Shown here piece by piece: positions 1-64,000 of a DNA stretch of 64,000 nucleotides. The notes under the pieces were generated by a model that did no database searches, was not told the DNA's origin, and worked only from the letters and a program-made list of their open reading frames with translations. Position 1 is the stretch's first letter, and each line of letters starts with the position of its first letter. The DNA lies in assembly GCA_024643725.1 (NCBI GenBank), contig JAHEMJ010000014.1:321766-385765 (forward strand), written 5' to 3'. Source of the DNA: Crocinitomicaceae bacterium. GTDB taxonomy: Bacteria > Bacteroidota > Bacteroidia > Flavobacteriales_D > Crocinitomicaceae. A program made the position numbers and the translations under genes.

Positions 1-3000
1 CATCAACAGGATCAGTAACAGGCGTAAGCGCAGGAACAGCGACAATTACCTATACTTATACAAACTCAAACAACTGTACAAACACAGCGACCGCAGTAGT
101 AACAGTAAATGCGTTGCCAACGGTAGCAGCTATCACTGGCGCAACGAATGTATGTTCAGGATTGACAACACAATTGGCTTCTGCTACAACAGGTGGAACT
201 TGGACTTCAAGTAATACTGCAGTTGCAACGGTTTCAACATCAGGTGTTGTAACTGGAATTACGGCTGGATCATCAACAATCACTTACACAGTGACAAATG
301 TCAATGGTTGTACAAGTGCAGTAACTGCAACTGTAAACGTAAATGCGGGTACAACAGCATCCATTACCGCAGTAGGTGCAACAAGCTTCTGCCAGGGTGG
401 AAGTGTTACGTTAACAGCGAATTCTGGAGCAACATATTTATGGTCTAATGGTGCACAAACACAAAGCATTACAGTAACTGCAGGTGGTTCTTACTATGTA
501 ACTGTTACAAATGCAAGTGGATGTTCAGCAACGAGCACAGCTACAACAATAACTGTGAATCCATTACCAACAGTAGCGGCTATTACTGGCGCAACGAATG
601 TATGTTCTGGATTAACTACTCAATTAGCTTCAGCAACAACAGGTGGTACTTGGACATCAAGTAACACAGCAGTGGCAACAGTATCGGCAGCAGGTGTGGT
701 AACAGGTGTAACGGCAGGAAACGTTACCATTACCTATACTGTAACAAACGCAAACGGATGTACAAATGCAGCAACAGCAACAGTGAATGTAAATGCAGGT
801 ACAACAGCTTCAATCACGGCGGGTGGTGCAACCACTTTCTGTCAAGGAGGAAACGTAGTCTTAACTGCAAATGCTGGATCAACTTACTTATGGTCTAATG
901 GAGCGCAAACACAAAGCATCACAGTTACTGCAGGTGGTTCTTACTACGTAACAGTAACGAATGCAAGTGGATGTTCAGCAACGTCAACAGCAACAACAGT
1001 GACAGTGAATCCATTGCCAACAGTAGCTGCAATCACAGGAGCAACAAATGTATGTTCTGGTTTGACAACGCAATTAGCAACAGCGACAACGGGAGGCACT
1101 TGGTCATCAAGTAATACTGCTGTAGCAACAGTTTCTGCTACAGGTGTTGTTACTGGTGTAACTGCTGGAAATGCAACAATTACTTATACAGTAACGAATA
1201 CAAACGGTTGTACATCAACTGCTACAGCAAGTGTAAATGTGAATGCTGGTACAACAGCATCCATTACAGCAGGTGGAGCAACAACATTCTGTCAAGGTGG
1301 AAGTGTAACGTTGACAGCTAATGTAGGAGCTTCTTACTTATGGTCAAATGGAGCACAAACACAAAGCATCACAGTAACAACAGGTGGTTCATACTACGTA
1401 ACAGTTACCAACGCTAGTGGATGTTCAGCAACGTCAACTGCAACAACTGTAACAGTGAATCCATTGCCAGTAGCTACCATTGTAGCGAATGGTCCAACTT
1501 CATTCTGTCAAGGTGGAAGTGTGACCTTAACTGCAGGTTCTGGTGCTTCTTATTTATGGAGCAACAACGCGACAACACAGTCAATCAGTGTGACAACGTC
1601 TGGTACATATACAGTGACATTGACAAATGCAAGTGGATGTTCAGCAACTTCATTACCAGTGGCTGTAACAATCTTTGCTACACCAACAGCAACAATTACT
1701 GCAGGTGGAGCAACAACGTTCTGTCAAGGTGGTAACGTAACATTGAATGCAAACGCAGGATCAGGTTATTCTTACCAATGGAGTAACAACACAAACAACC
1801 AATCTTTGGTTGCAACAACTGCTGGTACTTACACCGTAACTGTAACGGATGCGAATGGTTGTTCAGCAACATCAGCTCCAACAGTTGTCACAGTGAATGC
1901 ATTACCTATTGCAAATGCAATCACAGGAACAACTTCAGTATGTGTTGGTTCAACAACAACATTGGCTACAACGAGCTTGAATCCAACTTGGTCAACTTCG
2001 AACGCAGCAATTGCTGTCGTAAGTGCCTCAGGTGTGGTGACAGGTGTAACAGCTGGAACAGCTACTATTACTTACAGCATGACAAATGCAAATGGTTGTT
2101 CAAACACAGCTTCAACAACTGTGACAGTAAATCCATTGCCAACAGCAACGATTGCTTCCATTGGTAATACAACATTCTGTCAAGGTGGAAGCGTAACATT
2201 GTTAGCTGCAAATGCACCAGCTGGTTCAACATATGCTTATCAATGGAGCTTAAATGGTACAGCAATTTTAGGTGCAACAGCAAATACGTATGTCGCTTCT
2301 ACATCTGGAAACTATACAGTAACCATTACAGCAAATAACATCTGTACGGCAACTTCGGCAGCTACAACGGTAACAGTAAATGCATTGCCAATCTTGGCTG
2401 CTAACACTGGTTCGGCTTCCGTTTGTCAAGGTTCAACAACAACATTGGCAAATGCGCAAACAGGTGGATCTTGGTCAAGTGCAAATAACTTGATTGCAAC
2501 GATTAATCCATCAACTGGTCTTGTGACTGGTGTAGGTGCAGGAAACGTAACATTGACTTATACTTATACAAATGCAAATGGATGTACAAATGCTGTGACT
2601 ACGAACTTCACAGTTAATGCCCTTCCAACAGCGGCAATTACAGCAAACGGTGCTACAACATTCTGCCAAGGTGGAAGTGTAACATTAACAGCTAGCACGG
2701 GAACAGGTTATGTTTGGAGTACAGGAGCAACAACTGCGTCTATCGTGGTGAATGCATCTGGAAACTATGTAGTAACTGTAACTAACGCGAACGGATGTTC
2801 GGCAGTATCGGCACCAATCGCGGTAACGGTGAACGCTTTACCAGTTGCTGCAATCACAGCGAACAGTTCAACAACGTTCTGTGCAGGTGGTAGCGTAACA
2901 TTAGTGGCATCGACAGGAGCATCTTACTTATGGAGCAACGGTCAATACACACAAAGCATCACGGTATCAACAGCTGGTACCTATACGGTAACAGTAACAA

Positions 3001-6000
3001 ATGCTGCAGGATGTAGTGCTACTTCAGCGGGAACAGTAGTGACGGTGAACGCATTGCCAACACCAACAATCACGGCAAGTGGTGCAACAACGTTCTGCCA
3101 AGGTGCTAACGTAACGTTAACAGCAAGTGCGGCAGCATCTTACTTATGGAGTTCAGGCGAAACGACACAATCGATCATCGCGAATGTAGATGGACCTTAC
3201 TCTGTAACAGTAACGAACGCTGCAGGTTGTACAGCAACTTCAGCTAATACAAACCTAGTAGTGTATCCATTGCCAACGGTAGCAGCAATCACTGGTCCGA
3301 ATGCAGTTTGTGAAGGGTCAACAGTCGTTCTTGCAACGACAACGACTGGTGGTACTTGGTCTTCAAGTAACACAGCAGCAGCAACTGTAAGTGCAACGGG
3401 TGTTGTGACAGGTGTAGCTGCAGGAAATGCAGTCTTGACTTACACAGTAACAAATGCAAATGGATGTACAAATGCAGTTACAGCAGCAATGACAGTGAAC
3501 GCAGGTACAACAGCAACAATCTCTGCATCAAGCGCAACTACGTTCTGCGCAGGAGGCAGTGTAACATTGACAGCTAGCCCAGGAGCATCGTACGCATGGA
3601 GTACAGGTGACTTGACACAAAGCATCACGGTAGCTACTTCTGGTACATACTATGTGAATGTAACGAATGCGTCAGGTTGTACGGCAACTTCAGCTTCTAC
3701 TCAAGTAGTTGTGAATCCGCTTCCAGTGGTAGCAGCAATTACAGGAACTACAGACGTTTGTATTGGTGCAACAACGCAATTAGCGGATGCAACAACAGGT
3801 GGTGTTTGGTCATCATCTAACAACAACGTAGCAACGGTAGATGCAGCTGGATTAGTTACTTCTGTAACAGCAGGTACAGCGACAATGACTTATACAGTAA
3901 CAAACGCAAACGGTTGTACAGCTAGCGTTTCAACATTGGTAACGGTGAATGCATTGCCTTCAGCAGCAATTGCAGCTAACGGAGCAACGACATTCTGTCA
4001 AGGTGCATCAGTTACCCTTGTAGCAACAGCAGGTACAAACTACTTATGGAATAATGGACAAATTACTCAAAGTATCACAGTTGATACGGCAGGTACGTAT
4101 TTCGCAACAATCACAAACGCAGCTGGATGTTCTGCAAATACCAACACAATCACTGTGACGGTAAATGCACTTCCAAATGCAGTTGTAACAGCGAATGGTC
4201 CTACAACATTCTGTCAAGGAAACAGTGTATTGTTAACAGCAACTGGTGGATCTAGCTACTTATGGTCAACAGGAGCGACAACGCAATCTATCTTGGTGTC
4301 TACAAGTGAGAACATTCAAGTAGATGTTACGAATGCAAACGGATGTACTTCTGCAGCAGCGAATACAATCGTAACGGTACTTCCTGTAACAACAGCTACG
4401 ATTACAGCGAATGGTCCTACAGCAATCTGTTTAGGATCTAACGTTACCTTGTCAGCAACAGCAGGAACAGGATTGACATACTTATGGAGCAATGGTGTAA
4501 CGACTGCTACTACTCAAAACATCACGGTGAATGCGGCTGGTGTTTACACAGTAACAGTAACGAACGCTTCTGGATGTTCTTCTACTGCTTCTCAAACAGT
4601 AACAGTGAATCCACATCCAGCAGTTACAGTGACTGCAAACGGACCTACATTGTTCTGTCAGGGTGGTAACGTAACATTGACTGCTACAGGAGCAGCAACT
4701 TACCAATGGAATACAGGTGATATCACATCAAGTATTACAGTAAGTGCGGCAGGTAGCTACTATGTGGTTGGAACAAGTGCAAGTGGTTGTCAAACAACTT
4801 CTGCAACAACAGTGGTAACTGTTAGTTCAATGCCTTCAGTAGCGGCAATTACTGGACCTAATAACGTATGTGAGAGCGGTACGATCAACTTGACTAGTTC
4901 AACAATCAATGGAACTTGGACAAGTGCGAATAACTTCATCGCTACAGTATCCAATACAGGGGTTGTTACTGGATTAAATGCAGGAACAACAAACATCACT
5001 TACACAGTAACAAACGGAGCTTGTACAAACGCAGTAACAGCGGTTGTAAATGTATTGAACAACCCAGTTGTTCCAATCATTACACCAAGTGGTGCGACAA
5101 CAATGTGTCCAGGTGGAACAGTGATCCTATTCGCTTCAAATGGTGCGAACTACCAATGGTCAAATGGTCCTAATACGCCATTCATTACAGTGAACCAAAC
5201 AGGAAACTACGCGGTGACGGTAACGAATGCAAGTGGATGTTCAGCGACGTCATTGCCGATCAGTGTGTTCATTGGTGATAACACGAATCCAGTGATTGTT
5301 CCGCCAGCAAATGTGACAATCTCTCCTAACTTCGGTTGTGATGCAATCGGTGTGAATCTAGGAACGCCAGTAGCGACAGACAACTGTTCAGTAGCTATGG
5401 TGTCTCACGATGCACCAGCAATCTTCCCATTAGGATTGACAACAGTAACATGGACAGTAGTCGATGGATCTGGAAACATTTCAACAGCGACACAATTGGT
5501 GAACGTGGTTGATAACATTCTACCAACAATTAATGTAAATGACATCACTGTTGTTATTAATGATAATGGTTCAACAACAATTACATTCAATGATGTGGAT
5601 AATGGAACAACAGATAACTGTGGTATCGCTTCCATGACATTGAGCCAATACACATTCGACTGTTCGAATATCGGTGAGAACAACATCACTGTGACAGTAA
5701 CAGATAACAATGGTAATGTGGCAACAACAACGATTCTGGTAACAGTTGTTACTTCTGGAACAGATACAGACAACGACGGAATGTTGAATGCATGTGATAC
5801 AGATGATGACGGTGACGGTATCGATGATGTAAATGAAGTTGTAGGTGATACAGACGGAGATGGTATTCCAAATAGCCTTGACTCTGACGATGATGGTGAT
5901 GGTATTCCATCAATCATCGAAGGTACTGGTGATCAAGATGGAGACGGTATTCCGAACTACCTTGATACGGATAGTGACGGTGATGGTCTAAGCGATGACT

Positions 6001-6362
6001 TCGAATGGGACTTCGGAGGACTTGGTGAAGCTGGTCAGGATTGCGATAACGATGGTGTTTATGACTTCTTAGATACAGACCTTTGTGGTCCAGTTATTCC
6101 AGAGGCATTCACACCGAACGCAAACGGATTCAATGACAACTTCGTCATCCCAGGAATTGAAGGATACAAAACTCGTCAAGTATCTATCTATAGCCGTTAC
6201 GGAACACTTGTATACGAAAGTAACATGTACAATAACGATTGGGATGGTACATTGTTGAATACAGGAAAACAAGTGCCAGATGGAACTTACTATTACATCT
6301 TCACATTTGATAATGGTGTAATTGTAAATGGATATGTATATATCAACCGAGTTCAAAAATAA
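1..6362 (+). CDS. Giant Ig-repeat T9SS type-B surface adhesin (5' partial)
   Basis: The reading frame is open from base 3 to the TAA at 6360-6362 (about 2119 codons); the start and signal peptide lie outside the window. Most of the protein is a Thr/Ala/Val-rich stalk of alternating bacterial Ig-like modules: one type carries GVVTGVTAG (BIG2-like), the other carries [12 protein letters not shown] and YLWSNG. From about 5280 there is a HYR-like module ([21 protein letters not shown]), then a second Ig/HYR module. At about 5760-6085 an Asp-rich DxDxDG run resembles thrombospondin type-3 calcium-binding repeats. The end (about 6096-6362) is a CHU_C/type-B T9SS sorting domain: [38 protein letters not shown]. 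Known for the family: export by T9SS and retention at the cell surface, often near PorP/SprF genes as here. I infer adhesion or gliding; the ligand is unknown. Confidence 0.93.
114..1463 (+). repeat. Three tandem 450-bp units encoding 150-residue Ig pairs
   Basis: Units start at 114, 564 and 1014. Each begins with the codons for [20 protein letters not shown] and ends with VTVNP or ITVNP. The protein copies are almost identical, but the DNA differs at many third codon positions: the VAAITG stretch is gtagcagctatcactggc, gtagcggctattactggc and gtagctgcaatcacagga in the three copies. After 1463 the pattern becomes less regular single modules. The repeat is coding, in frame, and probably arose by internal duplication. 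Confidence 0.9.
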
Positions 6363-6383
6363 ACTTCATAGATAACAATTGAT

Positions 6384-7304
6384 ATGAAAAAGACAAATAG
6401 CATAATCGTCGCATTGGGAATTGTAGTTGCTTCTTTTCAAGCACTAGGGCAAGACCCGAACTACAGACAAAATCAGTTCAATGCTTTGATGCTGAATCCT
6501 GCACAAGCAGGAGCAAACTCTTACTCCGATATATCCACCCTAGCGAATGCGCAATGGGGTGGATTCAAGGGGGCGCCAAGAACAATGACGCTTTCTGGGA
6601 ATTTCAATATTTTGAAAAATTTCGGTCTAGGTGGAACCTTGTTACAAGATGAATTAGGTCCAGTTAAAACGACTCAATTCTCTGTAAGTGGAGCCTATCA
6701 TTTGAAATTGACAAATACATGGAGATTGTCCTTGGGTATCCGTGCAATTGCAGGTAATACTTCTGTGAACTTGATGGACTTGGATATTACACAGCCATAT
6801 GACCCGGATATGATGTCAAATCTAACCACAGGACTTGCATTTAATGCAGGTTGGGGTGTATTGTTGTACCACAAAAACTTCTATATCGGTGCGTCTCAAC
6901 CACGCGTAGGTAAAATGAATTTTGTGGATCGTAATTCATACTTATATGTGGATACAAAAGGTGGTTATTTAGGATATATGGGTGGTACCATTCCTTTAAA
7001 TTCAACTTTACAATTGCGCCCAAATGTTGTTGCTCGTTACATGCAAGGACTTCCTTGGACAGTTGATATCAATGCGATTGCATCTCATAAAATCGGGTTG
7101 GACTTTGGTGTAAGCTATCAATTGAAAAGTGCCATTGGTGCGATTGTAGGATACGATTTTAATAATCGTTTCTACTTGGGTTATTCATACACTTATCCAA
7201 TGACAAACATGAATAAAGTAACGGTTCAGTCTCACGAGATTGCTTTGCGTTGGAAATTCAATAATAATACGAGTCGTTGTCAAGGACCACGTTTCTTCAA
7301 CTGA
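6384..7304 (+). CDS. PorP/SprF family T9SS outer-membrane protein
   Basis: A 306-residue protein with a signal peptide (MKKTNSIIVALGIVVASFQALGQ, split here as MKKTNSIIVALG then IVVASFQALGQ) followed by the family opening DPNYRQNQFNALMLNPAQAGA. The rest alternates beta-strand-like segments ending in aromatic residues, as in an outer-membrane barrel (FYLGYSYTYPM; ending with IALRWKF). PorP/SprF proteins are needed for surface delivery of particular T9SS cargos, SprF for SprB in Flavobacterium johnsoniae. This gene starts 21 bases after the adhesin stop and is followed 18 bases later by the OmpA gene, so its likely client is the upstream adhesin. The ATG at 6384 is chosen because the signal peptide begins there. 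Function in attachment is inferred from family and position. Confidence 0.9.
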   Translation: MKKTNSIIVALGIVVASFQALGQDPNYRQNQFNALMLNPAQAGANSYSDISTLANAQWGGFKGAPRTMTLSGNFNILKNFGLGGTLLQDELGPVKTTQFSVSGAYHLKLTNTWRLSLGIRAIAGNTSVNLMDLDITQPYDPDMMSNLTTGLAFNAGWGVLLYHKNFYIGASQPRVGKMNFVDRNSYLYVDTKGGYLGYMGGTIPLNSTLQLRPNVVARYMQGLPWTVDINAIASHKIGLDFGVSYQLKSAIGAIVGYDFNNRFYLGYSYTYPMTNMNKVTVQSHEIALRWKFNNNTSRCQGPRFFN

Positions 7305-7322
7305 TAATATAGAACTCTGCAG

Positions 7323-9272
7323 ATGCGCTTTTTATTAACTACCATTCTTGTTTTCCTTGCTACAGGATCTATTCTAGCTCAGCAGGATGTACAATTAACT
7401 CCAGCTTGTTTCAATACATCTTTTGATGATTTTGGAACGAGAAAGTTGGGCGATAAATTGTATGTTTTGTCTGCGTCAAAAGATCCATGTGAGGATATCA
7501 TGATGGACCCTTACACCAAAAAACCCTATTCTGATTTATATGAGGTGGATGGGTGTAAAACAAAAGACGCAAAATTATTAAGTGCTGAAACAAAAGGATT
7601 ATTAAATGTAAACTCATGTTACTTTGATGGCCCTATTAGCTCGAATGCTGCCGGTACCTTGTTATTCTTTACCAACAACTTTGGTTCCAATGAATATGAA
7701 AAATTAACCATTCATTATTCAACGAAAAACGAAAAAGGGGAGTGGTCTAAACCGATTCCTGTTCCTTTTAATAATGATAATTACAATGTGACCCATCCTT
7801 TCTACGACGAAAAGAACAAGGTATTATACTTTGCTTCTGACATGCCTGGAGGTTTAGGTGGAATGGATATCTATCGCGCAAACTTTGACGGAAAGAAATT
7901 TGGTGACAAAGAACTTGTTCGTTATGTGAACTCAAAAGGTCACGACTGTTTCCCATTCATGTTTGATAACAAATTGTATTTTTCATCAAACGCATTTACT
8001 ACTTTGGGTGGATATGACTTATTTGTCATGGAAAACTTCGAGGTGAAAAATATGGGTGATAAGTTCAATACGAAATACGATGACCTAGCTATCATGTTTA
8101 ATGATAAAAAATCAGGTTATATCACCTCAAATCGTGCGAACAACGGAGTTACCGATGACATTTATGAGTTTAAACTGATCGATCTTTTTGTTGATGTGCA
8201 ATTGGCATATGTGGTCAAGGATAAAAATTCTGGAGAAGCAATTCAAGATGTGGCAGTAAAGGTAGTAGATGATTCCACCGGAATGATTCTTTTCCAAGGC
8301 TCTACAGATGAATTAGGTTACTTCTTGCAAACAATGGATAGCATTCCATTAAATGCTGTAAAGAAGTTGAAAATATCCATGGAGAAAGATGGATATGTAT
8401 CGAAAGAAGTAGTCTTCTCTATCACAGCACTTGACACAAATAAAATCAATGTGGCTGATTTGGTTGATTTGAATCTGGAACCTCTTTCTATTGATATGAT
8501 TATCAATGAACTGTTAGGTTTGAAATCCATTTACTACGATTTCGACAAAGCAGATTTGCGCTCCGATGCGATCATCGAATTGGATAAAGTGGTTGCCTTC
8601 ATGAACAAACACTCGAAAATTGAAATTGAATTAGGTTCACATACCGATTGTCGTGGTCCAAAAATCTACAACTTGGATTTATCCAATCGTCGTGCTCAAT
8701 CTGCTGCAAATTACATCAAAGCGCGTATTTCAAATCCAGACCGTATCTCATACAAAGGATATGGTGAAACGATGATGAAAGTCGATTGTCCATGTGAAGG
8801 ACGCATTCGTTCAAAATGTTCGGAAGAAGAAAACCAATTAAATCGTAGAACTGAATTCACGATTAAAAGCTTGAATATCTCAACAGGAGGAAAAAATGTA
8901 AAACCTAAAGTAGGCGTTGCTTTACCGTCTGATGGAAACAGAAACTTTACTTTCAATGAAGATGATCAAGCTGATTTCAGAATTACTCCGGTAACGGAAG
9001 AAAATGAAGGGTTGATTTTCCGTGTGCAAGTAGAGTCTTCACCAACACAGATTCCAAATGCAACGGTGAAATACAAAACTCAAAATGTATACGAATACCA
9101 GCAGGACAATTCCTATAAATACTGTCTTGGTGGAGCGTTTAAGACATTGAAAGAAGCGATCGCTTTCCAAGATAAAATGCGTCAAAATGGATATGCTGAG
9201 GCTTTCGTTATTGCATTTAATCAAGGCAAACGAATCACCATTGAACAAGCGAAAAAATTGGCGCAACAATAG
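7323..9272 (+). CDS. OmpA-family envelope anchor with propeller and SPOR-like tail (PorE-like)
   Basis: A 649-residue protein with signal peptide (MRFLLTTILVFLATGSILAQ). Residues about 100-270 hold WD40/PD40-like propeller blades (YFASDMPGGLGGMDIYRA, YFSSNAFTTLGGYDLF, GYITSNRANNG). Residues about 290-380 look like a carboxypeptidase regulatory-type beta-sandwich (VKDKNSGEAIQDVAVKV). Residues about 397-513 form an OmpA peptidoglycan-binding domain (YYDFDKADLRSD, ELGSHTDCRG, LSNRRAQSAANYI, LNRRTEFTI). The last 85 residues (FRVQVESSPTQI, GGAFKTLKEAIAFQDKM, GYAEAFVIAF) have the look of an SPOR module. The order propeller, regulatory sandwich, OmpA matches PorE of the T9SS. It is third in the adhesin-PorP-OmpA operon and probably ties the assembly to the cell wall. 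Confidence 0.88.
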   Translation: MRFLLTTILVFLATGSILAQQDVQLTPACFNTSFDDFGTRKLGDKLYVLSASKDPCEDIMMDPYTKKPYSDLYEVDGCKTKDAKLLSAETKGLLNVNSCYFDGPISSNAAGTLLFFTNNFGSNEYEKLTIHYSTKNEKGEWSKPIPVPFNNDNYNVTHPFYDEKNKVLYFASDMPGGLGGMDIYRANFDGKKFGDKELVRYVNSKGHDCFPFMFDNKLYFSSNAFTTLGGYDLFVMENFEVKNMGDKFNTKYDDLAIMFNDKKSGYITSNRANNGVTDDIYEFKLIDLFVDVQLAYVVKDKNSGEAIQDVAVKVVDDSTGMILFQGSTDELGYFLQTMDSIPLNAVKKLKISMEKDGYVSKEVVFSITALDTNKINVADLVDLNLEPLSIDMIINELLGLKSIYYDFDKADLRSDAIIELDKVVAFMNKHSKIEIELGSHTDCRGPKIYNLDLSNRRAQSAANYIKARISNPDRISYKGYGETMMKVDCPCEGRIRSKCSEEENQLNRRTEFTIKSLNISTGGKNVKPKVGVALPSDGNRNFTFNEDDQADFRITPVTEENEGLIFRVQVESSPTQIPNATVKYKTQNVYEYQQDNSYKYCLGGAFKTLKEAIAFQDKMRQNGYAEAFVIAFNQGKRITIEQAKKLAQQ

Positions 9273-9293
9273 TCGGTTCATTTCCATTCATTC

Positions 9294-10421
9294 GTGAAAT
9301 CTAAACTACCACACGTTGGGACAACCATTTTTTCGGTGATGTCAGGAATGGCAAACGAATACAATGCCATCAATTTATCCCAAGGATTTCCTAATTTCCC
9401 TGTTGATGGGCGCTTATTGGAACTATTTAAGGAGCAAATCAATGCAAATGTACATCAGTATGCTCCTATGTCTGGATTGCCCGCGTTGAGACAGGAAATC
9501 GCGATTAAAATAAAGACGCATTATAAACGTGAAGTTTCGGATCAGAACATTTTGATCACTGCGGGAGCAACACAGGCCATGTTCGCGACCATACAAGCAC
9601 TCGTTCATCCAGGGGAAGAAGTAATTATTTTGGACCCAAGTTACGATTGTTATGAAAGCCCAGTGTTACTTTCTGGCGCTAAATCCATACGCATTCCCTT
9701 AAACGAATCTTTCTTACCTGACTGGAATCGCATTAGATCCTCGGTGACGGATAAAACACGTTTGATCATTACGAATAATCCACATAACCCCAGCGGAAAA
9801 GTTTGGTCCATGGAAGATTTTAACGAATTAACTTCCCTGATCAACGATTTCCCGAATTTATGGGTGCTGTCGGATGAAGTCTATGAGTTTATCACGTTTG
9901 AGAAGAAACATATTTCGGCTCATCAAATAGATGGTCTGAAAGAAAGAAGCATCATTGTTTCTTCCTTCGGAAAAACATTCCATATCACGGGTTGGAAAAT
10001 AGGCTACTTGTTCGCACCTGAAAAAGTAATGACCGAAATTCAAAAAGTCCATCAGTTTTTGGTCTTTTGTGTCAACAGCCCAGCTCAAGCTGTGTTGGCA
10101 CTTTATTTACCAGAAATGGATTTGAATTCCTTAGGAACATTCTACCAGCATAAAAGAGATTTCTTCCGCAGTAAAATGAAAGAAAGTCGCTTTGAATTGT
10201 TGCCGGCTGAAGGGTCCTATTTTCAAGTCGCGTCATTTGCCAACATTTCGGATGAATCAGATGTAGAATTTTGCAAACGAATCACACAAGAATTTGGGGT
10301 GGCTAGTATTCCAATGTCTGTATTTAATGCGGACTTAGCGGATCGAAAATTGATTCGATTTTGTTATGCCAAAGACGATGAGACACTAACAAGCGCAACA
10401 GAACGCTTATGCAAGATTTAA
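9294..10421 (+). CDS. PLP-dependent aminotransferase, methionine/glutamine transaminase type (YbdL-like)
   Basis: A 375-residue fold-type-I class I/II aminotransferase. The GTG at 9294 is preferred because the family N-terminus (KSKLPHVGTTIFSVMSGMA, then INLSQGFPNFP) follows at once and no ATG lies upstream in frame. Key features are ITAGATQAMFAT in the cofactor phosphate region, NNPHNPSGKVW, SDEVYEF with the pyridine-binding Asp, and SSFGKTFHITGWKIGY with the Schiff-base lysine at about K227. The next gene overlaps it by 13 bases and looks like an omega-amidase. That pairing fits transamination of 2-oxo-4-methylthiobutyrate with glutamine as donor, followed by removal of the alpha-ketoglutaramate formed. 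Substrate is inferred from family and partner. It starts 21 bases after the OmpA gene. Confidence 0.88.
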   Translation: MKSKLPHVGTTIFSVMSGMANEYNAINLSQGFPNFPVDGRLLELFKEQINANVHQYAPMSGLPALRQEIAIKIKTHYKREVSDQNILITAGATQAMFATIQALVHPGEEVIILDPSYDCYESPVLLSGAKSIRIPLNESFLPDWNRIRSSVTDKTRLIITNNPHNPSGKVWSMEDFNELTSLINDFPNLWVLSDEVYEFITFEKKHISAHQIDGLKERSIIVSSFGKTFHITGWKIGYLFAPEKVMTEIQKVHQFLVFCVNSPAQAVLALYLPEMDLNSLGTFYQHKRDFFRSKMKESRFELLPAEGSYFQVASFANISDESDVEFCKRITQEFGVASIPMSVFNADLADRKLIRFCYAKDDETLTSATERLCKI

Positions 10422-11182
10422 AAGTTAGCTTAATTCAAGTAGATCAATGTTGGGAGGATGTTTCTGCCAACTTGACGAAGTTTGAGTCATTGATCCAAAA
10501 ACAGTCAGATACTGATTTGATTGTTTTGCCAGAAATGTTTCATACTTCTTTCTCCATGAATACCTCTTTGGCTAAAGATTGGGAGGATAATCCAATTGTT
10601 GAAAAATTAAAACAATGGTCCTTGGAAAGTCAAGCGGCAATCTATAGTTCTTTGATGGTCAAAGAACAGCATCAGTTTTATAATCGAGGAGTATTTGTTT
10701 CACCGAATGGCTCAGTTCAATACTATGATAAACGAAAATCGTTTGGACTTGGTGGAGAGGACCGTGTATTTTCTCAAGGGGATCAAGAGGTCATTGTGGA
10801 TTATAAAGGGTGGAAAATTAACTTGCAAATATGCTATGACTTGCGTTTTCCTGAACTGATCCGCAACCGCATCAATTCGGACGGGAATCCGGCATATGAC
10901 GTTCTGATTTATGTGGCTAATTGGCCGCAAAAACGTGTGCTGCATTGGTCGACTTTGCTCCAGGCGCGCGCCATCGAAAACCAGTGTTTTGTCGTTGGGG
11001 TGAACCGAATCGGAACTGATGGAAACAACTTAGTCTATTCAGGCGCTTCCGCCATATACGATGGACTCGGAGAAACCAAGTTACTAATGAATGACCAAGA
11101 AAATACTTCTACAGTGACATTGTCCTATGAATCCATGCAAAATTGGAGATTAAACCTGCCTTTTTTGAAGGATAGGAAATAG
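10409..11182 (+). CDS. Nitrilase-family omega-amidase (YafV/NIT2-like)
   Basis: A 257-residue carbon-nitrogen hydrolase. The Glu-Lys-Cys triad is visible as E42 (IVLPEMFHTSF), K108 (QYYDKRKSFGLGGED) and C142 (LQICYDLRFPEL). Later family segments are VANWPQKR, HWSTLLQARAIENQCFVVGVNR and YSGASAIYD. Length and motif order match YafV-type omega-amidases, which hydrolyse alpha-ketoglutaramate to 2-oxoglutarate and ammonia. The start codon lies inside the end of the aminotransferase gene, so the two are probably translationally coupled. There is no signal peptide, so the enzyme is cytosolic. The amidase class is clear; omega-amidase specificity is inferred partly from the partner gene. Confidence 0.87.
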   Translation: MQDLKVSLIQVDQCWEDVSANLTKFESLIQKQSDTDLIVLPEMFHTSFSMNTSLAKDWEDNPIVEKLKQWSLESQAAIYSSLMVKEQHQFYNRGVFVSPNGSVQYYDKRKSFGLGGEDRVFSQGDQEVIVDYKGWKINLQICYDLRFPELIRNRINSDGNPAYDVLIYVANWPQKRVLHWSTLLQARAIENQCFVVGVNRIGTDGNNLVYSGASAIYDGLGETKLLMNDQENTSTVTLSYESMQNWRLNLPFLKDRK

Positions 11183-11194
11183 TTTGTATATTTG
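11165..11194 (+). promoter_or_regulatory. Bacteroidota-type promoter for the gene at 11217
   Basis: TTG at 11165-11167, a 19-base spacer, then TATATTTG at 11187-11194, a perfect match to the TAnnTTTG -7 box. It overlaps the end of the amidase gene and leaves a short A-rich leader before the ATG at 11217. Confidence 0.68.
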
Positions 11195-11216
11195 ATAACA
11201 CGTTAAATTGTAAAAA

Positions 11217-13052
11217 ATGAAAAAAATTGTACTCTCGGCTGTTGTGTTGACATCATCGATGTTCGCATTTGCTCAAAAAGCGCCTAGATTGGAAACTTTC
11301 CAAGACTTAGTGAAAGCGCCAAACCATGCTGGTCCAGTAGAATCAAATGAGAAAACACTTGGTGTAACGATCTGGTCTGATGACTTCTCCACTCCAGCGA
11401 ATTGGACAATCGACAATAGTGGCCAAACAGGAATTGACTTCGGATGGAACATCAACAATGTTTCTGATGGTTGGTGGTCAACAGCAGGAATCAATTCTAC
11501 ATCAGGTGGAAATTATGCAGAATTAGTGAATGGTGATCCAACTGCTTCACCTGCAACGCAAGCATTAAACGTAGTTTATACGTTGACTACTGCGAATCCA
11601 ATCAATGTTGCATCTTTGGGAGGGTCAAACCAAATCTCTTTGCAATTCAAACAATACGGTGCACGTTTTAACGACTTGCAAGAAATGTTCATTAGTACAA
11701 ATGGTACAACTTGGACATCTGTTGGAAACAACTTAGACAAATCAGTTTTGTCTGCTTCAGGTGGATCCGCTTATACAAATCCAGATACGAAAACATTAAA
11801 CTTAGCGCCATTCTTAACTGGAGCGCCAACGCAACTTTGGATTCGTTTTCAATGGACAACGAACTACCCAAGTTCTGCAACGAATCCAAACGTTTGGATT
11901 ACTTACGGATGGTACATCGACGATGTGAAATTAGTAACAAATCCAACGAATGATTTGGCAATTACTGGTTCTGATTGGGGATCTGCAGGTTTACATTACT
12001 ACCAAATTCCTACCGCGCAAATTGCACCAATTGATTTCACAGCTGATATCTTCAACGGTGGAGTAAACAATCAAACGAATGTCAAGTTAAATGCAAACGT
12101 GAACAGTGGAGCCTTTGTTGGTTCAAGCGCACCGGCAACAATCGTTTCATTAGATACCATGAGCGTAACTCTTGCTACACAATTTACACCTGCTTCGACG
12201 ATTGCTTCTTACACAGTAACAAGAAACATCACTGCTGACTCAACAGACGATGTTCCAGCAAACAATGCCTTGTCTGACATTACCTTCAACGTGACGGACT
12301 TTATTTATGCACGTGATAACAATACGATTTCTGGAAGTACATCAAATGGCACAACAGGATTTGAAACAGGAAACTTGTACGACATTTATCAAGATGCTTT
12401 ATTGAAAGCAATCAACACACGTCTTCCAAATGGAACAAGTGGCGCAACTGTTGGAACGGAAATCTATGCACGTTTGTATTCAATCGATCCTTCTACAGGA
12501 GATTTCGTTTACGAGTCTGAATCAGCTCCATTGGTTTTAGCTGCAAACAACTTGAACACGAATTTGGTGATTGAATTAGATCCTTATGTAAACGTTACGG
12601 CTGGTACAACGTATTTGGCGGTAGTTGGTTCTTATACAAGTGGATTAAAAGTTTCTAACGCTGGATCTTCGCCAGCTCAAACATCTTTCTTATTAGATGG
12701 AAACGATATTGCAACTTCTACATTGTACTACCAAACTTCAACTCCATATGTTCGTTTGAATTTTGATCCAGTATTAGGAACAGAAGATTTAGAACAAGTA
12801 CAACAAGCGGTAATTATGCCAAATCCATCTAACGGAGTTGCTGAATTACAATTTGAATTGATGAATGCTTCTGATGTAACTGTGTCTGTTGTTGACGTTA
12901 CTGGAAAAGAAGTTCAGAACGTAACAATGAATCAATTGTCGAACGGTGCTCATTCAGTGGCGATCGAATCTGCTAATTGGAATAGTGGTGTTTACTTTGT
13001 GAACATCGCCTCAAATGGTACTGTATTGACGAAAAAATTCGTTAAGAAATAA
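11217..13052 (+). CDS. Secreted T9SS type-A sorting-domain protein
   Basis: A 611-residue protein with signal peptide (MKKIVLSAVVLTSSMFAFAQ). The first part (WSDDFSTPANWTID, TGIDFGWNINN, then a beta-rich stretch ending in WYIDDVKLV) looks like a MAM/jelly-roll lectin-type domain often found in Bacteroidota exported proteins. The middle is beta-rich with no motif I recognise (YARDNNTISGS, TYLAVVGSYTSGLKV). The C-terminus is a type-A T9SS sorting domain: IMPNPSNGVAELQFEL, VVDVTGKEV, WNSGVYFVNI, LTKKFVKK. It has its own promoter and terminator, so it is probably transcribed alone. No catalytic residues are evident and I assign no activity. Confidence 0.88.
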   Translation: MKKIVLSAVVLTSSMFAFAQKAPRLETFQDLVKAPNHAGPVESNEKTLGVTIWSDDFSTPANWTIDNSGQTGIDFGWNINNVSDGWWSTAGINSTSGGNYAELVNGDPTASPATQALNVVYTLTTANPINVASLGGSNQISLQFKQYGARFNDLQEMFISTNGTTWTSVGNNLDKSVLSASGGSAYTNPDTKTLNLAPFLTGAPTQLWIRFQWTTNYPSSATNPNVWITYGWYIDDVKLVTNPTNDLAITGSDWGSAGLHYYQIPTAQIAPIDFTADIFNGGVNNQTNVKLNANVNSGAFVGSSAPATIVSLDTMSVTLATQFTPASTIASYTVTRNITADSTDDVPANNALSDITFNVTDFIYARDNNTISGSTSNGTTGFETGNLYDIYQDALLKAINTRLPNGTSGATVGTEIYARLYSIDPSTGDFVYESESAPLVLAANNLNTNLVIELDPYVNVTAGTTYLAVVGSYTSGLKVSNAGSSPAQTSFLLDGNDIATSTLYYQTSTPYVRLNFDPVLGTEDLEQVQQAVIMPNPSNGVAELQFELMNASDVTVSVVDVTGKEVQNVTMNQLSNGAHSVAIESANWNSGVYFVNIASNGTVLTKKFVKK

Positions 13053-13073
13053 TAAACAACAACCTATTTTAAT

Positions 13074-13100
13074 AAAGGCCGGTATTAACCGGCCTTTTTT
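13074..13100 (+). terminator. Strong rho-independent terminator
   Basis: A perfect 10-bp inverted repeat, AAAGGCCGGT (13074-13083) and ACCGGCCTTT (13088-13097), with a 4-base loop ATTA and a T tract ending at 13100. It lies 21 bases after the stop of the T9SS cargo gene and only 5 bases before the next start codon. Confidence 0.92.
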
Positions 13101-13105
13101 GTGTC

Positions 13106-13537
13106 ATGTGGGAATTTGAATTAGGCTATCTAGGACTCTTTTTAAGCGCGTTTTTGGCAGCAACCATACTTCCGGTTGCCTCTGAGGTAGTACTGCTTAG
13201 TATGCTTGGATTAGGCTATGATCCGATTTTGTGTTTAATCATTGCTACCATTGGAAATACACTTGGTGCCATCTTGAATTATTTCATTGGTTATATTGGT
13301 CATCCAAACTGGTTAAAGAAAATTGGTGTCTCCTTGGAACAAATTGATCAGTGGAGGGAACGCGTTCAACGCTATGGGATTTGGCTTGCCTTATTCTCTT
13401 GGTTACCAATAGTTGGAGATCTTATTGGTGTGGTGTTAGGATTTTTCCGTGCTCCAATGCTCCCTTCCTTTGCCTTCTTCGGAATTGGGAAACTCCTACG
13501 CTATGGCGCCGTAATTTTACTGTATTTTATTTTTTAA
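13106..13537 (+). CDS. DedA/YqaA-type inner-membrane protein
   Basis: A 143-residue hydrophobic protein with about four membrane segments (FLSAFLAATILPV; ILCLIIATIGNTLGAILNYFIG; WLALFSWLPIVGDLIGVVLG; LLRYGAVILLYFIF). The family signature is visible: ATILPVASEVVL near the start, GNTLGAILNY, and F-S-W-L-P-I-V-G-D in the re-entrant part. This is the short YqaA-like branch of the VTT/DedA superfamily, implicated in lipid-carrier or phospholipid movement; the substrate here is unknown. The start sits 5 bases after a terminator T tract, which leaves almost no leader. Its 3' end overlaps the convergent peptidase gene by 11 bases. Confidence 0.85.
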   Translation: MWEFELGYLGLFLSAFLAATILPVASEVVLLSMLGLGYDPILCLIIATIGNTLGAILNYFIGYIGHPNWLKKIGVSLEQIDQWRERVQRYGIWLALFSWLPIVGDLIGVVLGFFRAPMLPSFAFFGIGKLLRYGAVILLYFIF

Positions 13538-15005
13538 CATCAATCTTCAAGAAATCGAAAACAGGATCTTTGTGATCAATCAATTGTTGTCTGCTAATCC
13601 AAATTTCTTGATCTGGTTGAATGGGATTTAATTCAATTTTGGATTTGTTTTTTGGCGTGAACTTTAGGGTAGAAACGGATAAATGGATATGCGAGTGATT
13701 CAAGGAATATGGTGCACTATTCCCAAATGTCCCACAAACACTACCCATACAAGGAGTCCCAATGATCTTTCCTCGATTCATGTATTTGAACCAACCCGCA
13801 AATAATACAGAAGCTGACATGGAGAATCCATTCGTTAACAAGTAACATTTTCCGGTATAGATGAAATTCAACTTGTTTTGTGGAATGTAATCGTATAAAA
13901 TTGTTCTTGTCGTACCCAATGGAGATTTGTAAAAGTCATATTCTTGACTGATCAGTCCATTCGGATAAACGCGCTCTGCACGCTGTTCGAATTGCCATTC
14001 TTGATAAAAAGGTAAAAGTGCAAATCGATCATAACGACTTCGCTTATACAAATAGTTCATTTGTATGGCCTCCTCTTTGGTGTTTAAGTAACTTAAAACA
14101 TACTCTTGTGCCCGTAACATGCCCCCCAAATTGTCGCGCAGGTCAATGTACAATTCTTGGACGTGCTTTTCCTGTATCTCTTTAAAACAAGCATCAATAT
14201 GCTTTTTGAATTTTTTTAAGGAATAGGGATCAAATGATTCGATCGTTAAAATGCATCGGTTTTGTTGGTCGATTACATACCGAATCGGACGCTCTTTTTC
14301 ACCACTGCGGTCACGTAAATACGATTTAGATTTGACGTACTTGGCTTGAAACTCTACCGTGTCGCCATTTAAATTCACAAGCTTAATCAGTGCTTTATCC
14401 GTTAAAGCGGCTCGATGAATCAAATTATAACTTGCTCCCATCATGCGCTGGGCAATTTCATCTCTGGCCTGAAGGGCATTTCCTTCTGAAAAACTCAATC
14501 GTTTGCTCAGTTCAAACAAACTATCCATGGAAATGTGATCTATGGATAATAATTCACTTCCTATCGGCAACTCGTTTTTGTAGATGCCTTCCAAATAAAA
14601 TTTGTTGTCTATTTTCACCGTGAAAAAAGGTAAAACGGCTCGGTCTTTTGGACCTAAGTAAAGAAAATCACGTGCGTTTAGATTGGTATGTGAATCCTTC
14701 ATCACGGACAAATACGCATTCACAATCTGAATAAATTGCATCATTGTTTTCTCGGTCGAACAAGCCGCCAAGGCTTGCTTATAACCATTGACAAATGCCT
14801 CTACACCACAATAGAGCGTTGGATTCGGATGCGTTTCTAATATGTGCTCATGCAATTGTTCAATATCGGCTTTCATCGCTTCAGGACAAAGAATAGCGGA
14901 ACTCACGTCATCTTTACTATAATCAAAATAGGAAAGACACCCTTGTGCTGATCCGATTAGTGGAAACAAGGTGACGAAGAGGAAGATGATGCTATATTTT
15001 TGCAT
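13527..15005 (-). CDS. Exported S41-family peptidase (C-terminal processing peptidase type)
   Basis: A 492-residue protein with signal peptide (MQKYSIIFLFVTLFPLIGSAQ). The N-terminal helical part (DIEQLHEHILETHPNPTLYCG, SVMKDSHTNL) is typical of Bacteroidota S41 proteins. The middle holds a PDZ-like stretch (LPIGSELLSIDHISM). The catalytic domain shows YIDLRDNLGGMLRAQEYVLSY and the nucleophile region LLTNGFSMSASVLFAG. The late segment IIGTPCMGSVCGTFGNSA resembles the S41 substrate-groove region. It probably acts in the periplasm or outer envelope; substrates are unknown. A TAnnTTCG near-match to the promoter box lies on the minus strand 11 bases upstream (15017-15024). Confidence 0.87.
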   Translation of the reverse strand: MQKYSIIFLFVTLFPLIGSAQGCLSYFDYSKDDVSSAILCPEAMKADIEQLHEHILETHPNPTLYCGVEAFVNGYKQALAACSTEKTMMQFIQIVNAYLSVMKDSHTNLNARDFLYLGPKDRAVLPFFTVKIDNKFYLEGIYKNELPIGSELLSIDHISMDSLFELSKRLSFSEGNALQARDEIAQRMMGASYNLIHRAALTDKALIKLVNLNGDTVEFQAKYVKSKSYLRDRSGEKERPIRYVIDQQNRCILTIESFDPYSLKKFKKHIDACFKEIQEKHVQELYIDLRDNLGGMLRAQEYVLSYLNTKEEAIQMNYLYKRSRYDRFALLPFYQEWQFEQRAERVYPNGLISQEYDFYKSPLGTTRTILYDYIPQNKLNFIYTGKCYLLTNGFSMSASVLFAGWFKYMNRGKIIGTPCMGSVCGTFGNSAPYSLNHSHIHLSVSTLKFTPKNKSKIELNPIQPDQEIWISRQQLIDHKDPVFDFLKIDVKK

Positions 15006-15046
15006 GAAGAGTGTCTCGAAGTTAACGGAATTACTTGAATAAATGT

Positions 15047-15054
15047 TACTTTTG
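15047..15054 (+). promoter_or_regulatory. Candidate -7 promoter box for the small lipoprotein gene
   Basis: TACTTTTG matches TAnnTTTG and lies 24 bases before the ATG at 15079. No consensus TTG is found at the usual distance. It lies inside the longer possible reading frame from 15043, which supports the later start. Confidence 0.42.
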
Positions 15055-15078
15055 AAGGTGTATAATTACGAATCATTC

Positions 15079-15336
15079 ATGAAATTAACCGTTCCTTCCT
15101 TTATCTTTTTAACGCTCGCGCTGAGTGCATGTCACAATAAAGACCAGAAATTCTGTTCTTGCATGGACAAAAGTCAGGAAGTAAATCAATTGAGTGAAAA
15201 GATTTGGCAAAATGAGGGCAATGCTCAAGATAGCCTGCGCTTAAAAAAACTGATTGCATCGAAGAACCAACTCTGCGAGGAGTATGCCTCAAAAAATGGA
15301 GAAGAATTAATGGCTTTGAAAGCGGATTGTCAATAG
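15079..15336 (+). CDS. Small putative lipoprotein
   Basis: An 85-residue protein. I place the start at ATG 15079 rather than at 15043 because it begins a clean lipoprotein signal (MKLTVPSFIFLTLALSAC) with lipobox LSAC. The mature part is short, charged and Cys-containing (KFCSCMDKSQEVNQL, NQLCEEYASKNGEELMALK), probably helical. I do not recognise the family. It ends one base before the start of the epimerase-like gene, so the two are probably co-transcribed. Confidence 0.75.
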   Translation: MKLTVPSFIFLTLALSACHNKDQKFCSCMDKSQEVNQLSEKIWQNEGNAQDSLRLKKLIASKNQLCEEYASKNGEELMALKADCQ

Positions 15337-15337
15337 C

Positions 15338-16231
15338 ATGGAAGAATTAAAAACGGTATTAATCGCTGGTGGTTCAGGCCTCATTGGAAAACAATTAACA
15401 AAAGTTTTCAAGGAACGTGGCTATCGTGTATATAAGCTTTCTCGAAATGCGAGAAAACAAGGTCATGTACAATGGAATCCGAAAACGAAACAAGTCGACG
15501 AAAAATACCTGAGTCGCGTCAATATCTTAGTTAACCTCGCAGGAGCAAGTATCGGCGATAAAAACTGGAGTACAAAGCGCAAAAAGGAACTCATCGATTC
15601 ACGAGTTGAATCTACTGAATTCTTGCATGAGATTGCAGCAAAAATGCCCAAATTAAGTTATTACGTTGGAGCTTCTGGTGTGAATTGCTATGACTTAAAC
15701 GTGGATAAAGTGTTCACGGAAGAGGATGCGTACGGAAGTGATTTCCTAAGCACGCTGGTGAAGGACTGGGAACAAGCTAGTGAGCGATTTTCAGCAATTT
15801 GCCCCACCCTTAAATTACGCATCGCAATGGTCCTGTCAAATCGTGGGGGATCCATGAATGCGATGAAGAGACCTGTATTTTTCGGACTAGGATCCCCAAT
15901 TGGACCGGGAACGCAATACCATCCTTGGATTCACATCGAAGACCTTTGCCGTATGATTCTATTCGGTATTGAACAAAACTTAGATGGAACCTACAACGCT
16001 GTCGCTCATTGTGATACCAATAAAACCATGATGAAAGGAATTGCTAAATATATGAACCGTCCCTTCTTCATGCCGTCCGTCCCAAGTTTTATCTTAACGT
16101 TCTTTTTAGGTGAGCGAGCAAGCTTGGTATTATCAGATCTTCGCGTTTCCAATGATAAGATCAAAAAGGCTGGATTCACGTTCAAGTACGATCAACTCAA
16201 CAAAGCCTTGAAGGCACTATTTTCTAAATAA
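15338..16231 (+). CDS. TIGR01777-family NAD-dependent epimerase-like protein (YfcH type)
   Basis: A 297-residue extended short-chain dehydrogenase. The Rossmann motif is VLIAGGSGLIGKQL at the N-terminus. Family segments are VNLAGASIGDKNWSTKRKKE, SRVESTEFLHE, YYVGASGVNCY, LRIAMVLSNRGGSM, GPGTQYHPWIHIEDLCRMI and YNAVAH. The C-terminal part (PFFMPSVPSFIL, LSDLRVSNDKIKKAGFTF) is the DUF1731 tail. E. coli YfcH and the old 'SulA homologue' name belong here, but the true reaction is not established. The usual YxxxK catalytic pair is altered in this family, and here the region reads ASGVNCYDLNVDK. Cytosolic. Confidence 0.88.
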   Translation: MEELKTVLIAGGSGLIGKQLTKVFKERGYRVYKLSRNARKQGHVQWNPKTKQVDEKYLSRVNILVNLAGASIGDKNWSTKRKKELIDSRVESTEFLHEIAAKMPKLSYYVGASGVNCYDLNVDKVFTEEDAYGSDFLSTLVKDWEQASERFSAICPTLKLRIAMVLSNRGGSMNAMKRPVFFGLGSPIGPGTQYHPWIHIEDLCRMILFGIEQNLDGTYNAVAHCDTNKTMMKGIAKYMNRPFFMPSVPSFILTFFLGERASLVLSDLRVSNDKIKKAGFTFKYDQLNKALKALFSK

Positions 16232-16261
16232 ATTGTTTGAAATTTAACATTCGAAATGAAG

Positions 16262-16292
16262 CTTTGAAAAATAAAAAAAACTATTTTCAAAG
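16262..16292. other. Inverted repeat just upstream of the PhoH gene
   Basis: CTTTGAAAA (16262-16270) and TTTTCAAAG (16284-16292) form a perfect 9-bp inverted repeat with a 13-base A-rich spacer, ending 9 bases before the start codon. No T tract follows. It could be an operator or a leader hairpin, or chance in AT-rich DNA. Confidence 0.4.
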
Positions 16293-16301
16293 AAAAAAGG
16301 A

Positions 16302-17627
16302 ATGGCAAAATCTCAAAAAATATTCGTTTTAGACACCTCTGTTCTATTACACGACTTTGATTCCATATCAAATTTCGATGAACATTTTGTAGCAGTACCG
16401 ATTACCGTGCTAGAAGAATTGGACAAATTCAAAGTGGGTAATGACACGAAGAATTTTTCTGCAAGAGAAGTCATTCGCTTCATCGATCGTCTTTCTGGAA
16501 ATGGGTCCCTTCAAGAATGGATTCCACTCGGCCCGGGATTGGGAAGTTTTAAGATCATCATGGAACAGCCTTTGGATCAAATCAATGCGGAGGTGGTTTA
16601 TGGCTCCCAAAAAAACGACCATAAAATCATCAACGCCGCCCTTTATTTAAAAGAAAAGGAAAAACGTAAATCAGTCATTCTGGTCACAAAGGATATCAAC
16701 TTGCGCATTAAAGCCAAAGCACTTGGACTTGTTGCGGAGGATTATCAAACAGGAAAAGTGCACTCAGATGAAATTCAAGCTTCGAGCACCTACAATATTG
16801 ATGGACTCGAATCATCTGTCATTCGCGAAATATTCACCAAAGGCAGTGTTGCCGAAGAAGGGATTTTAGGAGAAAAAAAAGAGGTGAATGGCTATTACAT
16901 TTTGAAAAATGGCAAAACATCCGCGCTCTCTTTTTATAATCACCTGACAGACAAAATCGATCGCATTGAAAAGGAGTTTATTTACGGAATTAAACCTAAA
17001 AATGCGGAACAAGCCTTTGCTTTTCATGCGCTGTTGAATAACGACATCAAATTAGTTGCCTTGCAAGGAGTTGCGGGTACGGGTAAAACGTTATTAGCTT
17101 TGGCGGCAGCGTTAGAACAGCAAAAATTATTCAATCAGGTAATCCTTGCGCGGCCAATTGTCCCCCTCTCGAATAAAGAAATTGGCTTTCTACCTGGCGA
17201 TGCAAATGATAAAATTGGACCGTACATGGAACCGCTTTGGGATAATTTGAAATTTATTAAAGCCCAATTTGGAGAAAATGAAAAGAAACATAAAGCTATC
17301 TTGGAAATGCAAGAATCCGGGAAAATTATCATTACGCCACTTGCGTTTATTCGTGGACGTAGCCTATCTAACATCATGTTTATCATCGATGAAGCTCAGA
17401 ACTTAACACCCCATGAGGTCAAAACAATTATCACACGCGCTGGTGAAAATACCAAAATTGTTTTCACAGGAGATGTCCATCAAATCGATACACCTTATTT
17501 GGACGAAAACAGCAATGGTTTAGCCTATCTGATAGATCGCTTGAAAGGAGAGTCCTTGTTTGCACACGTAAAATTGGAAAAGGGAGAGCGCTCTGAATTG
17601 GCCAATTTAGCCAACGACTTGCTTTAG
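16302..17627 (+). CDS. PIN-PhoH fusion ATPase (PhoH2/YlaK type)
   Basis: A 441-residue two-domain protein. Residues 1-150 are a PIN nuclease domain (KIFVLDTSVLLHD with acidic D11, VPITVLEELDKFK, FSAREVIRF, DHKIINAALYL, VILVTKDINLRIKA). Residues about 235-441 are a PhoH P-loop ATPase: Walker A GVAGTGKTLLAL near residue 256, ARPIVPLSNKEIGFLPGD, Walker B IMFIIDEAQNLTP, and FTGDVHQIDTPYLD. PhoH2 proteins are reported RNA helicase/RNases. Cytosolic. No antitoxin gene is adjacent. The gene converges on the methyltransferase gene with only three bases between stop codons. Confidence 0.93.
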   Translation: MAKSQKIFVLDTSVLLHDFDSISNFDEHFVAVPITVLEELDKFKVGNDTKNFSAREVIRFIDRLSGNGSLQEWIPLGPGLGSFKIIMEQPLDQINAEVVYGSQKNDHKIINAALYLKEKEKRKSVILVTKDINLRIKAKALGLVAEDYQTGKVHSDEIQASSTYNIDGLESSVIREIFTKGSVAEEGILGEKKEVNGYYILKNGKTSALSFYNHLTDKIDRIEKEFIYGIKPKNAEQAFAFHALLNNDIKLVALQGVAGTGKTLLALAAALEQQKLFNQVILARPIVPLSNKEIGFLPGDANDKIGPYMEPLWDNLKFIKAQFGENEKKHKAILEMQESGKIIITPLAFIRGRSLSNIMFIIDEAQNLTPHEVKTIITRAGENTKIVFTGDVHQIDTPYLDENSNGLAYLIDRLKGESLFAHVKLEKGERSELANLANDLL

Positions 17628-17630
17628 TAA

Positions 17631-18482
17631 TTACTGAACACGAACCAATTCGCCGAAGTACATGGTTTTTTCCGTTTTGGATTCCATGTAAAGTTGGGAA
17701 ATGCTACTTGTTTTGTTAGGGAAATAAATGTCAATTAACTCGCGTAAAAAGTCGCTGTCGACGGTCGGGGAGTATGTATTCATGATTAAGAATCCATCGT
17801 CTTCCAATAAACTGGACGCTGTCATCATCAGTTCATCGATTTTATCCTCGAGTTTCCATTTTTCACCACTGGCACCAATTCCCCATGCTGGTGGATCCAT
17901 GATGATTCCTTTGTAACGATTTTCTCGTTTTACTTCCCTCGCGGCAAATTTCAAAGCATCTTCATGCACCCATTTAATGTTTAACAATTTGCTTTCTTCC
18001 ATATTTCGCTTCGCCCAGTTCAATGTAGACTTGGCAGAATCAACGTGGAAAGTATCCGCGCCTTTTAATCGAGCCATGCACGACGCCGCACCGGTATATG
18101 CAAAAAGGTTCAAGAAACGTTCATCTGCGGAGATCTGTTCTTCAATGAATCGCCAATTGGCTTCTTGTTCTGGAAATAATCCAATGTGTTTGAATTTCGT
18201 CAGCGAAAGTGTGAATTGAAGTCGGTGGTACCGAATGGTCCATTCACTCGGAACATTTTTTTTCAAACACTTCCATTTCCCTTGTTGGGCTTTTCCTTCG
18301 ATGAATTCCCAATGTGCTATCTCGCGCCACTCTGTGAATGGTTTCCCGCTATGGAAATATGCTTGAACTTCGGGACGAATCGTAATGATCGATCCCCATC
18401 GTTCTAGCTTTTTACCACCACCTGCATCAAGTAACTCGTAATCTGCCCAAGGTTGGGCGTAAATTCTAGGAATATCGCTCAT
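17631..18482 (-). CDS. Class I SAM-dependent methyltransferase (RlmI-like, Methyltrans_SAM type)
   Basis: A 283-residue protein without the N-terminal PUA domain of full RlmI. It opens with YAQPWADYELLDAGGGKKLERWG. The SAM-binding region is FLNLFAYTGAASCMARLKGA, then HVDSAKSTLNWAKRNMEES, and the catalytic-type motif is GIIMDPPAWGIG. This looks like the C-terminal half of a 23S rRNA cytosine methyltransferase, but the target is not proven. It is last of three close minus-strand genes (RidA, TPR protein, methyltransferase), with gaps of 21 and 3 bases. Confidence 0.87.
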   Translation of the reverse strand: MSDIPRIYAQPWADYELLDAGGGKKLERWGSIITIRPEVQAYFHSGKPFTEWREIAHWEFIEGKAQQGKWKCLKKNVPSEWTIRYHRLQFTLSLTKFKHIGLFPEQEANWRFIEEQISADERFLNLFAYTGAASCMARLKGADTFHVDSAKSTLNWAKRNMEESKLLNIKWVHEDALKFAAREVKRENRYKGIIMDPPAWGIGASGEKWKLEDKIDELMMTASSLLEDDGFLIMNTYSPTVDSDFLRELIDIYFPNKTSSISQLYMESKTEKTMYFGELVRVQ

Positions 18483-18485
18483 TCA

Positions 18486-19067
18486 TTAACGCATTTTTGG
18501 CGTTTTCTTACGTCCACCCATCATTTGGGCCATGCGCATTTGGTTTTTTGAAGGCGCCATCTGAAGTTGACTTTGCATCATCTTAATTTGGTCGCGCATC
18601 ATGCCGTTTTTATCCAATTTTTTGGCTTCATTTAATAATGAAACTGCTTCGCTTTTTCTGCCTGTTTGTGCGCAAATTCCTGCTAAATGCATCCGTGCAA
18701 CGGCATTGTCTTCTGCTGTTCTTAATCCAAGCTCCATTGCTCTTCTCAATAATTTTTCACTTTGTGCAAATCCAAGTTCTTGTCCGCCCATCACCGCTTT
18801 TAAAAACAAGACATATGCATGCTGTCTCTTCGGTAAATACTGTGGTTGTGTAATTCGGTCGATGTATTTTTTCGCTTTATCCGTATTTCCAACGCGCATC
18901 TGATTTAAGGCTAACAATACATTTTCGTTTCTGAAAAAAGAAAGGATAATCAACGCTGTAACGAATAGGAAGGTAATACCCCATCCCCAATGTCCAGAAG
19001 TGAATAAATAAACGTTAAATCCTGTTGCAACAAGGGCTAAAACAATGCGGATAATAAAAGCAATCAT
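18486..19067 (-). CDS. Membrane-anchored protein with a TPR-like region
   Basis: A 193-residue protein. Two N-terminal membrane segments (MIAFIIRIVLALVATGFNVYLF; WGWGITFLFVTALIILSFF) are followed by helical repeats of TPR type (LLALNQMRVGNTDKAKKYIDRI, KLLRRAMELGLRTAEDNAVARMHLAGI, RKSEAVSLLNEAKKL). The tail is Met/Gln/Lys-rich (MRMAQMMGGRKKTPKMR). I do not know a function; TPRs suggest a protein-binding scaffold on the cytosolic side. It sits between RidA and the methyltransferase in one run of genes. Confidence 0.78.
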   Translation of the reverse strand: MIAFIIRIVLALVATGFNVYLFTSGHWGWGITFLFVTALIILSFFRNENVLLALNQMRVGNTDKAKKYIDRITQPQYLPKRQHAYVLFLKAVMGGQELGFAQSEKLLRRAMELGLRTAEDNAVARMHLAGICAQTGRKSEAVSLLNEAKKLDKNGMMRDQIKMMQSQLQMAPSKNQMRMAQMMGGRKKTPKMR

Positions 19068-19088
19068 AAGTTATTTTTTAAATCAATG

Positions 19089-19523
19089 TTAATCGATGGC
19101 AGCAATACACTTTAATTCAATCGCAATAGGCGTTGGAAGCGAATTGATTTCCACAGTTGTGCGACAAGGTAAATTGTCCTTAAAGTATTCAGCGTACACC
19201 CGATTATACACGTGAAAATCACGTTTCATGTGAACCAAGAATACCGTCACATCCACCAGTTGATCCCAACTTGAACCAGATTCCTCCAGGATGATGCGAA
19301 CGTTGTCAAAAACACTTCGACATTGCGCTTCAAAGTCGAATTCAATGAAATTACCATTTTTGTCTAATTTTAATCCGGGTACAGCGGAATCGGTATCATC
19401 TGAACCTGCGACTCTTGGACCAACACCGGATAAAAAAAGTAGGTTTCCTACACGACGCGCATGTGGATACAATCCAACAGGTTTCGGTGCTTTATTTGTG
19501 GAAATACGATTTTGATTTGACAT
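19089..19523 (-). CDS. RidA-family protein, 2-aminomuconate-deaminase-like branch
   Basis: A 144-residue protein. I use the ATG at 19523 (MSNQNRIST) because the family begins there; the frame could extend 11 codons upstream. Features are KAPKPVGLYPHARRVGNLLFLSG (as KAPKPVGLYPHARR then VGNLLFLSG), FEAQCRSVFDNVRIILEE, DVTVFLVHMK, YNRVYAEYF and RTTVEINSLPTPIAIELKCIA. The Rid active-site arginine is present (R121) with a late glutamate (E136). The PHARR start and GVGPRV segment resemble 2-aminomuconate deaminases of tryptophan/kynurenine breakdown more than housekeeping RidA. No kynurenine-pathway neighbours are present, so that assignment is tentative. Confidence 0.85.
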   Translation of the reverse strand: MSNQNRISTNKAPKPVGLYPHARRVGNLLFLSGVGPRVAGSDDTDSAVPGLKLDKNGNFIEFDFEAQCRSVFDNVRIILEESGSSWDQLVDVTVFLVHMKRDFHVYNRVYAEYFKDNLPCRTTVEINSLPTPIAIELKCIAAID

Positions 19524-19610
19524 TTCTAAATCTTTCGGCAAATATACGAAAAGCAATCGATTTTGTCCGCTAGGCCGAACAAGACACTCGGATACTTACA
19601 GATAATTGTG

Positions 19611-19618
19611 TAACTTCG
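19611..19618 (+). promoter_or_regulatory. Possible -7 box for the glycosyltransferase-PorZ operon
   Basis: TAACTTCG has one mismatch to TAnnTTTG and ends 6 bases before the ATG at 19625. There is no clear TTG upstream. Confidence 0.3.
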
Positions 19619-19624
19619 CTTCAC

Positions 19625-20575
19625 ATGGAACAGAATTCCAAACATATCGAATTGTCGGTGGTCATTCCAACGTGTAACGAAGAAGGAAATATTGTCCCGA
19701 TGTACGAGCAATTGTGCGCTGTCATGGCCGAAATAAACATCCCTCATTTCGAGTTTATTTTTGTCGATGACGGAAGTACCGACCAATCCTTGTTTCATGT
19801 GCAAACATTGCGTGCAAAGGACAGTCGCGTGAAGTTCATTCAGTTAAGTAGAAACTTTGGACACCAAAATGCGCTGAAAGCTGGGTTGGATCACGCGTCA
19901 GGATTGGCTGTCATCAGCATGGATGCCGATTTGCAACATCCACCTGCGCTCATTCCGGTCCTTGTGGAAAAATGGAAACAAGGATTTGAAGTCGTATATA
20001 CGATTCGCAAAGACGATCAAAAAGTACCATTATTGAAAAAATGGACATCCAAAGGATTTTACCGCATCACCAATAAATTGGCAGAAATTCCAATGGAGGA
20101 AGGAACAGCAGATTTCCGTTTACTGGATCGTAAAGTCATTGAGGCACTACGTCAGTACACGGAAGCCCATTTGTTTTTACGCGGTATCATTCCTTCCCTT
20201 GGATTTAAACAAATAGGGATTCCTTACATCCCAAATGCACGTGTCTCCGGACAGACAAAATACTCCTTTTCGAAAATGCTTCGCTTTGCCTTGAATGGGA
20301 TTACATCCTCAAGTGCGAAACCCTTATATTTTTCCATCTACACAGGCTTGTTTTTTGCTCTGCTCGCTTTCCTTTATGGGTTATATGCGATTTACATTGC
20401 GGCATTTACAGATCAGGCAATCACTGGTTGGACCTCCATTATCGCATCGATCTTGTTTATTGGAGGCATTCAATTGATCATGATAGGAATTGTCGGGATA
20501 TACTTGGGTAAATTGTTTATTCAAAGCAAGAATCGTCCAAATTATTTGATTACAGAAAAAGAACTAGAAGCATGA
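19625..20575 (+). CDS. GT2 polyprenyl-phosphate sugar transferase (GtrB/ArnC/DPM1-like)
   Basis: A 316-residue protein. The N-terminal GT-A domain shows LSVVIPTCNEEGNIVPMYEQL, FIFVDDGSTDQSL, FIQLSRNFGHQNALKAGLDHA and the metal-binding MDADLQHPPALIP. The acceptor region is GTADFRLLDRKVIEAL, then FLRGIIPSLGFKQIGIPYIP and GQTKYSFSKMLRFALNGI. Two C-terminal membrane segments follow (LYFSIYTGLFFALLAFLYGLYAIYIA; SIIASILFIGGIQLIMIGIVGIYLG). Enzymes of this shape transfer a sugar from a nucleotide donor to undecaprenyl phosphate on the cytosolic face. Its stop overlaps the next start (ATGA), which encodes a plausible GT-C user of that lipid-linked sugar. Confidence 0.9.
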   Translation: MEQNSKHIELSVVIPTCNEEGNIVPMYEQLCAVMAEINIPHFEFIFVDDGSTDQSLFHVQTLRAKDSRVKFIQLSRNFGHQNALKAGLDHASGLAVISMDADLQHPPALIPVLVEKWKQGFEVVYTIRKDDQKVPLLKKWTSKGFYRITNKLAEIPMEEGTADFRLLDRKVIEALRQYTEAHLFLRGIIPSLGFKQIGIPYIPNARVSGQTKYSFSKMLRFALNGITSSSAKPLYFSIYTGLFFALLAFLYGLYAIYIAAFTDQAITGWTSIIASILFIGGIQLIMIGIVGIYLGKLFIQSKNRPNYLITEKELEA

Positions 20576-22191
20576 TCCTTGCTGTGCGCAAATGGCCCAT
20601 TCAGTTTCAAACACTTCTGTTGTTGGTTATCTTGTTCAGTCTGTACGGGGTGTTTAGTCAATTTTTTTCAGGAATATTGCCCATCCACGAATGGCGCAAA
20701 ACAGATTCCCTTTCCATTGCCTTGAATTACGCCAAAGGCGCCTCCTTTTTAGAACCACAGACACAATGGATTTCTGCGAATGGAAATCGCAATGCAGCTG
20801 CGGAATTCCCAATCATCTATTACTTGCTTGGAAACATCTGGAACATTGTTGGTTACCACGAATGGATATCAAAAGTACTTTCGTTGTCCTTGTTGTTTAT
20901 GTCCATTTCGCTTTTCAGTGAAGTCATGGAATTTGTACTTAAAAACAAGCAAAAGGCCTTGCTTTTTTCTTTGATGATGGCGAGTTCACCAGTACTTATT
21001 TTTTATGCGGATACCATTTTGCCGAATATCTTTGCGTTTTCGTTCCTCCTTCTTGGAGCGTATGGCGTTTTTCATTTTTTGAAATCCAAACAAGTTTTTT
21101 GGCTTGGATTCTTCACCCTATTTCTCGGATTGGCCGTTCTCTTGAAAATTACAGCGCTTATTTCTATTCTGACTTTTGGAGGTGCATGGGTGGTTTATAG
21201 CATCTTGTATCATCGCAAATCCTTTAAAGAACATGCTTTCTTTTACCTTGCTTTCATATCGTCATTTGCATTGATATTTACTGCGACATTCCTCTGGTAT
21301 CGCTATGCGATTCATTACAATAAAGCAATGGGTTCCGACTTATTTTCGACAACCATTCGTCCAATTTGGGAAGTGGATGCAGACACACGAAAAGCGATAT
21401 GGGAACAGTTTTGGAGGCACATGTTGCCGGGATTGTATCACCCAAGTTTACTGCTTATTGCTGTCCTTTTCTTTTTTTATGCGGCATGGAAAAAATGGTT
21501 GTCTCCATTCATAATTTGCCTCGTTATCATCGGATTTATCGGGTGCCTTTCCTATTTTATCCTTTGGTTCTGGGTATTTGATGTACATGATTATTACCTC
21601 ATTGAAATCTTGTTTTTCCCTTTGTTGCTCTTTTACCTACTGTTCATCGGAATGGACCGCTTGAGAATCGAAAAAAGAAGCAGAATTAGCTTCTCAATCA
21701 TTTGGGTTGCATTGGTTTTTTTACAGGCCATTTCATATGCGCATTGGTCATTTGGTAAAGAGAATTTCATTACGAAAAACACGCCATTTGTTAGTCAATT
21801 TGTGAAAGGGAACTGGGGGTATTTTCACTTTTACCATAAAGAACACCTCGGACAATTGCAATCAGCAGTAAAGGATCTTCAAAAGATAATTCCGGAATCT
21901 GACACGGTGATTTGTTTATCAGACCCTTCACCTAACATTCAGTTATACACGTTAAATCGAGTGGGGTATTCACAATACAGTTTCCATGAACCGTTCGATG
22001 ACGAAACATTACAATTGGCAGAATGGATGCAGAAAGGAGCTAATTTTGCACTGATCATTACAGAGGCGAATTGGGAACCGCGAAAAGATTGGGAAGTGTT
22101 TTTACATTATCCCCTTTATCAAAAAGGAAATGTTCGTTTGTTTGATTTAAGACCATATAAGCGAAAAAATAAAGGTAGTAAGCCAATTTAA
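20572..22191 (+). CDS. Multi-span GT-C (ArnT/PMT-like) glycosyltransferase
   Basis: A 539-residue membrane protein with about ten hydrophobic segments. The first loop after the first membrane span holds an acidic/aromatic stretch (LPIHEWRKTDSLSIALNYA, then AAEFPIIYYLLGNIW), as in GT-C enzymes that take sugars from polyprenyl phosphate carriers on the periplasmic side. Later loops contain SSPVLIFYADTILPN and FDVHDYYLIEILFFP. The C-terminal 140 residues are a soluble domain (ESDTVICLSDPSPNIQLYTL). It is translationally coupled to the GT2 gene and followed closely by PorZ. Acceptor is unknown; LPS or surface glycan is an inference. Confidence 0.8.
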   Translation: MILAVRKWPIQFQTLLLLVILFSLYGVFSQFFSGILPIHEWRKTDSLSIALNYAKGASFLEPQTQWISANGNRNAAAEFPIIYYLLGNIWNIVGYHEWISKVLSLSLLFMSISLFSEVMEFVLKNKQKALLFSLMMASSPVLIFYADTILPNIFAFSFLLLGAYGVFHFLKSKQVFWLGFFTLFLGLAVLLKITALISILTFGGAWVVYSILYHRKSFKEHAFFYLAFISSFALIFTATFLWYRYAIHYNKAMGSDLFSTTIRPIWEVDADTRKAIWEQFWRHMLPGLYHPSLLLIAVLFFFYAAWKKWLSPFIICLVIIGFIGCLSYFILWFWVFDVHDYYLIEILFFPLLLFYLLFIGMDRLRIEKRSRISFSIIWVALVFLQAISYAHWSFGKENFITKNTPFVSQFVKGNWGYFHFYHKEHLGQLQSAVKDLQKIIPESDTVICLSDPSPNIQLYTLNRVGYSQYSFHEPFDDETLQLAEWMQKGANFALIITEANWEPRKDWEVFLHYPLYQKGNVRLFDLRPYKRKNKGSKPI

Positions 22192-22218
22192 TTGAAAAAT
22201 ATGCGTTATAGGCTCGAC

Positions 22219-24537
22219 ATGAAACTCTTTCTCTCCATCCTCCTCGTTTTTGTTGCCCTTCAATCGAAGGCTCAAATCGGTATGGGGACATGGAAACTAC
22301 ATGTCGCGACAGCCAAAGCCATTGATGTGGTTGCCTCGGAATCTAAAGTCTACACGGCTTATGTCAATGGGCTTTCCATTTATGACATAGCGAGCGATGA
22401 ACATGCGCTCATGACTGCCCTTAATGGACTTTCAGACATTGACATTTCATGCCTTTACTATGATTCGATTCAAGATGCCGTGTACATCGGTTACACCAAT
22501 GGAAACATCGACAAATTGAAAAATGGCCACATATCTAACATTCCAGCCATTAACCTTGCTCAGATTTCCGCCTCTAAACGCATCAATCGTTTTGAACGCC
22601 ATGGGTCTTATTTGTATGTTGCCAATGATTTCTCAGTCATTCAATTAGATGCGAATAAAGATGAGGTGAAGGAAACATTTTATCCTACGAATGCCACAGA
22701 ACGAGTGGTGGATGTGGCCATTTATCAAGATTCCATCTACGCGTTGACCCCAACGCAATTGTTAAAGGGTTTTCTAACAAATCCCCTATTACCAGATTTT
22801 TCTCAATGGGTTCGCGACATCCGTCTTCCTTATCAAACGGCCAATAAATACACTGAGATGGACTTATTTCATAGCCGTCTGGTTGTATTGAAAAAATCAG
22901 AAGATTATGGTTCGGATACGGTTTACCGAATCAACGCGTCTGATTTAGAAGTGGTGACAAACCTGCCATTCACGGTGGAAATTAATTCGATAAATGTGGC
23001 CGGAGAATACCTCTCTGTCAACATTGACGGAGTCATCAACATGTATAATGACAACCTCCAAATTCCTGAGGCCTATGGTGCGGGAAATTTCAATACATGG
23101 TTTTCTTCCGCACGCACTGCACGCAATCAAGTAGGACTTTGGTCGGCTGATTTAAAAGCTGGATTAGTCATGTATCCATCGGAAATAGCCGTCAAATTTT
23201 ATCCCGTTGAAGGAACCAAAAACGATCAATTCTATGCCATGGATGCTCAAAAAGGGAAATTGGCGATTGCATCAGGACGTTTGAACGATAATTTACCCGG
23301 ATTCACGAGAAACGGGGTGCATTTTTTCGAAGAAGGATCGTGGAGTTTACTGAACGTAAAACAAGTGACAGCATGGCCTGAATCCGACACCTGGGATTTC
23401 ATTGACGTAGCAATAAATCCAAATAACACTGATGAGGTCGCAATGGCAACCTATTCCTATCGTCCATTAACGTTAATGAACGCAACTGACACCATGGTTT
23501 TTGACGGGTCGAATTCCCCAATCAAGCCGACATCCATTGGCAATGGTTGGACCCTTGTCTCAGATGTGCTCTTTGATAATCGCGGAAATTTATGGGCGTT
23601 GAACGGGTATTCCGATCGACCTTTAACTGTTCGCGATAAAACTGGAAATTGGTATGCCTTTGACTGCGGAAGCGATGGAAAAAATAAGTTTACGACGAAG
23701 ATGATTCAAGATTATGACGAGATCCTTTGGTTTGCAACAAAAACAGATGGAATCGTCGGATACAAACACAACGGAACGATTTCAGATCCTAGTGATGATC
23801 AATATGTATCCATTAACGATGGACCTTTATCAGGCAACTTGCCTTCCATTGCGGTAACAGCGCTTGCGGCGGACTTTGATGGAGAATTGTGGATCGGGAC
23901 CGAATCTGGTTTTGCTATTTTGTACAATGCCGCTGCTGCTTTCGATGCACAACCGGGGGACTATAATGCACAACAAATCAAGGTGAATTTTGAAGGCAAT
24001 GTGGAATACGTTCTCGGTAAAACGCACATCACCGATATTGAAGTGGATGGAGGAAATCGCAAATGGATGGCAACCGCGAACGCAGGAATTATTCTCATGT
24101 CGGCAGATGGTTCTGAGATATTAGAACAACATACGATGGAAAATTCACCCATCATCTCGAACACAATTTACGACTTGCAACTCAATCAAGAAACAGGGGA
24201 ATTGTACATCGTCACGGATAAGGGCTTAGTCTCTTATCGTACCAACGCTTCGTATGAAGACCCAGAATATTCCGATGTGAAAATATTCCCTAATCCGGTG
24301 AAGCCAACCTATTTTGGGCCGATTACAATCCAAGGGATTCGCTACAATTCAGATGTTAAAATCACCGATGTAGCCGGTAATTTGATTTACCGCACGACAT
24401 CCAATGGAGGAACGGCAACTTGGAATGGACAAAATCTTCAAGGAGAAAAAGTGCCTACCGGGGTATATTTCTTCTGGACAACTACCAATGCCGATGGGCG
24501 TGATCGCAAAGTTGGAAAAGTGATGGTGATTCGCTAG
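22219..24537 (+). CDS. porZ: T9SS attachment-complex protein PorZ
   Basis: A 772-residue protein, close to the length of Porphyromonas gingivalis PorZ. I choose ATG 22219 because the signal peptide MKLFLSILLVFVALQSKAQ begins there; TTG 22192 and ATG 22201 are in-frame alternatives. It opens with the PorZ-type start (GTWKLHVATAKAIDVV, KVYTAYVNGLSIYDI, LNGLSDIDISCLYYD), followed by two beta-propeller regions (YLYVANDFSVIQLD; NKFTTKMIQDYDEILWFATK; GELWIGTESGFAILY). The C-terminus is a type-A-like sorting domain (VKIFPNPVKPTYFGP, VKITDVAGNLIYRT, VPTGVYFFWTT). In P. gingivalis PorZ works with the sortase PorU and presents anionic LPS to it. Neighbouring glycosyltransferase genes fit a glycan link. 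Confidence 0.85.
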   Translation: MKLFLSILLVFVALQSKAQIGMGTWKLHVATAKAIDVVASESKVYTAYVNGLSIYDIASDEHALMTALNGLSDIDISCLYYDSIQDAVYIGYTNGNIDKLKNGHISNIPAINLAQISASKRINRFERHGSYLYVANDFSVIQLDANKDEVKETFYPTNATERVVDVAIYQDSIYALTPTQLLKGFLTNPLLPDFSQWVRDIRLPYQTANKYTEMDLFHSRLVVLKKSEDYGSDTVYRINASDLEVVTNLPFTVEINSINVAGEYLSVNIDGVINMYNDNLQIPEAYGAGNFNTWFSSARTARNQVGLWSADLKAGLVMYPSEIAVKFYPVEGTKNDQFYAMDAQKGKLAIASGRLNDNLPGFTRNGVHFFEEGSWSLLNVKQVTAWPESDTWDFIDVAINPNNTDEVAMATYSYRPLTLMNATDTMVFDGSNSPIKPTSIGNGWTLVSDVLFDNRGNLWALNGYSDRPLTVRDKTGNWYAFDCGSDGKNKFTTKMIQDYDEILWFATKTDGIVGYKHNGTISDPSDDQYVSINDGPLSGNLPSIAVTALAADFDGELWIGTESGFAILYNAAAAFDAQPGDYNAQQIKVNFEGNVEYVLGKTHITDIEVDGGNRKWMATANAGIILMSADGSEILEQHTMENSPIISNTIYDLQLNQETGELYIVTDKGLVSYRTNASYEDPEYSDVKIFPNPVKPTYFGPITIQGIRYNSDVKITDVAGNLIYRTTSNGGTATWNGQNLQGEKVPTGVYFFWTTTNADGRDRKVGKVMVIR

Positions 24538-24557
24538 TTCATCTCAAGAAGGATTCC

Positions 24558-24565
24558 TATTTTTG
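24558..24565 (+). promoter_or_regulatory. Candidate -7 box for the YESQA-pnuC-kinase operon
   Basis: TATTTTTG matches TAnnTTTG and ends 13 bases before the ATG at 24579. A TTC lies 17 bases upstream in place of the usual TTG. Confidence 0.45.
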
Positions 24566-24578
24566 ATAAAAAAACGTC

Positions 24579-24914
24579 ATGAAACAATTTGTTCTTTGCA
24601 CCTTTTTTGTGCTTTGTTCTACCCTTGGATTCTCTCAAAAAGTATTCTCTGTGAATTATGCTAGTCAGGCAGATGTTAAAGTATATGTCGTAAAATATGA
24701 AAGCCAAGCTGATTTGAAAGTGTATAAAGTTAAATACGAAAGTCAGGCAGGTGATAACAACGGAAAGTGGTTTTTTACGCAGTACGAAAGTCAAGCTAAA
24801 AAATCGATTTACTTTGTTGATTATGAAAGTCAAGCCGATTTGAAAATTTACTTTGTTGAGTATGAAAGTCAGGCTGGATGGAGAAATGCCGCGAAAAAAC
24901 AACTGTTGTACTAA
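24579..24914 (+). CDS. Small secreted YESQA-repeat protein (DUF6150-like)
   Basis: A 111-residue protein with signal peptide (MKQFVLCTFFVLCSTLGFSQ). The mature part is six imperfect short repeats built around Y-x-S-Q-A: VNYASQADVKVY, VKYESQADLKVY, VKYESQAGDNNGKWF, TQYESQAKKSIYF, VDYESQADLKIYF, VEYESQAGW. Alternating hydrophobic and charged residues suggest short beta-strands. It resembles a family I remember as DUF6150, for which a deeply knotted seven-crossing fold has been reported or predicted; I cannot verify that here. The stop codon abuts the pnuC start without a gap, so co-translation with NAD-precursor uptake is likely. Function is unknown. Confidence 0.8.
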   Translation: MKQFVLCTFFVLCSTLGFSQKVFSVNYASQADVKVYVVKYESQADLKVYKVKYESQAGDNNGKWFFTQYESQAKKSIYFVDYESQADLKIYFVEYESQAGWRNAAKKQLLY

Positions 24915-25478
24915 ATGACAGACACACACGTCTTCCTGGAGTGGACCGCTGCCTTGTTGGGCGCACTTTACTTATGGCTCATTGCTAAAAAAAATAGATG
25001 GGCTTGGTTTGCAGGAGGAGTGAGTTCCCTCATCTATATTTTCGTCTTTTATCAATCCCAAGTGTATGCGCAAGCTTACTTGTCCATTGCCTATGTTTTC
25101 ATGAGCATTTACGCCTTTTGGTCTTGGAGTAGGGAAGGAGAGGTCAAACTCATCAAATGGACAACAAGTCAGCATCTTCAAGCAATGATGTCCATTCTAT
25201 TGATTGGTGGACTCATTTTGTATCTTCAAAAGGATCAATTTCAAAGCTTTGCTCAAAAGGAAACCTTCATTTTGGATCTGTACATCGCCTTGTTTTCTTT
25301 TTTCGCTACCACGCTGGGCATCCTCAAAGAAAAAACGAATTGGCTGTACTGGCTTTTCATCAATTTCGCTTGTATTTGCTTATTCATACAGCAAGGGTTG
25401 TATCCGACAGCGCTGCTATACCTTAGCTATTTCTTATTGGGAATTTACGGATTGATTCAATGGAATAAAAAAGAATAA
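24915..25478 (+). CDS. pnuC: PnuC-type nicotinamide riboside transporter
   Basis: A 187-residue inner-membrane protein with about seven hydrophobic segments. Family features are EWTAALLGALYLWLIAKKNRW, WFAGGVSSLIYIFVFYQSQV, AYLSIAYVFMSIYAFWSW, LDLYIALFSFFATTLG and NWLYWLFINFACICLFI (each quoted in pieces of at most 20 residues: EWTAALLGALYLWLIAKKN, then RW). The conserved Trp-rich WxW and NWxYW segments match PnuC carriers, which move nicotinamide riboside by facilitated diffusion. The following gene encodes the kinase that would trap it inside the cell. Confidence 0.9.
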   Translation: MTDTHVFLEWTAALLGALYLWLIAKKNRWAWFAGGVSSLIYIFVFYQSQVYAQAYLSIAYVFMSIYAFWSWSREGEVKLIKWTTSQHLQAMMSILLIGGLILYLQKDQFQSFAQKETFILDLYIALFSFFATTLGILKEKTNWLYWLFINFACICLFIQQGLYPTALLYLSYFLLGIYGLIQWNKKE

Positions 25479-25481
25479 GGA

Positions 25482-25979
25482 ATGAAAATCGCTTTTACTG
25501 GTCCGGAATCTTGTGGAAAGTCTACCATGGCGACTTGGTTTGCCTCCGCATTTCAACTTTCCTTAAGTGAGGAATTTGCCAGAACATACCTTGCCACTCG
25601 ATCAAGCTACGAACAATTAGATTTGGACCGAATTTGTGAAGGTCAACTCGAACATTGGAAGTCCTTGGGAAATACTTTTGTTGCAGATACGGAAATGACG
25701 GTCCTAAAAGTATGGTCGAATTACCGATATAAAGAAGTTTCGCCCCTTATTTCACAAGCTTATTCGGAACAACTTTTTGATCATTATTTCCTCTGTGCTC
25801 CTGATATTCCTTGGGAAGCGGATCCGCTTCGAGAGAATGCAACGAATCGCGATGAGTTATTTGACCTCTATTTACACGAATTGAATGATTTAAATCGTCC
25901 ATTTACCATTCTTTACGGGAGTGTTTCGGAGCGTCAAAAAGTCTGTGAATCGGTATGGAAGAGCCTAGTTAATGCCTAA
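25482..25979 (+). CDS. NadR-like nicotinamide riboside kinase, single domain
   Basis: A 165-residue P-loop kinase. The Walker A is TGPESCGKST (residues 6-15), followed by LSLSEEFARTYLATR, as in the C-terminal kinase domain of NadR. Other features are FVADTEMTVLKVWS and CAPDIPWEADPLRENATNRDEL (APDIPWEADPLREN then ATNRDEL). It lacks the NMN adenylyltransferase and DNA-binding domains of full NadR. It would phosphorylate nicotinamide riboside to NMN using ATP. It lies 3 bases after pnuC, which makes an uptake-and-trapping pair. Confidence 0.87.
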   Translation: MKIAFTGPESCGKSTMATWFASAFQLSLSEEFARTYLATRSSYEQLDLDRICEGQLEHWKSLGNTFVADTEMTVLKVWSNYRYKEVSPLISQAYSEQLFDHYFLCAPDIPWEADPLRENATNRDELFDLYLHELNDLNRPFTILYGSVSERQKVCESVWKSLVNA

Positions 25980-25984
25980 CTTTG
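25977..25984 (+). promoter_or_regulatory. -7 box very close to the SCO start codon
   Basis: TAACTTTG, a perfect TAnnTTTG match, overlaps the stop codon of the kinase gene and ends 4 bases before the ATG at 25989. If used, the transcript would start at or near the ATG. Confidence 0.42.
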
Positions 25985-25988
25985 TAAC

Positions 25989-26648
25989 ATGAAACGCATT
26001 TTCTTTTTAGCCCTCTTATTTCTGATTTGTGTGCCCATTGGGTATTACTTAATGAATCCAAAAAAGGAAAAACCTTTGCCAATTATTAATCCCATCGATG
26101 TCAATGAAGAAATGGTGGACCCTGAACTATTGCGCTTAGGCTTCGGACATCACGTAGGGAAATTTTCTTTTCAAAATCAAGATGGTGCTTGGATTAGCGA
26201 TAAAAACATGAAGGGTAAAATAGCAGTCGTCGAGTATTTTTTCACCACTTGCAAAAGCATTTGTCCCATCATGAACCGTCAAATGCAACGCGTGAATGAT
26301 GCTTTTCAACAAAACAAAAATGTTCAAATTTTCAGTTTTACCGTTGATCCCGAAACCGATTCGGTCGCGCAAATGAAAAAATACGCTTCTGAACATGCTT
26401 ACACGCCAGGCAAATGGCATTTTTTGACAGGTGAAAAAGCTGACCTGTATGCCTTAGCGCGAAAATCGTTTTTTGTCCTGAAACCGGCGGAAGCCCAAAA
26501 CCTAGGTGATGCGGGAAGTGATTTTATTCATACCAATAATTTTGTGCTCATCGATCCTCAATTGCGTATTCGTGGATACTACGATGGAACCTCTCAAAAA
26601 GAAGTAAATCAGTTGATTTCGGACATCAAACGTTTGCAATCGGAGTGA
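25989..26648 (+). CDS. SCO1/SenC/PrrC family copper-chaperone-like thioredoxin-fold protein
   Basis: A 219-residue protein with an N-terminal membrane anchor (FFLALLFLICVPIGYYLM). The thioredoxin fold carries the copper-binding pair C88 and C92 (EYFFTTCKSICPIMNRQM) and the third ligand His at about H181 (SDFIHTNNFVLIDP). FSFTVDPETDSVAQMKKYA and GKWHFLTG are also typical. SCO proteins deliver copper to, or keep reduced, the CuA site of cytochrome c oxidase, facing the periplasm. No oxidase genes lie in the window. Confidence 0.9.
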   Translation: MKRIFFLALLFLICVPIGYYLMNPKKEKPLPIINPIDVNEEMVDPELLRLGFGHHVGKFSFQNQDGAWISDKNMKGKIAVVEYFFTTCKSICPIMNRQMQRVNDAFQQNKNVQIFSFTVDPETDSVAQMKKYASEHAYTPGKWHFLTGEKADLYALARKSFFVLKPAEAQNLGDAGSDFIHTNNFVLIDPQLRIRGYYDGTSQKEVNQLISDIKRLQSE

Positions 26649-26675
26649 TTGAAAGGAATACCGAACACTTTTCTC

Positions 26676-26683
26676 TATCTTTG
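26676..26683 (+). promoter_or_regulatory. -7 box for the pseudouridine synthase gene
   Basis: TATCTTTG matches TAnnTTTG and ends 8 bases before the ATG at 26692. A TTG at 26649-26651 is 24 bases upstream, a little farther than usual. Confidence 0.45.
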
Positions 26684-26691
26684 CTTGAATT

Positions 26692-27630
26692 ATGAAAAAT
26701 ACACGCGGAACATCGAGAGGAACTCAAGCTACGGACAAACGTCCAGCTTCTACAAGTAGAAAGCCGGCAACATCCAAACGAGCAACTACAGACAAGAAGG
26801 GTCCAACGGATAAAAAAAGTCCAGCAGATAAAAAAACAGTCACTGAACGTGACAAACGAAAATACATTGATTATAAAATCAAGGTAAAAAAGGGAGATCC
26901 ACTTCCATCCTTCAATGAGGATCAAGTGCGTTTAAATAAATACTTGTCGAATGCAGGTGTCTGTTCAAGAAGAGAAGCAGATGTGTTGATTCAAACGGGT
27001 GTTGTTACCGTCAATGGAAAAATCATCACAGAACTTGGATATAAAATCGCACCGGAAGATGTGGTTCAATACGATGGGGAAACCATTAATGCTGAAACAA
27101 AGCGCTATGTTTTGTTGAATAAACCGAAAGGATTCATTACGACAATGGATGATCCTCGTGGACGAAAAACAGTCATGACTTTAGTGAAGAAAGCTTGCCG
27201 TGAACGCATTTATCCTGTAGGAAGATTAGACCGTGAAACGACAGGGCTTTTATTGTTTACCAACGATGGTGACATGGCTAAAAAATTGACGCATCCACGT
27301 TATCAAGCGAAAAAAATATACCACGTTGAGCTCAATAAATCCGTTACTAAAGAGGACATGGAACGCTTGTTAAAAGGAGTGGACTTGGAAGATGGTAAAA
27401 CACGTGTGGATGAGGTTTCGTATATTGAAAACGGAAAATCAACCGAAGTTGGCGTGGAAATCCACTCCGGAAAAAACCGCATCGTTCGACGCTTATTTGA
27501 AGCGATGGGGTATGTCGTAGTCAAATTGGACCGCGTTCAATTTGCCGGATTGACCAAAAAAGACTTGCCAAGAGGCTATTATCGTCACTTGACAGAACAA
27601 GAAATTAGTTTTTTAAAAATGACAAAATAA
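26692..27630 (+). CDS. RluB/RsuA-type pseudouridine synthase with basic N-terminal extension
   Basis: A 312-residue protein. Residues 1-75 are a low-complexity Lys/Thr/Arg/Ser-rich tail (TSRGTQATDKRPAST, TDKKGPTDKKSPADKK). An S4 RNA-binding domain follows (VRLNKYLSNAGVCSRREAD, VTVNGKIITELG), then the catalytic domain with YVLLNKPKGFITT and the active-site aspartate D180 in GRLDRETTGLLLFTNDGD. The C-terminal motif is GKNRIVRRLFEAMG. Enzymes of this group modify a single uridine in 23S or 16S rRNA; which one cannot be read from the sequence. The basic tail is common in Bacteroidota homologues and may help rRNA binding. Confidence 0.9.
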   Translation: MKNTRGTSRGTQATDKRPASTSRKPATSKRATTDKKGPTDKKSPADKKTVTERDKRKYIDYKIKVKKGDPLPSFNEDQVRLNKYLSNAGVCSRREADVLIQTGVVTVNGKIITELGYKIAPEDVVQYDGETINAETKRYVLLNKPKGFITTMDDPRGRKTVMTLVKKACRERIYPVGRLDRETTGLLLFTNDGDMAKKLTHPRYQAKKIYHVELNKSVTKEDMERLLKGVDLEDGKTRVDEVSYIENGKSTEVGVEIHSGKNRIVRRLFEAMGYVVVKLDRVQFAGLTKKDLPRGYYRHLTEQEISFLKMTK

Positions 27631-28328
27631 TGATGCGTCTAGGCGTTTTTTTACTGTTGCTTTTACCTACTGTGTTGGGAATTTATGGCTGTTCAAATGC
27701 TTCAGATTATACTTCTGAGAATCCAAATGCAGCATTTTTCTATCCGTTAGACTCCATTCCTAAAATCTATTTGTACCGCGATGTTTCTGGTGGATTGGAT
27801 GAGGAGTTTCACCGTATTTACACAGTGAAAGATCAGGAAGGACCTCACCTTATTGTTGAAATATACGCAAGTGATGGGCGCATTAAGGAGGCGTTTAATT
27901 ACAACATTGACTCGCTAAATTTGCAGGATTACATGGTGGTGGATGTCAATCAAGAAAAAGAAAAGGCCCTGCTTTATAAGGACAAACTTTTCCCAATGCA
28001 CCTAAATGAACGAACATGGTTTGCTGCAAAATTTAAAGGAGTTGTCGATTCAACGGTCATGCTCAGCGAAGTAAAACGCCAATTTAAACGCAAGGAAAAC
28101 CATTTGGTCATGGAGGATGAAGAACCAACGCTTGTTTTCTCTGACTTGATGCGATTAACCGTTTTAAATCCGTTTACAAAGAAAGAAGAAGCGAAACAGA
28201 CCACGCGAATCAGTTATTTTGCGGATGGATATGGATTAGTAGAGTGGCACAGTATCAATAAAAAAGTTCACTACCGCCTAGAACAAGTACTTACCCAACA
28301 AGAATGGATAAAAATAATTACACGATGA
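27630..28328 (+). CDS. Putative lipoprotein of unknown family
   Basis: A 232-residue protein with signal MMRLGVFLLLLLPTVLGIYGC; the cysteine after IYG is a plausible lipobox (an ATG one codon later is equally possible). The mature part is beta-rich with charged segments (KIYLYRDVSGGLDEEFHRIY, MHLNERTWFAAKF, TRISYFADGYGLVEWHS) and no motif I recognise. Its ATG overlaps the last base of the pseudouridine synthase stop, and its own TGA overlaps the next start (ATGA), so three genes are tightly coupled. The two envelope genes probably form a unit. Function unknown. Confidence 0.75.
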   Translation: MMRLGVFLLLLLPTVLGIYGCSNASDYTSENPNAAFFYPLDSIPKIYLYRDVSGGLDEEFHRIYTVKDQEGPHLIVEIYASDGRIKEAFNYNIDSLNLQDYMVVDVNQEKEKALLYKDKLFPMHLNERTWFAAKFKGVVDSTVMLSEVKRQFKRKENHLVMEDEEPTLVFSDLMRLTVLNPFTKKEEAKQTTRISYFADGYGLVEWHSINKKVHYRLEQVLTQQEWIKIITR

Positions 28329-29191
28329 AAAAATTACTTCTCATTTGCTTAGTGCTCATTTGCTCATTGGCACAAGCGCAACAGCCTTCCAAAAACAATA
28401 AAAGATCAACCGCAAAAGGTGCAATGTTTTTTTATTGGGGATATAATCGCAGTGCCTATACAAAAAGTAACTTGCGGTTTATTGGACCAGGTTATGACTT
28501 CACGTTGAAAGGTGTTGTGGCACACGATCGTCCGTCTCAGGACATCAAAACGTATGTGAGTTTAACCGATTTCACCGTTCCGCAATTTAATTTCCGAATT
28601 GGGTATAACATCAAAAAAAACTGGGCAATTACATTGGGATACGACCACATGAAGTATGTCATGGCGGATGGAACCTATTCCTTAAATGGAACCATTAATC
28701 CAGGGGTAGATCCAGTAACGAATTGGTCAGGAACCTATACGAATCAACCGGTTGTCACTCAGTCGAACACATTTCATTACGAAAATACAAATGGACTAAA
28801 TTACATTCATGCGGATATTTCCAATGTGTTCAAAGTATATCAATCGGATAAAGCTCGTTTTGCCTTGACAACCCTTTGGGGATTTGGAACAGGACCCATT
28901 TTATCTTTTAATGATTTCACCTTTGCGGGACAAAAGGATGTTGCAACAGTATCTTTGTCTGGATTCGGAGTTTCTGCCCATGCAGGACTTAGAGCAGAAT
29001 TCTTTCGACGTGTTTTCGTTCAAGCGAATGTAGGCACTGGATTCATTGATCAGGCTCGTGTGAAAACGCGTCCGAACGATTACGACTCTCACGCGAAACA
29101 AGTCTTCGCTTACGGCGAGGGAAACATTGTTGTTGGGGCTTTATTCTATTTGAATCAAGGCGATAAATGTGGTGGATGTCCAAATTGGTAA
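28325..29191 (+). CDS. Outer-membrane beta-barrel protein
   Basis: A 288-residue protein. I use ATG 28325 because the signal peptide MKKLLLICLVLICSLAQAQ starts there and it forms an ATGA junction with the upstream stop; the longer frame from 28304 adds only seven residues. The mature protein alternates aromatic-flanked strands (MFFYWGYNRSAYTKSN, FNFRIGYNIKKNWAITLGYD, NYIHADISNVFKVY, FVQANVGTGFID) and ends in the short Cys motif GDKCGGCPNW. It looks like an outer-membrane barrel of about 10-12 strands. No specific family name is certain. It may work with the preceding lipoprotein. Confidence 0.75.
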   Translation: MKKLLLICLVLICSLAQAQQPSKNNKRSTAKGAMFFYWGYNRSAYTKSNLRFIGPGYDFTLKGVVAHDRPSQDIKTYVSLTDFTVPQFNFRIGYNIKKNWAITLGYDHMKYVMADGTYSLNGTINPGVDPVTNWSGTYTNQPVVTQSNTFHYENTNGLNYIHADISNVFKVYQSDKARFALTTLWGFGTGPILSFNDFTFAGQKDVATVSLSGFGVSAHAGLRAEFFRRVFVQANVGTGFIDQARVKTRPNDYDSHAKQVFAYGEGNIVVGALFYLNQGDKCGGCPNW

Positions 29192-29194
29192 GCC

Positions 29195-29758
29195 ATGAAA
29201 TTTTTGATTGTTGGTCTAGGTAATCCGGGCAGAGAATACGAAGAAACCCGCCATAACATTGGCTTTAAAGTGGTCGACGAAATCGCCAAAGAATTAGGCG
29301 CTTCTTTTTCTTTGGATAAGGCGGCTTTTCGTGCTGAAGCGAAGTTCAAAGGACGCACCTTGATTCTCATTAAACCAATTACGTATATGAATCTCTCTGG
29401 GAAAGCAGTCAATTATTGGCTTCAAGCAGAGAAAATCGAACAAAAAAACCTCCTGGTCATCACAGACGATATCGCACTTCCTTTTGGTAAATTACGCATG
29501 AAAGGTAAGGGTAGTGATGGAGGACATAATGGCTTAAAAGATATTCAAGCAGTGCTGAAAACCGAAGTTTATGCGCGTTTGCGTTTTGGTGTTGGTAATG
29601 ATTTTTCGAAAGGTCGACAAGCAGATTACGTCCTCGGTGAATGGAACAAAGAGGAGCAACTTGCTCTGCCTGAACGCATTCAAGTCGCAACGGAATTCAT
29701 CAAAAGTTTTGCCTTTGTCGGACTAGATATGACGATGACGCACTGGAATGGAAAGTAA
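29195..29758 (+). CDS. pth: Peptidyl-tRNA hydrolase
   Basis: A 187-residue Pth. FLIVGLGNPGREYEETRHNIG contains the catalytic H20 (read as FLIVGLGNPG then REYEETRHNIG). KPITYMNLSGKAV, ITDDIALPFGKLRMKGKGS and GGHNGLKDI are the other signature segments, with the conserved aspartate near D91-D92. The enzyme releases tRNA from peptidyl-tRNA that has dropped off the ribosome. Length matches the family. It follows the barrel gene by 3 bases. Confidence 0.96.
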   Translation: MKFLIVGLGNPGREYEETRHNIGFKVVDEIAKELGASFSLDKAAFRAEAKFKGRTLILIKPITYMNLSGKAVNYWLQAEKIEQKNLLVITDDIALPFGKLRMKGKGSDGGHNGLKDIQAVLKTEVYARLRFGVGNDFSKGRQADYVLGEWNKEEQLALPERIQVATEFIKSFAFVGLDMTMTHWNGK

Positions 29759-29799
29759 ATTAACCCCATGTTAATTTTTTATGAATGAAGTATTATTCG

Positions 29800-29807
29800 T
29801 ACATTCG
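29800..29807 (+). promoter_or_regulatory. Possible -7 box for the GEVED/Kelch cluster
   Basis: TACATTCG has one mismatch to TAnnTTTG and ends 15 bases before ATG 29823. It lies inside the longer frame that begins at 29781, which supports the later start. Confidence 0.3.
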
Positions 29808-29822
29808 GATAAATACTACTAC

Positions 29823-30956
29823 ATGATTAAATTTTTACTCACGGCATTTTCCTGTTATTTTTCGGTCGCATTTGCGCAATATTGTACGCTAAATGTTGGA
29901 CCAACTTCAACAGCTGATTCAAATGTTGAATTGGTTCAAATCTCTGGCGCTTCTGGAAATATAAATTACACTGGTTGTCCTGGTGTGATAGGCGTGCAAG
30001 ACTTGACCACGCTTTCTGTAGCTTTAAACGCAGGGGGATCCTATTTGTTAAATGTGAAATTTGGCACCTGTGGAGGAAATTACGCCGGAGCAGGTGAAGT
30101 ATGGATTGACTTTGATCAAAACGGCAACTTTGATCCATATGAATCGATCGGAACCTGGACAGGAACACCTCCTGCGAATATCACACCCATGAATTTTGTT
30201 GTGCCTGCAAATGCGCAAAATGGAGCCACAAGAATGCGCGTTATGCAACACGAAGCGGGAACCTTGCCCTTAAATCCATGTGCATCGTATACTTGGGGTT
30301 CCGTTATGGATTTTGGCATTACCATTGGAAATGGGATTGATTGTACTGGATTCATTGGGGACGATCAAAATGATCCAATTCTTGTAAGTACATTTCCATA
30401 TACGGATACAAGAGATAATTCTTATTGTTATTCAAATAACAATTACGTCTACCCGTCACCTGACATTTATTATAAACTATCCCCAAATCCACTCATGCAT
30501 TCCATTCATGCCTCACTTTGTGGATCGTCCTTTGATACCTTTATGAGTGTGGTTGATATGAATGGAAATGTCATTGCTTTTAATGATGACGCTACGAATT
30601 GCGGAAGTCAGTCTGCCTTAACGTTCGAAACAACAGGACTTGGATCCGTCTACATCATTGTGGAAGGTTGGGGAATTGAGATGGGGAATTATACCTTGAC
30701 GATTGACGCGGATTATGTGGGAATATCAGAAAATGATTTATCGGATTTACAGGTTTTCCCTAATCCAACAAACGGAGTGATTTCCTTGAATAAGTCCATT
30801 GGAAAAGCGCGCTTGTATCACGTGAATGGGACTTTTTTAGGAAGTTACGACACCAATGCAACACAGGCGATTGATTTAACGCCCTTTCAATCGGGAAGCT
30901 ACTTCCTGAAATCTGAAGACGGAGCAGTTACGGTGAAAATAAATGTAGTAAAATGA
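29823..30956 (+). CDS. Secreted GEVED-domain protein with T9SS type-A sorting domain
   Basis: A 377-residue protein. ATG 29823 starts the signal peptide MIKFLLTAFSCYFSVAFAQ; 29781 would put 14 extra residues before it. Residues about 20-160 form a GEVED domain (YCTLNVGPTSTADSNVELVQ, VKFGTCGGNYAGAGEVWIDF, FDQNGNFDPYESIG, TRMRVMQHEAG). A second beta-rich module follows (DIYYKLSPNPLMHSIHASLCG, FDTFMSVVDMNGNVIAFNDD, TLTIDADYVG), resembling pre-peptidase or bacterial pre-CUB domains. The end is a T9SS sorting domain (QVFPNPTNGVISLN, FQSGSYFLKSEDG). It overlaps the first Kelch gene by four bases (ATGA). A carbohydrate or protein-binding surface role is inferred only. Confidence 0.87.
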   Translation: MIKFLLTAFSCYFSVAFAQYCTLNVGPTSTADSNVELVQISGASGNINYTGCPGVIGVQDLTTLSVALNAGGSYLLNVKFGTCGGNYAGAGEVWIDFDQNGNFDPYESIGTWTGTPPANITPMNFVVPANAQNGATRMRVMQHEAGTLPLNPCASYTWGSVMDFGITIGNGIDCTGFIGDDQNDPILVSTFPYTDTRDNSYCYSNNNYVYPSPDIYYKLSPNPLMHSIHASLCGSSFDTFMSVVDMNGNVIAFNDDATNCGSQSALTFETTGLGSVYIIVEGWGIEMGNYTLTIDADYVGISENDLSDLQVFPNPTNGVISLNKSIGKARLYHVNGTFLGSYDTNATQAIDLTPFQSGSYFLKSEDGAVTVKINVVK

Positions 30957-32098
30957 GAAGTGTATTCGCCTTGCTTTTTTGCCTACTATCCATTGGCGGA
31001 CAAGCTCAATATTGGATTCAGAAGGCATCCTTTGCTGGGGTGGGACGTCACCGTGCCGTTGGATGTGCTACAGAAAACAAAGGGTACCTAGGTTTAGGAC
31101 ATGTGAATGGAACGGGAGTCAATTACTCATACCAAGATTGGTGGGAATATGATCCATCGTCGGATTCTTGGTCTCAACGCGCAAATTATCCGGTAGCCAA
31201 TTATGGAGCGACAAGCTTTGTGGTTAACGGACATCCTTGTGTTGGAGGAGGTGCGGCCCTCGACGGTCAATTTTATCAATTCAATCCACTCGAAAACACA
31301 TGGACAGCCATTGCGCCTTGTCCATTTTTTAATCCAGGGGATACACAAGGGTTCTCGGTAAATAACAAAGGATACGTATATGTCGCTCAGCAAATGGCAG
31401 CGTATGATCCAAGTTCAAATAGTTGGAGTTTGACAGCGAATCCACCCGTGACATTTGGTTCTTGGACATGTGCTTTCACGATTGAAGGAAGTGGCTATGT
31501 GAAAGCTGGAACGAAACTTTATGAATATAAACCAATTCACAATACTTGGACGCAACGCGCAGATTTCCCTGGAGCGAGTACCGGCGGAAGCAGTGGATTC
31601 TCCATCTTACAACGTGGATTTGTTACCTGTGGCTATGTTGGTGGATTAGCCACTGTCACAAGTCAAGTTTGGTCATTTTTTCCCGGAACCAATTCTTGGC
31701 AATTGGAACTTGAGTTCCCTGGAATTAGTAGACGTTTCCCTGTGGCCTTCGCCATTCATAATCGCGGCTATTTTGGAACAGGAACGAATGGAATCAACAT
31801 GAATGATTTCTGGCAATACAATCCAACACTGAACACGTCGGGATTACCTGAAAACTCAGATGTCCAATGCCGGATTTTCCCAAATCCAACCAACGACTTT
31901 CTTCAAGTGGAACTTCCTTCCGAATACGAGTCTGGACTGATAGGGGAAGTGCGTAATTTGAATGGACAAGTCATTCAACAGGTAGAACTTCTTCCTGGAA
32001 TCACACTTATAGACCTATCCCAAGTTTCTTCTGGAACCTATTTTTTGTCTATTCCATACGGAGATAAAGTGCTCAATAAAATGTTTAAAATCTGGTAA
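30953..32098 (+). CDS. Kelch-repeat T9SS surface protein 1
   Basis: A 381-residue protein with signal peptide (MRSVFALLFCLLSIGGQAQ). About six Kelch-type blades form a beta-propeller: WIQKASFAGVGRHRAVGCA, WWEYDPSSDSWSQRANYPV, FYQFNPLENTWTAIAP, AYDPSSNSWSLTAN, YEYKPIHNTWTQRADFPG and DFWQYNP. The C-terminus is a type-A sorting domain (CRIFPNPTNDFLQVEL, VSSGTYFLSI). It is the most divergent of three tandem paralogues. Propellers of this type usually bind proteins or glycans; I see no catalytic site. Confidence 0.88.
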   Translation: MRSVFALLFCLLSIGGQAQYWIQKASFAGVGRHRAVGCATENKGYLGLGHVNGTGVNYSYQDWWEYDPSSDSWSQRANYPVANYGATSFVVNGHPCVGGGAALDGQFYQFNPLENTWTAIAPCPFFNPGDTQGFSVNNKGYVYVAQQMAAYDPSSNSWSLTANPPVTFGSWTCAFTIEGSGYVKAGTKLYEYKPIHNTWTQRADFPGASTGGSSGFSILQRGFVTCGYVGGLATVTSQVWSFFPGTNSWQLELEFPGISRRFPVAFAIHNRGYFGTGTNGINMNDFWQYNPTLNTSGLPENSDVQCRIFPNPTNDFLQVELPSEYESGLIGEVRNLNGQVIQQVELLPGITLIDLSQVSSGTYFLSIPYGDKVLNKMFKIW

Positions 32099-32099
32099 T

Positions 32100-33308
32100 A
32101 TGAAAACAAACATTTGCATTTTTATTTCCATCTTTTTTCCACTTTTAGTCCATGGACAATACAATACCTGGACAAAGAAAAGCGATTTTATTGCTGGAAA
32201 AAGAGAAAGAGCCGTAGCTTTTTCCATTGGTGATTATGGATATATTGCTACAGGAGTTGACACCTCAGAAACATTATTAAACGATTTATGGCAATATAAT
32301 CCGCAGCTTGACACGTGGACTCAAAAAGCGAATTTGCCTGGTGTTGCCCGAAGAGATGCGATTGCTTTTTCTGTCAATGGGAAGGGATATGTTGGTACTG
32401 GAATGGACAACGCCAATGCTTTACTTGGAAACAAATTAAAAGACCTTTGGGAATATGATCCCAACACAAATGCCTGGACGCAAAAAGCCGATTTTCCTGG
32501 TTCTGGTGCCAATGGAATTTATTTTGCAACAGCTTTCACGGTCGATAACAAAGGATACGTCTGTGGAGGGAAGTGGGGTCCAAGTTTGTATTCCAATCAA
32601 CTATGGGAATATAAACCAAGTAATGACGAATGGATTCAACGGGCAAATTTTCCGCCGGGTGTGCGTTACCAATTGAGCTCCTTTAGTATTGGAAACGAAG
32701 GCTATGTCGGACTAGGAGCTAGTCAAGACGTCTTTAAAAAAGATTTTTACCGCTATAATCCGGGATCAAATCAATGGACCCAAATAGCTGATTGTATCGC
32801 AAGTGAAAGAGGTAGTGCATGTACTTTTGTGTTGAACAACCATGGTTTCGTTTGTTTGGGAACAAACGGCGGACTCTTGGGAGATTTGATTGAATATAAT
32901 CCAACATCAAACGAATGGGAGCTACGTTGCGCATATGGTGGAAGTGAACGAAAAAATGCGGTCGCATTTGTGGTGAATGGTCGCGCATTCGTAGGATTAG
33001 GCAAGGGGTATTCGGGTAAAAAGGCAAGTATTCAAGAATATGCTGCACCCAATTATGCACAGTTATCCTCACTTGAGAATGCCTGTGAAATTTACCCAAA
33101 TCCATCCAATGGCCTGGTTCAATTGAAAACAACGATCGCTTTACAATCCATACAAGTGTATAATCAAACGGGGAATTTAGCGTTTGAACAACAGGTCCCT
33201 GCTGCCTTGAATCAGATAGATTTATCGCACTTAAATATGGGTGTATACCATGTTCTTTTGAAGACATTGAACGGAGAGACCATTCAAAAACAATTATTGA
33301 TAGATTAG
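32100..33308 (+). CDS. Kelch-repeat T9SS surface protein 2
   Basis: A 402-residue paralogue starting one base after the previous stop. Signal peptide: MKTNICIFISIFFPLLVHGQ. Kelch blades include WTKKSDFIAGKRERAVAFSI, LWQYNPQLDTWTQKANLPG, RRDAIAFSVNGKGYVGTG, LWEYDPNTNAWTQKADFPG, FYRYNPGSNQWTQIADC and LIEYNPTSNEWELR. The sorting domain reads CEIYPNPSNGLVQLKT and HLNMGVYHVLL. The strong shared blade pattern with the next gene (RRDAVAFELNGYGFVGTG there) indicates tandem duplication. Cell-surface or secreted; partner unknown. Confidence 0.88.
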   Translation: MKTNICIFISIFFPLLVHGQYNTWTKKSDFIAGKRERAVAFSIGDYGYIATGVDTSETLLNDLWQYNPQLDTWTQKANLPGVARRDAIAFSVNGKGYVGTGMDNANALLGNKLKDLWEYDPNTNAWTQKADFPGSGANGIYFATAFTVDNKGYVCGGKWGPSLYSNQLWEYKPSNDEWIQRANFPPGVRYQLSSFSIGNEGYVGLGASQDVFKKDFYRYNPGSNQWTQIADCIASERGSACTFVLNNHGFVCLGTNGGLLGDLIEYNPTSNEWELRCAYGGSERKNAVAFVVNGRAFVGLGKGYSGKKASIQEYAAPNYAQLSSLENACEIYPNPSNGLVQLKTTIALQSIQVYNQTGNLAFEQQVPAALNQIDLSHLNMGVYHVLLKTLNGETIQKQLLID

Positions 33309-33311
33309 GCA

Positions 33312-34511
33312 ATGCATAAATTAACATTACTCATACTGATCAGTCTCTCATTCGACTTTTTCGCTCAGGATTACTGGTTTGTACGCGATACGGTAAAAGG
33401 TTCGCCGAAGTCAGCTATGGCTGCTACTTCATTTCAAAACATTGGGCTAATCATCGGGGGCCTAGATGAATTTGGATTCAAACGCAAAATGTACTCCTAT
33501 TCTCCCTTTCAAGATGATTGGGACGAAGAAGTTTCTTTGGGTGGGCCTTCCGGGGATGGATTAGAACGTGGTTCCTCATGCGCATTTACCCTTTATCATG
33601 AAAACATGCAGAAAGCATACGTGTGTCTTGGACAAACGCCAACAGTTCCGTATATGAAGGATTTGTGGGAGTTTAATCCACAGACCGAAACATGGTCCCA
33701 AAAAGCAAATTTTTCTGGGACACCAAGACGACAAGCGGTTTGCTTTACCGCGACAAATGTGGCTTACGTCGGTACCGGAGAGGATGCTTCTGGATTGAAA
33801 AAAGACTTTTATGCCTATGATCCCGAATCAAACTCGTGGACACAAGTGGCCGATTTTGCAGGTACCGCTAGACGCGATGCTGTTGCGTTTGAATTAAATG
33901 GATATGGATTCGTTGGAACTGGTGATGATGGCACGCTGAAAAATGACCTTTGGATGTACGATTTTCAATCTGACACATGGATTGACAAAGCCAGCTTTCC
34001 AGGAACACCTCGTGCGGGAGCTGTTGCTTGGGGCGCATTCCCAGTTGCGTATTTGGGTACAGGAGAGGACGACTCAGGGGCATTTAAAAATGATTTGTAC
34101 GAGTACAACTATTTCTTAAACGCTTGGGTGCAACGTGCAAATATGCCGGCTCCTGGAAGAAAAAATGCTTTTGCTTTTTACATCGATGGGGTTTCCTATG
34201 TCGGTGCCGGATACAATGGAGTTTTCTTAGAGGATTTTTGGGCCTATTCAGGAACGGCAGGAATAAATCCGCTTGAAACGATAACCCTGCAGTTATTTCC
34301 CAATCCAGTACAACATTATTTACAGATTCAATCTAGCGAGATGATGCAACAGTTGCGCATTTTTTCGATGGATGGAAAACAACTTTTTGCCTCCTTAAAC
34401 CAAGCAAATGAACTGAAATTAGATGTGTCTCAGTGGCCGGCTGGCACTTATCTCTTTCAAAGTGAAATCAAGGGCAAAAAACACGTGAAATCATTTGTTA
34501 AATGCGATTAA
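33312..34511 (+). CDS. Kelch-repeat T9SS surface protein 3
   Basis: A 399-residue paralogue three bases after the second one. Signal peptide: MHKLTLLILISLSFDFFAQ. Blades include LWEFNPQTETWSQKANFSG, FYAYDPESNSWTQVADFAG, RRDAVAFELNGYGFVGTG, LWMYDFQSDTWIDKASFPG and LYEYNYFLNAWVQRANMPA. The sorting domain is LQLFPNPVQHYLQIQ and WPAGTYLFQSE. The last ten bases overlap the start of the lipoprotein gene, which implies coupled translation. Confidence 0.88.
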   Translation: MHKLTLLILISLSFDFFAQDYWFVRDTVKGSPKSAMAATSFQNIGLIIGGLDEFGFKRKMYSYSPFQDDWDEEVSLGGPSGDGLERGSSCAFTLYHENMQKAYVCLGQTPTVPYMKDLWEFNPQTETWSQKANFSGTPRRQAVCFTATNVAYVGTGEDASGLKKDFYAYDPESNSWTQVADFAGTARRDAVAFELNGYGFVGTGDDGTLKNDLWMYDFQSDTWIDKASFPGTPRAGAVAWGAFPVAYLGTGEDDSGAFKNDLYEYNYFLNAWVQRANMPAPGRKNAFAFYIDGVSYVGAGYNGVFLEDFWAYSGTAGINPLETITLQLFPNPVQHYLQIQSSEMMQQLRIFSMDGKQLFASLNQANELKLDVSQWPAGTYLFQSEIKGKKHVKSFVKCD

Positions 34512-34900
34512 TCTTGCCCTTCCTTTTATTGATTTCCCTTTTCTCCTGTTCGGATTCTGAGAAGTCGCCTAAATCACCGTCTCCTTCGCCTGTCGTTGAA
34601 AAAGTGTTGCCACGTAAAAAACAATCAGTCGTAAAGCCGACCATGCCTTCACCCGTATCCAAATATTCCGTAGCGACCTTTCTGCAGCCCGAGGGATGGG
34701 GATATTACATCAGCGAAAATGGCAAGCAAATCATCAACCAGCAGACTATTCCTGGAGTACCAGGAAATCAAGGATTTAAAACGTCCGAAGAGGCGCTGAA
34801 AGTCGCTGAATTGGTGCGCTCGAAAATGGAAAAGGGAACCTTTCCACCAACGATTTCAGAGGAAGAGCTTCAAAAACTAGGAATTTCTTGGAGGAATTGA
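34502..34900 (+). CDS. Putative DUF4907-type lipoprotein
   Basis: A 132-residue protein with lipoprotein signal MRLILPFLLLISLFSC (lipobox SLFSC). A Pro/Ser/Lys-rich linker follows (KSPKSPSPSPVVEK). The C-terminal domain (GWGYYISENGKQIINQQTIP, NQGFKTSEEALKVAELVRSK, FPPTISEEELQKLGI) matches my memory of DUF4907, a small Bacteroidota family often beside Kelch or T9SS genes. Function unknown. Because it overlaps the third Kelch gene it may act as a membrane partner for the Kelch proteins. Confidence 0.78.
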   Translation: MRLILPFLLLISLFSCSDSEKSPKSPSPSPVVEKVLPRKKQSVVKPTMPSPVSKYSVATFLQPEGWGYYISENGKQIINQQTIPGVPGNQGFKTSEEALKVAELVRSKMEKGTFPPTISEEELQKLGISWRN

Positions 34901-34932
34901 GTGTCGAACTCGGCTATTTAGCTGAAATCAAC

Positions 34933-34940
34933 TAACTTTG
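34933..34940 (+). promoter_or_regulatory. -7 box immediately before asnS
   Basis: TAACTTTG, a perfect TAnnTTTG match, ends 5 bases before the asnS ATG at 34946. No TTG is found at normal spacing. Confidence 0.48.
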
Positions 34941-34945
34941 CCACC

Positions 34946-36394
34946 ATGAAAAGATACCGAATTTCCGAGATTTTAGCAGAAAACTCTCCATTAAAAATTG
35001 GAGAGGAAATCAATGTAAAAGGGTGGGTACGCGCCTTCCGTAGTAACCGTTTTATCCAATTGAATGACGGTTCATGCATGGCTAATATTCAAGCTGTCGT
35101 TGATTTTGAACAATGGGATGAATCCATTTTAAAAAGAATCACAACTGCCTCTGCTCTTTCACTTACGGGAAAATTGGTGGAATCTCAAGGTGCTGGACAA
35201 CAGGTTGAATTGCAAGTTGAACACATCGAAATTTTGGGAGATGCGCATCCAGATGAGGTGCAAAAAACCGTCATGCAACCAAAGCGCCATAGCTTGGACT
35301 TCCTACGTGAACAAGCACATTTGCGCTTTAGAACAAATACATTTGGTGCGGTGTTCCGTATTCGTCATTCCGTGGCGTTTGCGATTCACCAGTTTTTTAA
35401 CGACCGTGGATTTTATTACCTACACACACCGATCATTACAGGTTCCGATGCAGAAGGTGCTGGCGAAATGTTCCGTGTGACAACCTTGGATGCAAAGAAT
35501 CCACCGCTAAATGAGGATGGCTCCGTTGACTTTAAAGAGGATTTCTTTGGCAAGCCAGTGAACTTGACGGTTTCCGGACAATTAGAAGCGGAATTGGCTG
35601 CGACTGCTCTTGGACAAGTATATACCTTCGGACCAACGTTTAGAGCGGAAAATTCAAATACGTCTCGCCACCTTGCTGAGTTTTGGATGATCGAACCCGA
35701 AGTTGCTTTCAATAACTTGAAAGACAACATGGACTTGACCGAAGACTTCTTGAAATACATTTGCTCGTATATTTTGAACAATTGTTCCGAGGATGTGAAG
35801 TTTTTAAGTGAGCGCGACGCGCAAGAACAAGCACAAAAGCCACAGAACGAACGAAATGAGATGAGCTTGTTGGAACGATTAAAATTTGTCATTGACAATC
35901 CATTTAAACGTTTGACATACACAGAGGCCATTGACGTTTTGATGAATTCCAATCATTACAAAAAGAAAAAATTCAAATACCCAGTAGAATGGGGAATTGA
36001 CTTGCAAAGCGAACACGAACGTTACTTGGTCGAAAAAGAATTCAACTGTCCAGTGATTTTAACAGACTATCCAGCGAAAATCAAGGCATTCTATATGCGT
36101 TTGAATGAGGATGGAAAAACAGTTGCTGCGATGGACGTTCTATTCCCTGGAATTGGCGAAATTGTTGGGGGATCTCAACGTGAAGAACGCTACGATGTAT
36201 TGCTTCAAAAATGTGAAGAATTCCATATTCCTGCTGAAGAACTTTGGTGGTACATGGACACACGTAAATTCGGTACAGTTCCACATGCTGGATTCGGTCT
36301 TGGATTTGAACGCATGGTGATGTTTGTGACAGGTATGTCGAATATTCGTGATGTCATACCGTTCCCTCGTACACCGTTGAACGCTGAATTTTAA
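34946..36394 (+). CDS. asnS: Asparaginyl-tRNA synthetase
   Basis: A 482-residue class II synthetase, the usual length. The N-terminal OB-fold anticodon-binding domain has [20 protein letters not shown]. Motif 2 is [20 protein letters not shown], and motif 3 is [20 protein letters not shown] followed by [26 protein letters not shown] is the insertion typical of bacterial AsnRS rather than AspRS. It charges tRNA-Asn in the cytosol. The stop codon interlocks with that of the convergent flavoprotein gene (shared TTAA). Confidence 0.97.
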
Positions 36395-37611
36395 TCCAAG
36401 CAATTTTTCCCGGCAATAAAACCGGTGGTCCAAGCGGCTTGGAAATTAAATCCACCCGTCACACCATCAATGTCGAGAATTTCTCCCGCGAAATGCAATC
36501 CTGGAACGCGTTTACTTTCCATGTTACGAATATCGATGTTGGTCATAGAAACGCCACCTGCGGTAACAAATTCTTCTTTAAAGGTCGTTTTACCTTTTAC
36601 TTCGTAGCGATCGTTTAAGAGGATATTTACGAGTTTATTCGTATTCTTTTTTCCGAGTTCATGCCAACGTATTTCACTCGGAATTTCTGCTTTGCTCAAC
36701 AGGAAATGCCACAGCCGGTTCGTAATGGGAAAAGGATTTAAGTTTTGTACTTTTTTAGCTCCGTGCAAGTGTGCAGTTGTGTCTATTTCTTCTCGCAACT
36801 CCGCCTCCTTTAGTTCATTTAACCAATTCACTAGGACATGAAAATGATAGCCCTTTTCCGCTAAAATCCGTGCTCCCCAAGCGGAAAGCAAAAGTACTGC
36901 TGGACCGCTCATTCCCCAGTGGGTAATGAGTAATGGCCCTTGTCCGAGCAGTTTCGTTCCTTCCACTCTGACACTCGCTTTTTCTACGACCGTTCCCATT
37001 AACTCACGCACGGGATTTTCGGGCATATTAAATGTAAACAACGATGGAAGTGGTTCAATGATGTCGTGTCCCAGTTGTTCCAACCAGTCAAAATTACTTC
37101 GCTTTGGTTGTCCGCCGGTAGTCACAATGACCCGTGTGGCATCAAATACCTTTTGATCGGCATGCAGCTTAAATCCGTTTTTTACCGCTTCGATTTTCTT
37201 TATCCCTTGGTTCATGAGGATGTGAATCCCTCGTTTTTTCGCTTCGTTGATAAAACAATCGATGATCGTTTGTGAATCATTGCTTTCCGGAAATAAACAG
37301 CCATCCGGATAGGTTTTCATGCGAATCCCTCGTTCTAAAAACCAGTCGATGGTCGATTGCGCATTGAATTGTTCAAACGCTTTTTTCAGGTAGTTTTCTC
37401 CTCTCGGATAATATCCAGCAAGTTGTTTATTGTCGAAACAAGCATGTGTTACATTGCAACGTCCACCACCAGAAATCTTCACTTTTGCGAGTAATTTAGA
37501 TGACTTTTCAAGGATGCTTACCTGTGCCGACGGATGGTGCTTCTTCGCGCTTAAGGCCGCGAAAAATCCGGCAGCTCCTCCTCCAATAATGACAATGTGA
37601 TGTTTGGACAT
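36391..37611 (-). CDS. HI0933-family FAD-dependent oxidoreductase (YhiN type)
   Basis: A 406-residue flavoprotein. The FAD-binding Rossmann motif [20 protein letters not shown] starts at residue 5, followed by the family hallmark [13 protein letters not shown]. Further segments are [64 protein letters not shown] and [20 protein letters not shown] followed by [12 protein letters not shown]. The fold is certain but the reaction of this family is not known. It is the last gene of the minus-strand adhesin operon, 18 bases after the GreA-like gene. Confidence 0.92.
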
Positions 37612-37629
37612 ATGAAGGGCAAAATTAGC

Positions 37630-38076
37630 CTAAAATATGGATTGAATGACCATTTTCCGTCCTTGAAAAGAAACGAGCTCACCTGCAGCTTTTCCGAGCA
37701 TCTCTTTTCCTAATGGCGCTTGTGGATTTAAACAAAAAACAGCCTCGTTTTCTACTTGTAAAAGCCCATGTCCAATGGAGAAATAATACCACTGATTTTC
37801 ACATTGAACCAAGGATCCTAAACTGATTTTTACGTGATTTTTGGATAGGTCAATGCGAGACAATAAGGTTAGTTGCTCTTCGATGATTTGTACCTGTTTC
37901 CCGAGTTTTTCCTGTTCCAGCTGAACCATTGCAACACCAACTTCGTGTTTGTCACCGGCAGAACTTTTGGCATCATTCGATTTCCCATCCGAAGCGTCCG
38001 TTTGAATGGCAGTTAAATCAGTGTGTTTTTGAAGAAGGTTTTGAGTTAACGCTTCGTGAACGGAGGATTTCAGCAT
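37630..38076 (-). CDS. GreA/GreB-like protein
   Basis: A 148-residue protein starting at ATG 38076 (MLKSSVHEAL), 4 bases after the upstream stop; a longer frame to 38115 would overlap the PorP gene. The first half is predicted helical coiled coil (VGVAMVQLEQEKLGKQVQII, EEQLTLLSRID). The second half resembles the C-terminal FKBP-like domain of GreA: ISLGSLVQCENQWYYFSIG, then LNPQAPLGKEMLGKAAGELV. Known GreA rescues stalled RNA polymerase through acidic residues at its coiled-coil tip; here the tip region is not clearly conserved, so an RNA-polymerase-binding role is possible but unproven. Similar genes in Bacteroidota are sometimes mislabelled as acyl carrier enzymes. Confidence 0.75.
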   Translation of the reverse strand: MLKSSVHEALTQNLLQKHTDLTAIQTDASDGKSNDAKSSAGDKHEVGVAMVQLEQEKLGKQVQIIEEQLTLLSRIDLSKNHVKISLGSLVQCENQWYYFSIGHGLLQVENEAVFCLNPQAPLGKEMLGKAAGELVSFQGRKMVIQSIF

Positions 38077-38080
38077 GGGA

Positions 38081-39082
38081 TTATTTTCCAAGTAAATAGC
38101 AAAATGACAATTCAAAAGCTCCCTGTGTTTTCGCTAAATCGGAGAGTCCAGAAATGGTGAAATCATAGGATAAATTGAATTGGTACTGATTTAGTTGTAC
38201 CCCGACTTTTCCAATCATCGCATCTTTCCATCTATTATATAATCCAAACGACAAGAAGTTGTTACTAGCTGATTTTCCAGAAAGACTTCCTTTCAGGTAA
38301 TAGCGATAAGAGGCTCCGTAAACCAATTCATGCGAGGTTTTTTGTTGCTGATAAAATACCAATGGAATCAAAGCTGTTTTGGTATTTTTCATGGAGATTT
38401 CTGCTGATCCAAAAATAGAATAACGCATCCAAAGTCGTTCACTATCATTGCTTAGAAAGGAATACATCGGTCGATTCACATGAAAAAATCCGAGTCCTAC
38501 GGTAGCACTATGAACCACCCATGATTGACTCCCAGCATTGTTTTTTCGATAGCGGTATAACGCACCGGCACCCGCGTCTTTAAAGGAAAATTGGGCGGAG
38601 GGCATGGGTTCGCCGTTCAAAATACTTGGATCATACGCCAATCCATTGTATTGATTTCCCCAGCGACCGTTATTTCCGTCGATGCTACGTTGTCCGAATC
38701 CAGCGTAAATACCGAGTCCTAAGGTGGAATTTCGTCCCAAACTTAAGTGGTACGCGCCACTCAAGGAAACTTGCGAAGTGCGAATCGATAAATCGCCTGT
38801 TTGGTCATTGTACACCTGTAATCCAAGTGCAAAAAAGCCGTCATTTCGACGCTTGTTTTTTTGAAGTCGCGCATCGAATCCAGCTGCCATCGTCTGAAAA
38901 GGACTGGCCAAACTTTTCCATTGGTTCCGGTAATTAATTCCTGCGCGAATTTGTGCTTCACTTCCCGTTAAAGCTGGATTGACAAGCAGTGGAATTTGAT
39001 CGACTTGTGAAAAGTGTAAATCTTGTGCCCATAACCCAATTTGAGTGAATGAAAGGCAAAAATAGATGAGTGCTTTCTTCAT
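38081..39082 (-). CDS. PorP/SprF family T9SS outer-membrane protein (second copy)
   Basis: A 333-residue protein with signal peptide (MKKALIYFCLSFTQIGLWAQ) and the family start DLHFSQVDQIPLLVNPALTG. Barrel-like segments include AGINYRNQWKSLASPFQTMA, VSLSGAYHLSLGRNSTLGLG and FNLSYDFTISGL, with a C-terminal strand ending FELSFCYLL. The start is 3 bases after the type-B adhesin stop, so the pair repeats the adhesin-PorP arrangement at 1-7304, but here without an OmpA gene. Probable role: surface delivery or anchoring of the adhesin encoded just upstream. Confidence 0.9.
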   Translation of the reverse strand: MKKALIYFCLSFTQIGLWAQDLHFSQVDQIPLLVNPALTGSEAQIRAGINYRNQWKSLASPFQTMAAGFDARLQKNKRRNDGFFALGLQVYNDQTGDLSIRTSQVSLSGAYHLSLGRNSTLGLGIYAGFGQRSIDGNNGRWGNQYNGLAYDPSILNGEPMPSAQFSFKDAGAGALYRYRKNNAGSQSWVVHSATVGLGFFHVNRPMYSFLSNDSERLWMRYSIFGSAEISMKNTKTALIPLVFYQQQKTSHELVYGASYRYYLKGSLSGKSASNNFLSFGLYNRWKDAMIGKVGVQLNQYQFNLSYDFTISGLSDLAKTQGAFELSFCYLLGK

Positions 39083-39085
39083 GAC

Positions 39086-42000
39086 TTATTTCAAAAGGGT
39101 TAGGTTTCCAGAACGGATGACAAAATCACCACTTTGGAGTTTGATGGTTAACTTATAAGCAAATACACCGGCATTCATTTCTTTTCCTTTGTATTTTCCG
39201 TCCCAACAAGCGTTTTGATCCTTGGTTTGAAAGACGCATTGTCCCCATCGATCGTAGATCGAGTAATCCAATTCCGCAATGCAGTTTCCATACACACAGG
39301 CTTGCTTATTTTCGTTGTTTAAACTCCCTGGCGAAAAGATGGTGGGCACGTAAATGTCTCCACATACTTCGGTAACGTAAATCATCACCTCGGCTTGACC
39401 AGTACAACCATTGGGAGCAGTCCCCGTGACGGTGTACAGTGTTGTGGCAGTTGGAGCTGCGCTTGTGCTGGCACAAGTTGCGCAACTCAAATCGTCTGGT
39501 GGACTCCATTGGTAACTTGAAGCACCAAATGCATTGATGACGACACTTTGTCCTGCTAAAATGGAGGTGGAAATCGGAGTTGCGGTCACGTTTATCGCAC
39601 CCGTTCCTGGAATCAAGTAGGATTCTGAGGTCGCGCAATCATGGGCGTCGCTCACGGATAAAGTTGGTGTGCTTCCTGGACCTAAATTGTTAAGACTTGT
39701 ACCGGTTTGTCCAGATGGATTCCACGTATACGTATAAGGTCCAGTTCCGCCAGTAACGACAACAGAAACAGATCCATTATCCGTTGTGCAAGAGGAGGGA
39801 ATAATGGTTTCTGTTAGGATAATTTGTGTTGGTTCTGTAATGGTAACACTGGTCGTTCCAACGCAACCGGTATTATCTGTCACCTGAACCGCATAGGTTC
39901 CAGCACTCAAATTACTCGCCGTCGCATTCGTTCCTCCACTTGGTGTCCATGCATACGTGTATGGGCCTGTTCCGCCCGAAACTTGGGCCATAGCAGCGCC
40001 GTTTGTTCCACCAAAACAAGAAATATTTGAAACCACACAGGTCACTGTTGGCCCATTCGAATTACTCACTGTTGCTGTGCCATTGCTCGTACAACCATTC
40101 CCATCTGTGACGACCACTGAATAAATCCCAGCGGCTAAATTTGAAATGGTGGATGTAGTGGCATTTCCTGGGGTCCATGCATAGCCGTATGGACTCGTTC
40201 CACCACTCGCCACGGCAGTTACAGAACCGTTCGAGGTCCCACACAAGGTACTGACAGAACTGGTGCTTACGGCCAATGCAGCTGCTGGTTGAGTAATGTT
40301 CACGGTTAAACTTCCCGGACAATTGTTGACGTCAAGGACCGAAACAGAGTAGGTGCCAGCTACTAGGTTGTTTACACTTGCCCCATTTCCAACTGCTGGT
40401 GTCCAGGTATAAGTATATGGTCCAATTCCACCGCTCGCAGAGACAGTGACCGAACCATTGTTTCCTCCGAAGCAAGAAACATTGGTTACGTTACTACTGG
40501 TGACCGTTAAGGAAGTACATGGACTTGTTGTACACGGAACCAAATTCGCCCCCGTAAACTGATAGACCGTTCCGGCATTGTCTGTCACTTGGAATTGTGT
40601 GGATCCTGCTGGTGGAGTAACCGTTGTTCCTGTGGCGAAATTCACGTAAGCAGCTGGTGAACTACACGAAGTAACAGGGGTGAATCCATTCAGGCATTGT
40701 CCAAAAAACCAGGTATAGCCACAATTTTGACATTCCGTTTGATTCGTAATCGGTGTATTTGTTGCCGGTACATAATTTTGCCACGTGTAAGGACCAACAC
40801 CACCGGACACTGTGAATTGTCCATTTGTCTCCACACATACTTGTAATCCAGCACAAGGACTCACCGTTATTTGGATAGAGTCCGCTCCGCAGGGTAGTGT
40901 ATACACAATCGTTTGAACACCCGCGCCAGCTGTAGTCGGATTAAAAACACCATTCGCATTTACTCCGGGTCCAGACCATGTTCCTCCTGAGGTTCCAGCC
41001 GTTAGGGTGATTGGAGCATCTGTGACACACACCGAAGTCGGTTGACAAATCGTTGCATCACAGCAAGTGGTGGAAATCGGTTGACAAGCGCCAACGGCAA
41101 TAGATCGAACTGCTCCGCTTCGCGTACTTGAGGTGGAGGTACCTGTTCCACCTACGGCGATAACTTCCCCATTTGTATTTATTTCAACGTCATAAACAGC
41201 AAAGGTGGTTGGATAAAAAGCTTGTTGAATTAAAAGTTGATCGTATTTCACCACACCAGTAGTTGACCCGACATAGATATTCCCACATTGATCAATGGCA
41301 ATTCCAGAATTCCCAACAGTGTAACCCCCGAGGAACACACTGTTGTATTGTCCACCAGGAATCGTATTATCTTGTATGAAAGCACAATTTTGTAAAGAAC
41401 GTTTTTCGATTTTATTTCCGCGATTAATGAACAAATGGTATTGATCCGCAGCAAGTGCACAGATCCCAGAGTTATCGTAGCGGTAATTTTCCAATTTATA
41501 TCCCCAACCTGCGCCATGATTCATTTTGAAAAAACTCGATGTTCCATTCGGACAGAGCGTGAAGTTGTCGTTTACATAGCCCAGCGTATCTTGCGTCATG
41601 AAGTAATACTTCCCATTTTTTGCGGAAGTGATGGACCGAACTTCCTCCACATTTGGCGGAATACTCGTTGTTGGACCATTGGAAATAAACTGTTGATTCG
41701 TAATGTTTAGGGTGGAGGTATTCACGTTGTAAATGACAGCATCCAATTGCAACAAAGCACCTCCTGTTCCTCCAATCACCAAACTTGTTTCATCACAATT
41801 AAAGGCGATGGTCCAAAATTCAGCGCTGGAAAGGATTCCACCTGGACTTGCATTATTCAATAGCAACGTTCCGCTGGGACTGATCTTCTGAATTTGTGCC
41901 ACTGAACCGGCTGTGACGTAAGAATTACCGACATTATCCACGGCAAAAGTTCCTAGCCAAACATTGGAGGTGTCATACGGTGTGTTGTAGGTCCATTGCA

Positions 42001-42940
42001 AGGTTCCGGCCGCATTGTATTTTAAGATTTGCATGGGCATAATTCCTCCGAGAGCATACACGTTTCCAGCGCCGTCGCGGTCACATTCCCAAACCACATC
42101 CCAATTTGTGGCAAAAACCGGTGTTTGAATCCAAGGGTCGATGAATAAATCCGCATTTTTTTGATAAGACGCTACATCAAATTTAATGGTGCGTTGGTTT
42201 ACGCGGAAGGAGCTATTTAACTCAGATTCTTTCGTGCCTTGGAATGAAAAGGGCGCATGGTCGATGATGTCTCCGAAGGACGTTGGAATGTGAATTTCTC
42301 CTTGTATTAATTGCACATTTCGATCGTATTCCATTTCGATATCTGCTGGATTTCCACCGGGATGAACAATGAAGACATATTTCAATCCAATTTCTGGATG
42401 AACGGTAAATTTGAGGTCAATCAATGGATAAATGTTCTCATAAATGAGTTCTTCATAAGCCTTGGCATGTGAAATCCCTTCGTAACTTCCATCCACTCGT
42501 TGAACTGAATAATTGTGGTCATCGGCAGTGGGTTTCAATCCGTATAGTTTCACTTTTCCATTTGCATGGACATAGCTCATCGCTACTTCATCGCTTTTAA
42601 ACTTGAATTTTCCGACAATTCGCTCTTGTTCTTTGTACTGCTGTGGAACCTGTGCCAAAGAAGCCCTCAACGCATCGCGTTCTGCTTTTGGGACTTTAAC
42701 GGCTTCTAAAAATGAATAGTTTATCCCGGTTTTCCCAAAGAAAATGCGGGTGGAACCGAAGTCAACGCCGTAGAGGATTTTTCCAGTTTCATTCGTTGAA
42801 AATTCATCAAATTGTCCTTTGTTTTCAATGAAAACGCGGGCTTTTTGAAATTCACGTGTCCAACCTGTATCGGATGGCGTTTGTCCAAAAACAGCATGAA
42901 ATGCAAAGACACTCCAAATGAATAGTAGGCCTCTCTTCAT
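39086..42940 (-). CDS. Large T9SS type-B adhesin with DUF7948-like, SprB-repeat and CHU_C domains
   Basis: A 1284-residue protein. ATG 42940 starts the signal peptide MKRGLLFIWSVFAFHAVFGQ; the frame runs 34 codons further but without signal features. Residues about 30-230 are a DUF7948-type domain (ARVFIENKGQFDEFS, ILYGVDFGSTRIFFGKTGIN, GGNPADIEMEYD). A propeller-like region follows (NVYALGGIMPMQILKYNAAG, NSYVTAGSVAQIQKIS). After a Cys-rich linker come about four SprB repeats (VSCFGGNNGSVTVSASGGIG; ISCFGGTNGAAMAQVSGGTG; AGTYSVSVLDVNNC). An Ig-like module (SSYQWSPPDDLSC) precedes the CHU_C sorting domain (YVPTIFSPGSLNNENK, IYDRWGQCVFQTKDQNACWD, MNAGVFAY). It is exported by T9SS and likely an adhesin. 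Confidence 0.92.
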   Translation of the reverse strand: MKRGLLFIWSVFAFHAVFGQTPSDTGWTREFQKARVFIENKGQFDEFSTNETGKILYGVDFGSTRIFFGKTGINYSFLEAVKVPKAERDALRASLAQVPQQYKEQERIVGKFKFKSDEVAMSYVHANGKVKLYGLKPTADDHNYSVQRVDGSYEGISHAKAYEELIYENIYPLIDLKFTVHPEIGLKYVFIVHPGGNPADIEMEYDRNVQLIQGEIHIPTSFGDIIDHAPFSFQGTKESELNSSFRVNQRTIKFDVASYQKNADLFIDPWIQTPVFATNWDVVWECDRDGAGNVYALGGIMPMQILKYNAAGTLQWTYNTPYDTSNVWLGTFAVDNVGNSYVTAGSVAQIQKISPSGTLLLNNASPGGILSSAEFWTIAFNCDETSLVIGGTGGALLQLDAVIYNVNTSTLNITNQQFISNGPTTSIPPNVEEVRSITSAKNGKYYFMTQDTLGYVNDNFTLCPNGTSSFFKMNHGAGWGYKLENYRYDNSGICALAADQYHLFINRGNKIEKRSLQNCAFIQDNTIPGGQYNSVFLGGYTVGNSGIAIDQCGNIYVGSTTGVVKYDQLLIQQAFYPTTFAVYDVEINTNGEVIAVGGTGTSTSSTRSGAVRSIAVGACQPISTTCCDATICQPTSVCVTDAPITLTAGTSGGTWSGPGVNANGVFNPTTAGAGVQTIVYTLPCGADSIQITVSPCAGLQVCVETNGQFTVSGGVGPYTWQNYVPATNTPITNQTECQNCGYTWFFGQCLNGFTPVTSCSSPAAYVNFATGTTVTPPAGSTQFQVTDNAGTVYQFTGANLVPCTTSPCTSLTVTSSNVTNVSCFGGNNGSVTVSASGGIGPYTYTWTPAVGNGASVNNLVAGTYSVSVLDVNNCPGSLTVNITQPAAALAVSTSSVSTLCGTSNGSVTAVASGGTSPYGYAWTPGNATTSTISNLAAGIYSVVVTDGNGCTSNGTATVSNSNGPTVTCVVSNISCFGGTNGAAMAQVSGGTGPYTYAWTPSGGTNATASNLSAGTYAVQVTDNTGCVGTTSVTITEPTQIILTETIIPSSCTTDNGSVSVVVTGGTGPYTYTWNPSGQTGTSLNNLGPGSTPTLSVSDAHDCATSESYLIPGTGAINVTATPISTSILAGQSVVINAFGASSYQWSPPDDLSCATCASTSAAPTATTLYTVTGTAPNGCTGQAEVMIYVTEVCGDIYVPTIFSPGSLNNENKQACVYGNCIAELDYSIYDRWGQCVFQTKDQNACWDGKYKGKEMNAGVFAYKLTIKLQSGDFVIRSGNLTLLK

Positions 42941-42965
42941 AGGTTTCAGTTTAACTTGGTTTAAA

Positions 42966-42973
42966 CAAATGTA
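42966..42973 (-). promoter_or_regulatory. -7 box for the minus-strand adhesin operon
   Basis: On the minus strand the bases read TACATTTG, a perfect TAnnTTTG match, 25 bases before the ATG at 42940. No TTG is seen at normal spacing. Confidence 0.45.
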
Positions 42974-43048
42974 ACGAAATTGAAGGTTGCGAAAAAGTGC
43001 TTGAAAGTTATCCATAGAATTACCATCCTTCGGTCTTCTCAATTAGCC

Positions 43049-43079
43049 TTGTGCCTTTGCGTCATTTATCGTAAATTCG
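43049..43079 (+). promoter_or_regulatory. Promoter for ileS
   Basis: TTG at 43049-43051, a 20-base spacer, then TAAATTCG at 43072-43079 (one mismatch to TAnnTTTG). The start codon is 21 bases further on. Confidence 0.48.
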
Positions 43080-43100
43080 CGACTCAAAAGTTCCAAAAAG

Positions 43101-46100
43101 ATGCACACGAAATATCCAGAGTACAAAGGATTAAATCTGCCCAATGTGGCTCAATCGGTTTTAGAAAAATGGCAAAACCAATCCATTTTCGAAAAATCAA
43201 TTTCCACAAGAGAGGGGAATGATTCCTATGTCTTTTTCGAAGGACCTCCTTCGGCGAATGGATTGCCAGGTATTCACCACGTGATGGGACGTGCCATCAA
43301 GGATATTTTCTGTAGGTATCAAACCTTGAAAGGAAAACAGGTGAAACGAAAAGCGGGTTGGGATACCCACGGATTACCAGTTGAACTTGGTGTAGAGAAA
43401 GAATTGGGCATTACCAAAGAAGACATTGGAACAAAAATCAGCATCGACGAATACAACGATGCTTGTCGCAAAGCGGTGATGCGCTACACCGATATTTGGA
43501 ATGACTTAACCGTGAAAATGGGCTATTGGGTGGACATGGAAAATCCATACATCACCTATGAACCGAAATACATGGAGTCCGTTTGGTGGTTGTTGTCCCA
43601 ATTGTATCAAAAGAACTTAATTTACAAAGGATACACCATTCAACCCTATTCACCGAAAGCGGGAACTGGACTTTCTTCTCACGAATTGAATCAACCAGGA
43701 TGCTACAAAGATGTCAAAGACACAACCGTTGTTGCGATGTTCAAAGCAAACAATCCTGCAACGATTGCATCTACTTTTCAGGTGAGTGATGAGGTGAGTG
43801 CGCACACAAAAGATATTCATTTTCTAGCTTGGACTACGACACCTTGGACGCTTCCTTCAAACACTGCGCTTACAGTTGGACCAGCGATTGATTACGCATT
43901 AGTCTCAACTTTTAATCAATATACTTACGAACCAATCACCGTAGTTCTTGCCAAGAATTTAATTGGTTACCAGTTCAGTAAAGGATTTGAAGCGAAAGAA
44001 TCTATCGCGGAATTATCAAGTTACGAAGCGGGTTCAAAAGTGATTCCATATGTCGTCTTAGGATCCGTTCAAGGAAAAGACTTACTTGGGTTTTCATATG
44101 AGCAATTATTACCATACGCCCTTCCTGCGGAAAACCCAGAAAAAGCATTTGTGGTGATTCCAGGCGACTTTGTGACAACGGAAGATGGTACGGGGATCGT
44201 TCATACTGCACCAACCTTTGGTGCGGATGATGCGAAAGTAGCTGCTGATGCCGGAGTGCCAGCAATGTTGGTTCACGATGACCGAGGAAACTTAGTGCCA
44301 TTAGTCGATTTGCAGGGACGTTTTCGTCCAGAAATGGGAGAATTCGCTGGGATGTACGTGAAAAACGAATATTATAACGAAGGTGAAGAGCCGGAACGTT
44401 CTGCGGATGTCCAAATTGCCATCAAATTAAAAGAAGAAAACAAGGCCTTCAAAGTCGAAAAATACGAGCATAACTATCCACATTGTTGGAGAACCGATAA
44501 ACCAGTATTGTATTATCCATTGGATTCATGGTTTATTCGTGTGACAGACAAAAAAGACCGCATGGTAGCATTGAATCAAACGATTCAATGGAAACCAGAG
44601 TCCACCGGAACTGGTCGCTTCGGGAAATGGTTGGAAAATGCCAATGACTGGAACCTTTCTCGCTCGCGTTACTGGGGAATTCCAATTCCGATTTGGTCTA
44701 CCGAGGAAGGTGACGAACGCATTTGCATCGAGTCGGTGGAGCAGTTGAAAGCGGAATGTGAGAAAGCAGTTTCCGCAGGTATCATGGAGACAAATCCACT
44801 TGCTGACTTTGAAAGTGGAAATATGTCCGCAGAAAACTATGCACAAATCGATTTACACAAGCACCGTGTGGATGCGATTACCTTGGTTTCACCTTCTGGT
44901 AAAGCGATGAAACGCGAAGCAGACCTGATTGACGTTTGGTTTGATTCAGGATCCATGCCGTATGCACAATGGCATTATCCATTTGAAAACAAAGAACTCA
45001 TCGAAAATCGAACGGGATATCCAGCAGATTTTATTGCGGAAGGAGTCGACCAAACACGTGGTTGGTTTTATACGTTACACGCTATTTCAACCATGGTATT
45101 TGATTCTGTTGCCTATAAAAATGTCGTGTCAAATGGATTGGTGTTGGACAAAAACGGACAAAAAATGTCCAAGCGTCTTGGAAACGGAATTGACCCATTT
45201 AGCACGCTAGAGAAATATGGCCCTGATGCCACCCGTTGGTATATGATCACCAATGCGCAACCTTGGGATAATTTGAAATTTGATTTGGATGGAATTACCG
45301 AAGTACAACGAAAATTCTTCGGCACGCTTTACAATACGTATTCCTTCTTTGCCCTGTACGCCAATGTAGATGAATTCGATTATTCAGAAGCAGAAATTGC
45401 GTTGAATGAGCGTCCAGAAATTGACCGTTGGGTACTTTCTAAACTTCATTCTCTTGTAGCAGAAGTGGATCAGGCGTACAATGAATACGAGCCAACGAAA
45501 GCAGGACGAGCCATTCAAGATTTCGTTACGGAACAATTATCCAATTGGTATGTGCGCTTATGCCGTCGCCGTTTTTGGAAAAATGACGATCCGAAGGATA
45601 AACTTGCCGCATATCAAACCCTTTATACATGTTTGGAAACAGTGGCTATTTTGGCATCCCCAATTGCGCCGTTCTTCACGGACCAATTGTTTTTAGATTT
45701 AACCGCTGTTTCGGGTAAACATGGATTGGAATCTGTGCATTTGGCGAACTTCCCGAAAGCAGATGAAGCGTATATTGATAAACGCTTGGAAAGTCAAATG
45801 GAACTGGCTCAAAAATCGTGTTCTTTGGTCCTTGGATTGAGAAAGAAACACATGATTCGTGTGCGACAACCGCTACAAAAAATCATGATTCCAGTCTTGA
45901 ATCAAGACATTGCAGATCAGCTTACGCACGTGAAGGAATTGATCCTTTCCGAAGTGAATGTAAAAGAGTTGGATTTATTAACCGATGGAGCAGGAATATT
46001 GGTGAAAAGCATAAAGCCGAATTTTAAAACTATTGGACCGAAATACGGAAAACAAATGAAGTCCATTGCTAGTTTGGTGGCTGGATTGTCGCAAGAAGAC

Positions 46101-46526
46101 ATTGCGTCCGTTGAACAACAAGGAGGTTGGTCCGGCGAAGTGGATGGAACGCACATTGAATTGGATATGGCAGATTTTGAAATCAATGCCCAAGATATTC
46201 CAGGATGGTTGGTGGCAAGCGAAGGTGGAATCACGGTTGCATTGGACATCACCATCACCGAAGAATTAAAAGCGGAAGGAATCGCCCGCGAATTGGTAAA
46301 CCGAATTCAAAATATGCGAAAAGACGCAGGCTTGGAGGTGACAGATCGCATTGCGGTTACGATAGATACAACGGATGCCATTCAAGTAGCATGTAAACAG
46401 TTTGAAACGTATATTTGCAATGAAGTACTCGCAACGGAATTAATCTTTCACGAATTGAAAGAAGGACAAAAAGAAGACATCGAATCAGAAGGAGACACCA
46501 TGATTCAACTAATTAAAACGAATTAA
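43101..46526 (+). CDS. ileS: Isoleucyl-tRNA synthetase (type 2)
   Basis: A 1141-residue class I synthetase, longer than the E. coli enzyme (about 940). The HIGH-region motif is [17 protein letters not shown] (residues 54-70) and KMSKR is at 688-692 ([15 protein letters not shown]). Between them are [20 protein letters not shown], the editing domain ([34 protein letters not shown]) and [18 protein letters not shown]. The C-terminal anticodon domain ends in [20 protein letters not shown]. The HHVMGR variant and long C-terminus fit the IleRS2 branch, which is often less sensitive to mupirocin. The biotin carrier gene follows 3 bases later. Confidence 0.96.
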   Translation: [1141 protein letters not shown]

Positions 46527-46529
46527 GCT

Positions 46530-46988
46530 ATGAATTGGATATTTGACGGAAAAGATGTCGCTACAGCAGGCGGAGCGGCAATCACTTGGCACGATCATCG
46601 CTTTTTTGATATCACGCACAACGGGGTCGTTTTTCATGGTGAAATAATGGTTGATGATTCTGAAAACCGCGCCTTAACGATAAAAATCAATCACCGCGTT
46701 TTTCAAGTGAAACGAAAAGGTGAATTAGATGAAATCATTGCTTCATTAGGCTTTGATAAGCCGAAAATTCGCAAATTAAAAGAACTGGCAGCACCGATGC
46801 CTGGACGTGTGACCAACATTCATGTCGCAGTAGGTCAAGCCATTGAACCGGGAGATCAAATTTTATCGCTGGAAGCCATGAAAATGGAGAATGTATTGAA
46901 GGCCGAAGGAGTGGGTGTGGTGAGTCAAATCAATGTTGCTCAAGGAGATGTAGTAGAAAAAGGAGCCGTGTTGGTTTCTTTTGATTGA
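46530..46988 (+). CDS. Biotin carboxyl carrier protein of an acyl-CoA carboxylase
   Basis: A 152-residue protein. The N-terminal 80 residues form a beta-rich BT-like region (FFDITHNGVVFHGEIMV). The C-terminal biotinyl domain has AAPMPGRVTNIHVAVGQ and the biotinylation site LSLEAMKMENVLKAEG, where K118 would carry biotin. Sequence type is that of propionyl/acetyl-CoA carboxylase carriers rather than E. coli AccB. The matching carboxyltransferase may be the one at 58925-60466; no biotin carboxylase is in the window. It is adjacent to ileS and converges on the DUF2141 gene with a one-base gap. Confidence 0.9.
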   Translation: MNWIFDGKDVATAGGAAITWHDHRFFDITHNGVVFHGEIMVDDSENRALTIKINHRVFQVKRKGELDEIIASLGFDKPKIRKLKELAAPMPGRVTNIHVAVGQAIEPGDQILSLEAMKMENVLKAEGVGVVSQINVAQGDVVEKGAVLVSFD

Positions 46989-46989
46989 G

Positions 46990-47421
46990 CTATTTGATCC
47001 AAATTTCGATGGACTTATTGTCCTTCAGTTCAATTTTCGCTTCGTCAAAACTAGGTGCTGAAAACATGCCTCGTGCATTTCTTGAAAATCCATACGCTTC
47101 TGTTGGTGCGCCAACAAGGTTTTTATCTAAGATACCATTGTTGTTCTCATCATGATAAACTGCTACGGCATAGTCATCTTTTTCCAAATTCTGGAACGTA
47201 TATTTTGTTTTTGATTTCGTTGTTTCGATAAACACACCTTTAAATTGTTTTCCTTTTATGGGAAAAGAATCTTGCTTTCTAAAAAGACCAAAAGAAATTT
47301 TCCCTTTGGCGTTTTGGATATTTGTCACGGTAACTGTTAAGTCAAATCGCGCATCTTCCGACCGATGTTCCGAAGTGAAAGAGAGGATGCCGAAAGTAAG
47401 AAATAGGTAAATAATTTTCAT
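46990..47421 (-). CDS. DUF2141-family exported protein
   Basis: A 143-residue protein with a signal peptide (MKIIYLFLTFGILSFTSEHR, cleavage uncertain). The family pattern is clear: LTVTVTNIQNAKGKISFGLF, then YTFQNLEKDDYAVAVYHDEN, NNGILDKNLVGAPTEAYGFS and a C-terminal KIELKDNKSIEIWIK. DUF2141 proteins are small beta-sandwich domains, periplasmic or outer-membrane associated, without known biochemical activity. It is transcribed away from galE. Confidence 0.88.
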   Translation of the reverse strand: MKIIYLFLTFGILSFTSEHRSEDARFDLTVTVTNIQNAKGKISFGLFRKQDSFPIKGKQFKGVFIETTKSKTKYTFQNLEKDDYAVAVYHDENNNGILDKNLVGAPTEAYGFSRNARGMFSAPSFDEAKIELKDNKSIEIWIK

Positions 47422-47438
47422 AAAATCTTAACAAGGAT

Positions 47439-47452
47439 AACAATTAATTGTT
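47439..47452. other. 14-bp perfect palindrome between divergent genes
   Basis: AACAATTAATTGTT reads the same on both strands and lies 18 bases upstream of the DUF2141 start, within the divergent region shared with galE. It might be an operator, but AT-rich palindromes also arise by chance. Confidence 0.3.
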
Positions 47453-47495
47453 TCGATTCAAGGAAATAAAATGCCATTTTCCCCATAATCCTACC

Positions 47496-47503
47496 TAAAT
47501 TTG
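47496..47503 (+). promoter_or_regulatory. -7 box immediately before galE
   Basis: TAAATTTG, a perfect TAnnTTTG match, ends 4 bases before the galE ATG at 47508. Transcription from it would begin at or near the start codon. Confidence 0.48.
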
Positions 47504-47507
47504 TGTC

Positions 47508-48533
47508 ATGAGTAAATATGTTTTAGTTACTGGAGGAGCAGGGTACATTGGTTCTCATACCGTACTGGCCTTAACGGCAAAAGGATACACACCCGTCATT
47601 GTAGATGACTTTCGAAATGCGAATGAAGTCGTACTGAACGGACTTTCAACTATTTTAGGTTTCGAACCCATTCTTCATCGAGTGGATATATGTGATCCAA
47701 GTGCCATGAGAGCGATTTTTCAATCCTATGTTTTTCATGGTGTGATTCACTTTGCCGCCTATAAAGCAGTGGGAGAATCCGTGCAAAAACCCCTCATGTA
47801 TTACCAAAACAATTTAGCTGGATTGGTGAATATCCTTTCATTAATGGAAGAGTTCAAGGTCTTGAACTTTGTGTTTTCATCTTCATGTACGGTGTACGGA
47901 GAGCCAAAAGAAACAAAAGAAGTGCACGAAGAAACGCCAAAAAGTTTACCTGAATCTCCTTATGGATATACAAAGTGGATTGGGGAGCAGATCATCTCTG
48001 ATTTCTTCAAATCTGCACCAGAATTTCACTTGATGAACTTGCGCTATTTCAATCCGGTTGGTGCACATCCAAGTGCGAAAATTGGTGAATTCCCGATTGG
48101 AAAACCGAACAATTTATTGCCATTTGTCACTCAAACTGCCATTGGAAAACAAGACTGTTTGACGGTCTTCGGAGACGACTATCCAACGCGAGATGGTTCT
48201 TGTGTGCGAGATTATATTCATGTCATGGACCTTGCAGAAGCTCATGTACAAGCTATTCAATTCTTGGAAAAACAAGAAAATGGATGCTTGGAAGCGGTCA
48301 ACATTGGTACTGGGACAGGAACAACGGTGTTAGAAGTCATTCGCGTTTTTGAAAAAATCACCAATCAAAAATTGAACTACCGAATCGGTCCAAGAAGGGA
48401 AGGGGATGTGATCGAGATTTACGCCAATGCAGTAAAATCGAACACACTTTTATCTTGGAAAGCTACGCGTACCATCGAAGACGCTGTGCGCGATGCATGG
48501 AATTGGGAATTGGCCTTAAATCAGCAAGCATAA
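47508..48533 (+). CDS. galE: UDP-glucose 4-epimerase
   Basis: A 341-residue extended short-chain dehydrogenase of normal GalE length. NAD-binding motif VTGGAGYIGSHT (residues 8-18), FVFSSSCTVYGEP with the catalytic serine near 125, and SPYGYTKWIGEQI with Y152 and K156. Further GalE segments are HFAAYKAVGESVQKPLMYYQ, LRYFNPVGAHPSAKIGE, YPTRDGSCVRDYIHVMDLAE and VNIGTGTGTTVLEVI. It interconverts UDP-glucose and UDP-galactose in the cytosol for surface sugars. TatD starts one base after its stop. Confidence 0.95.
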   Translation: MSKYVLVTGGAGYIGSHTVLALTAKGYTPVIVDDFRNANEVVLNGLSTILGFEPILHRVDICDPSAMRAIFQSYVFHGVIHFAAYKAVGESVQKPLMYYQNNLAGLVNILSLMEEFKVLNFVFSSSCTVYGEPKETKEVHEETPKSLPESPYGYTKWIGEQIISDFFKSAPEFHLMNLRYFNPVGAHPSAKIGEFPIGKPNNLLPFVTQTAIGKQDCLTVFGDDYPTRDGSCVRDYIHVMDLAEAHVQAIQFLEKQENGCLEAVNIGTGTGTTVLEVIRVFEKITNQKLNYRIGPRREGDVIEIYANAVKSNTLLSWKATRTIEDAVRDAWNWELALNQQA

Positions 48534-48534
48534 G

Positions 48535-49338
48535 ATGTCCTTTTTAATTGATACACACGCACATTTGTATGCGGAAGAATTCGCAGAAGATTTAGCTGAG
48601 ATGATGCAACGTGGTGAAAATGCCGGACTGCGCGCTGTATTGTTACCCAATATCGACGTGAGTTCCATCGAACCCATGGAAAAAATTGCTGCGGCTTATC
48701 CGCAGTGCATTCAAATGATGGGACTACATCCAACTTATGTGAAAGAAAACTGGGAAGAAGAATTGTCTCACATCGAGAAAAAGTTGTTTGCTAATCCAAA
48801 TCAATATTGTGCCGTTGGGGAAATTGGCATGGATTTGTACTGGGATAAAACCTTTATCGAAGAACAAAAAATCGTTTTTCGTAGACAACTTCAATGGGCG
48901 AAAGCGTTAAAGCTTCCCATTGCGATTCATGTGCGTAAGGCTTTTGATGAATTGTTTCACATTATGGACGAAGAATGGACGCCGGACTTAAAAGGTGTTT
49001 TTCATTGTTACACGGGAAGTATTGAACAAGTCAAGAAAATATTGACATACGAACAATTCTATTTCGGAATCGGCGGTGTGTTAACGTATAAAAATGCCGG
49101 TTTACAAGAAGTTCTTCCACACATTCCATTGAATCGACTTGTCCTTGAAACAGATGCTCCCTATTTGAGCCCTGTTCCTTACCGAGGTAAACGCAATGAG
49201 TCTAGTTATGTCGCTGAGGTTGCAGGAAAAATAGTAGACATCTTGGGGATTTCCATGGATGAGGTAAAGGAAACAACGAGTTCAAATGCCATCGAATTAT
49301 TTCAATTGCAAAAATTCCTAAATTTATCCCATGACTAA
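48535..49338 (+). CDS. TatD-family metal-dependent hydrolase
   Basis: A 267-residue TIM-barrel hydrolase. Metal ligands: LIDTHAHLY (H8, H10), AVGEIGMDLYWDK (E), HVRKAF (H), GVFHCYTGSIEQ (H) and LETDAPYLSPVPYRGKRNES (D). These match TatD/YcfH DNases that act on DNA 3' ends and damaged bases; the exact substrate of this one is not known. The asparaginase start lies within its last eight bases, so translation is probably coupled. Confidence 0.93.
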   Translation: MSFLIDTHAHLYAEEFAEDLAEMMQRGENAGLRAVLLPNIDVSSIEPMEKIAAAYPQCIQMMGLHPTYVKENWEEELSHIEKKLFANPNQYCAVGEIGMDLYWDKTFIEEQKIVFRRQLQWAKALKLPIAIHVRKAFDELFHIMDEEWTPDLKGVFHCYTGSIEQVKKILTYEQFYFGIGGVLTYKNAGLQEVLPHIPLNRLVLETDAPYLSPVPYRGKRNESSYVAEVAGKIVDILGISMDEVKETTSSNAIELFQLQKFLNLSHD

Positions 49339-50347
49339 CATTCTCCTTATTTACACCGGTGGTACCATTGGGATGATTAAAAATCCATTGACAGGAGAAT
49401 TAGAAAGTTTTAATTTCAAGCATATACACGATCATGTTCCCGAACTGGGACGCTTGAATGTTCACATTGAAAGCATTAGTTTCGAAGAACCCATTGATTC
49501 CTCCGAAATGAACTTGGGCCATTGGAAAAACATGGCTGAATTGGTGCGGGATCACTACGATAAATATGATGGATTCGTGATTTTACATGGATCAGATACC
49601 ATGGCATTTTCCGCATCTGCGTTAAGTTTCATGTTACAAGGATTGAAGAAACCAGTGGTTTTCACAGGCTCGCAATTACCCATTGGCACCATACGAACGG
49701 ATGGAAAAGAAAACTTGATTACAGCCATTGAAATTGCCGGTATGCAGGATGAGGATGGACATCCGATTCTACAGGAAGTGGCTGTGTACTTTGAATATTC
49801 CTTGTACCGCGGAAATCGCAGTAGTAAAATATCTGCCAATCAATTTGAGGCCTTCCAATCACCGAATTATCCAGAATTGGCAAAAGCTGGTGTTCAGATC
49901 GAATGGCAAAAAGATCGTTTATACCGAAGTTCTCTTGGAAAACTAGAAGTTTTCACTGAATTCAGCAATGAACTTGCCTTGATTCGTTTGTTCCCGGGCA
50001 TCAATTTCGATGTGTATGAAACGATTTTTACTAATTCTCAGGTTAAAGCGATCGTGTTAGAGACTTATGGATCTGGAAATGCCCCGTCAGATGCCAAGTT
50101 TCAAGCGTTAATCACCCATTTCATTCAACGAGGTGGTGTGGTGTTAAACATTACGCAATGTGGATCCGGTGCAGTTCAACAAGGAGCATATCAAACCAGT
50201 TCTTTCTTTGAAAAAGTGGGCGTGGTTAGTGGCAGAAACCTGACTTCTGAAGCAGCTATCACAAAATTAATGTATCTACTCGGTCAAACATCGACCGCAA
50301 CCTTAACGCAAAAATTACAGGAATCCCTAGTCGGTGAGATGGACTAA
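49331..50347 (+). CDS. ansA: Type I (cytosolic) L-asparaginase
   Basis: A 338-residue asparaginase with no signal peptide. The first active-site motif is LLIYTGGTIGMI with nucleophile T12; the second is DGFVILHGSDTMAFSASALS. FTGSQLPIGTIRTDGKENLI and TYGSGNAPSD are also conserved. It hydrolyses asparagine to aspartate and ammonia. The stop codon interlocks (CTAA) with that of the convergent ftsE gene. Confidence 0.94.
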   Translation: MTNILLIYTGGTIGMIKNPLTGELESFNFKHIHDHVPELGRLNVHIESISFEEPIDSSEMNLGHWKNMAELVRDHYDKYDGFVILHGSDTMAFSASALSFMLQGLKKPVVFTGSQLPIGTIRTDGKENLITAIEIAGMQDEDGHPILQEVAVYFEYSLYRGNRSSKISANQFEAFQSPNYPELAKAGVQIEWQKDRLYRSSLGKLEVFTEFSNELALIRLFPGINFDVYETIFTNSQVKAIVLETYGSGNAPSDAKFQALITHFIQRGGVVLNITQCGSGAVQQGAYQTSSFFEKVGVVSGRNLTSEAAITKLMYLLGQTSTATLTQKLQESLVGEMD

Positions 50348-51021
50348 AGTTTTTTCACTTCGATCAATTCGCTCTCTTCCACTTTCACGATTCTACCGGG
50401 ATATTTTTCCACCATGTTCATGTCGTGCGTAGCCATTAAAATAGCCGTGTTTTCTTCTTTCGCAACCGCGATTAAAAGTTGCATGATTTCTTCAGATGTT
50501 TCTGGATCTAAATTACCTGTTGGTTCATCTGCCAATATCAGTGAAGGTTGATTCAACAAGGCGCGTGCAATGGAAACGCGTTGTTGTTCCCCTCCGGATA
50601 AGGTATGCGGAAAATTATTTGCTTTTTGTTCAATGCCTACTAATTGGAGACAACTCAATGCTCGTTTTTGAATCAAGTCTTTGTCCTTCCATCCCGTAGC
50701 ACCCAATACGAATTTTAAATTTTCAATGACGGAGCGATCCGGCAATAATTGAAAGTCTTGAAACACAATGCCGATTTTTCTTCGAAGAAAAGGAATTTCC
50801 TTTTTGGAAATGCGCTTAAGGTTGTATCCAGACACATGTCCTTCTCCCTCGGTTAGCGGCAATTCACCGTACAGCGTTTTTAATAAACTACTCTTCCCAC
50901 TTCCAGTTTTACCGATGAGGTAGGCAAATTCAGTTTCTTCTAAATCAAACCAAACATTCTTCAAAATCAACTTATCCTGTTGATAGATTTGGGCATTTGC
51001 AAGGGTAATTACTTTTGACAC
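50344..51021 (-). CDS. ftsE: FtsE-type ABC transporter ATPase
   Basis: A 225-residue ATPase. Walker A GKTGSGKS (37-44), Q-loop IGIVFQDFQLLPDRSV, signature LSGGEQQRVSIARALL (from 141), Walker B LILADEPTGNLDPET, and H-loop ILMATHDMNMVEKYPGRI. The FQDFQLL and PTGNLDP pattern fits FtsE, which pairs with FtsX to regulate division-site peptidoglycan hydrolases. No ftsX is adjacent. The start is a GTG at 51019-51021; no in-frame ATG lies close upstream and the domain needs this N-terminus. MacB/LolD-type alternatives cannot be fully excluded. Confidence 0.88.
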   Translation of the reverse strand: MSKVITLANAQIYQQDKLILKNVWFDLEETEFAYLIGKTGSGKSSLLKTLYGELPLTEGEGHVSGYNLKRISKKEIPFLRRKIGIVFQDFQLLPDRSVIENLKFVLGATGWKDKDLIQKRALSCLQLVGIEQKANNFPHTLSGGEQQRVSIARALLNQPSLILADEPTGNLDPETSEEIMQLLIAVAKEENTAILMATHDMNMVEKYPGRIVKVEESELIEVKKL

Positions 51022-51160
51022 GGCATATACTTTGGAACAAAAGTGCTCATTTTGCTGTAACCATTTAAATCCTACTCCGATAATATCTTAACACTTTCAG
51101 GTTTAAAACTTTTAAAGACCCTTTCTTTCCCGCACGTCCCCAATTGTAATTTTACATTCT

Positions 51161-54100
51161 ATGAATCGTAACTTGCGCCATCTCGTCTTTGCATTCTTGC
51201 TCCCAATCCAATTTTGGGCTCAGGAATCGGCAAAATATGCCGGTGAAAATGCCAACTATTACCGAGCAGAAGAATTGTTTGAAAAAGCCCAATACAGTGC
51301 GGCAAAACAAGAATTCCGTAGCTTTATTAATGGGAGTATTTCTGCCAATAAAAATCAAAATGACCCGCTTTTAGTCAAAGCGTATTATTACGAGGGAATC
51401 TCTGCGTTGGAATTGTATAACAATGATGCTATTCCATTGTTAGATGCCTTCAACAAGGCATATCCAGACAATCTCTACAAGAATAAAATTGCCATTAAAG
51501 TTGGAAATTATCATTTTCAAAACGAAGATTATGAGTCCGCTCAATTGGCCTACGCGAAAGTGCCTATCCGCGAAGTAGAACCCGAAGAAAAAGAAGAGGT
51601 CCTTTTCAAACTGGGTTATTCTGCTTTTCAAATTGGCGACATGGAGACGTCCTATGATGCATTTAGAGACGTGAAAGATGGAAGTACACAATATGCCAAA
51701 CCAAGCTTGTACTTTTATTCACACATTTCCTATACAAGAAATGCCTTGCAAGTGGCATTGGAAGGATTCCAAAAATTGCGCACAGACTCTACCTTCTGTG
51801 GGGTTGTACCTTATTACATCGCTCAAATTTTACACAAACAAGGGAAATACCAAGAGGTGATTGATTTTGCTCCAACGGTATTAAGTTGTTCCATTGTCAA
51901 TAATGAATCAGACATTCAACACATTATTGGTGATGCCTATTATCAATTGGGAAAATATGCGGAAGCCATTAGCTACTTGGAGAAATTCCATTCAAAATCA
52001 AAAGGAACACGCGATGATTTCTATGAGCTTGGATTTGCATATTACAAGTCGAATCAATTCGAAAAAGCAATTAAGAATTTTGATAAAGTCACTCGTGTAG
52101 ACGATAGTCTTGGACACATCGCGATGTATCAAATTGGGGATTGCTATTTAAAAGCAGATAAATTATTGCCCGCGAGAAGCGCCTTCGAACGTGCCTCAGA
52201 TATGACCAGTCTTCCGAACATTCAGGAAGATGCACTCTATCAATTTGCTGTCATTTCTTTTAAAGTGGACATCAATCCGTACGATGAGTCTGTTCGTGCC
52301 TTTGAAAATTACTTAAGCCGTTATCCAAATACCAAACGAAAATCTGATGTTTTCCAATACTTGGTGAACGTTTACACAAATACCAGTAACTATTCCAAGG
52401 CCTTAGAAAGTTTGGATAAGTTACCATCTATGGATGCAAAATTGAAACGTGTGTATCAAACAGTCGCCTTTAATTATGGAGTTGAATTGTTCCAAAAGAA
52501 CAATTTTACCGAAGCGATGTCAGCGTTTAAATCCGTTGAGAAATATCCAATGGACCCGCAAATGGTCGCATTAGCGAGGTATTGGGTGGCGGACATTCAC
52601 TTCCGTCAAAAAGAATTGAAAGAAGCCATTTCCATGTACCGTGAATTTATTTCTTCACCAGCTTCGAATTCCTTACCAGAGAAAATTGATGCGTATTACA
52701 ATATCGGATACGCTTATTTGGATCAAGAAGCATACGATCAATCCATTGAATCCTTTAGAACATACTTACAATTTGCTCCGAAAGACAAAAACAAAGTATT
52801 GGATGCTACCTTCCGCGTAGCAGATTGCTATTACTTAACACGCCAAAATTTATTGGCTGTTGAATTTTACAAAGATGCATTAGCGTTGAATTCTGGCTTG
52901 AACGACAAAGCCATGTATTACCTCGCAAAAGCTTACGGATTTAATGGTCAACCGAAAGAAAAAATCAACACGTTGAACGACCTACTTACGAATTACAAAA
53001 AGTCTAAATACCGCATGACAGCTTCTTACGAGTTGGGACGAACGTATATGACGGAACGTGAATTCGACCAAGCATTGAGCACCTTTGATAATTTCTTAAA
53101 AGAATACCCGAATTCAAGCTTCGTTTTAGATGTTCGTTTGGATATGGCGGATGCCTACTATAAAAAATGGGACTATGTGAAAGCAGAATCTGCCTATAAA
53201 AGCATCTTGGCCGAATTTGAACAGCAACGTGAGGTATGCGAGAAAGTCGTGAAGTCCCTTATGGATGTGTACAACGCACAAAAGAATCCGGAATTGGCTT
53301 CAAGCATCGCAGACCAGTATCCATGTGCCAATGTGTCCAAAGAGGAAAAAGAAAACATGTTCTACTCTCCAGCTTGGAACAGCTATTTGGATAGTAATTA
53401 TGCCGAAGCTGCGCCAAAATTTGAAGTCTACTTGAGTAAATTCCCAACTGGAAGATTTGTGGATGAAACGTATTTTTATCTAGGGAATAGTTATTTGAAA
53501 ATCAAGGACACGACAAATGCCATGGGGTATTTTGCCAAGTTCTTAGAGACACCTACCACCGCTTATTCTGAGTATGCTGCGGCGAAATTAGCGGCGCATT
53601 TTTACAGCAAAAAAGACTATGCAAAAGCGAATGGATATTATAAAAAGTTGGATGAGTTGGCGTCGAAACCAACGACTACTTTCCAAGCAAAACTTGGTCA
53701 AATGCGTTGTTCCTTCTTAACGGAAGATTTTGCAAGTGCCATTACAAATGCAAAATTTGTCCTTGAAAACGCAGCGATTACGCCACAAATTAAAGTAGAG
53801 GCTGAATATTCCATTGGATTATCGAACTACAACTTAAAAGAATACAACAGCGCGAAGCCGTCTTTGGAATGGTTGGTTAGAAATACCACCACTGCAATGG
53901 GATCTGAAGCGAAGTATTTGTTGGCGGATATTTATTTTAAAAACAAAGAACTAGCCTTGGCCGAAACAGAAATCAAAGCGCTGGTTAAGATGAAACCTAG
54001 TTACAACTATTGGGTAGCGAAAGGACTCATGTTGCAAACGAGAATTCACATGTTGAACGATGACTTGTTCCAAGCAGAACAAACCTTAAAATCAGTCATT

Positions 54101-54235
54101 GACTTCTATCCGGATTCGAATGATGGCATTCAGTCGGAAGCAACAGATTTGTGGGATGAATTGATGCAGTTGAAGAATCCACCTGCGACGGAAGAAAAGG
54201 AACCTGAAATGAAAATTGAAATCAATGAAAATTAA
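51161..54235 (+). CDS. Large periplasmic TPR protein
   Basis: A 1024-residue protein with signal peptide (MNRNLRHLVFAFLLPIQFWAQ, given as MNRNLRHLVFAF then LLPIQFWAQ). Almost all of it is tetratricopeptide repeats, roughly 20 or more (YYRAEELFEKAQYSAAKQEF, IIGDAYYQLGKYAEAISYLE, ALYQFAVISFKVDINPYDES, YYNIGYAYLDQEAYDQSIES, YLGNSYLKIKDTTNAMGYFA). The C-terminal tail is Glu-rich (ATEEKEPEMKIE). Proteins of this size and pattern are common in Bacteroidota and usually precede an outer-membrane barrel gene, as here; the overlap region suggests coupling. It may act as a periplasmic scaffold. No enzymatic motif. Confidence 0.87.
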   Translation: MNRNLRHLVFAFLLPIQFWAQESAKYAGENANYYRAEELFEKAQYSAAKQEFRSFINGSISANKNQNDPLLVKAYYYEGISALELYNNDAIPLLDAFNKAYPDNLYKNKIAIKVGNYHFQNEDYESAQLAYAKVPIREVEPEEKEEVLFKLGYSAFQIGDMETSYDAFRDVKDGSTQYAKPSLYFYSHISYTRNALQVALEGFQKLRTDSTFCGVVPYYIAQILHKQGKYQEVIDFAPTVLSCSIVNNESDIQHIIGDAYYQLGKYAEAISYLEKFHSKSKGTRDDFYELGFAYYKSNQFEKAIKNFDKVTRVDDSLGHIAMYQIGDCYLKADKLLPARSAFERASDMTSLPNIQEDALYQFAVISFKVDINPYDESVRAFENYLSRYPNTKRKSDVFQYLVNVYTNTSNYSKALESLDKLPSMDAKLKRVYQTVAFNYGVELFQKNNFTEAMSAFKSVEKYPMDPQMVALARYWVADIHFRQKELKEAISMYREFISSPASNSLPEKIDAYYNIGYAYLDQEAYDQSIESFRTYLQFAPKDKNKVLDATFRVADCYYLTRQNLLAVEFYKDALALNSGLNDKAMYYLAKAYGFNGQPKEKINTLNDLLTNYKKSKYRMTASYELGRTYMTEREFDQALSTFDNFLKEYPNSSFVLDVRLDMADAYYKKWDYVKAESAYKSILAEFEQQREVCEKVVKSLMDVYNAQKNPELASSIADQYPCANVSKEEKENMFYSPAWNSYLDSNYAEAAPKFEVYLSKFPTGRFVDETYFYLGNSYLKIKDTTNAMGYFAKFLETPTTAYSEYAAAKLAAHFYSKKDYAKANGYYKKLDELASKPTTTFQAKLGQMRCSFLTEDFASAITNAKFVLENAAITPQIKVEAEYSIGLSNYNLKEYNSAKPSLEWLVRNTTTAMGSEAKYLLADIYFKNKELALAETEIKALVKMKPSYNYWVAKGLMLQTRIHMLNDDLFQAEQTLKSVIDFYPDSNDGIQSEATDLWDELMQLKNPPATEEKEPEMKIEINEN

Positions 54236-54239
54236 GCGC

Positions 54240-55958
54240 ATGAAATTCGTATTCACCATATTAACACTTGTTTTCGCTTCTCAACTTCTCGCTCAGCGAG
54301 ATGATATTGAATTCGAAATGCGTGCTCAACGAACCGTTGAACCAGCTTTTAGAATTTTGGCTCACCCGAAAATTATCGATACAGTGAAGGCTGCGCAAGT
54401 AAAAGCGTATCCCTTGTTGTTTTTTCAAGTGCCAACAAAAATCTCTTTAGATACCATCGAGGCGGCAAGTGTTGAAACAACCGAGAAATTGAAACAATTG
54501 TATCCATTCTATGCAAAAGTGGGGGTCGGTTCAACCATTATGCCAATGGGGGAATTGTATTTTAACTCTACGCGTTCCAGAGCATATCAATACGGGGCGA
54601 GCGTCAAACACCTGAGCTCTTTTGGCGACATCAAGGACCGAAATAAAGTGGTGTATGCACCCGCTCAATATGACCGCACAAGCGCAAATGTTTTCGGGAA
54701 AATAAATGAACGCAACTACAATTTGTCGGGTGATTTTAATTACCAAAATAATGGATTTCATTATTACGGAATTCAGAATGATAGCATTTCTAAAGATTCC
54801 ATCGCTCAACGTTTTCAATTGTACAATGGATCAGCGGAATACGTAGCAAATAGGGGAGATAGTGCCCGTCTAAACTTAAAAATTAAAACAGATTACACCA
54901 ATTTTCAATCCCGAAAACCGTCTGATGTTCTTGCGGATTGGCGTGCTGTTGAAAATCATTTTAATCTAAAATCTCGCCTGTGGTACAATAACCGAAACGA
55001 GCGTTTTTATGGAGACATTGGTGTCCGATACAATGGATACAAATACGGCATTTTAGATTCGGTGATGTCAACCGGCGATACAGGAATTGCGAACCAAAAT
55101 ACAATCATTGATTTTAAACCGGGCGTTTGGACCCAAATGCTAGACAATCGCTTGAAAATTGAAATTGGTGTGGGAATAACAGCGGATTTACACACGGATA
55201 AAAATGTGGTTTACTTGTATCCGCATGCGGAATTTAAATACTCCATGTTCCACGACATTTTTATCCCTTATTTGGGCATTCGTGGTGGATTGAAACAAAA
55301 TACCTTCCAAAGTTTATCGGCTCAAAATCCATTTATTCGTACGAATCAACAGTTGTTGAATGAACATAATCCTTTCGATATTTATGGTGGATTCAAAGGG
55401 ACGTTAAGTAAACGAATGAGCTTTAACATTGGAGCTAGTTTCGCACACATTGAAAACAAGGCATTGTTTGTGACAGATACGTTCGGGCTTTACCGCAATC
55501 AGTTCCATGTCATTTACGATACACTTAACTTGACAACAATTGAAGGATCATTGAGTTATCAAATGAATGAAAAACTGAAAATCGACGGAATTGCTCGCTT
55601 CTATTCATACGAAATGTACAATCAAGCACGCGCATGGAATTTGCCACAATTGCAATGTTTGATTCGCGGCTCATACAACTTGTACGATAAATTCTTGATT
55701 AACCTGGATGGAACCTTGGAAACGGGTAGAAATGCCTTGGTTTACGCGGCTGGCGAAGGAGTAAAAGAGGAAAATGGACAGTACTTTGTGAATCTTGGGA
55801 CCATTGTTGATGTCAATTTAGGTGTCGAATACCGCTATAGTCCAAGAGTTTCTGCCTTTTTACAATTGAATAATGTGGCAGCACAACGCTACAACCGTTG
55901 GTATAATTATCCTGTTCAACCATTCCAAGTAATGGGTGGAATTACCGCTCGTTTCTAA
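54240..55958 (+). CDS. Outer-membrane beta-barrel protein, TonB-receptor-like without plug
   Basis: A 572-residue protein. ATG 54240 starts the signal peptide MKFVFTILTLVFASQLLAQ; earlier in-frame starts at 54216 and 54225 fall inside the TPR gene. A short N-terminal linker is followed by long amphipathic strands (FYAKVGVGSTIMPMGELYFN, YQYGASVKHLSSFGDIK, YNLSGDFNYQNNGFHYYG, RFYGDIGVRYNGYKYG, MSFNIGASFAHIENKALF) and a typical last strand PFQVMGGITARF. YRYSPRVSAFLQLNNVAAQR resembles TonB-dependent receptor barrels, but no plug domain or TonB box is seen at this length. It probably forms a unit with the TPR protein. Confidence 0.8.
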   Translation: MKFVFTILTLVFASQLLAQRDDIEFEMRAQRTVEPAFRILAHPKIIDTVKAAQVKAYPLLFFQVPTKISLDTIEAASVETTEKLKQLYPFYAKVGVGSTIMPMGELYFNSTRSRAYQYGASVKHLSSFGDIKDRNKVVYAPAQYDRTSANVFGKINERNYNLSGDFNYQNNGFHYYGIQNDSISKDSIAQRFQLYNGSAEYVANRGDSARLNLKIKTDYTNFQSRKPSDVLADWRAVENHFNLKSRLWYNNRNERFYGDIGVRYNGYKYGILDSVMSTGDTGIANQNTIIDFKPGVWTQMLDNRLKIEIGVGITADLHTDKNVVYLYPHAEFKYSMFHDIFIPYLGIRGGLKQNTFQSLSAQNPFIRTNQQLLNEHNPFDIYGGFKGTLSKRMSFNIGASFAHIENKALFVTDTFGLYRNQFHVIYDTLNLTTIEGSLSYQMNEKLKIDGIARFYSYEMYNQARAWNLPQLQCLIRGSYNLYDKFLINLDGTLETGRNALVYAAGEGVKEENGQYFVNLGTIVDVNLGVEYRYSPRVSAFLQLNNVAAQRYNRWYNYPVQPFQVMGGITARF

Positions 55959-55960
55959 CA

Positions 55961-56989
55961 ATGGAAACAGAAGCAATTGTCCTCACAAAAATCGGCCCTG
56001 CATCCGATGCATTTGAACGAAAAACAGTGCATTTGCCAGCACTTGGCTCTGATGAGGTCTGTATTGAAAGTGAGGCATTTGGACTGAATTATGCCGACGT
56101 CATGGCACGACATGGACTCTATAAAGAAGCTCCACCTTTGCCATGTGTATTAGGTTACGAACTCGTTGGAATCGTTACCAATGTTGGTGAAAATGTGTCA
56201 CAAGATTGGATTGGAAAACGCGTTTTGGCATTCGCTCGTTTTGGTGGATACGCAAGAAAAGTCCATACAAAGGAAAAAGCCATTGTGGACATTCAAGACA
56301 TTCCAACTGAAGTAGCGATGTCCCTGTCCACTCAAGGTGTAACGGCTTACTATATGTCAGATGTGGTTTCTCCCATTCGAAAAAACCAGCATGTTCTCAT
56401 TCATGCGGCTGCGGGAGGGGTAGGGTCTTTGCTCATTCAGTTAGCAAAACGCAAAGGAGCGATTGTCTATGCAAAAATAGGATCAGAGGACAAACGGGAA
56501 CTAGCACATCAGTTAGGGGCGGAGTACGTAGTAAATTATCGAACAAGCAATTACGAGGAAGAACTTTTGAAACTCCTTGGTTCACATCGATTAAGTGCAA
56601 GTTTTAATCCGGTGGCAGGAGATACAACCAAGAAGGATTTGTCCTTGTTGGGTCCGAACGGACGACTTTTTCTATTTGGTGGATCGCAAATGGTTGGAGG
56701 GAAATACGGACTTTTCTCTAAACTTAACTTTATTGTGAAAATGGGGGTCCTTCTACCCATAGGACTTATGATGCAGTCTAAAAGTATCATTGGTGTCAAT
56801 ATGCTAAAAATCGCAGATGAATATCCAGAAATCATCGCAGATTGCATGAAAGAAATACTCGATTTATACCGAAAAAACGAAATCAGGACGTATGTTGGTG
56901 GAATTTTTTACGTGCAACAAATGAGCGAGGCACATGCTTTATTGGAAAGTGGAAAATCAATGGGTAAAATTACCGTGAAGTGGGATTAG
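55961..56989 (+). CDS. Zinc-free MDR oxidoreductase (quinone oxidoreductase/VAT1-like)
   Basis: A 342-residue medium-chain dehydrogenase. N-terminal GroES-like part: EVCIESEAFGLNYADVMARH, then LPCVLGYELVGIVTNVGENV. The NAD(P)-binding motif is VLIHAAAGGVGSLLIQLAKR. LGAEYVVNYRTSNYEEELL and GRLFLFGGSQMVGG follow. The zinc-binding Cys/His set of alcohol dehydrogenases is absent, as in quinone reductases and VAT1. Substrate unknown. The stop interlocks (TTAG) with the convergent small-protein gene. Confidence 0.9.
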   Translation: METEAIVLTKIGPASDAFERKTVHLPALGSDEVCIESEAFGLNYADVMARHGLYKEAPPLPCVLGYELVGIVTNVGENVSQDWIGKRVLAFARFGGYARKVHTKEKAIVDIQDIPTEVAMSLSTQGVTAYYMSDVVSPIRKNQHVLIHAAAGGVGSLLIQLAKRKGAIVYAKIGSEDKRELAHQLGAEYVVNYRTSNYEEELLKLLGSHRLSASFNPVAGDTTKKDLSLLGPNGRLFLFGGSQMVGGKYGLFSKLNFIVKMGVLLPIGLMMQSKSIIGVNMLKIADEYPEIIADCMKEILDLYRKNEIRTYVGGIFYVQQMSEAHALLESGKSMGKITVKWD

Positions 56990-57234
56990 ACTTTTTTCGA
57001 CTGAAATAAAGACTTAAGAAATCCAATAATTTGTTTTCGAAATAAAAACATCAAAAGTAAATAGGGAATAATCATCAAGTAAAGAATTCCTCCGTTGATG
57101 TTACTTCCAAAGGAATCTTCATCCAATGAAGCATTTTGTTCCGCCAACATTTTACACTGGGAGCATCCTTGTGCAAAAACCGATTGAGAAACGGAAATAA
57201 CTGCGATGAACAGCCCTAGTAATTTAACCTTCAT
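56986..57234 (-). CDS. Small secreted/membrane protein with CxxC motif
   Basis: An 82-residue protein. ATG 57234 starts the signal peptide MKVKLLGLFIAVISVSQSVF followed by AQ; an upstream ATG at 57255 would add seven residues. Right after the predicted cleavage site is GCSQCKMLAEQNAS, a CxxC pair. A single membrane span follows (GGILYLMIIPYLLLMFLF) and a basic tail (RKQIIGFLKSLFQSKKV). The pattern is typical of a small unnamed Bacteroidota family. The CxxC would face the periplasm and could bind metal or take part in redox chemistry; that is speculation. Confidence 0.7.
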   Translation of the reverse strand: MKVKLLGLFIAVISVSQSVFAQGCSQCKMLAEQNASLDEDSFGSNINGGILYLMIIPYLLLMFLFRKQIIGFLKSLFQSKKV

Positions 57235-57288
57235 GTCTAAAATATTCGTTAACAAAAGTAGTCAAGATTAATTCCAATTCAAAATACT

Positions 57289-57296
57289 TACTTTTG
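57289..57296 (+). promoter_or_regulatory. -7 box touching the TPR-lipoprotein start
   Basis: TACTTTTG matches TAnnTTTG and ends 3 bases before ATG 57300. It overlaps the TTG at 57294 that could otherwise be read as a start, which favours the ATG. Confidence 0.43.
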
Positions 57297-57299
57297 CTT

Positions 57300-58307
57300 A
57301 TGCGATTTATTTTAATTCTTATTTCCGGACTTCTTTTCGTGCCATTGACTAGTTGTGATTTCAATGCCAAAAAAGTGGACACGTCCAAATTATCTTTAGA
57401 CAGTTTAATCGTGCTTTATCCAGATAGTGTGGAGTTATTGGTGAAAAAAGGCAATCAATTAATGGAAAAAGTGCAGTACCAAGAAGCTTTAGAAGTAGCT
57501 GCAAGAGCCTATCGATTGGATAGTTTGAAATTCGATACTCGTGTACTCTACGCGGAAGCACTGATCAATAAACCGAGTCGAACAGCTGATGACATGTTAC
57601 GTGGACACCTGATGTATAAAGCCTTGGTAAAAGCAAATCCAAAAAGTGAAAAAGCCTTGGTTGGATTTGCAAACACCTATACGATGCTCGAGGACATGGA
57701 CAACTCTTTTTTATACATCAATAAAGCCTTGCGCATCAATCCACGTTACCGCGATGCTTATATCCTAAAAGGAACCAATTACCGCTTAAAACAAAATTTA
57801 GATTTGGCTATTTCCTCCTACGAAACAGCCGTTCAAATTGACCCGAAGTGTACCACCGCCTATTTATCGCTTGCAGTGCTATACGAACTAAACGGAAAGC
57901 CAGATGTAGCCATGGAAAAATACACCACGGCGTATCAATTAGAACCGCGAAATACAGAGGTCATTTATGCCTTGGCTTTTGCCAAAGAAAATAATGGAAA
58001 AACGAATGAAGCATTGTCGTTATATCGCCGCATGGCGAAAGTTGACTCAACCTATGCTGATGCCTATTTCCACATTGCACGCATTTATCAATTCGACAAA
58101 CCGCAATTAGATTCTGCCATCATTTATTATAAAAAAGCCATTAAAGCCAATCAAGAACACATTCCATCATACCACAATCTTGGTTTGATTTACGAAGAAA
58201 AAAATGACATCACGAATGCACTTTTCACGTATGCGAAAGTCTTGAAAATCGATCCTGATTATGTGTTAACGAAAGAACGTGTAGCGATTTTGAAGAATAA
58301 GCGATGA
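57300..58307 (+). CDS. TPR lipoprotein
   Basis: A 335-residue protein. The lipoprotein signal MRFILILISGLLFVPLTSCD has lipobox LTSC. The rest is about eight tetratricopeptide repeats (VELLVKKGNQLMEKVQYQEA, NSFLYINKALRINPRYRDAY, DLAISSYETAVQIDPKCTTA, VAMEKYTTAYQLEPRNTEVI, HNLGLIYEEKNDITNALFTY). It is likely anchored to the inner face of the outer membrane and acts as a binding scaffold. Its stop overlaps the next start (ATGA). PilF-like pilotin functions are known for small TPR lipoproteins, but I see no specific evidence here. Confidence 0.87.
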   Translation: MRFILILISGLLFVPLTSCDFNAKKVDTSKLSLDSLIVLYPDSVELLVKKGNQLMEKVQYQEALEVAARAYRLDSLKFDTRVLYAEALINKPSRTADDMLRGHLMYKALVKANPKSEKALVGFANTYTMLEDMDNSFLYINKALRINPRYRDAYILKGTNYRLKQNLDLAISSYETAVQIDPKCTTAYLSLAVLYELNGKPDVAMEKYTTAYQLEPRNTEVIYALAFAKENNGKTNEALSLYRRMAKVDSTYADAYFHIARIYQFDKPQLDSAIIYYKKAIKANQEHIPSYHNLGLIYEEKNDITNALFTYAKVLKIDPDYVLTKERVAILKNKR

Positions 58308-58891
58308 AACGACAAGAAAAAATAGCCGCCTTAATTGGGGATATTTTAATTCCGATTTTGGGTTTTTTTCTCTGGCATTGGAGCATTTATTTTATTTGTC
58401 TTTTCTTCCTCTTGGACCAACTATCCCGTGAGGTATCTCACTTGTTTCGAATGCGCTACCTAAAAAGTCGCTTTCAAATTCGCCCGATATCCTATCTGCT
58501 GAACATTTTGATTTTTATCGGCTTTGTTACCATGGTTCATGTATACAATTACATGTTGCATCCAACCATAAATTTTGAGCGCGAAATGACGGCATTTTTT
58601 TGGTACAAAGACACGGGAATTCCGCAAGGATTTATTCTATTTCCACTTGTGATTTTTAGCGAACGCATGCGATTTAAAATGAATATGAAACAATTTTCGG
58701 ATGAAATGCACGTTCAATCTTGGCAAAATCACGCGATTCAATTGCTTTCTTACTTTGTCTTGTTTCTTATGTTGAGTCTAGAATTAACTATGTTCTCTAT
58801 GTCCAAAACAGTGAGTTTTTCTTGCCTCATTTTTGGCTTTACATGCATCACACTTTTTGCAGATAAACTAAGGGCTTTTTTCCCGAGGTAA
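58304..58891 (+). CDS. Multi-span membrane protein of unknown function
   Basis: A 195-residue protein with about five hydrophobic segments (LIGDILIPILGFFLWHWSIY, FICLFFLLDQL, ISYLLNILIFIGFVTMVHVY, AIQLLSYFVLFLMLSLELTM, VSFSCLIFGFTCITLFA). A charged loop (LFRMRYLKSRFQIRP) follows the second segment. I do not recognise the family. It is translationally coupled to the TPR lipoprotein gene and is followed by the carboxyltransferase gene after 33 bases. Confidence 0.72.
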   Translation: MKRQEKIAALIGDILIPILGFFLWHWSIYFICLFFLLDQLSREVSHLFRMRYLKSRFQIRPISYLLNILIFIGFVTMVHVYNYMLHPTINFEREMTAFFWYKDTGIPQGFILFPLVIFSERMRFKMNMKQFSDEMHVQSWQNHAIQLLSYFVLFLMLSLELTMFSMSKTVSFSCLIFGFTCITLFADKLRAFFPR

Positions 58892-58898
58892 TTTCCCT

Positions 58899-58906
58899 TA
58901 AATTTG
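58899..58906 (+). promoter_or_regulatory. -7 box for the carboxyltransferase gene
   Basis: TAAATTTG is a perfect TAnnTTTG match ending 18 bases before ATG 58925, so the carboxyltransferase can be transcribed independently of the upstream membrane gene. Confidence 0.5.
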
Positions 58907-58924
58907 TGTACTTAGTAGTACATT

Positions 58925-60466
58925 ATGGACAAAAATTTACTTTTAACTCAAAAAAGAGAAGAGTTACATTTAGCTGGTGGTAAAGAACGCATCGAAAAAC
59001 AACATCAACAAGGCAAGTTAACCGCAAGAGAGCGTGTAACATTGTTGTTAGATGAAAATTCCTTCAATGAAATTGGTGCTTTTGTTGAACACCGTTCCAC
59101 AAACTTTGGTTTAGAAAAACAAAAATATCCGGGTGATGGCGTCATTACCGGTTTCGGAACTATTCACGGACGATTGGTTTATGTGTACTCACAAGACTTT
59201 ACTGTTTTGGGTGGATCCTTATCCGAGACACAGGCTGCAAAAATTTGCCGTGTGATGGATTTAGCCATGAAAAATGGTGCGCCAATTATCGGCATGAATG
59301 ATTCTGGAGGTGCGCGTATTCAAGAAGGGGTTGTTTCTTTGAGTGGATATGCGGACATTTTCTTTCGCAACACACGTGCATCTGGTGTGGTACCTCAACT
59401 TTCATTGATTATGGGTCCGTGTGCTGGTGGTGCTGTATATTCACCGGCTCTAACAGATTTCATTTTTATGGTGGAAGAAACTTCCTACATGTTCGTGACA
59501 GGGCCAAATGTGGTAAAAACTGTAACGCATGAGGAGGTAACCTCAGAAGACCTTGGCGGTGCGAAAACACATGCTGAAAAGTCTGGTGTAAATCATTTCA
59601 CCGCGGCAAATGACATGGAGTGCATTAAGAAAGCTCGAGACCTCATTACCTACCTACCGCAAAATTCATACGAATTAGCTCCGGAACCTAGTGTGTTTGA
59701 ATATACACCGTCAAAACGATCGAATATTGGAAAGATCTTACCGGAGAATACAAATACACCTTACGACATTAAAAAAGTGATTGATGCGCTTGTCGATGAC
59801 CTAAGTTTTAGAGAAGTCCAAGAAGATTTTGCAAAAAACATTGTCGTTGGATTTGGCCGTTTAGAAGGAAAAACAATCGGAATCATTGCCAATCAGCCAG
59901 CTTCTATGGCAGGTGTCCTAGACATTGATGCTTCACGCAAGGGTGCGCGTTTTGTTCGCTTCTGCGACTCATTTAATATTCCATTATTGGTCATTGAAGA
60001 TGTGCCAGGATTCCTTCCAGGCACGGATCAAGAATGGAGGGGAATTATTACGCATGGTGCTAAGTTATTGTATGCATTTGCTGAAGCGACCGTTCCAAAA
60101 ATTACGGTAATTACCAGAAAAGCATACGGTGGGGCTTATTGCGTGATGAACTCAAAAAGTTTAGGTGCTGATTTAAATTTCGCTTGGCCAACAGCCGAAA
60201 TCGCAGTAATGGGCGCGAAGGGTGCCGCGGAAATCATCTTTAAGCGTGAGATTTCTTCATCTGAAAATCCACAAGAAAAATGGTTAGAAAAAGAGGCGGA
60301 ATATGCAGATACTTTTGCTAACCCTTATCGTGCTGCTGAACGAGGAATTATTGACGATGTAATTTTACCTGAAGAAACGCGTCAAAAGCTTATTCAAGGA
60401 TATAAAATGTTGGAGAAAAAGGCCGAGACCCTACCGAGAAAAAAACATGGAAATATTCCATTGTAA
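58925..60466 (+). CDS. pccB: Acyl-CoA (propionyl-CoA) carboxylase carboxyltransferase subunit
   Basis: A 513-residue carboxyltransferase beta subunit. N-terminal: [40 protein letters not shown]. The first acyl-CoA site is [39 protein letters not shown] and [20 protein letters not shown]. The second half has [20 protein letters not shown] and [20 protein letters not shown], followed by [15 protein letters not shown]. It moves carboxyl from biotin to an acyl-CoA, probably propionyl-CoA. The carrier protein may be the one at 46530-46988. It is a free-standing gene with its own promoter box. Confidence 0.93.
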
Positions 60467-60481
60467 ACGACAACAAGTAAA

Positions 60482-60498
60482 AGATGTAAAGTGCATCT
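60482..60498 (+). terminator. Weak possible terminator after pccB
   Basis: AGATGTA and TGCATCT form a 7-bp stem (one G-U pair) with a 3-base loop, followed by AACTTTT. It is weak and the T run is short, so this is a suggestion only. Confidence 0.22.
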
Positions 60499-60561
60499 AA
60501 CTTTTGGCAACCTTTTCGCTCCAATTTCGTTATAATCAAGCTATAAACTCTCCTAAAAGCT

Positions 60562-63500
60562 ATGAATGAATTGAAAAAAACTACTTTTTTTAATCTAAAC
60601 TATTTATTTCTTTCGCTAGCTATCCTAGGCGGGTTATTGGATTGTACTGTTCGCGCACAAGTAATTAATCCTTTTGCTATCCGTTACCAAACTTCGCAAA
60701 AAGGAGGACTTCGCTTTATTTCAAATGCCTCAGTAACCTGTAATTCTTCGACAACTTGTACCACTGCTAAAGCAGAAGTTCCACCAGCAGGAACGGGTCA
60801 AAATAATAATTTCACGATGAGCTACATCGATATCGATGGGGATGCAAGTACGTATATGTCTTCATCGGATAGTTTGAATTTAGCAAATTGTAGTGAAATT
60901 TTATGGGCCGGATTATACTGGGGAGCAAAAATTACAACCTCTACGACGAATTATGCGAATCGTAGTAATGTGAAGTTGAAAGTAAATAATGGAACTTATC
61001 AAACACTTGCTGCTGATCAAACTCTTTCCTATTCCGGGACGGTTTCATACTTCTGTTTCAAGAATATCACAAGTATTGTTCAGTCTGCGGGAATCAAAGC
61101 TCGATTTACTGTTGCTGATTTAGTTACTCAGACCAATTCAACCAACCTTTGGGGTGGTTGGACGATTGTTGTTGCTTATAAAAATACGGCCCAATCGTAT
61201 AAAAACATCACAGTTTTCGATGGTTTAGCGAATGTTAGTCAAGGAACGGGTTCCAACACGGTGACGATACCCGTCTCTGGATTTTTAACGCCAATCAGCG
61301 GCGCGGTGAACTTCGAGCTTGGTGTAGTTGCTTATGATGGTGACCGCAATCAAACAGGAGATCAATTATTGTTTAATGGGGTTGGAACGAATTATGTTCA
61401 AGTGACGGATGCGTTACACAATGCAACCGACATGTTCAACAGTACCATTGCATATGGTGGAGTTATAACGCCGTTTAGGAATCCGAGTAATAATAACAAC
61501 CTTGGTTATGATGCGTCTATTTATTTGCCTAATAACGCGACTCAAAACTATCTAGGCAACAATGCAACTTCCGCTAATATTCGTGTAACGACTTCCTCTG
61601 AAACCATTATAACGCGGGTACTTACATCCGCAATTGATATTTACGAACCAGATTTACGTGCTTCAGTAACCGTAAATGACTTGAATGGGGGTGCGGTCGT
61701 ACCTGGAGATATTTTGGAATACACAGTAACTGGAAAAAACATTGGTTCCGACGTTTCTATAAACACCTTTATTACAGATACCTTAGATATTCGTACCACA
61801 TATGTTCCGAATTCCATCACCTACTTAAACGGCCCATTCATTGGATCAAAAACAGATGTAGCAAGTGATGATCAAGCGGAATATGATGCTGTAAACCGTG
61901 TAGTGAAAATGCGCGTTGGAACTGGTGCGACTGCAACACTTGGAGGACAAATGCTAAATTCTGTGAATGGAGCAGATAGTTCTGTCGTTCGATTTAGAGT
62001 CCAAGTGGCAAATGACTGCCTCATATTGGCCTGTGATAGTACCCTTGAAAACAAAGCCTACATTTATGGAACGGGGGTTCTTTCGGGAAGTACTGTAAAC
62101 AATGGGGGTGCATCCGATGTATATGATGCCTTAGGTTGTGCAACTTCTGCAAATAATTTAGTGACGATCAATACAACAGGTTGTCCTGTGGTGGACATCG
62201 GATCGAATCCACCACTTTGTATAGGGGATACTCTACACCTCACAACGCTCTATTCGCAATGGGCAAATTACGCATGGACTGGTCCAAATGGATTTTCGTC
62301 AACTGTACAGAATCCGTCAATTCCCAATTTGACAAACAACAATGCAGGAACCTATGCATTAAATATCACGTTTACAGGGTCTACTTGTACCTTTAGTAAT
62401 TTAACCGAACCAGTTGTCATTCATCCAACTCCGCTCATCAATTTAATCAATCTGACCAATAGTACGTGTTACAATTCAGATAACGGAACAATAACGGTTG
62501 GAGCAACAGGAGGACAACCCATTAATTATACTTGGTCAAATGGGAACACAAGTACAACTGTCAATAATTTAAGTCCAGGATTATATACTGTTACAGTGCA
62601 AGATAGTTATACTTGTGTCAATGACACGGTCTTTCCTATATCAGAACCGGACACCCTTGTTTCAAATATTAGTATTACATCTAACTATCACGGTCAAAAT
62701 ATCTCGTGTTACAACGCAACGGATGGTTCGGCTGCGGCTACCGCTACTGGAGGAACTTTGCCTTATACCTATTTATGGTCCAATGGACAGACTAGTGCTA
62801 CTGCTACCGGACTTGCTGCAGGAACGTACACCGTTACGGTAACAGATGCTCATGGTTGTGTCTCTACTAAATCAGTCACATTAACCCAGCCTACAGCGAT
62901 TGTACTAAATACAAGTTTCACTCCAGTCCTTTGTTTTGGTGGTTCGACCGGATCAGTTTCATTATCAGCAACTGGTGGGACATTTCCATATACCTATATC
63001 TGGTCAAATGGACAAATCACCCAAAATTTAAATGGACTTTCAGCTGGCACATATTCTGTTCAAGTGGCAGATGTCAATGGTTGTTTGACAACCATACAGA
63101 CAACGGTAACCCAGCCTTCTGCGCCTTTAAATAGCCAAGATACGCATGCCGATGTTTTGTGTTATGCGGGATCCACTGGTTCCATCGATTTAACGGTTTC
63201 GGGAGGGACCCCTACTTATTCATATTCCTGGAATACAGGCGCAACAACTCAAGACTTATCTAATTTACCTATTGGCTCATATGAGGTGGTGATTACCGAT
63301 ATGAATAACTGTACATCTCAATATACTGTGTCGATTTCTCAACCTGTCGCGCCTTTATCAATTTCTGGTTTGGTGACACCTATCGGTTGTTTAGGACAAT
63401 CATCAGGGGCCATTAATATCGGTGTTTCGGGAGGAACATTGCCTTATGTTTATTCATGGAGTAATGGTAGTTCATTACAGAATATTTCTGCGCTTCCATC

Positions 63501-64000
63501 TGGAAATTACTCCGTTCTCATTACAGATAGCCACAACTGTACTTTAACCTCTTCCTATACGATTATTGAACCATTATCTCCATTGGTTCTCTCTGAAACG
63601 CATAACGATATCTACTGTTTTGGCGCCGCAACTGGAAACATTAATGTAACAGCTGTGGGAGGAACAACTCCTTATTCTTTTGCTTGGAGCAATTTTGTCT
63701 ATACAGAAGACCTTACTTCCATTCCGGCGGGATCATATCAACTTCAAGTGGAAGATGCAAATGGATGTCAAGACTCGCTGACAGTAACATTGATTAATCT
63801 GACGAATCCAATTCTGATGAGTGAGTTACATACAAATGTACTTTGCTATGGAGATACTACCGGAACAATTGATTTGACCGTTTCAGGTGGTTCAGCGCCG
63901 TTTACCTATTTATGGAATAACGGTTCAACGCTTGAGGACATTGCTAATGTAACTGGAGGAACGTATTCTGTCATTGCGTATGATGCAAATAACTGTTCTG
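60562..64000 (+). CDS. SprB-repeat surface adhesin, N-terminal part (3' end outside window)
   Basis: The frame opens at ATG 60562 and stays open to the window end (1146 codons). A long signal peptide (FFNLNYLFLSLAILGGLLD, ending VRAQ) precedes a beta-rich N-terminal domain of about 330 residues (EILWAGLYWGAKI, NLWGGWTIVVAYKN, VVAYDGDRNQTGDQLLFNG). From about residue 360 there is a DUF11-type module (DLRASVTVNDLNGG, VPGDILEYTVTGKNIGSD). A Cys-containing Ig/PKD-like module follows (NPPLCIGDTLHL, YAWTGPNGFSS). From about 62467 at least seven SprB repeats of about 65 residues occur (VLCFGGSTGSVSLSATGGTF, YIWSNGQITQNLNGL, AGTYSVQVADVNGC). SprB is the gliding adhesin of F. johnsoniae. A CHU_C sorting domain would be expected beyond the window. 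Adhesion or gliding is inferred. Confidence 0.9.
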   Translation, partial: MNELKKTTFFNLNYLFLSLAILGGLLDCTVRAQVINPFAIRYQTSQKGGLRFISNASVTCNSSTTCTTAKAEVPPAGTGQNNNFTMSYIDIDGDASTYMSSSDSLNLANCSEILWAGLYWGAKITTSTTNYANRSNVKLKVNNGTYQTLAADQTLSYSGTVSYFCFKNITSIVQSAGIKARFTVADLVTQTNSTNLWGGWTIVVAYKNTAQSYKNITVFDGLANVSQGTGSNTVTIPVSGFLTPISGAVNFELGVVAYDGDRNQTGDQLLFNGVGTNYVQVTDALHNATDMFNSTIAYGGVITPFRNPSNNNNLGYDASIYLPNNATQNYLGNNATSANIRVTTSSETIITRVLTSAIDIYEPDLRASVTVNDLNGGAVVPGDILEYTVTGKNIGSDVSINTFITDTLDIRTTYVPNSITYLNGPFIGSKTDVASDDQAEYDAVNRVVKMRVGTGATATLGGQMLNSVNGADSSVVRFRVQVANDCLILACDSTLENKAYIYGTGVLSGSTVNNGGASDVYDALGCATSANNLVTINTTGCPVVDIGSNPPLCIGDTLHLTTLYSQWANYAWTGPNGFSSTVQNPSIPNLTNNNAGTYALNITFTGSTCTFSNLTEPVVIHPTPLINLINLTNSTCYNSDNGTITVGATGGQPINYTWSNGNTSTTVNNLSPGLYTVTVQDSYTCVNDTVFPISEPDTLVSNISITSNYHGQNISCYNATDGSAAATATGGTLPYTYLWSNGQTSATATGLAAGTYTVTVTDAHGCVSTKSVTLTQPTAIVLNTSFTPVLCFGGSTGSVSLSATGGTFPYTYIWSNGQITQNLNGLSAGTYSVQVADVNGCLTTIQTTVTQPSAPLNSQDTHADVLCYAGSTGSIDLTVSGGTPTYSYSWNTGATTQDLSNLPIGSYEVVITDMNNCTSQYTVSISQPVAPLSISGLVTPIGCLGQSSGAINIGVSGGTLPYVYSWSNGSSLQNISALPSGNYSVLITDSHNCTLTSSYTIIEPLSPLVLSETHNDIYCFGAATGNINVTAVGGTTPYSFAWSNFVYTEDLTSIPAGSYQLQVEDANGCQDSLTVTLINLTNPILMSELHTNVLCYGDTTGTIDLTVSGGSAPFTYLWNNGSTLEDIANVTGGTYSVIAYDANNCS

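Follow-up and report, generated by a model that had tools for sequence, protein, structure and literature searches.

O-antigen modification by the Gtr systems of Shigella and Salmonella relies on GtrA, GtrB and a serotype-specific Gtr (PMC11127046, PMC4728340); in the published logic, GtrB is conserved and the GT-C enzyme is serotype-specific (PMC11127046). A three-component pentofuranose system has also been described, with a PPPRS, a HAD phosphatase, a MATE flippase and a GT-C of family GT136 (PMC11127046). In type IX secretion (T9SS), a ligand of P. gingivalis PorZ is the polysaccharide portion of A-LPS (PMC8545088), and WbpA/B/D/E together with VimA/E have been given as the enzymes that make the linking sugar (PMC7468200). 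Glycosylation of the T9SS cargo Cel9A in Cytophaga hutchinsonii reportedly involves CHU_3842 and a GtrA protein (PMC11858162, PMC10202324).

We analysed a 64,000-nucleotide stretch of a Crocinitomicaceae genome, hereafter the window, in which a glycosyltransferase gene pair precedes porZ. As in the Gtr systems of Shigella and Salmonella, a GtrB homolog is paired with a GT-C fold enzyme, and likewise GtrB is kept while the GT-C is replaced (PMC11127046, PMC4728340). Unlike those systems, the cassette of the window carries no flippase gene, the slot of the genus cassette lies beside porZ and RidA, and the GT-C proteins of the genus are PMT_2-like or belong to the DUF2079, DUF6311 or YfhO families. 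Because a GtrA flippase is absent from the operon, we describe the cassette as working like Gtr rather than as a Gtr operon. Searches of the open-licence literature found no paper for Crocinitomicaceae combined with type IX secretion and glycosyltransferase, nor for GtrB combined with Bacteroidetes, glycosyltransferase and LPS.

Genes of the porZ locus

The window contains the following genes, with ORFs called mechanically and transmembrane (TM) segments counted by simple hydropathy:

17631..18482, - strand: SAM methyltransferase of the RidA-TPR-methyltransferase block (profile search, neighbourhood comparison)
18486..19067, - strand: TPR protein of the same block (profile search, neighbourhood comparison)
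19089..19523, - strand: divergent RidA-family gene, left border of the cassette slot (profile search)
19625..20575, + strand: GT2, GtrB-like polyprenyl-phosphate sugar synthase, 316 aa with two C-terminal TM helices (ORF, Pfam and PDB match)
20572..22191, + strand: GT-C fold glycosyltransferase, PMT_2-like, 539 aa, the variable gene of the cassette (ORF, AlphaFold model, fold searches)
22192..24537, + strand: porZ, T9SS attachment-complex protein, 781 aa from the TTG (profile and PDB matches)

GT2, GT-C and porZ are co-directional and overlap or nearly abut. The ATGA at 20572-20575 joins the GT2 stop to the GT-C start, and the possible porZ starts (TTG 22192, ATG 22201, ATG 22219) lie 0, 9 or 27 bases past the GT-C stop. 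We favour ATG 22219, since a signal-peptide-like sequence, MKLFLSILL..., begins there. This arrangement had been described in a first-pass annotation, whose naming of the three proteins and proposal of a two-enzyme module for lipid-linked sugar transfer also held up.

The GT2 matches PF00535 (110 bits) and aligns at residues 4-311, near its full length, with the GtrB protein sll0501 (PDB 5EKP, E 2.5e-73), identifying it as a GtrB-type polyprenyl-phosphate sugar synthase. For the GT-C, the PMT_2 score of 18.9 bits is under the cut-off of 26.1, and a sequence search of the PDB gave no match at E up to 1, so its identity was settled by structure instead. Its AlphaFold model (pLDDT 83.6) found ArnT as the best Foldseek match (E 1.4e-5), with VIA Z scores of 21.3 for OST, 19.8 for ArnT and 19.4 for Pmt1. 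The predicted structure has the ArnT/OST/PMT fold, so that a GT-C fold transferase adjoins GtrB, and H39, E40, R42, K43, D45 and E78 are invariant in an alignment of 25 members. Enzymes with lipid A (ArnT), protein (PMT, OST) and glycan acceptors all share this fold, a breadth that tells against singling out LPS as the acceptor. No GtrA-family flippase is encoded in the cassette; in the genome assembly, which is 95% complete, PF04138 has a single match, away from the cassette on contig C1.

PorZ scores 501.2 bits against the curated full-length family NF052228 (cut-off 260) and 84.9 bits against PF21544. It matches P. gingivalis PorZ (5M11) over its whole length (E 1.4e-62), a likeness read from sequence. 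PorU is encoded in the same genome (contig C7).

Between 19400 and 22400 the window has short repeats and no long ones. The GC3 of the GT-C genes is slightly above that of their own loci (mean +0.02 to +0.05), and their base composition does not mark an island. A Bacteroidota-type promoter match lies at 22015-22048, inside the GT-C gene; the pattern to which it belongs is at chance level on the + strand of the window (6 observed, 6.25 expected) and occurs in 1 of 35 loci examined.

Linkage to porZ in the genus, family and order

We searched 86 congeneric genomes, many of them fragmented assemblies, for GT2 homologs (E up to 1e-60). Of the 49 copies, 38 precede porZ in the same orientation at a distance of up to 5.7 kb, separated from it by none to three cassette genes; as the genomes are related, these copies do not represent independent events. 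The linkage nevertheless exceeds chance. Glycosyltransferase-type genes are found upstream of porZ in 63 of the 72 genus loci in view, a count that ignores kinship. RidA is equally attached to the cassette. Of the genus loci that show porZ as well, 32 have RidA and GT2 no more than 1.5 kb apart, and in five further loci, with no porZ in view, the distance is at most 2.2 kb. In six genomes the cassette is apart from porZ, and four of these keep it within 2.2 kb of RidA. Conversely, at five RidA|porZ loci PorZ is present without the cassette.

BLASTP searches with the cassette proteins over the 5 kb upstream of porZ detected the GtrB/GT-C module in none of 22 family loci outside the genus, 20 of which have recO following porZ, and in none of 40 order-level loci, 9 of which showed recO. 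The latter set yielded two weak GT2-domain matches (27-29% identity) 4.7-4.9 kb upstream of porZ. On these loci, we reject a T9SS operon conserved across the order. The linkage is clade-specific, the GtrB/GT-C module at porZ being found only in the genus of the window. The neighbourhood comparison proposed in the first-pass annotation thus gave a divided answer: in a deep clade of the genus GT2 has been retained upstream of porZ, but the module was not found there in the family and order loci.

Other porZ loci have neighbours of related types. LPS-type genes occur near porZ in 3 of the 22 family loci. In 1 of the 40 order-level loci (L199), a PMT_2-family gene scoring above its cut-off directly follows porZ and is itself followed by a multi-TM protein; membrane neighbours elsewhere in the order are an MBOAT protein (L196), a 615 aa protein (L195) and an LPG_synthase_TM protein (L201). 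By a crude measure (400-950 aa, at least five hydropathy segments), which captures proteins that are not all glycosyltransferases and ignores kinship, such genes fill 45 of 146 places adjoining porZ in the genus against 25 of 459 further away. The corresponding figures are 0 of 42 against 3 of 160 in the family and 4 of 76 against 0 of 156 in the order.

In a sister clade, porZ is accompanied by a pentose-type module, non-homologous to the cassette of the window and absent from the window itself, with UbiA, HAD and GT-C genes. The UbiA protein of L046 is of the decaprenyl-phosphate phosphoribosyltransferase type, above its cut-off. A polysaccharide-flippase-family gene lies downstream of porZ in 15 of 19 loci, assigned by PF01943 in L046 and by BLASTP in the others. 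No RidA gene is in view at these porZ loci. Like the pentofuranose system, the module combines a phosphoribosyltransferase-type UbiA, a HAD phosphatase, a GT-C fold protein and a flippase-family gene; unlike it, the module is split around porZ, and the likeness is one of gene families.

Cassette exchange within the genus

The GT-C of the genus is PMT_2-like, DUF2079, DUF6311, YfhO or absent. In four close pairs of loci with 84-96% identical flanking DNA, the GT-Cs or the whole cassettes cannot be aligned. Between L050 and L143, the flanks are 88% and 90% identical around unalignable cassettes. L048 and L114 share 90% identity in the stretch that starts a little before porZ and runs on from there; on the other side the match is limited to 128 bases at 84%, and their cassettes differ. 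L220 and L221 share flanks at 92% and 91% and a GT2 at 87%, yet one has a DUF2079 and the other a PMT_2-like GT-C. L224 and L114 are 95.8% identical over 3.1 kb on one flank, from the RidA block through GT2, and then differ in their GT-Cs. A GT2 tree from quick searches likewise groups L114 with L224, and L219/L220 with L221, despite differing GT-Cs. Both the tree and the close pairs show a conserved GtrB with an exchangeable, type-specific GT-C. As the sugar-adding part has repeatedly given way to unrelated versions among close relatives, it has the look of an interchangeable unit for surface sugars, not of a fixed component of the secretion machine.

The GT-C can also be lost. It is absent from L040 and L049 and present in their near relatives L044 and L156, and the genome of L049 retains a GT-C remnant bearing a stop. 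Where GT2 stands alone at porZ, the GT-C homolog of the clade, where found, adjoins an IspG-like gene (40-46% identical) in 11 of 13 loci. The GT2/GT-C pair is therefore not obligatory.

Candidate roles of the cassette

On balance, we favour the view that GT2 and GT-C form a GtrB-type exchangeable cassette for periplasmic glycan modification, probably acting on LPS, with porZ as a neighbour at the locus. GT2 would transfer a sugar from a nucleotide donor to polyprenyl phosphate at the cytoplasmic face, a transporter encoded elsewhere would flip the lipid-linked sugar, and GT-C would add it in the periplasm to a surface glycan, most likely the LPS polysaccharide. In the slot between RidA and porZ, GT2 is often kept when GT-C is replaced, and in other cases the cassette is replaced entire; the likely route is homologous recombination acting through the conserved flanks. 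As a protein that reads the polysaccharide of LPS, PorZ may come into contact with the modified form and perhaps shares a substrate with the cassette. On this reading, the cassette is neither fixed in the T9SS nor dedicated to it, though it may affect cargo attachment. Exchange would by itself account for its position without any LPS role, and the missing flippase gene and the dispensable pairing also sit uneasily with this reading.

The neighbourhood might instead be one of position only, a possibility that we regard as real but rather unlikely: a glycosyltransferase island would have landed beside porZ in an ancestor within the genus and then been inherited and shuffled, with porZ in the position that gnd holds beside enterobacterial O-antigen loci. 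The cassette stays beside RidA no less faithfully than beside porZ, co-occurrence is mostly inherited in a few clades, and the lack of long repeats fits this account; against it, the porZ loci of the sister clade, with no RidA in view, have a periplasmic glycosylation module of their own that is non-homologous to the cassette. According to the first-pass annotation, the two enzymes would make or modify the glycan that PorZ presents and on which PorU anchors cargo, and they would belong to a functional operon. We consider this possible but unlikely. The tight packing in the window, the 38 of 49 GT2 copies that precede porZ, the sister-clade module and the related genes at 3 of 22 family and 1 of 40 order loci speak for it. 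So does a closer fit of GT2 distances to the first PorZ propeller than to the second (partial r 0.58, a value reached by 0 of 2000 permutations, 36 loci), although physical nearness and the faster evolution of the first propeller confound it. However, the module was found at none of the 22 family loci, the cassette is apart from porZ in six genomes, five RidA|porZ loci have none, and GT-C is lost or replaced in close relatives while PorZ changes little, its first propeller included in two cassette swaps. Least probable, by a little, is that the cassette glycosylates periplasmic or secreted proteins in the manner of PMT or OST, possibly including T9SS cargo domains, with no bearing on LPS. The GT-C model matches OST and PMT in addition to ArnT, and the C. 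hutchinsonii proteins are reportedly tied to Cel9A glycosylation (PMC11858162, PMC10202324), but the exchange of GT-C families with GT2 kept would, by analogy, rather resemble surface-antigen modification.

The PorZ sequences bear on a bolder variant, improbable in our estimate, in which the porZ locus determines glycan type: the modules there, of GtrB/GT-C or pentose type and interchangeable, would set the LPS decoration that PorZ reads and PorU uses as anchor, and the first PorZ propeller, residues 211-330 above all, would be a partly co-exchanging reader. If so, recombination at one site would change surface sugar type and T9SS cargo anchoring together. The PorZ proteins of L115 and L133 share 93-99% in the second propeller and the CTD and 24-53% in the first propeller. 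A PorZ tuned to cassette type is unsupported by the swapped pairs, whose first propellers remain 95-97% (L050/L143) and 86-93% (L048/L114) identical. One pair, L115/L133, points in the opposite direction; L133 lacks the cassette.

Apart from a handful of oral Bacteroidota, the anchor glycan of T9SS cargo is, to our knowledge, poorly defined. The close relatives compared here, distinguished mainly by the GT-C beside porZ, offer a natural test of periplasmic LPS decoration against PorZ/PorU-dependent anchoring. The comparisons also document gtr-like, serotype-style cassette exchange in environmental Bacteroidota. Lastly, the GT-Cs of the DUF2079 and DUF6311 families, whose function is unknown, are interchangeable in the cassette, which suggests that they have polyprenyl-phosphate-sugar transferase activity.

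Cassette, porZ and other genes of the window

The GT2, GT-C and porZ genes lie where the first-pass annotation had placed them in the sequence, all on the forward strand:

19089-19523 (-), RidA gene, divergent, left border of the cassette slot
19625-20575 (+), GT2 gene of the cassette, GtrB-like
20572-22191 (+), GT-C gene of the cassette, PMT_2-like
22192-24537 (+), porZ

The ATGA overlap described for the two cassette genes was recovered at 20572-20575, as was the short gap before porZ, which is 0, 9 or 27 bases depending on the start codon chosen. Residues 4-311 of GT2 align to Synechocystis GtrB in the PDB (E 2.5e-73), with weaker matches to ArnC (2.9e-36) and dolichol-phosphate mannose synthase (4.9e-17); judged by sequence, GT2 is a GtrB-type enzyme. 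The GT-C gene fell below every curated family score in profile searches, and its product had no sequence match in the PDB. The top structural matches of its predicted model (pLDDT 83.6, pTM 0.86) are GT-C enzymes, namely ArnT, OST, PglB, ALG9 and PMT. The identity of porZ, as read from its sequence, is certain. A gene for the PorU sortase is present in the genome, and the window itself codes for several proteins of the T9SS cargo type.

Two PorP/SprF genes occur in regions 6384-9272 and 38081-43042, one followed by an OmpA-domain gene and the other beside the gene of a 1318-residue SprB-repeat, CHU_C-tailed protein. Four consecutive genes at 29781-34511 code for proteins with T9SS sorting tails; Kelch repeats score over the cut-offs in two of them and only below the cut-offs in a third. 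Directly after porZ (24579-24914), a DUF6150 protein with repeated YESQA-type units is encoded. ORFs of 111-116 residues occupy this position in several relatives, and in locus L142 an ORF with the same repeats precedes pnuC.

Genetic environments of porZ

Of the 13 named loci that carry the closest relatives of this PorZ, 11 belong to Crocinitomicaceae or Flavobacteriales MAGs, the nearest being Crocinitomicaceae bacterium Ww77 (93% identity); the other two, labelled as the unrelated genera Chryseobacterium and Polynucleobacter, are probably mislabelled MAGs. The collection holds 86 genomes of the window's genus, 75 of which have a PorZ over the cut-off; 76 loci, including that of the window, were compared. 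Pfam names rest on representatives (DUF6311 at 27.1 bits for a cut-off of 27, one YfhO slightly below its cut-off), and the remaining loci were assigned to them by BLASTP.

Genes upstream of porZ in the 76 loci of the genus
GT2 then PMT_2-like GT-C: 11 loci (in L157, GT2 beyond the contig end)
GT2, PMT_2-like GT-C and DUF6311 protein: 2 loci
GT2 alone: 13 loci
DUF2079: 12 loci (GT2 present except in L115, cut by the contig)
DUF2079 and YfhO: 2 loci
Divergent YfhO: 4 loci
Divergent GT-C, UbiA and HAD: 19 loci (L043 and L160 cut by contig ends)
None of these GT-type modules: 9 loci
Contig ends, upstream region out of view: 4 loci

As four loci are out of view and nine have no module, GT-type genes precede porZ in 63 of 72 loci. 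The linkage from which the first-pass annotation had proposed that these enzymes build or decorate the glycan for T9SS cargo attachment thus holds in one genus; no cassette protein was detected near porZ in 22 family loci of other genera. There, recO directly follows porZ in 20 loci, and LPS-type genes are close to porZ in three: a cytidylyltransferase gene, presumably KdsB-type, overlaps porZ in L061, a GT2-family gene is directly upstream in L067, and a GT2-family and a GT9-family gene are nearby in L074 with one opposite-strand ORF between. Among 40 order-level loci, a PMT_2-family gene adjoins porZ only in L199, on the downstream side, an isolated parallel of the genus pattern. In this locus from another family (8477-11720), the gene directly follows porZ together with that of a second multi-TM protein.

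Searches at E up to 1e-60 found 49 GT2 homologs in the 86 genomes. Of these, 38 are on the same strand upstream of porZ, at match-to-match distances of 14-5706 bases and with none to three cassette genes before porZ. Contig ends interrupt the loci in G196, G187 and G166, which are compatible with adjacency; the G159 copy was left unclassified, and the G177 homolog, a 40% relative, belongs to another cluster. In six genomes GT2 is away from porZ, on other contigs (G206, G148, G195, G204, G168) or at 18 kb (G139). DUF2079 is single-copy in each of 21 genomes and near porZ in 15. Two YfhO matches exceed the cut-off in six genomes, one of them being beside porZ in G115, G166, G148, G168 and G195 and neither being placed there in G142; the sole match of G162 is at porZ. 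The cassette proteins had no match in the 1.5 kb flanks of 30 PorU loci of the genus, a limited control because these represent one conserved neighbourhood.

A sister clade has a different sugar-transfer module around porZ, which counts toward the porZ link. It comprises a UbiA protein (in L046, 235.7 bits for a cut-off of 234, decaprenyl-phosphate phosphoribosyltransferase), a HAD protein and a protein with a GT-C fold (ArnT is its best VIA match, Z 16.2; no Foldseek E under 0.001). In 15 of 19 loci, a flippase-family gene lies 0.7-1 kb past porZ. Components of these kinds also make up the periplasmic pentofuranose O-antigen system described in PMC11127046. Loci of this clade (e.g. L046, L054, L120) also code for a membrane protein of 569-577 residues; in most of those showing it, its start lies ~4.7-5 kb upstream of porZ. 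No Pfam match was obtained in three members, and one of two scanned with NCBIfam gave a weak 'cell surface glycopolymer formation' match.

Exchange at the slot between RidA and porZ

The loci of the genus come from related genomes, and their module states require 15 changes on the PorZ tree. Replacement is seen in four locus pairs. The whole cassette is replaced between L050 and L143 (flanks 88 and 90% identical) and between L048 and L114 (90%, and 84% over 128 bases), while GT-C is replaced and GT2 kept in L220/L221 (92 and 91%) and L224/L114 (95.8%, on one side only). The L114 and L143 cassettes are alike (66.8% DNA identity), with PorZs in different parts of the tree. L040 and L049 lack GT-C, yet their near relatives have it, and G121, the genome of L049, retains a stop-bearing remnant.

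RidA, GT2 and porZ occur together in 32 loci. Where porZ is elsewhere, RidA is near the cassette, at 102 (L218), 973 (L222), 1247 (L219) and 2207 bases (L220), with one or two ORFs between in the last three; L224 ends with its contig, and RidA is out of view in L221 (short contig) and L223. Conversely, RidA adjoins porZ without GT2 in five loci, from genomes with no GT2 homolog at E up to 1e-60. The cassette therefore occupies a RidA-porZ slot rather than clinging to porZ. PorZ also changed little in the two whole-cassette swaps, which counts against a tie to porZ. Cassettes beside porZ with RidA out of view are found in L050 and L143, of one lineage; in L048, L119 and L151 the RidA side is cut by the end of the examined stretch or contig. 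The order porZ-recO-RidA-TPR-methyltransferase in L057 and L078, from another genus, suggests that linkage of the RidA block to porZ predates the arrival of the cassette and that the block was inverted later.

Adjacency of cassette and porZ is real and conserved in one genus, but exchange is the defining property. The simplest interpretation is a gtr-like cassette for the modification of surface glycans, in an exchanging slot that adjoins porZ. The cassette may have a direct role in T9SS anchoring.

Signal peptide aside, PorZ varies most in residues 211-330, with a mean pairwise identity of 0.34-0.40 vs 0.65-0.86 in residues 541-780. By the P. gingivalis numbering given in PMC5121618, where the first propeller is K39-M322, residues 211-330 fall largely within that propeller. 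P. gingivalis PorZ is reported to bind the polysaccharide part of A-LPS (PMC8545088). GT2 distances correlate more closely with those of the first propeller than with those of the second (partial r 0.58), a pattern that chromosomal nearness and rate differences could produce. L133 and L115 are 93-99% identical in the second propeller and CTD, with no DNA alignment in the first propeller; by sequence, this difference is a domain-sized exchange of porZ bases about 122-1015. The first propeller of L133 resembles that of L055 instead.

In L227-L237, a homolog of the window's GT-C (40-46% identity) lies far from porZ beside a gene that is IspG-like judging from its N-terminus. It is found mostly in the clade keeping GT2 alone at porZ.
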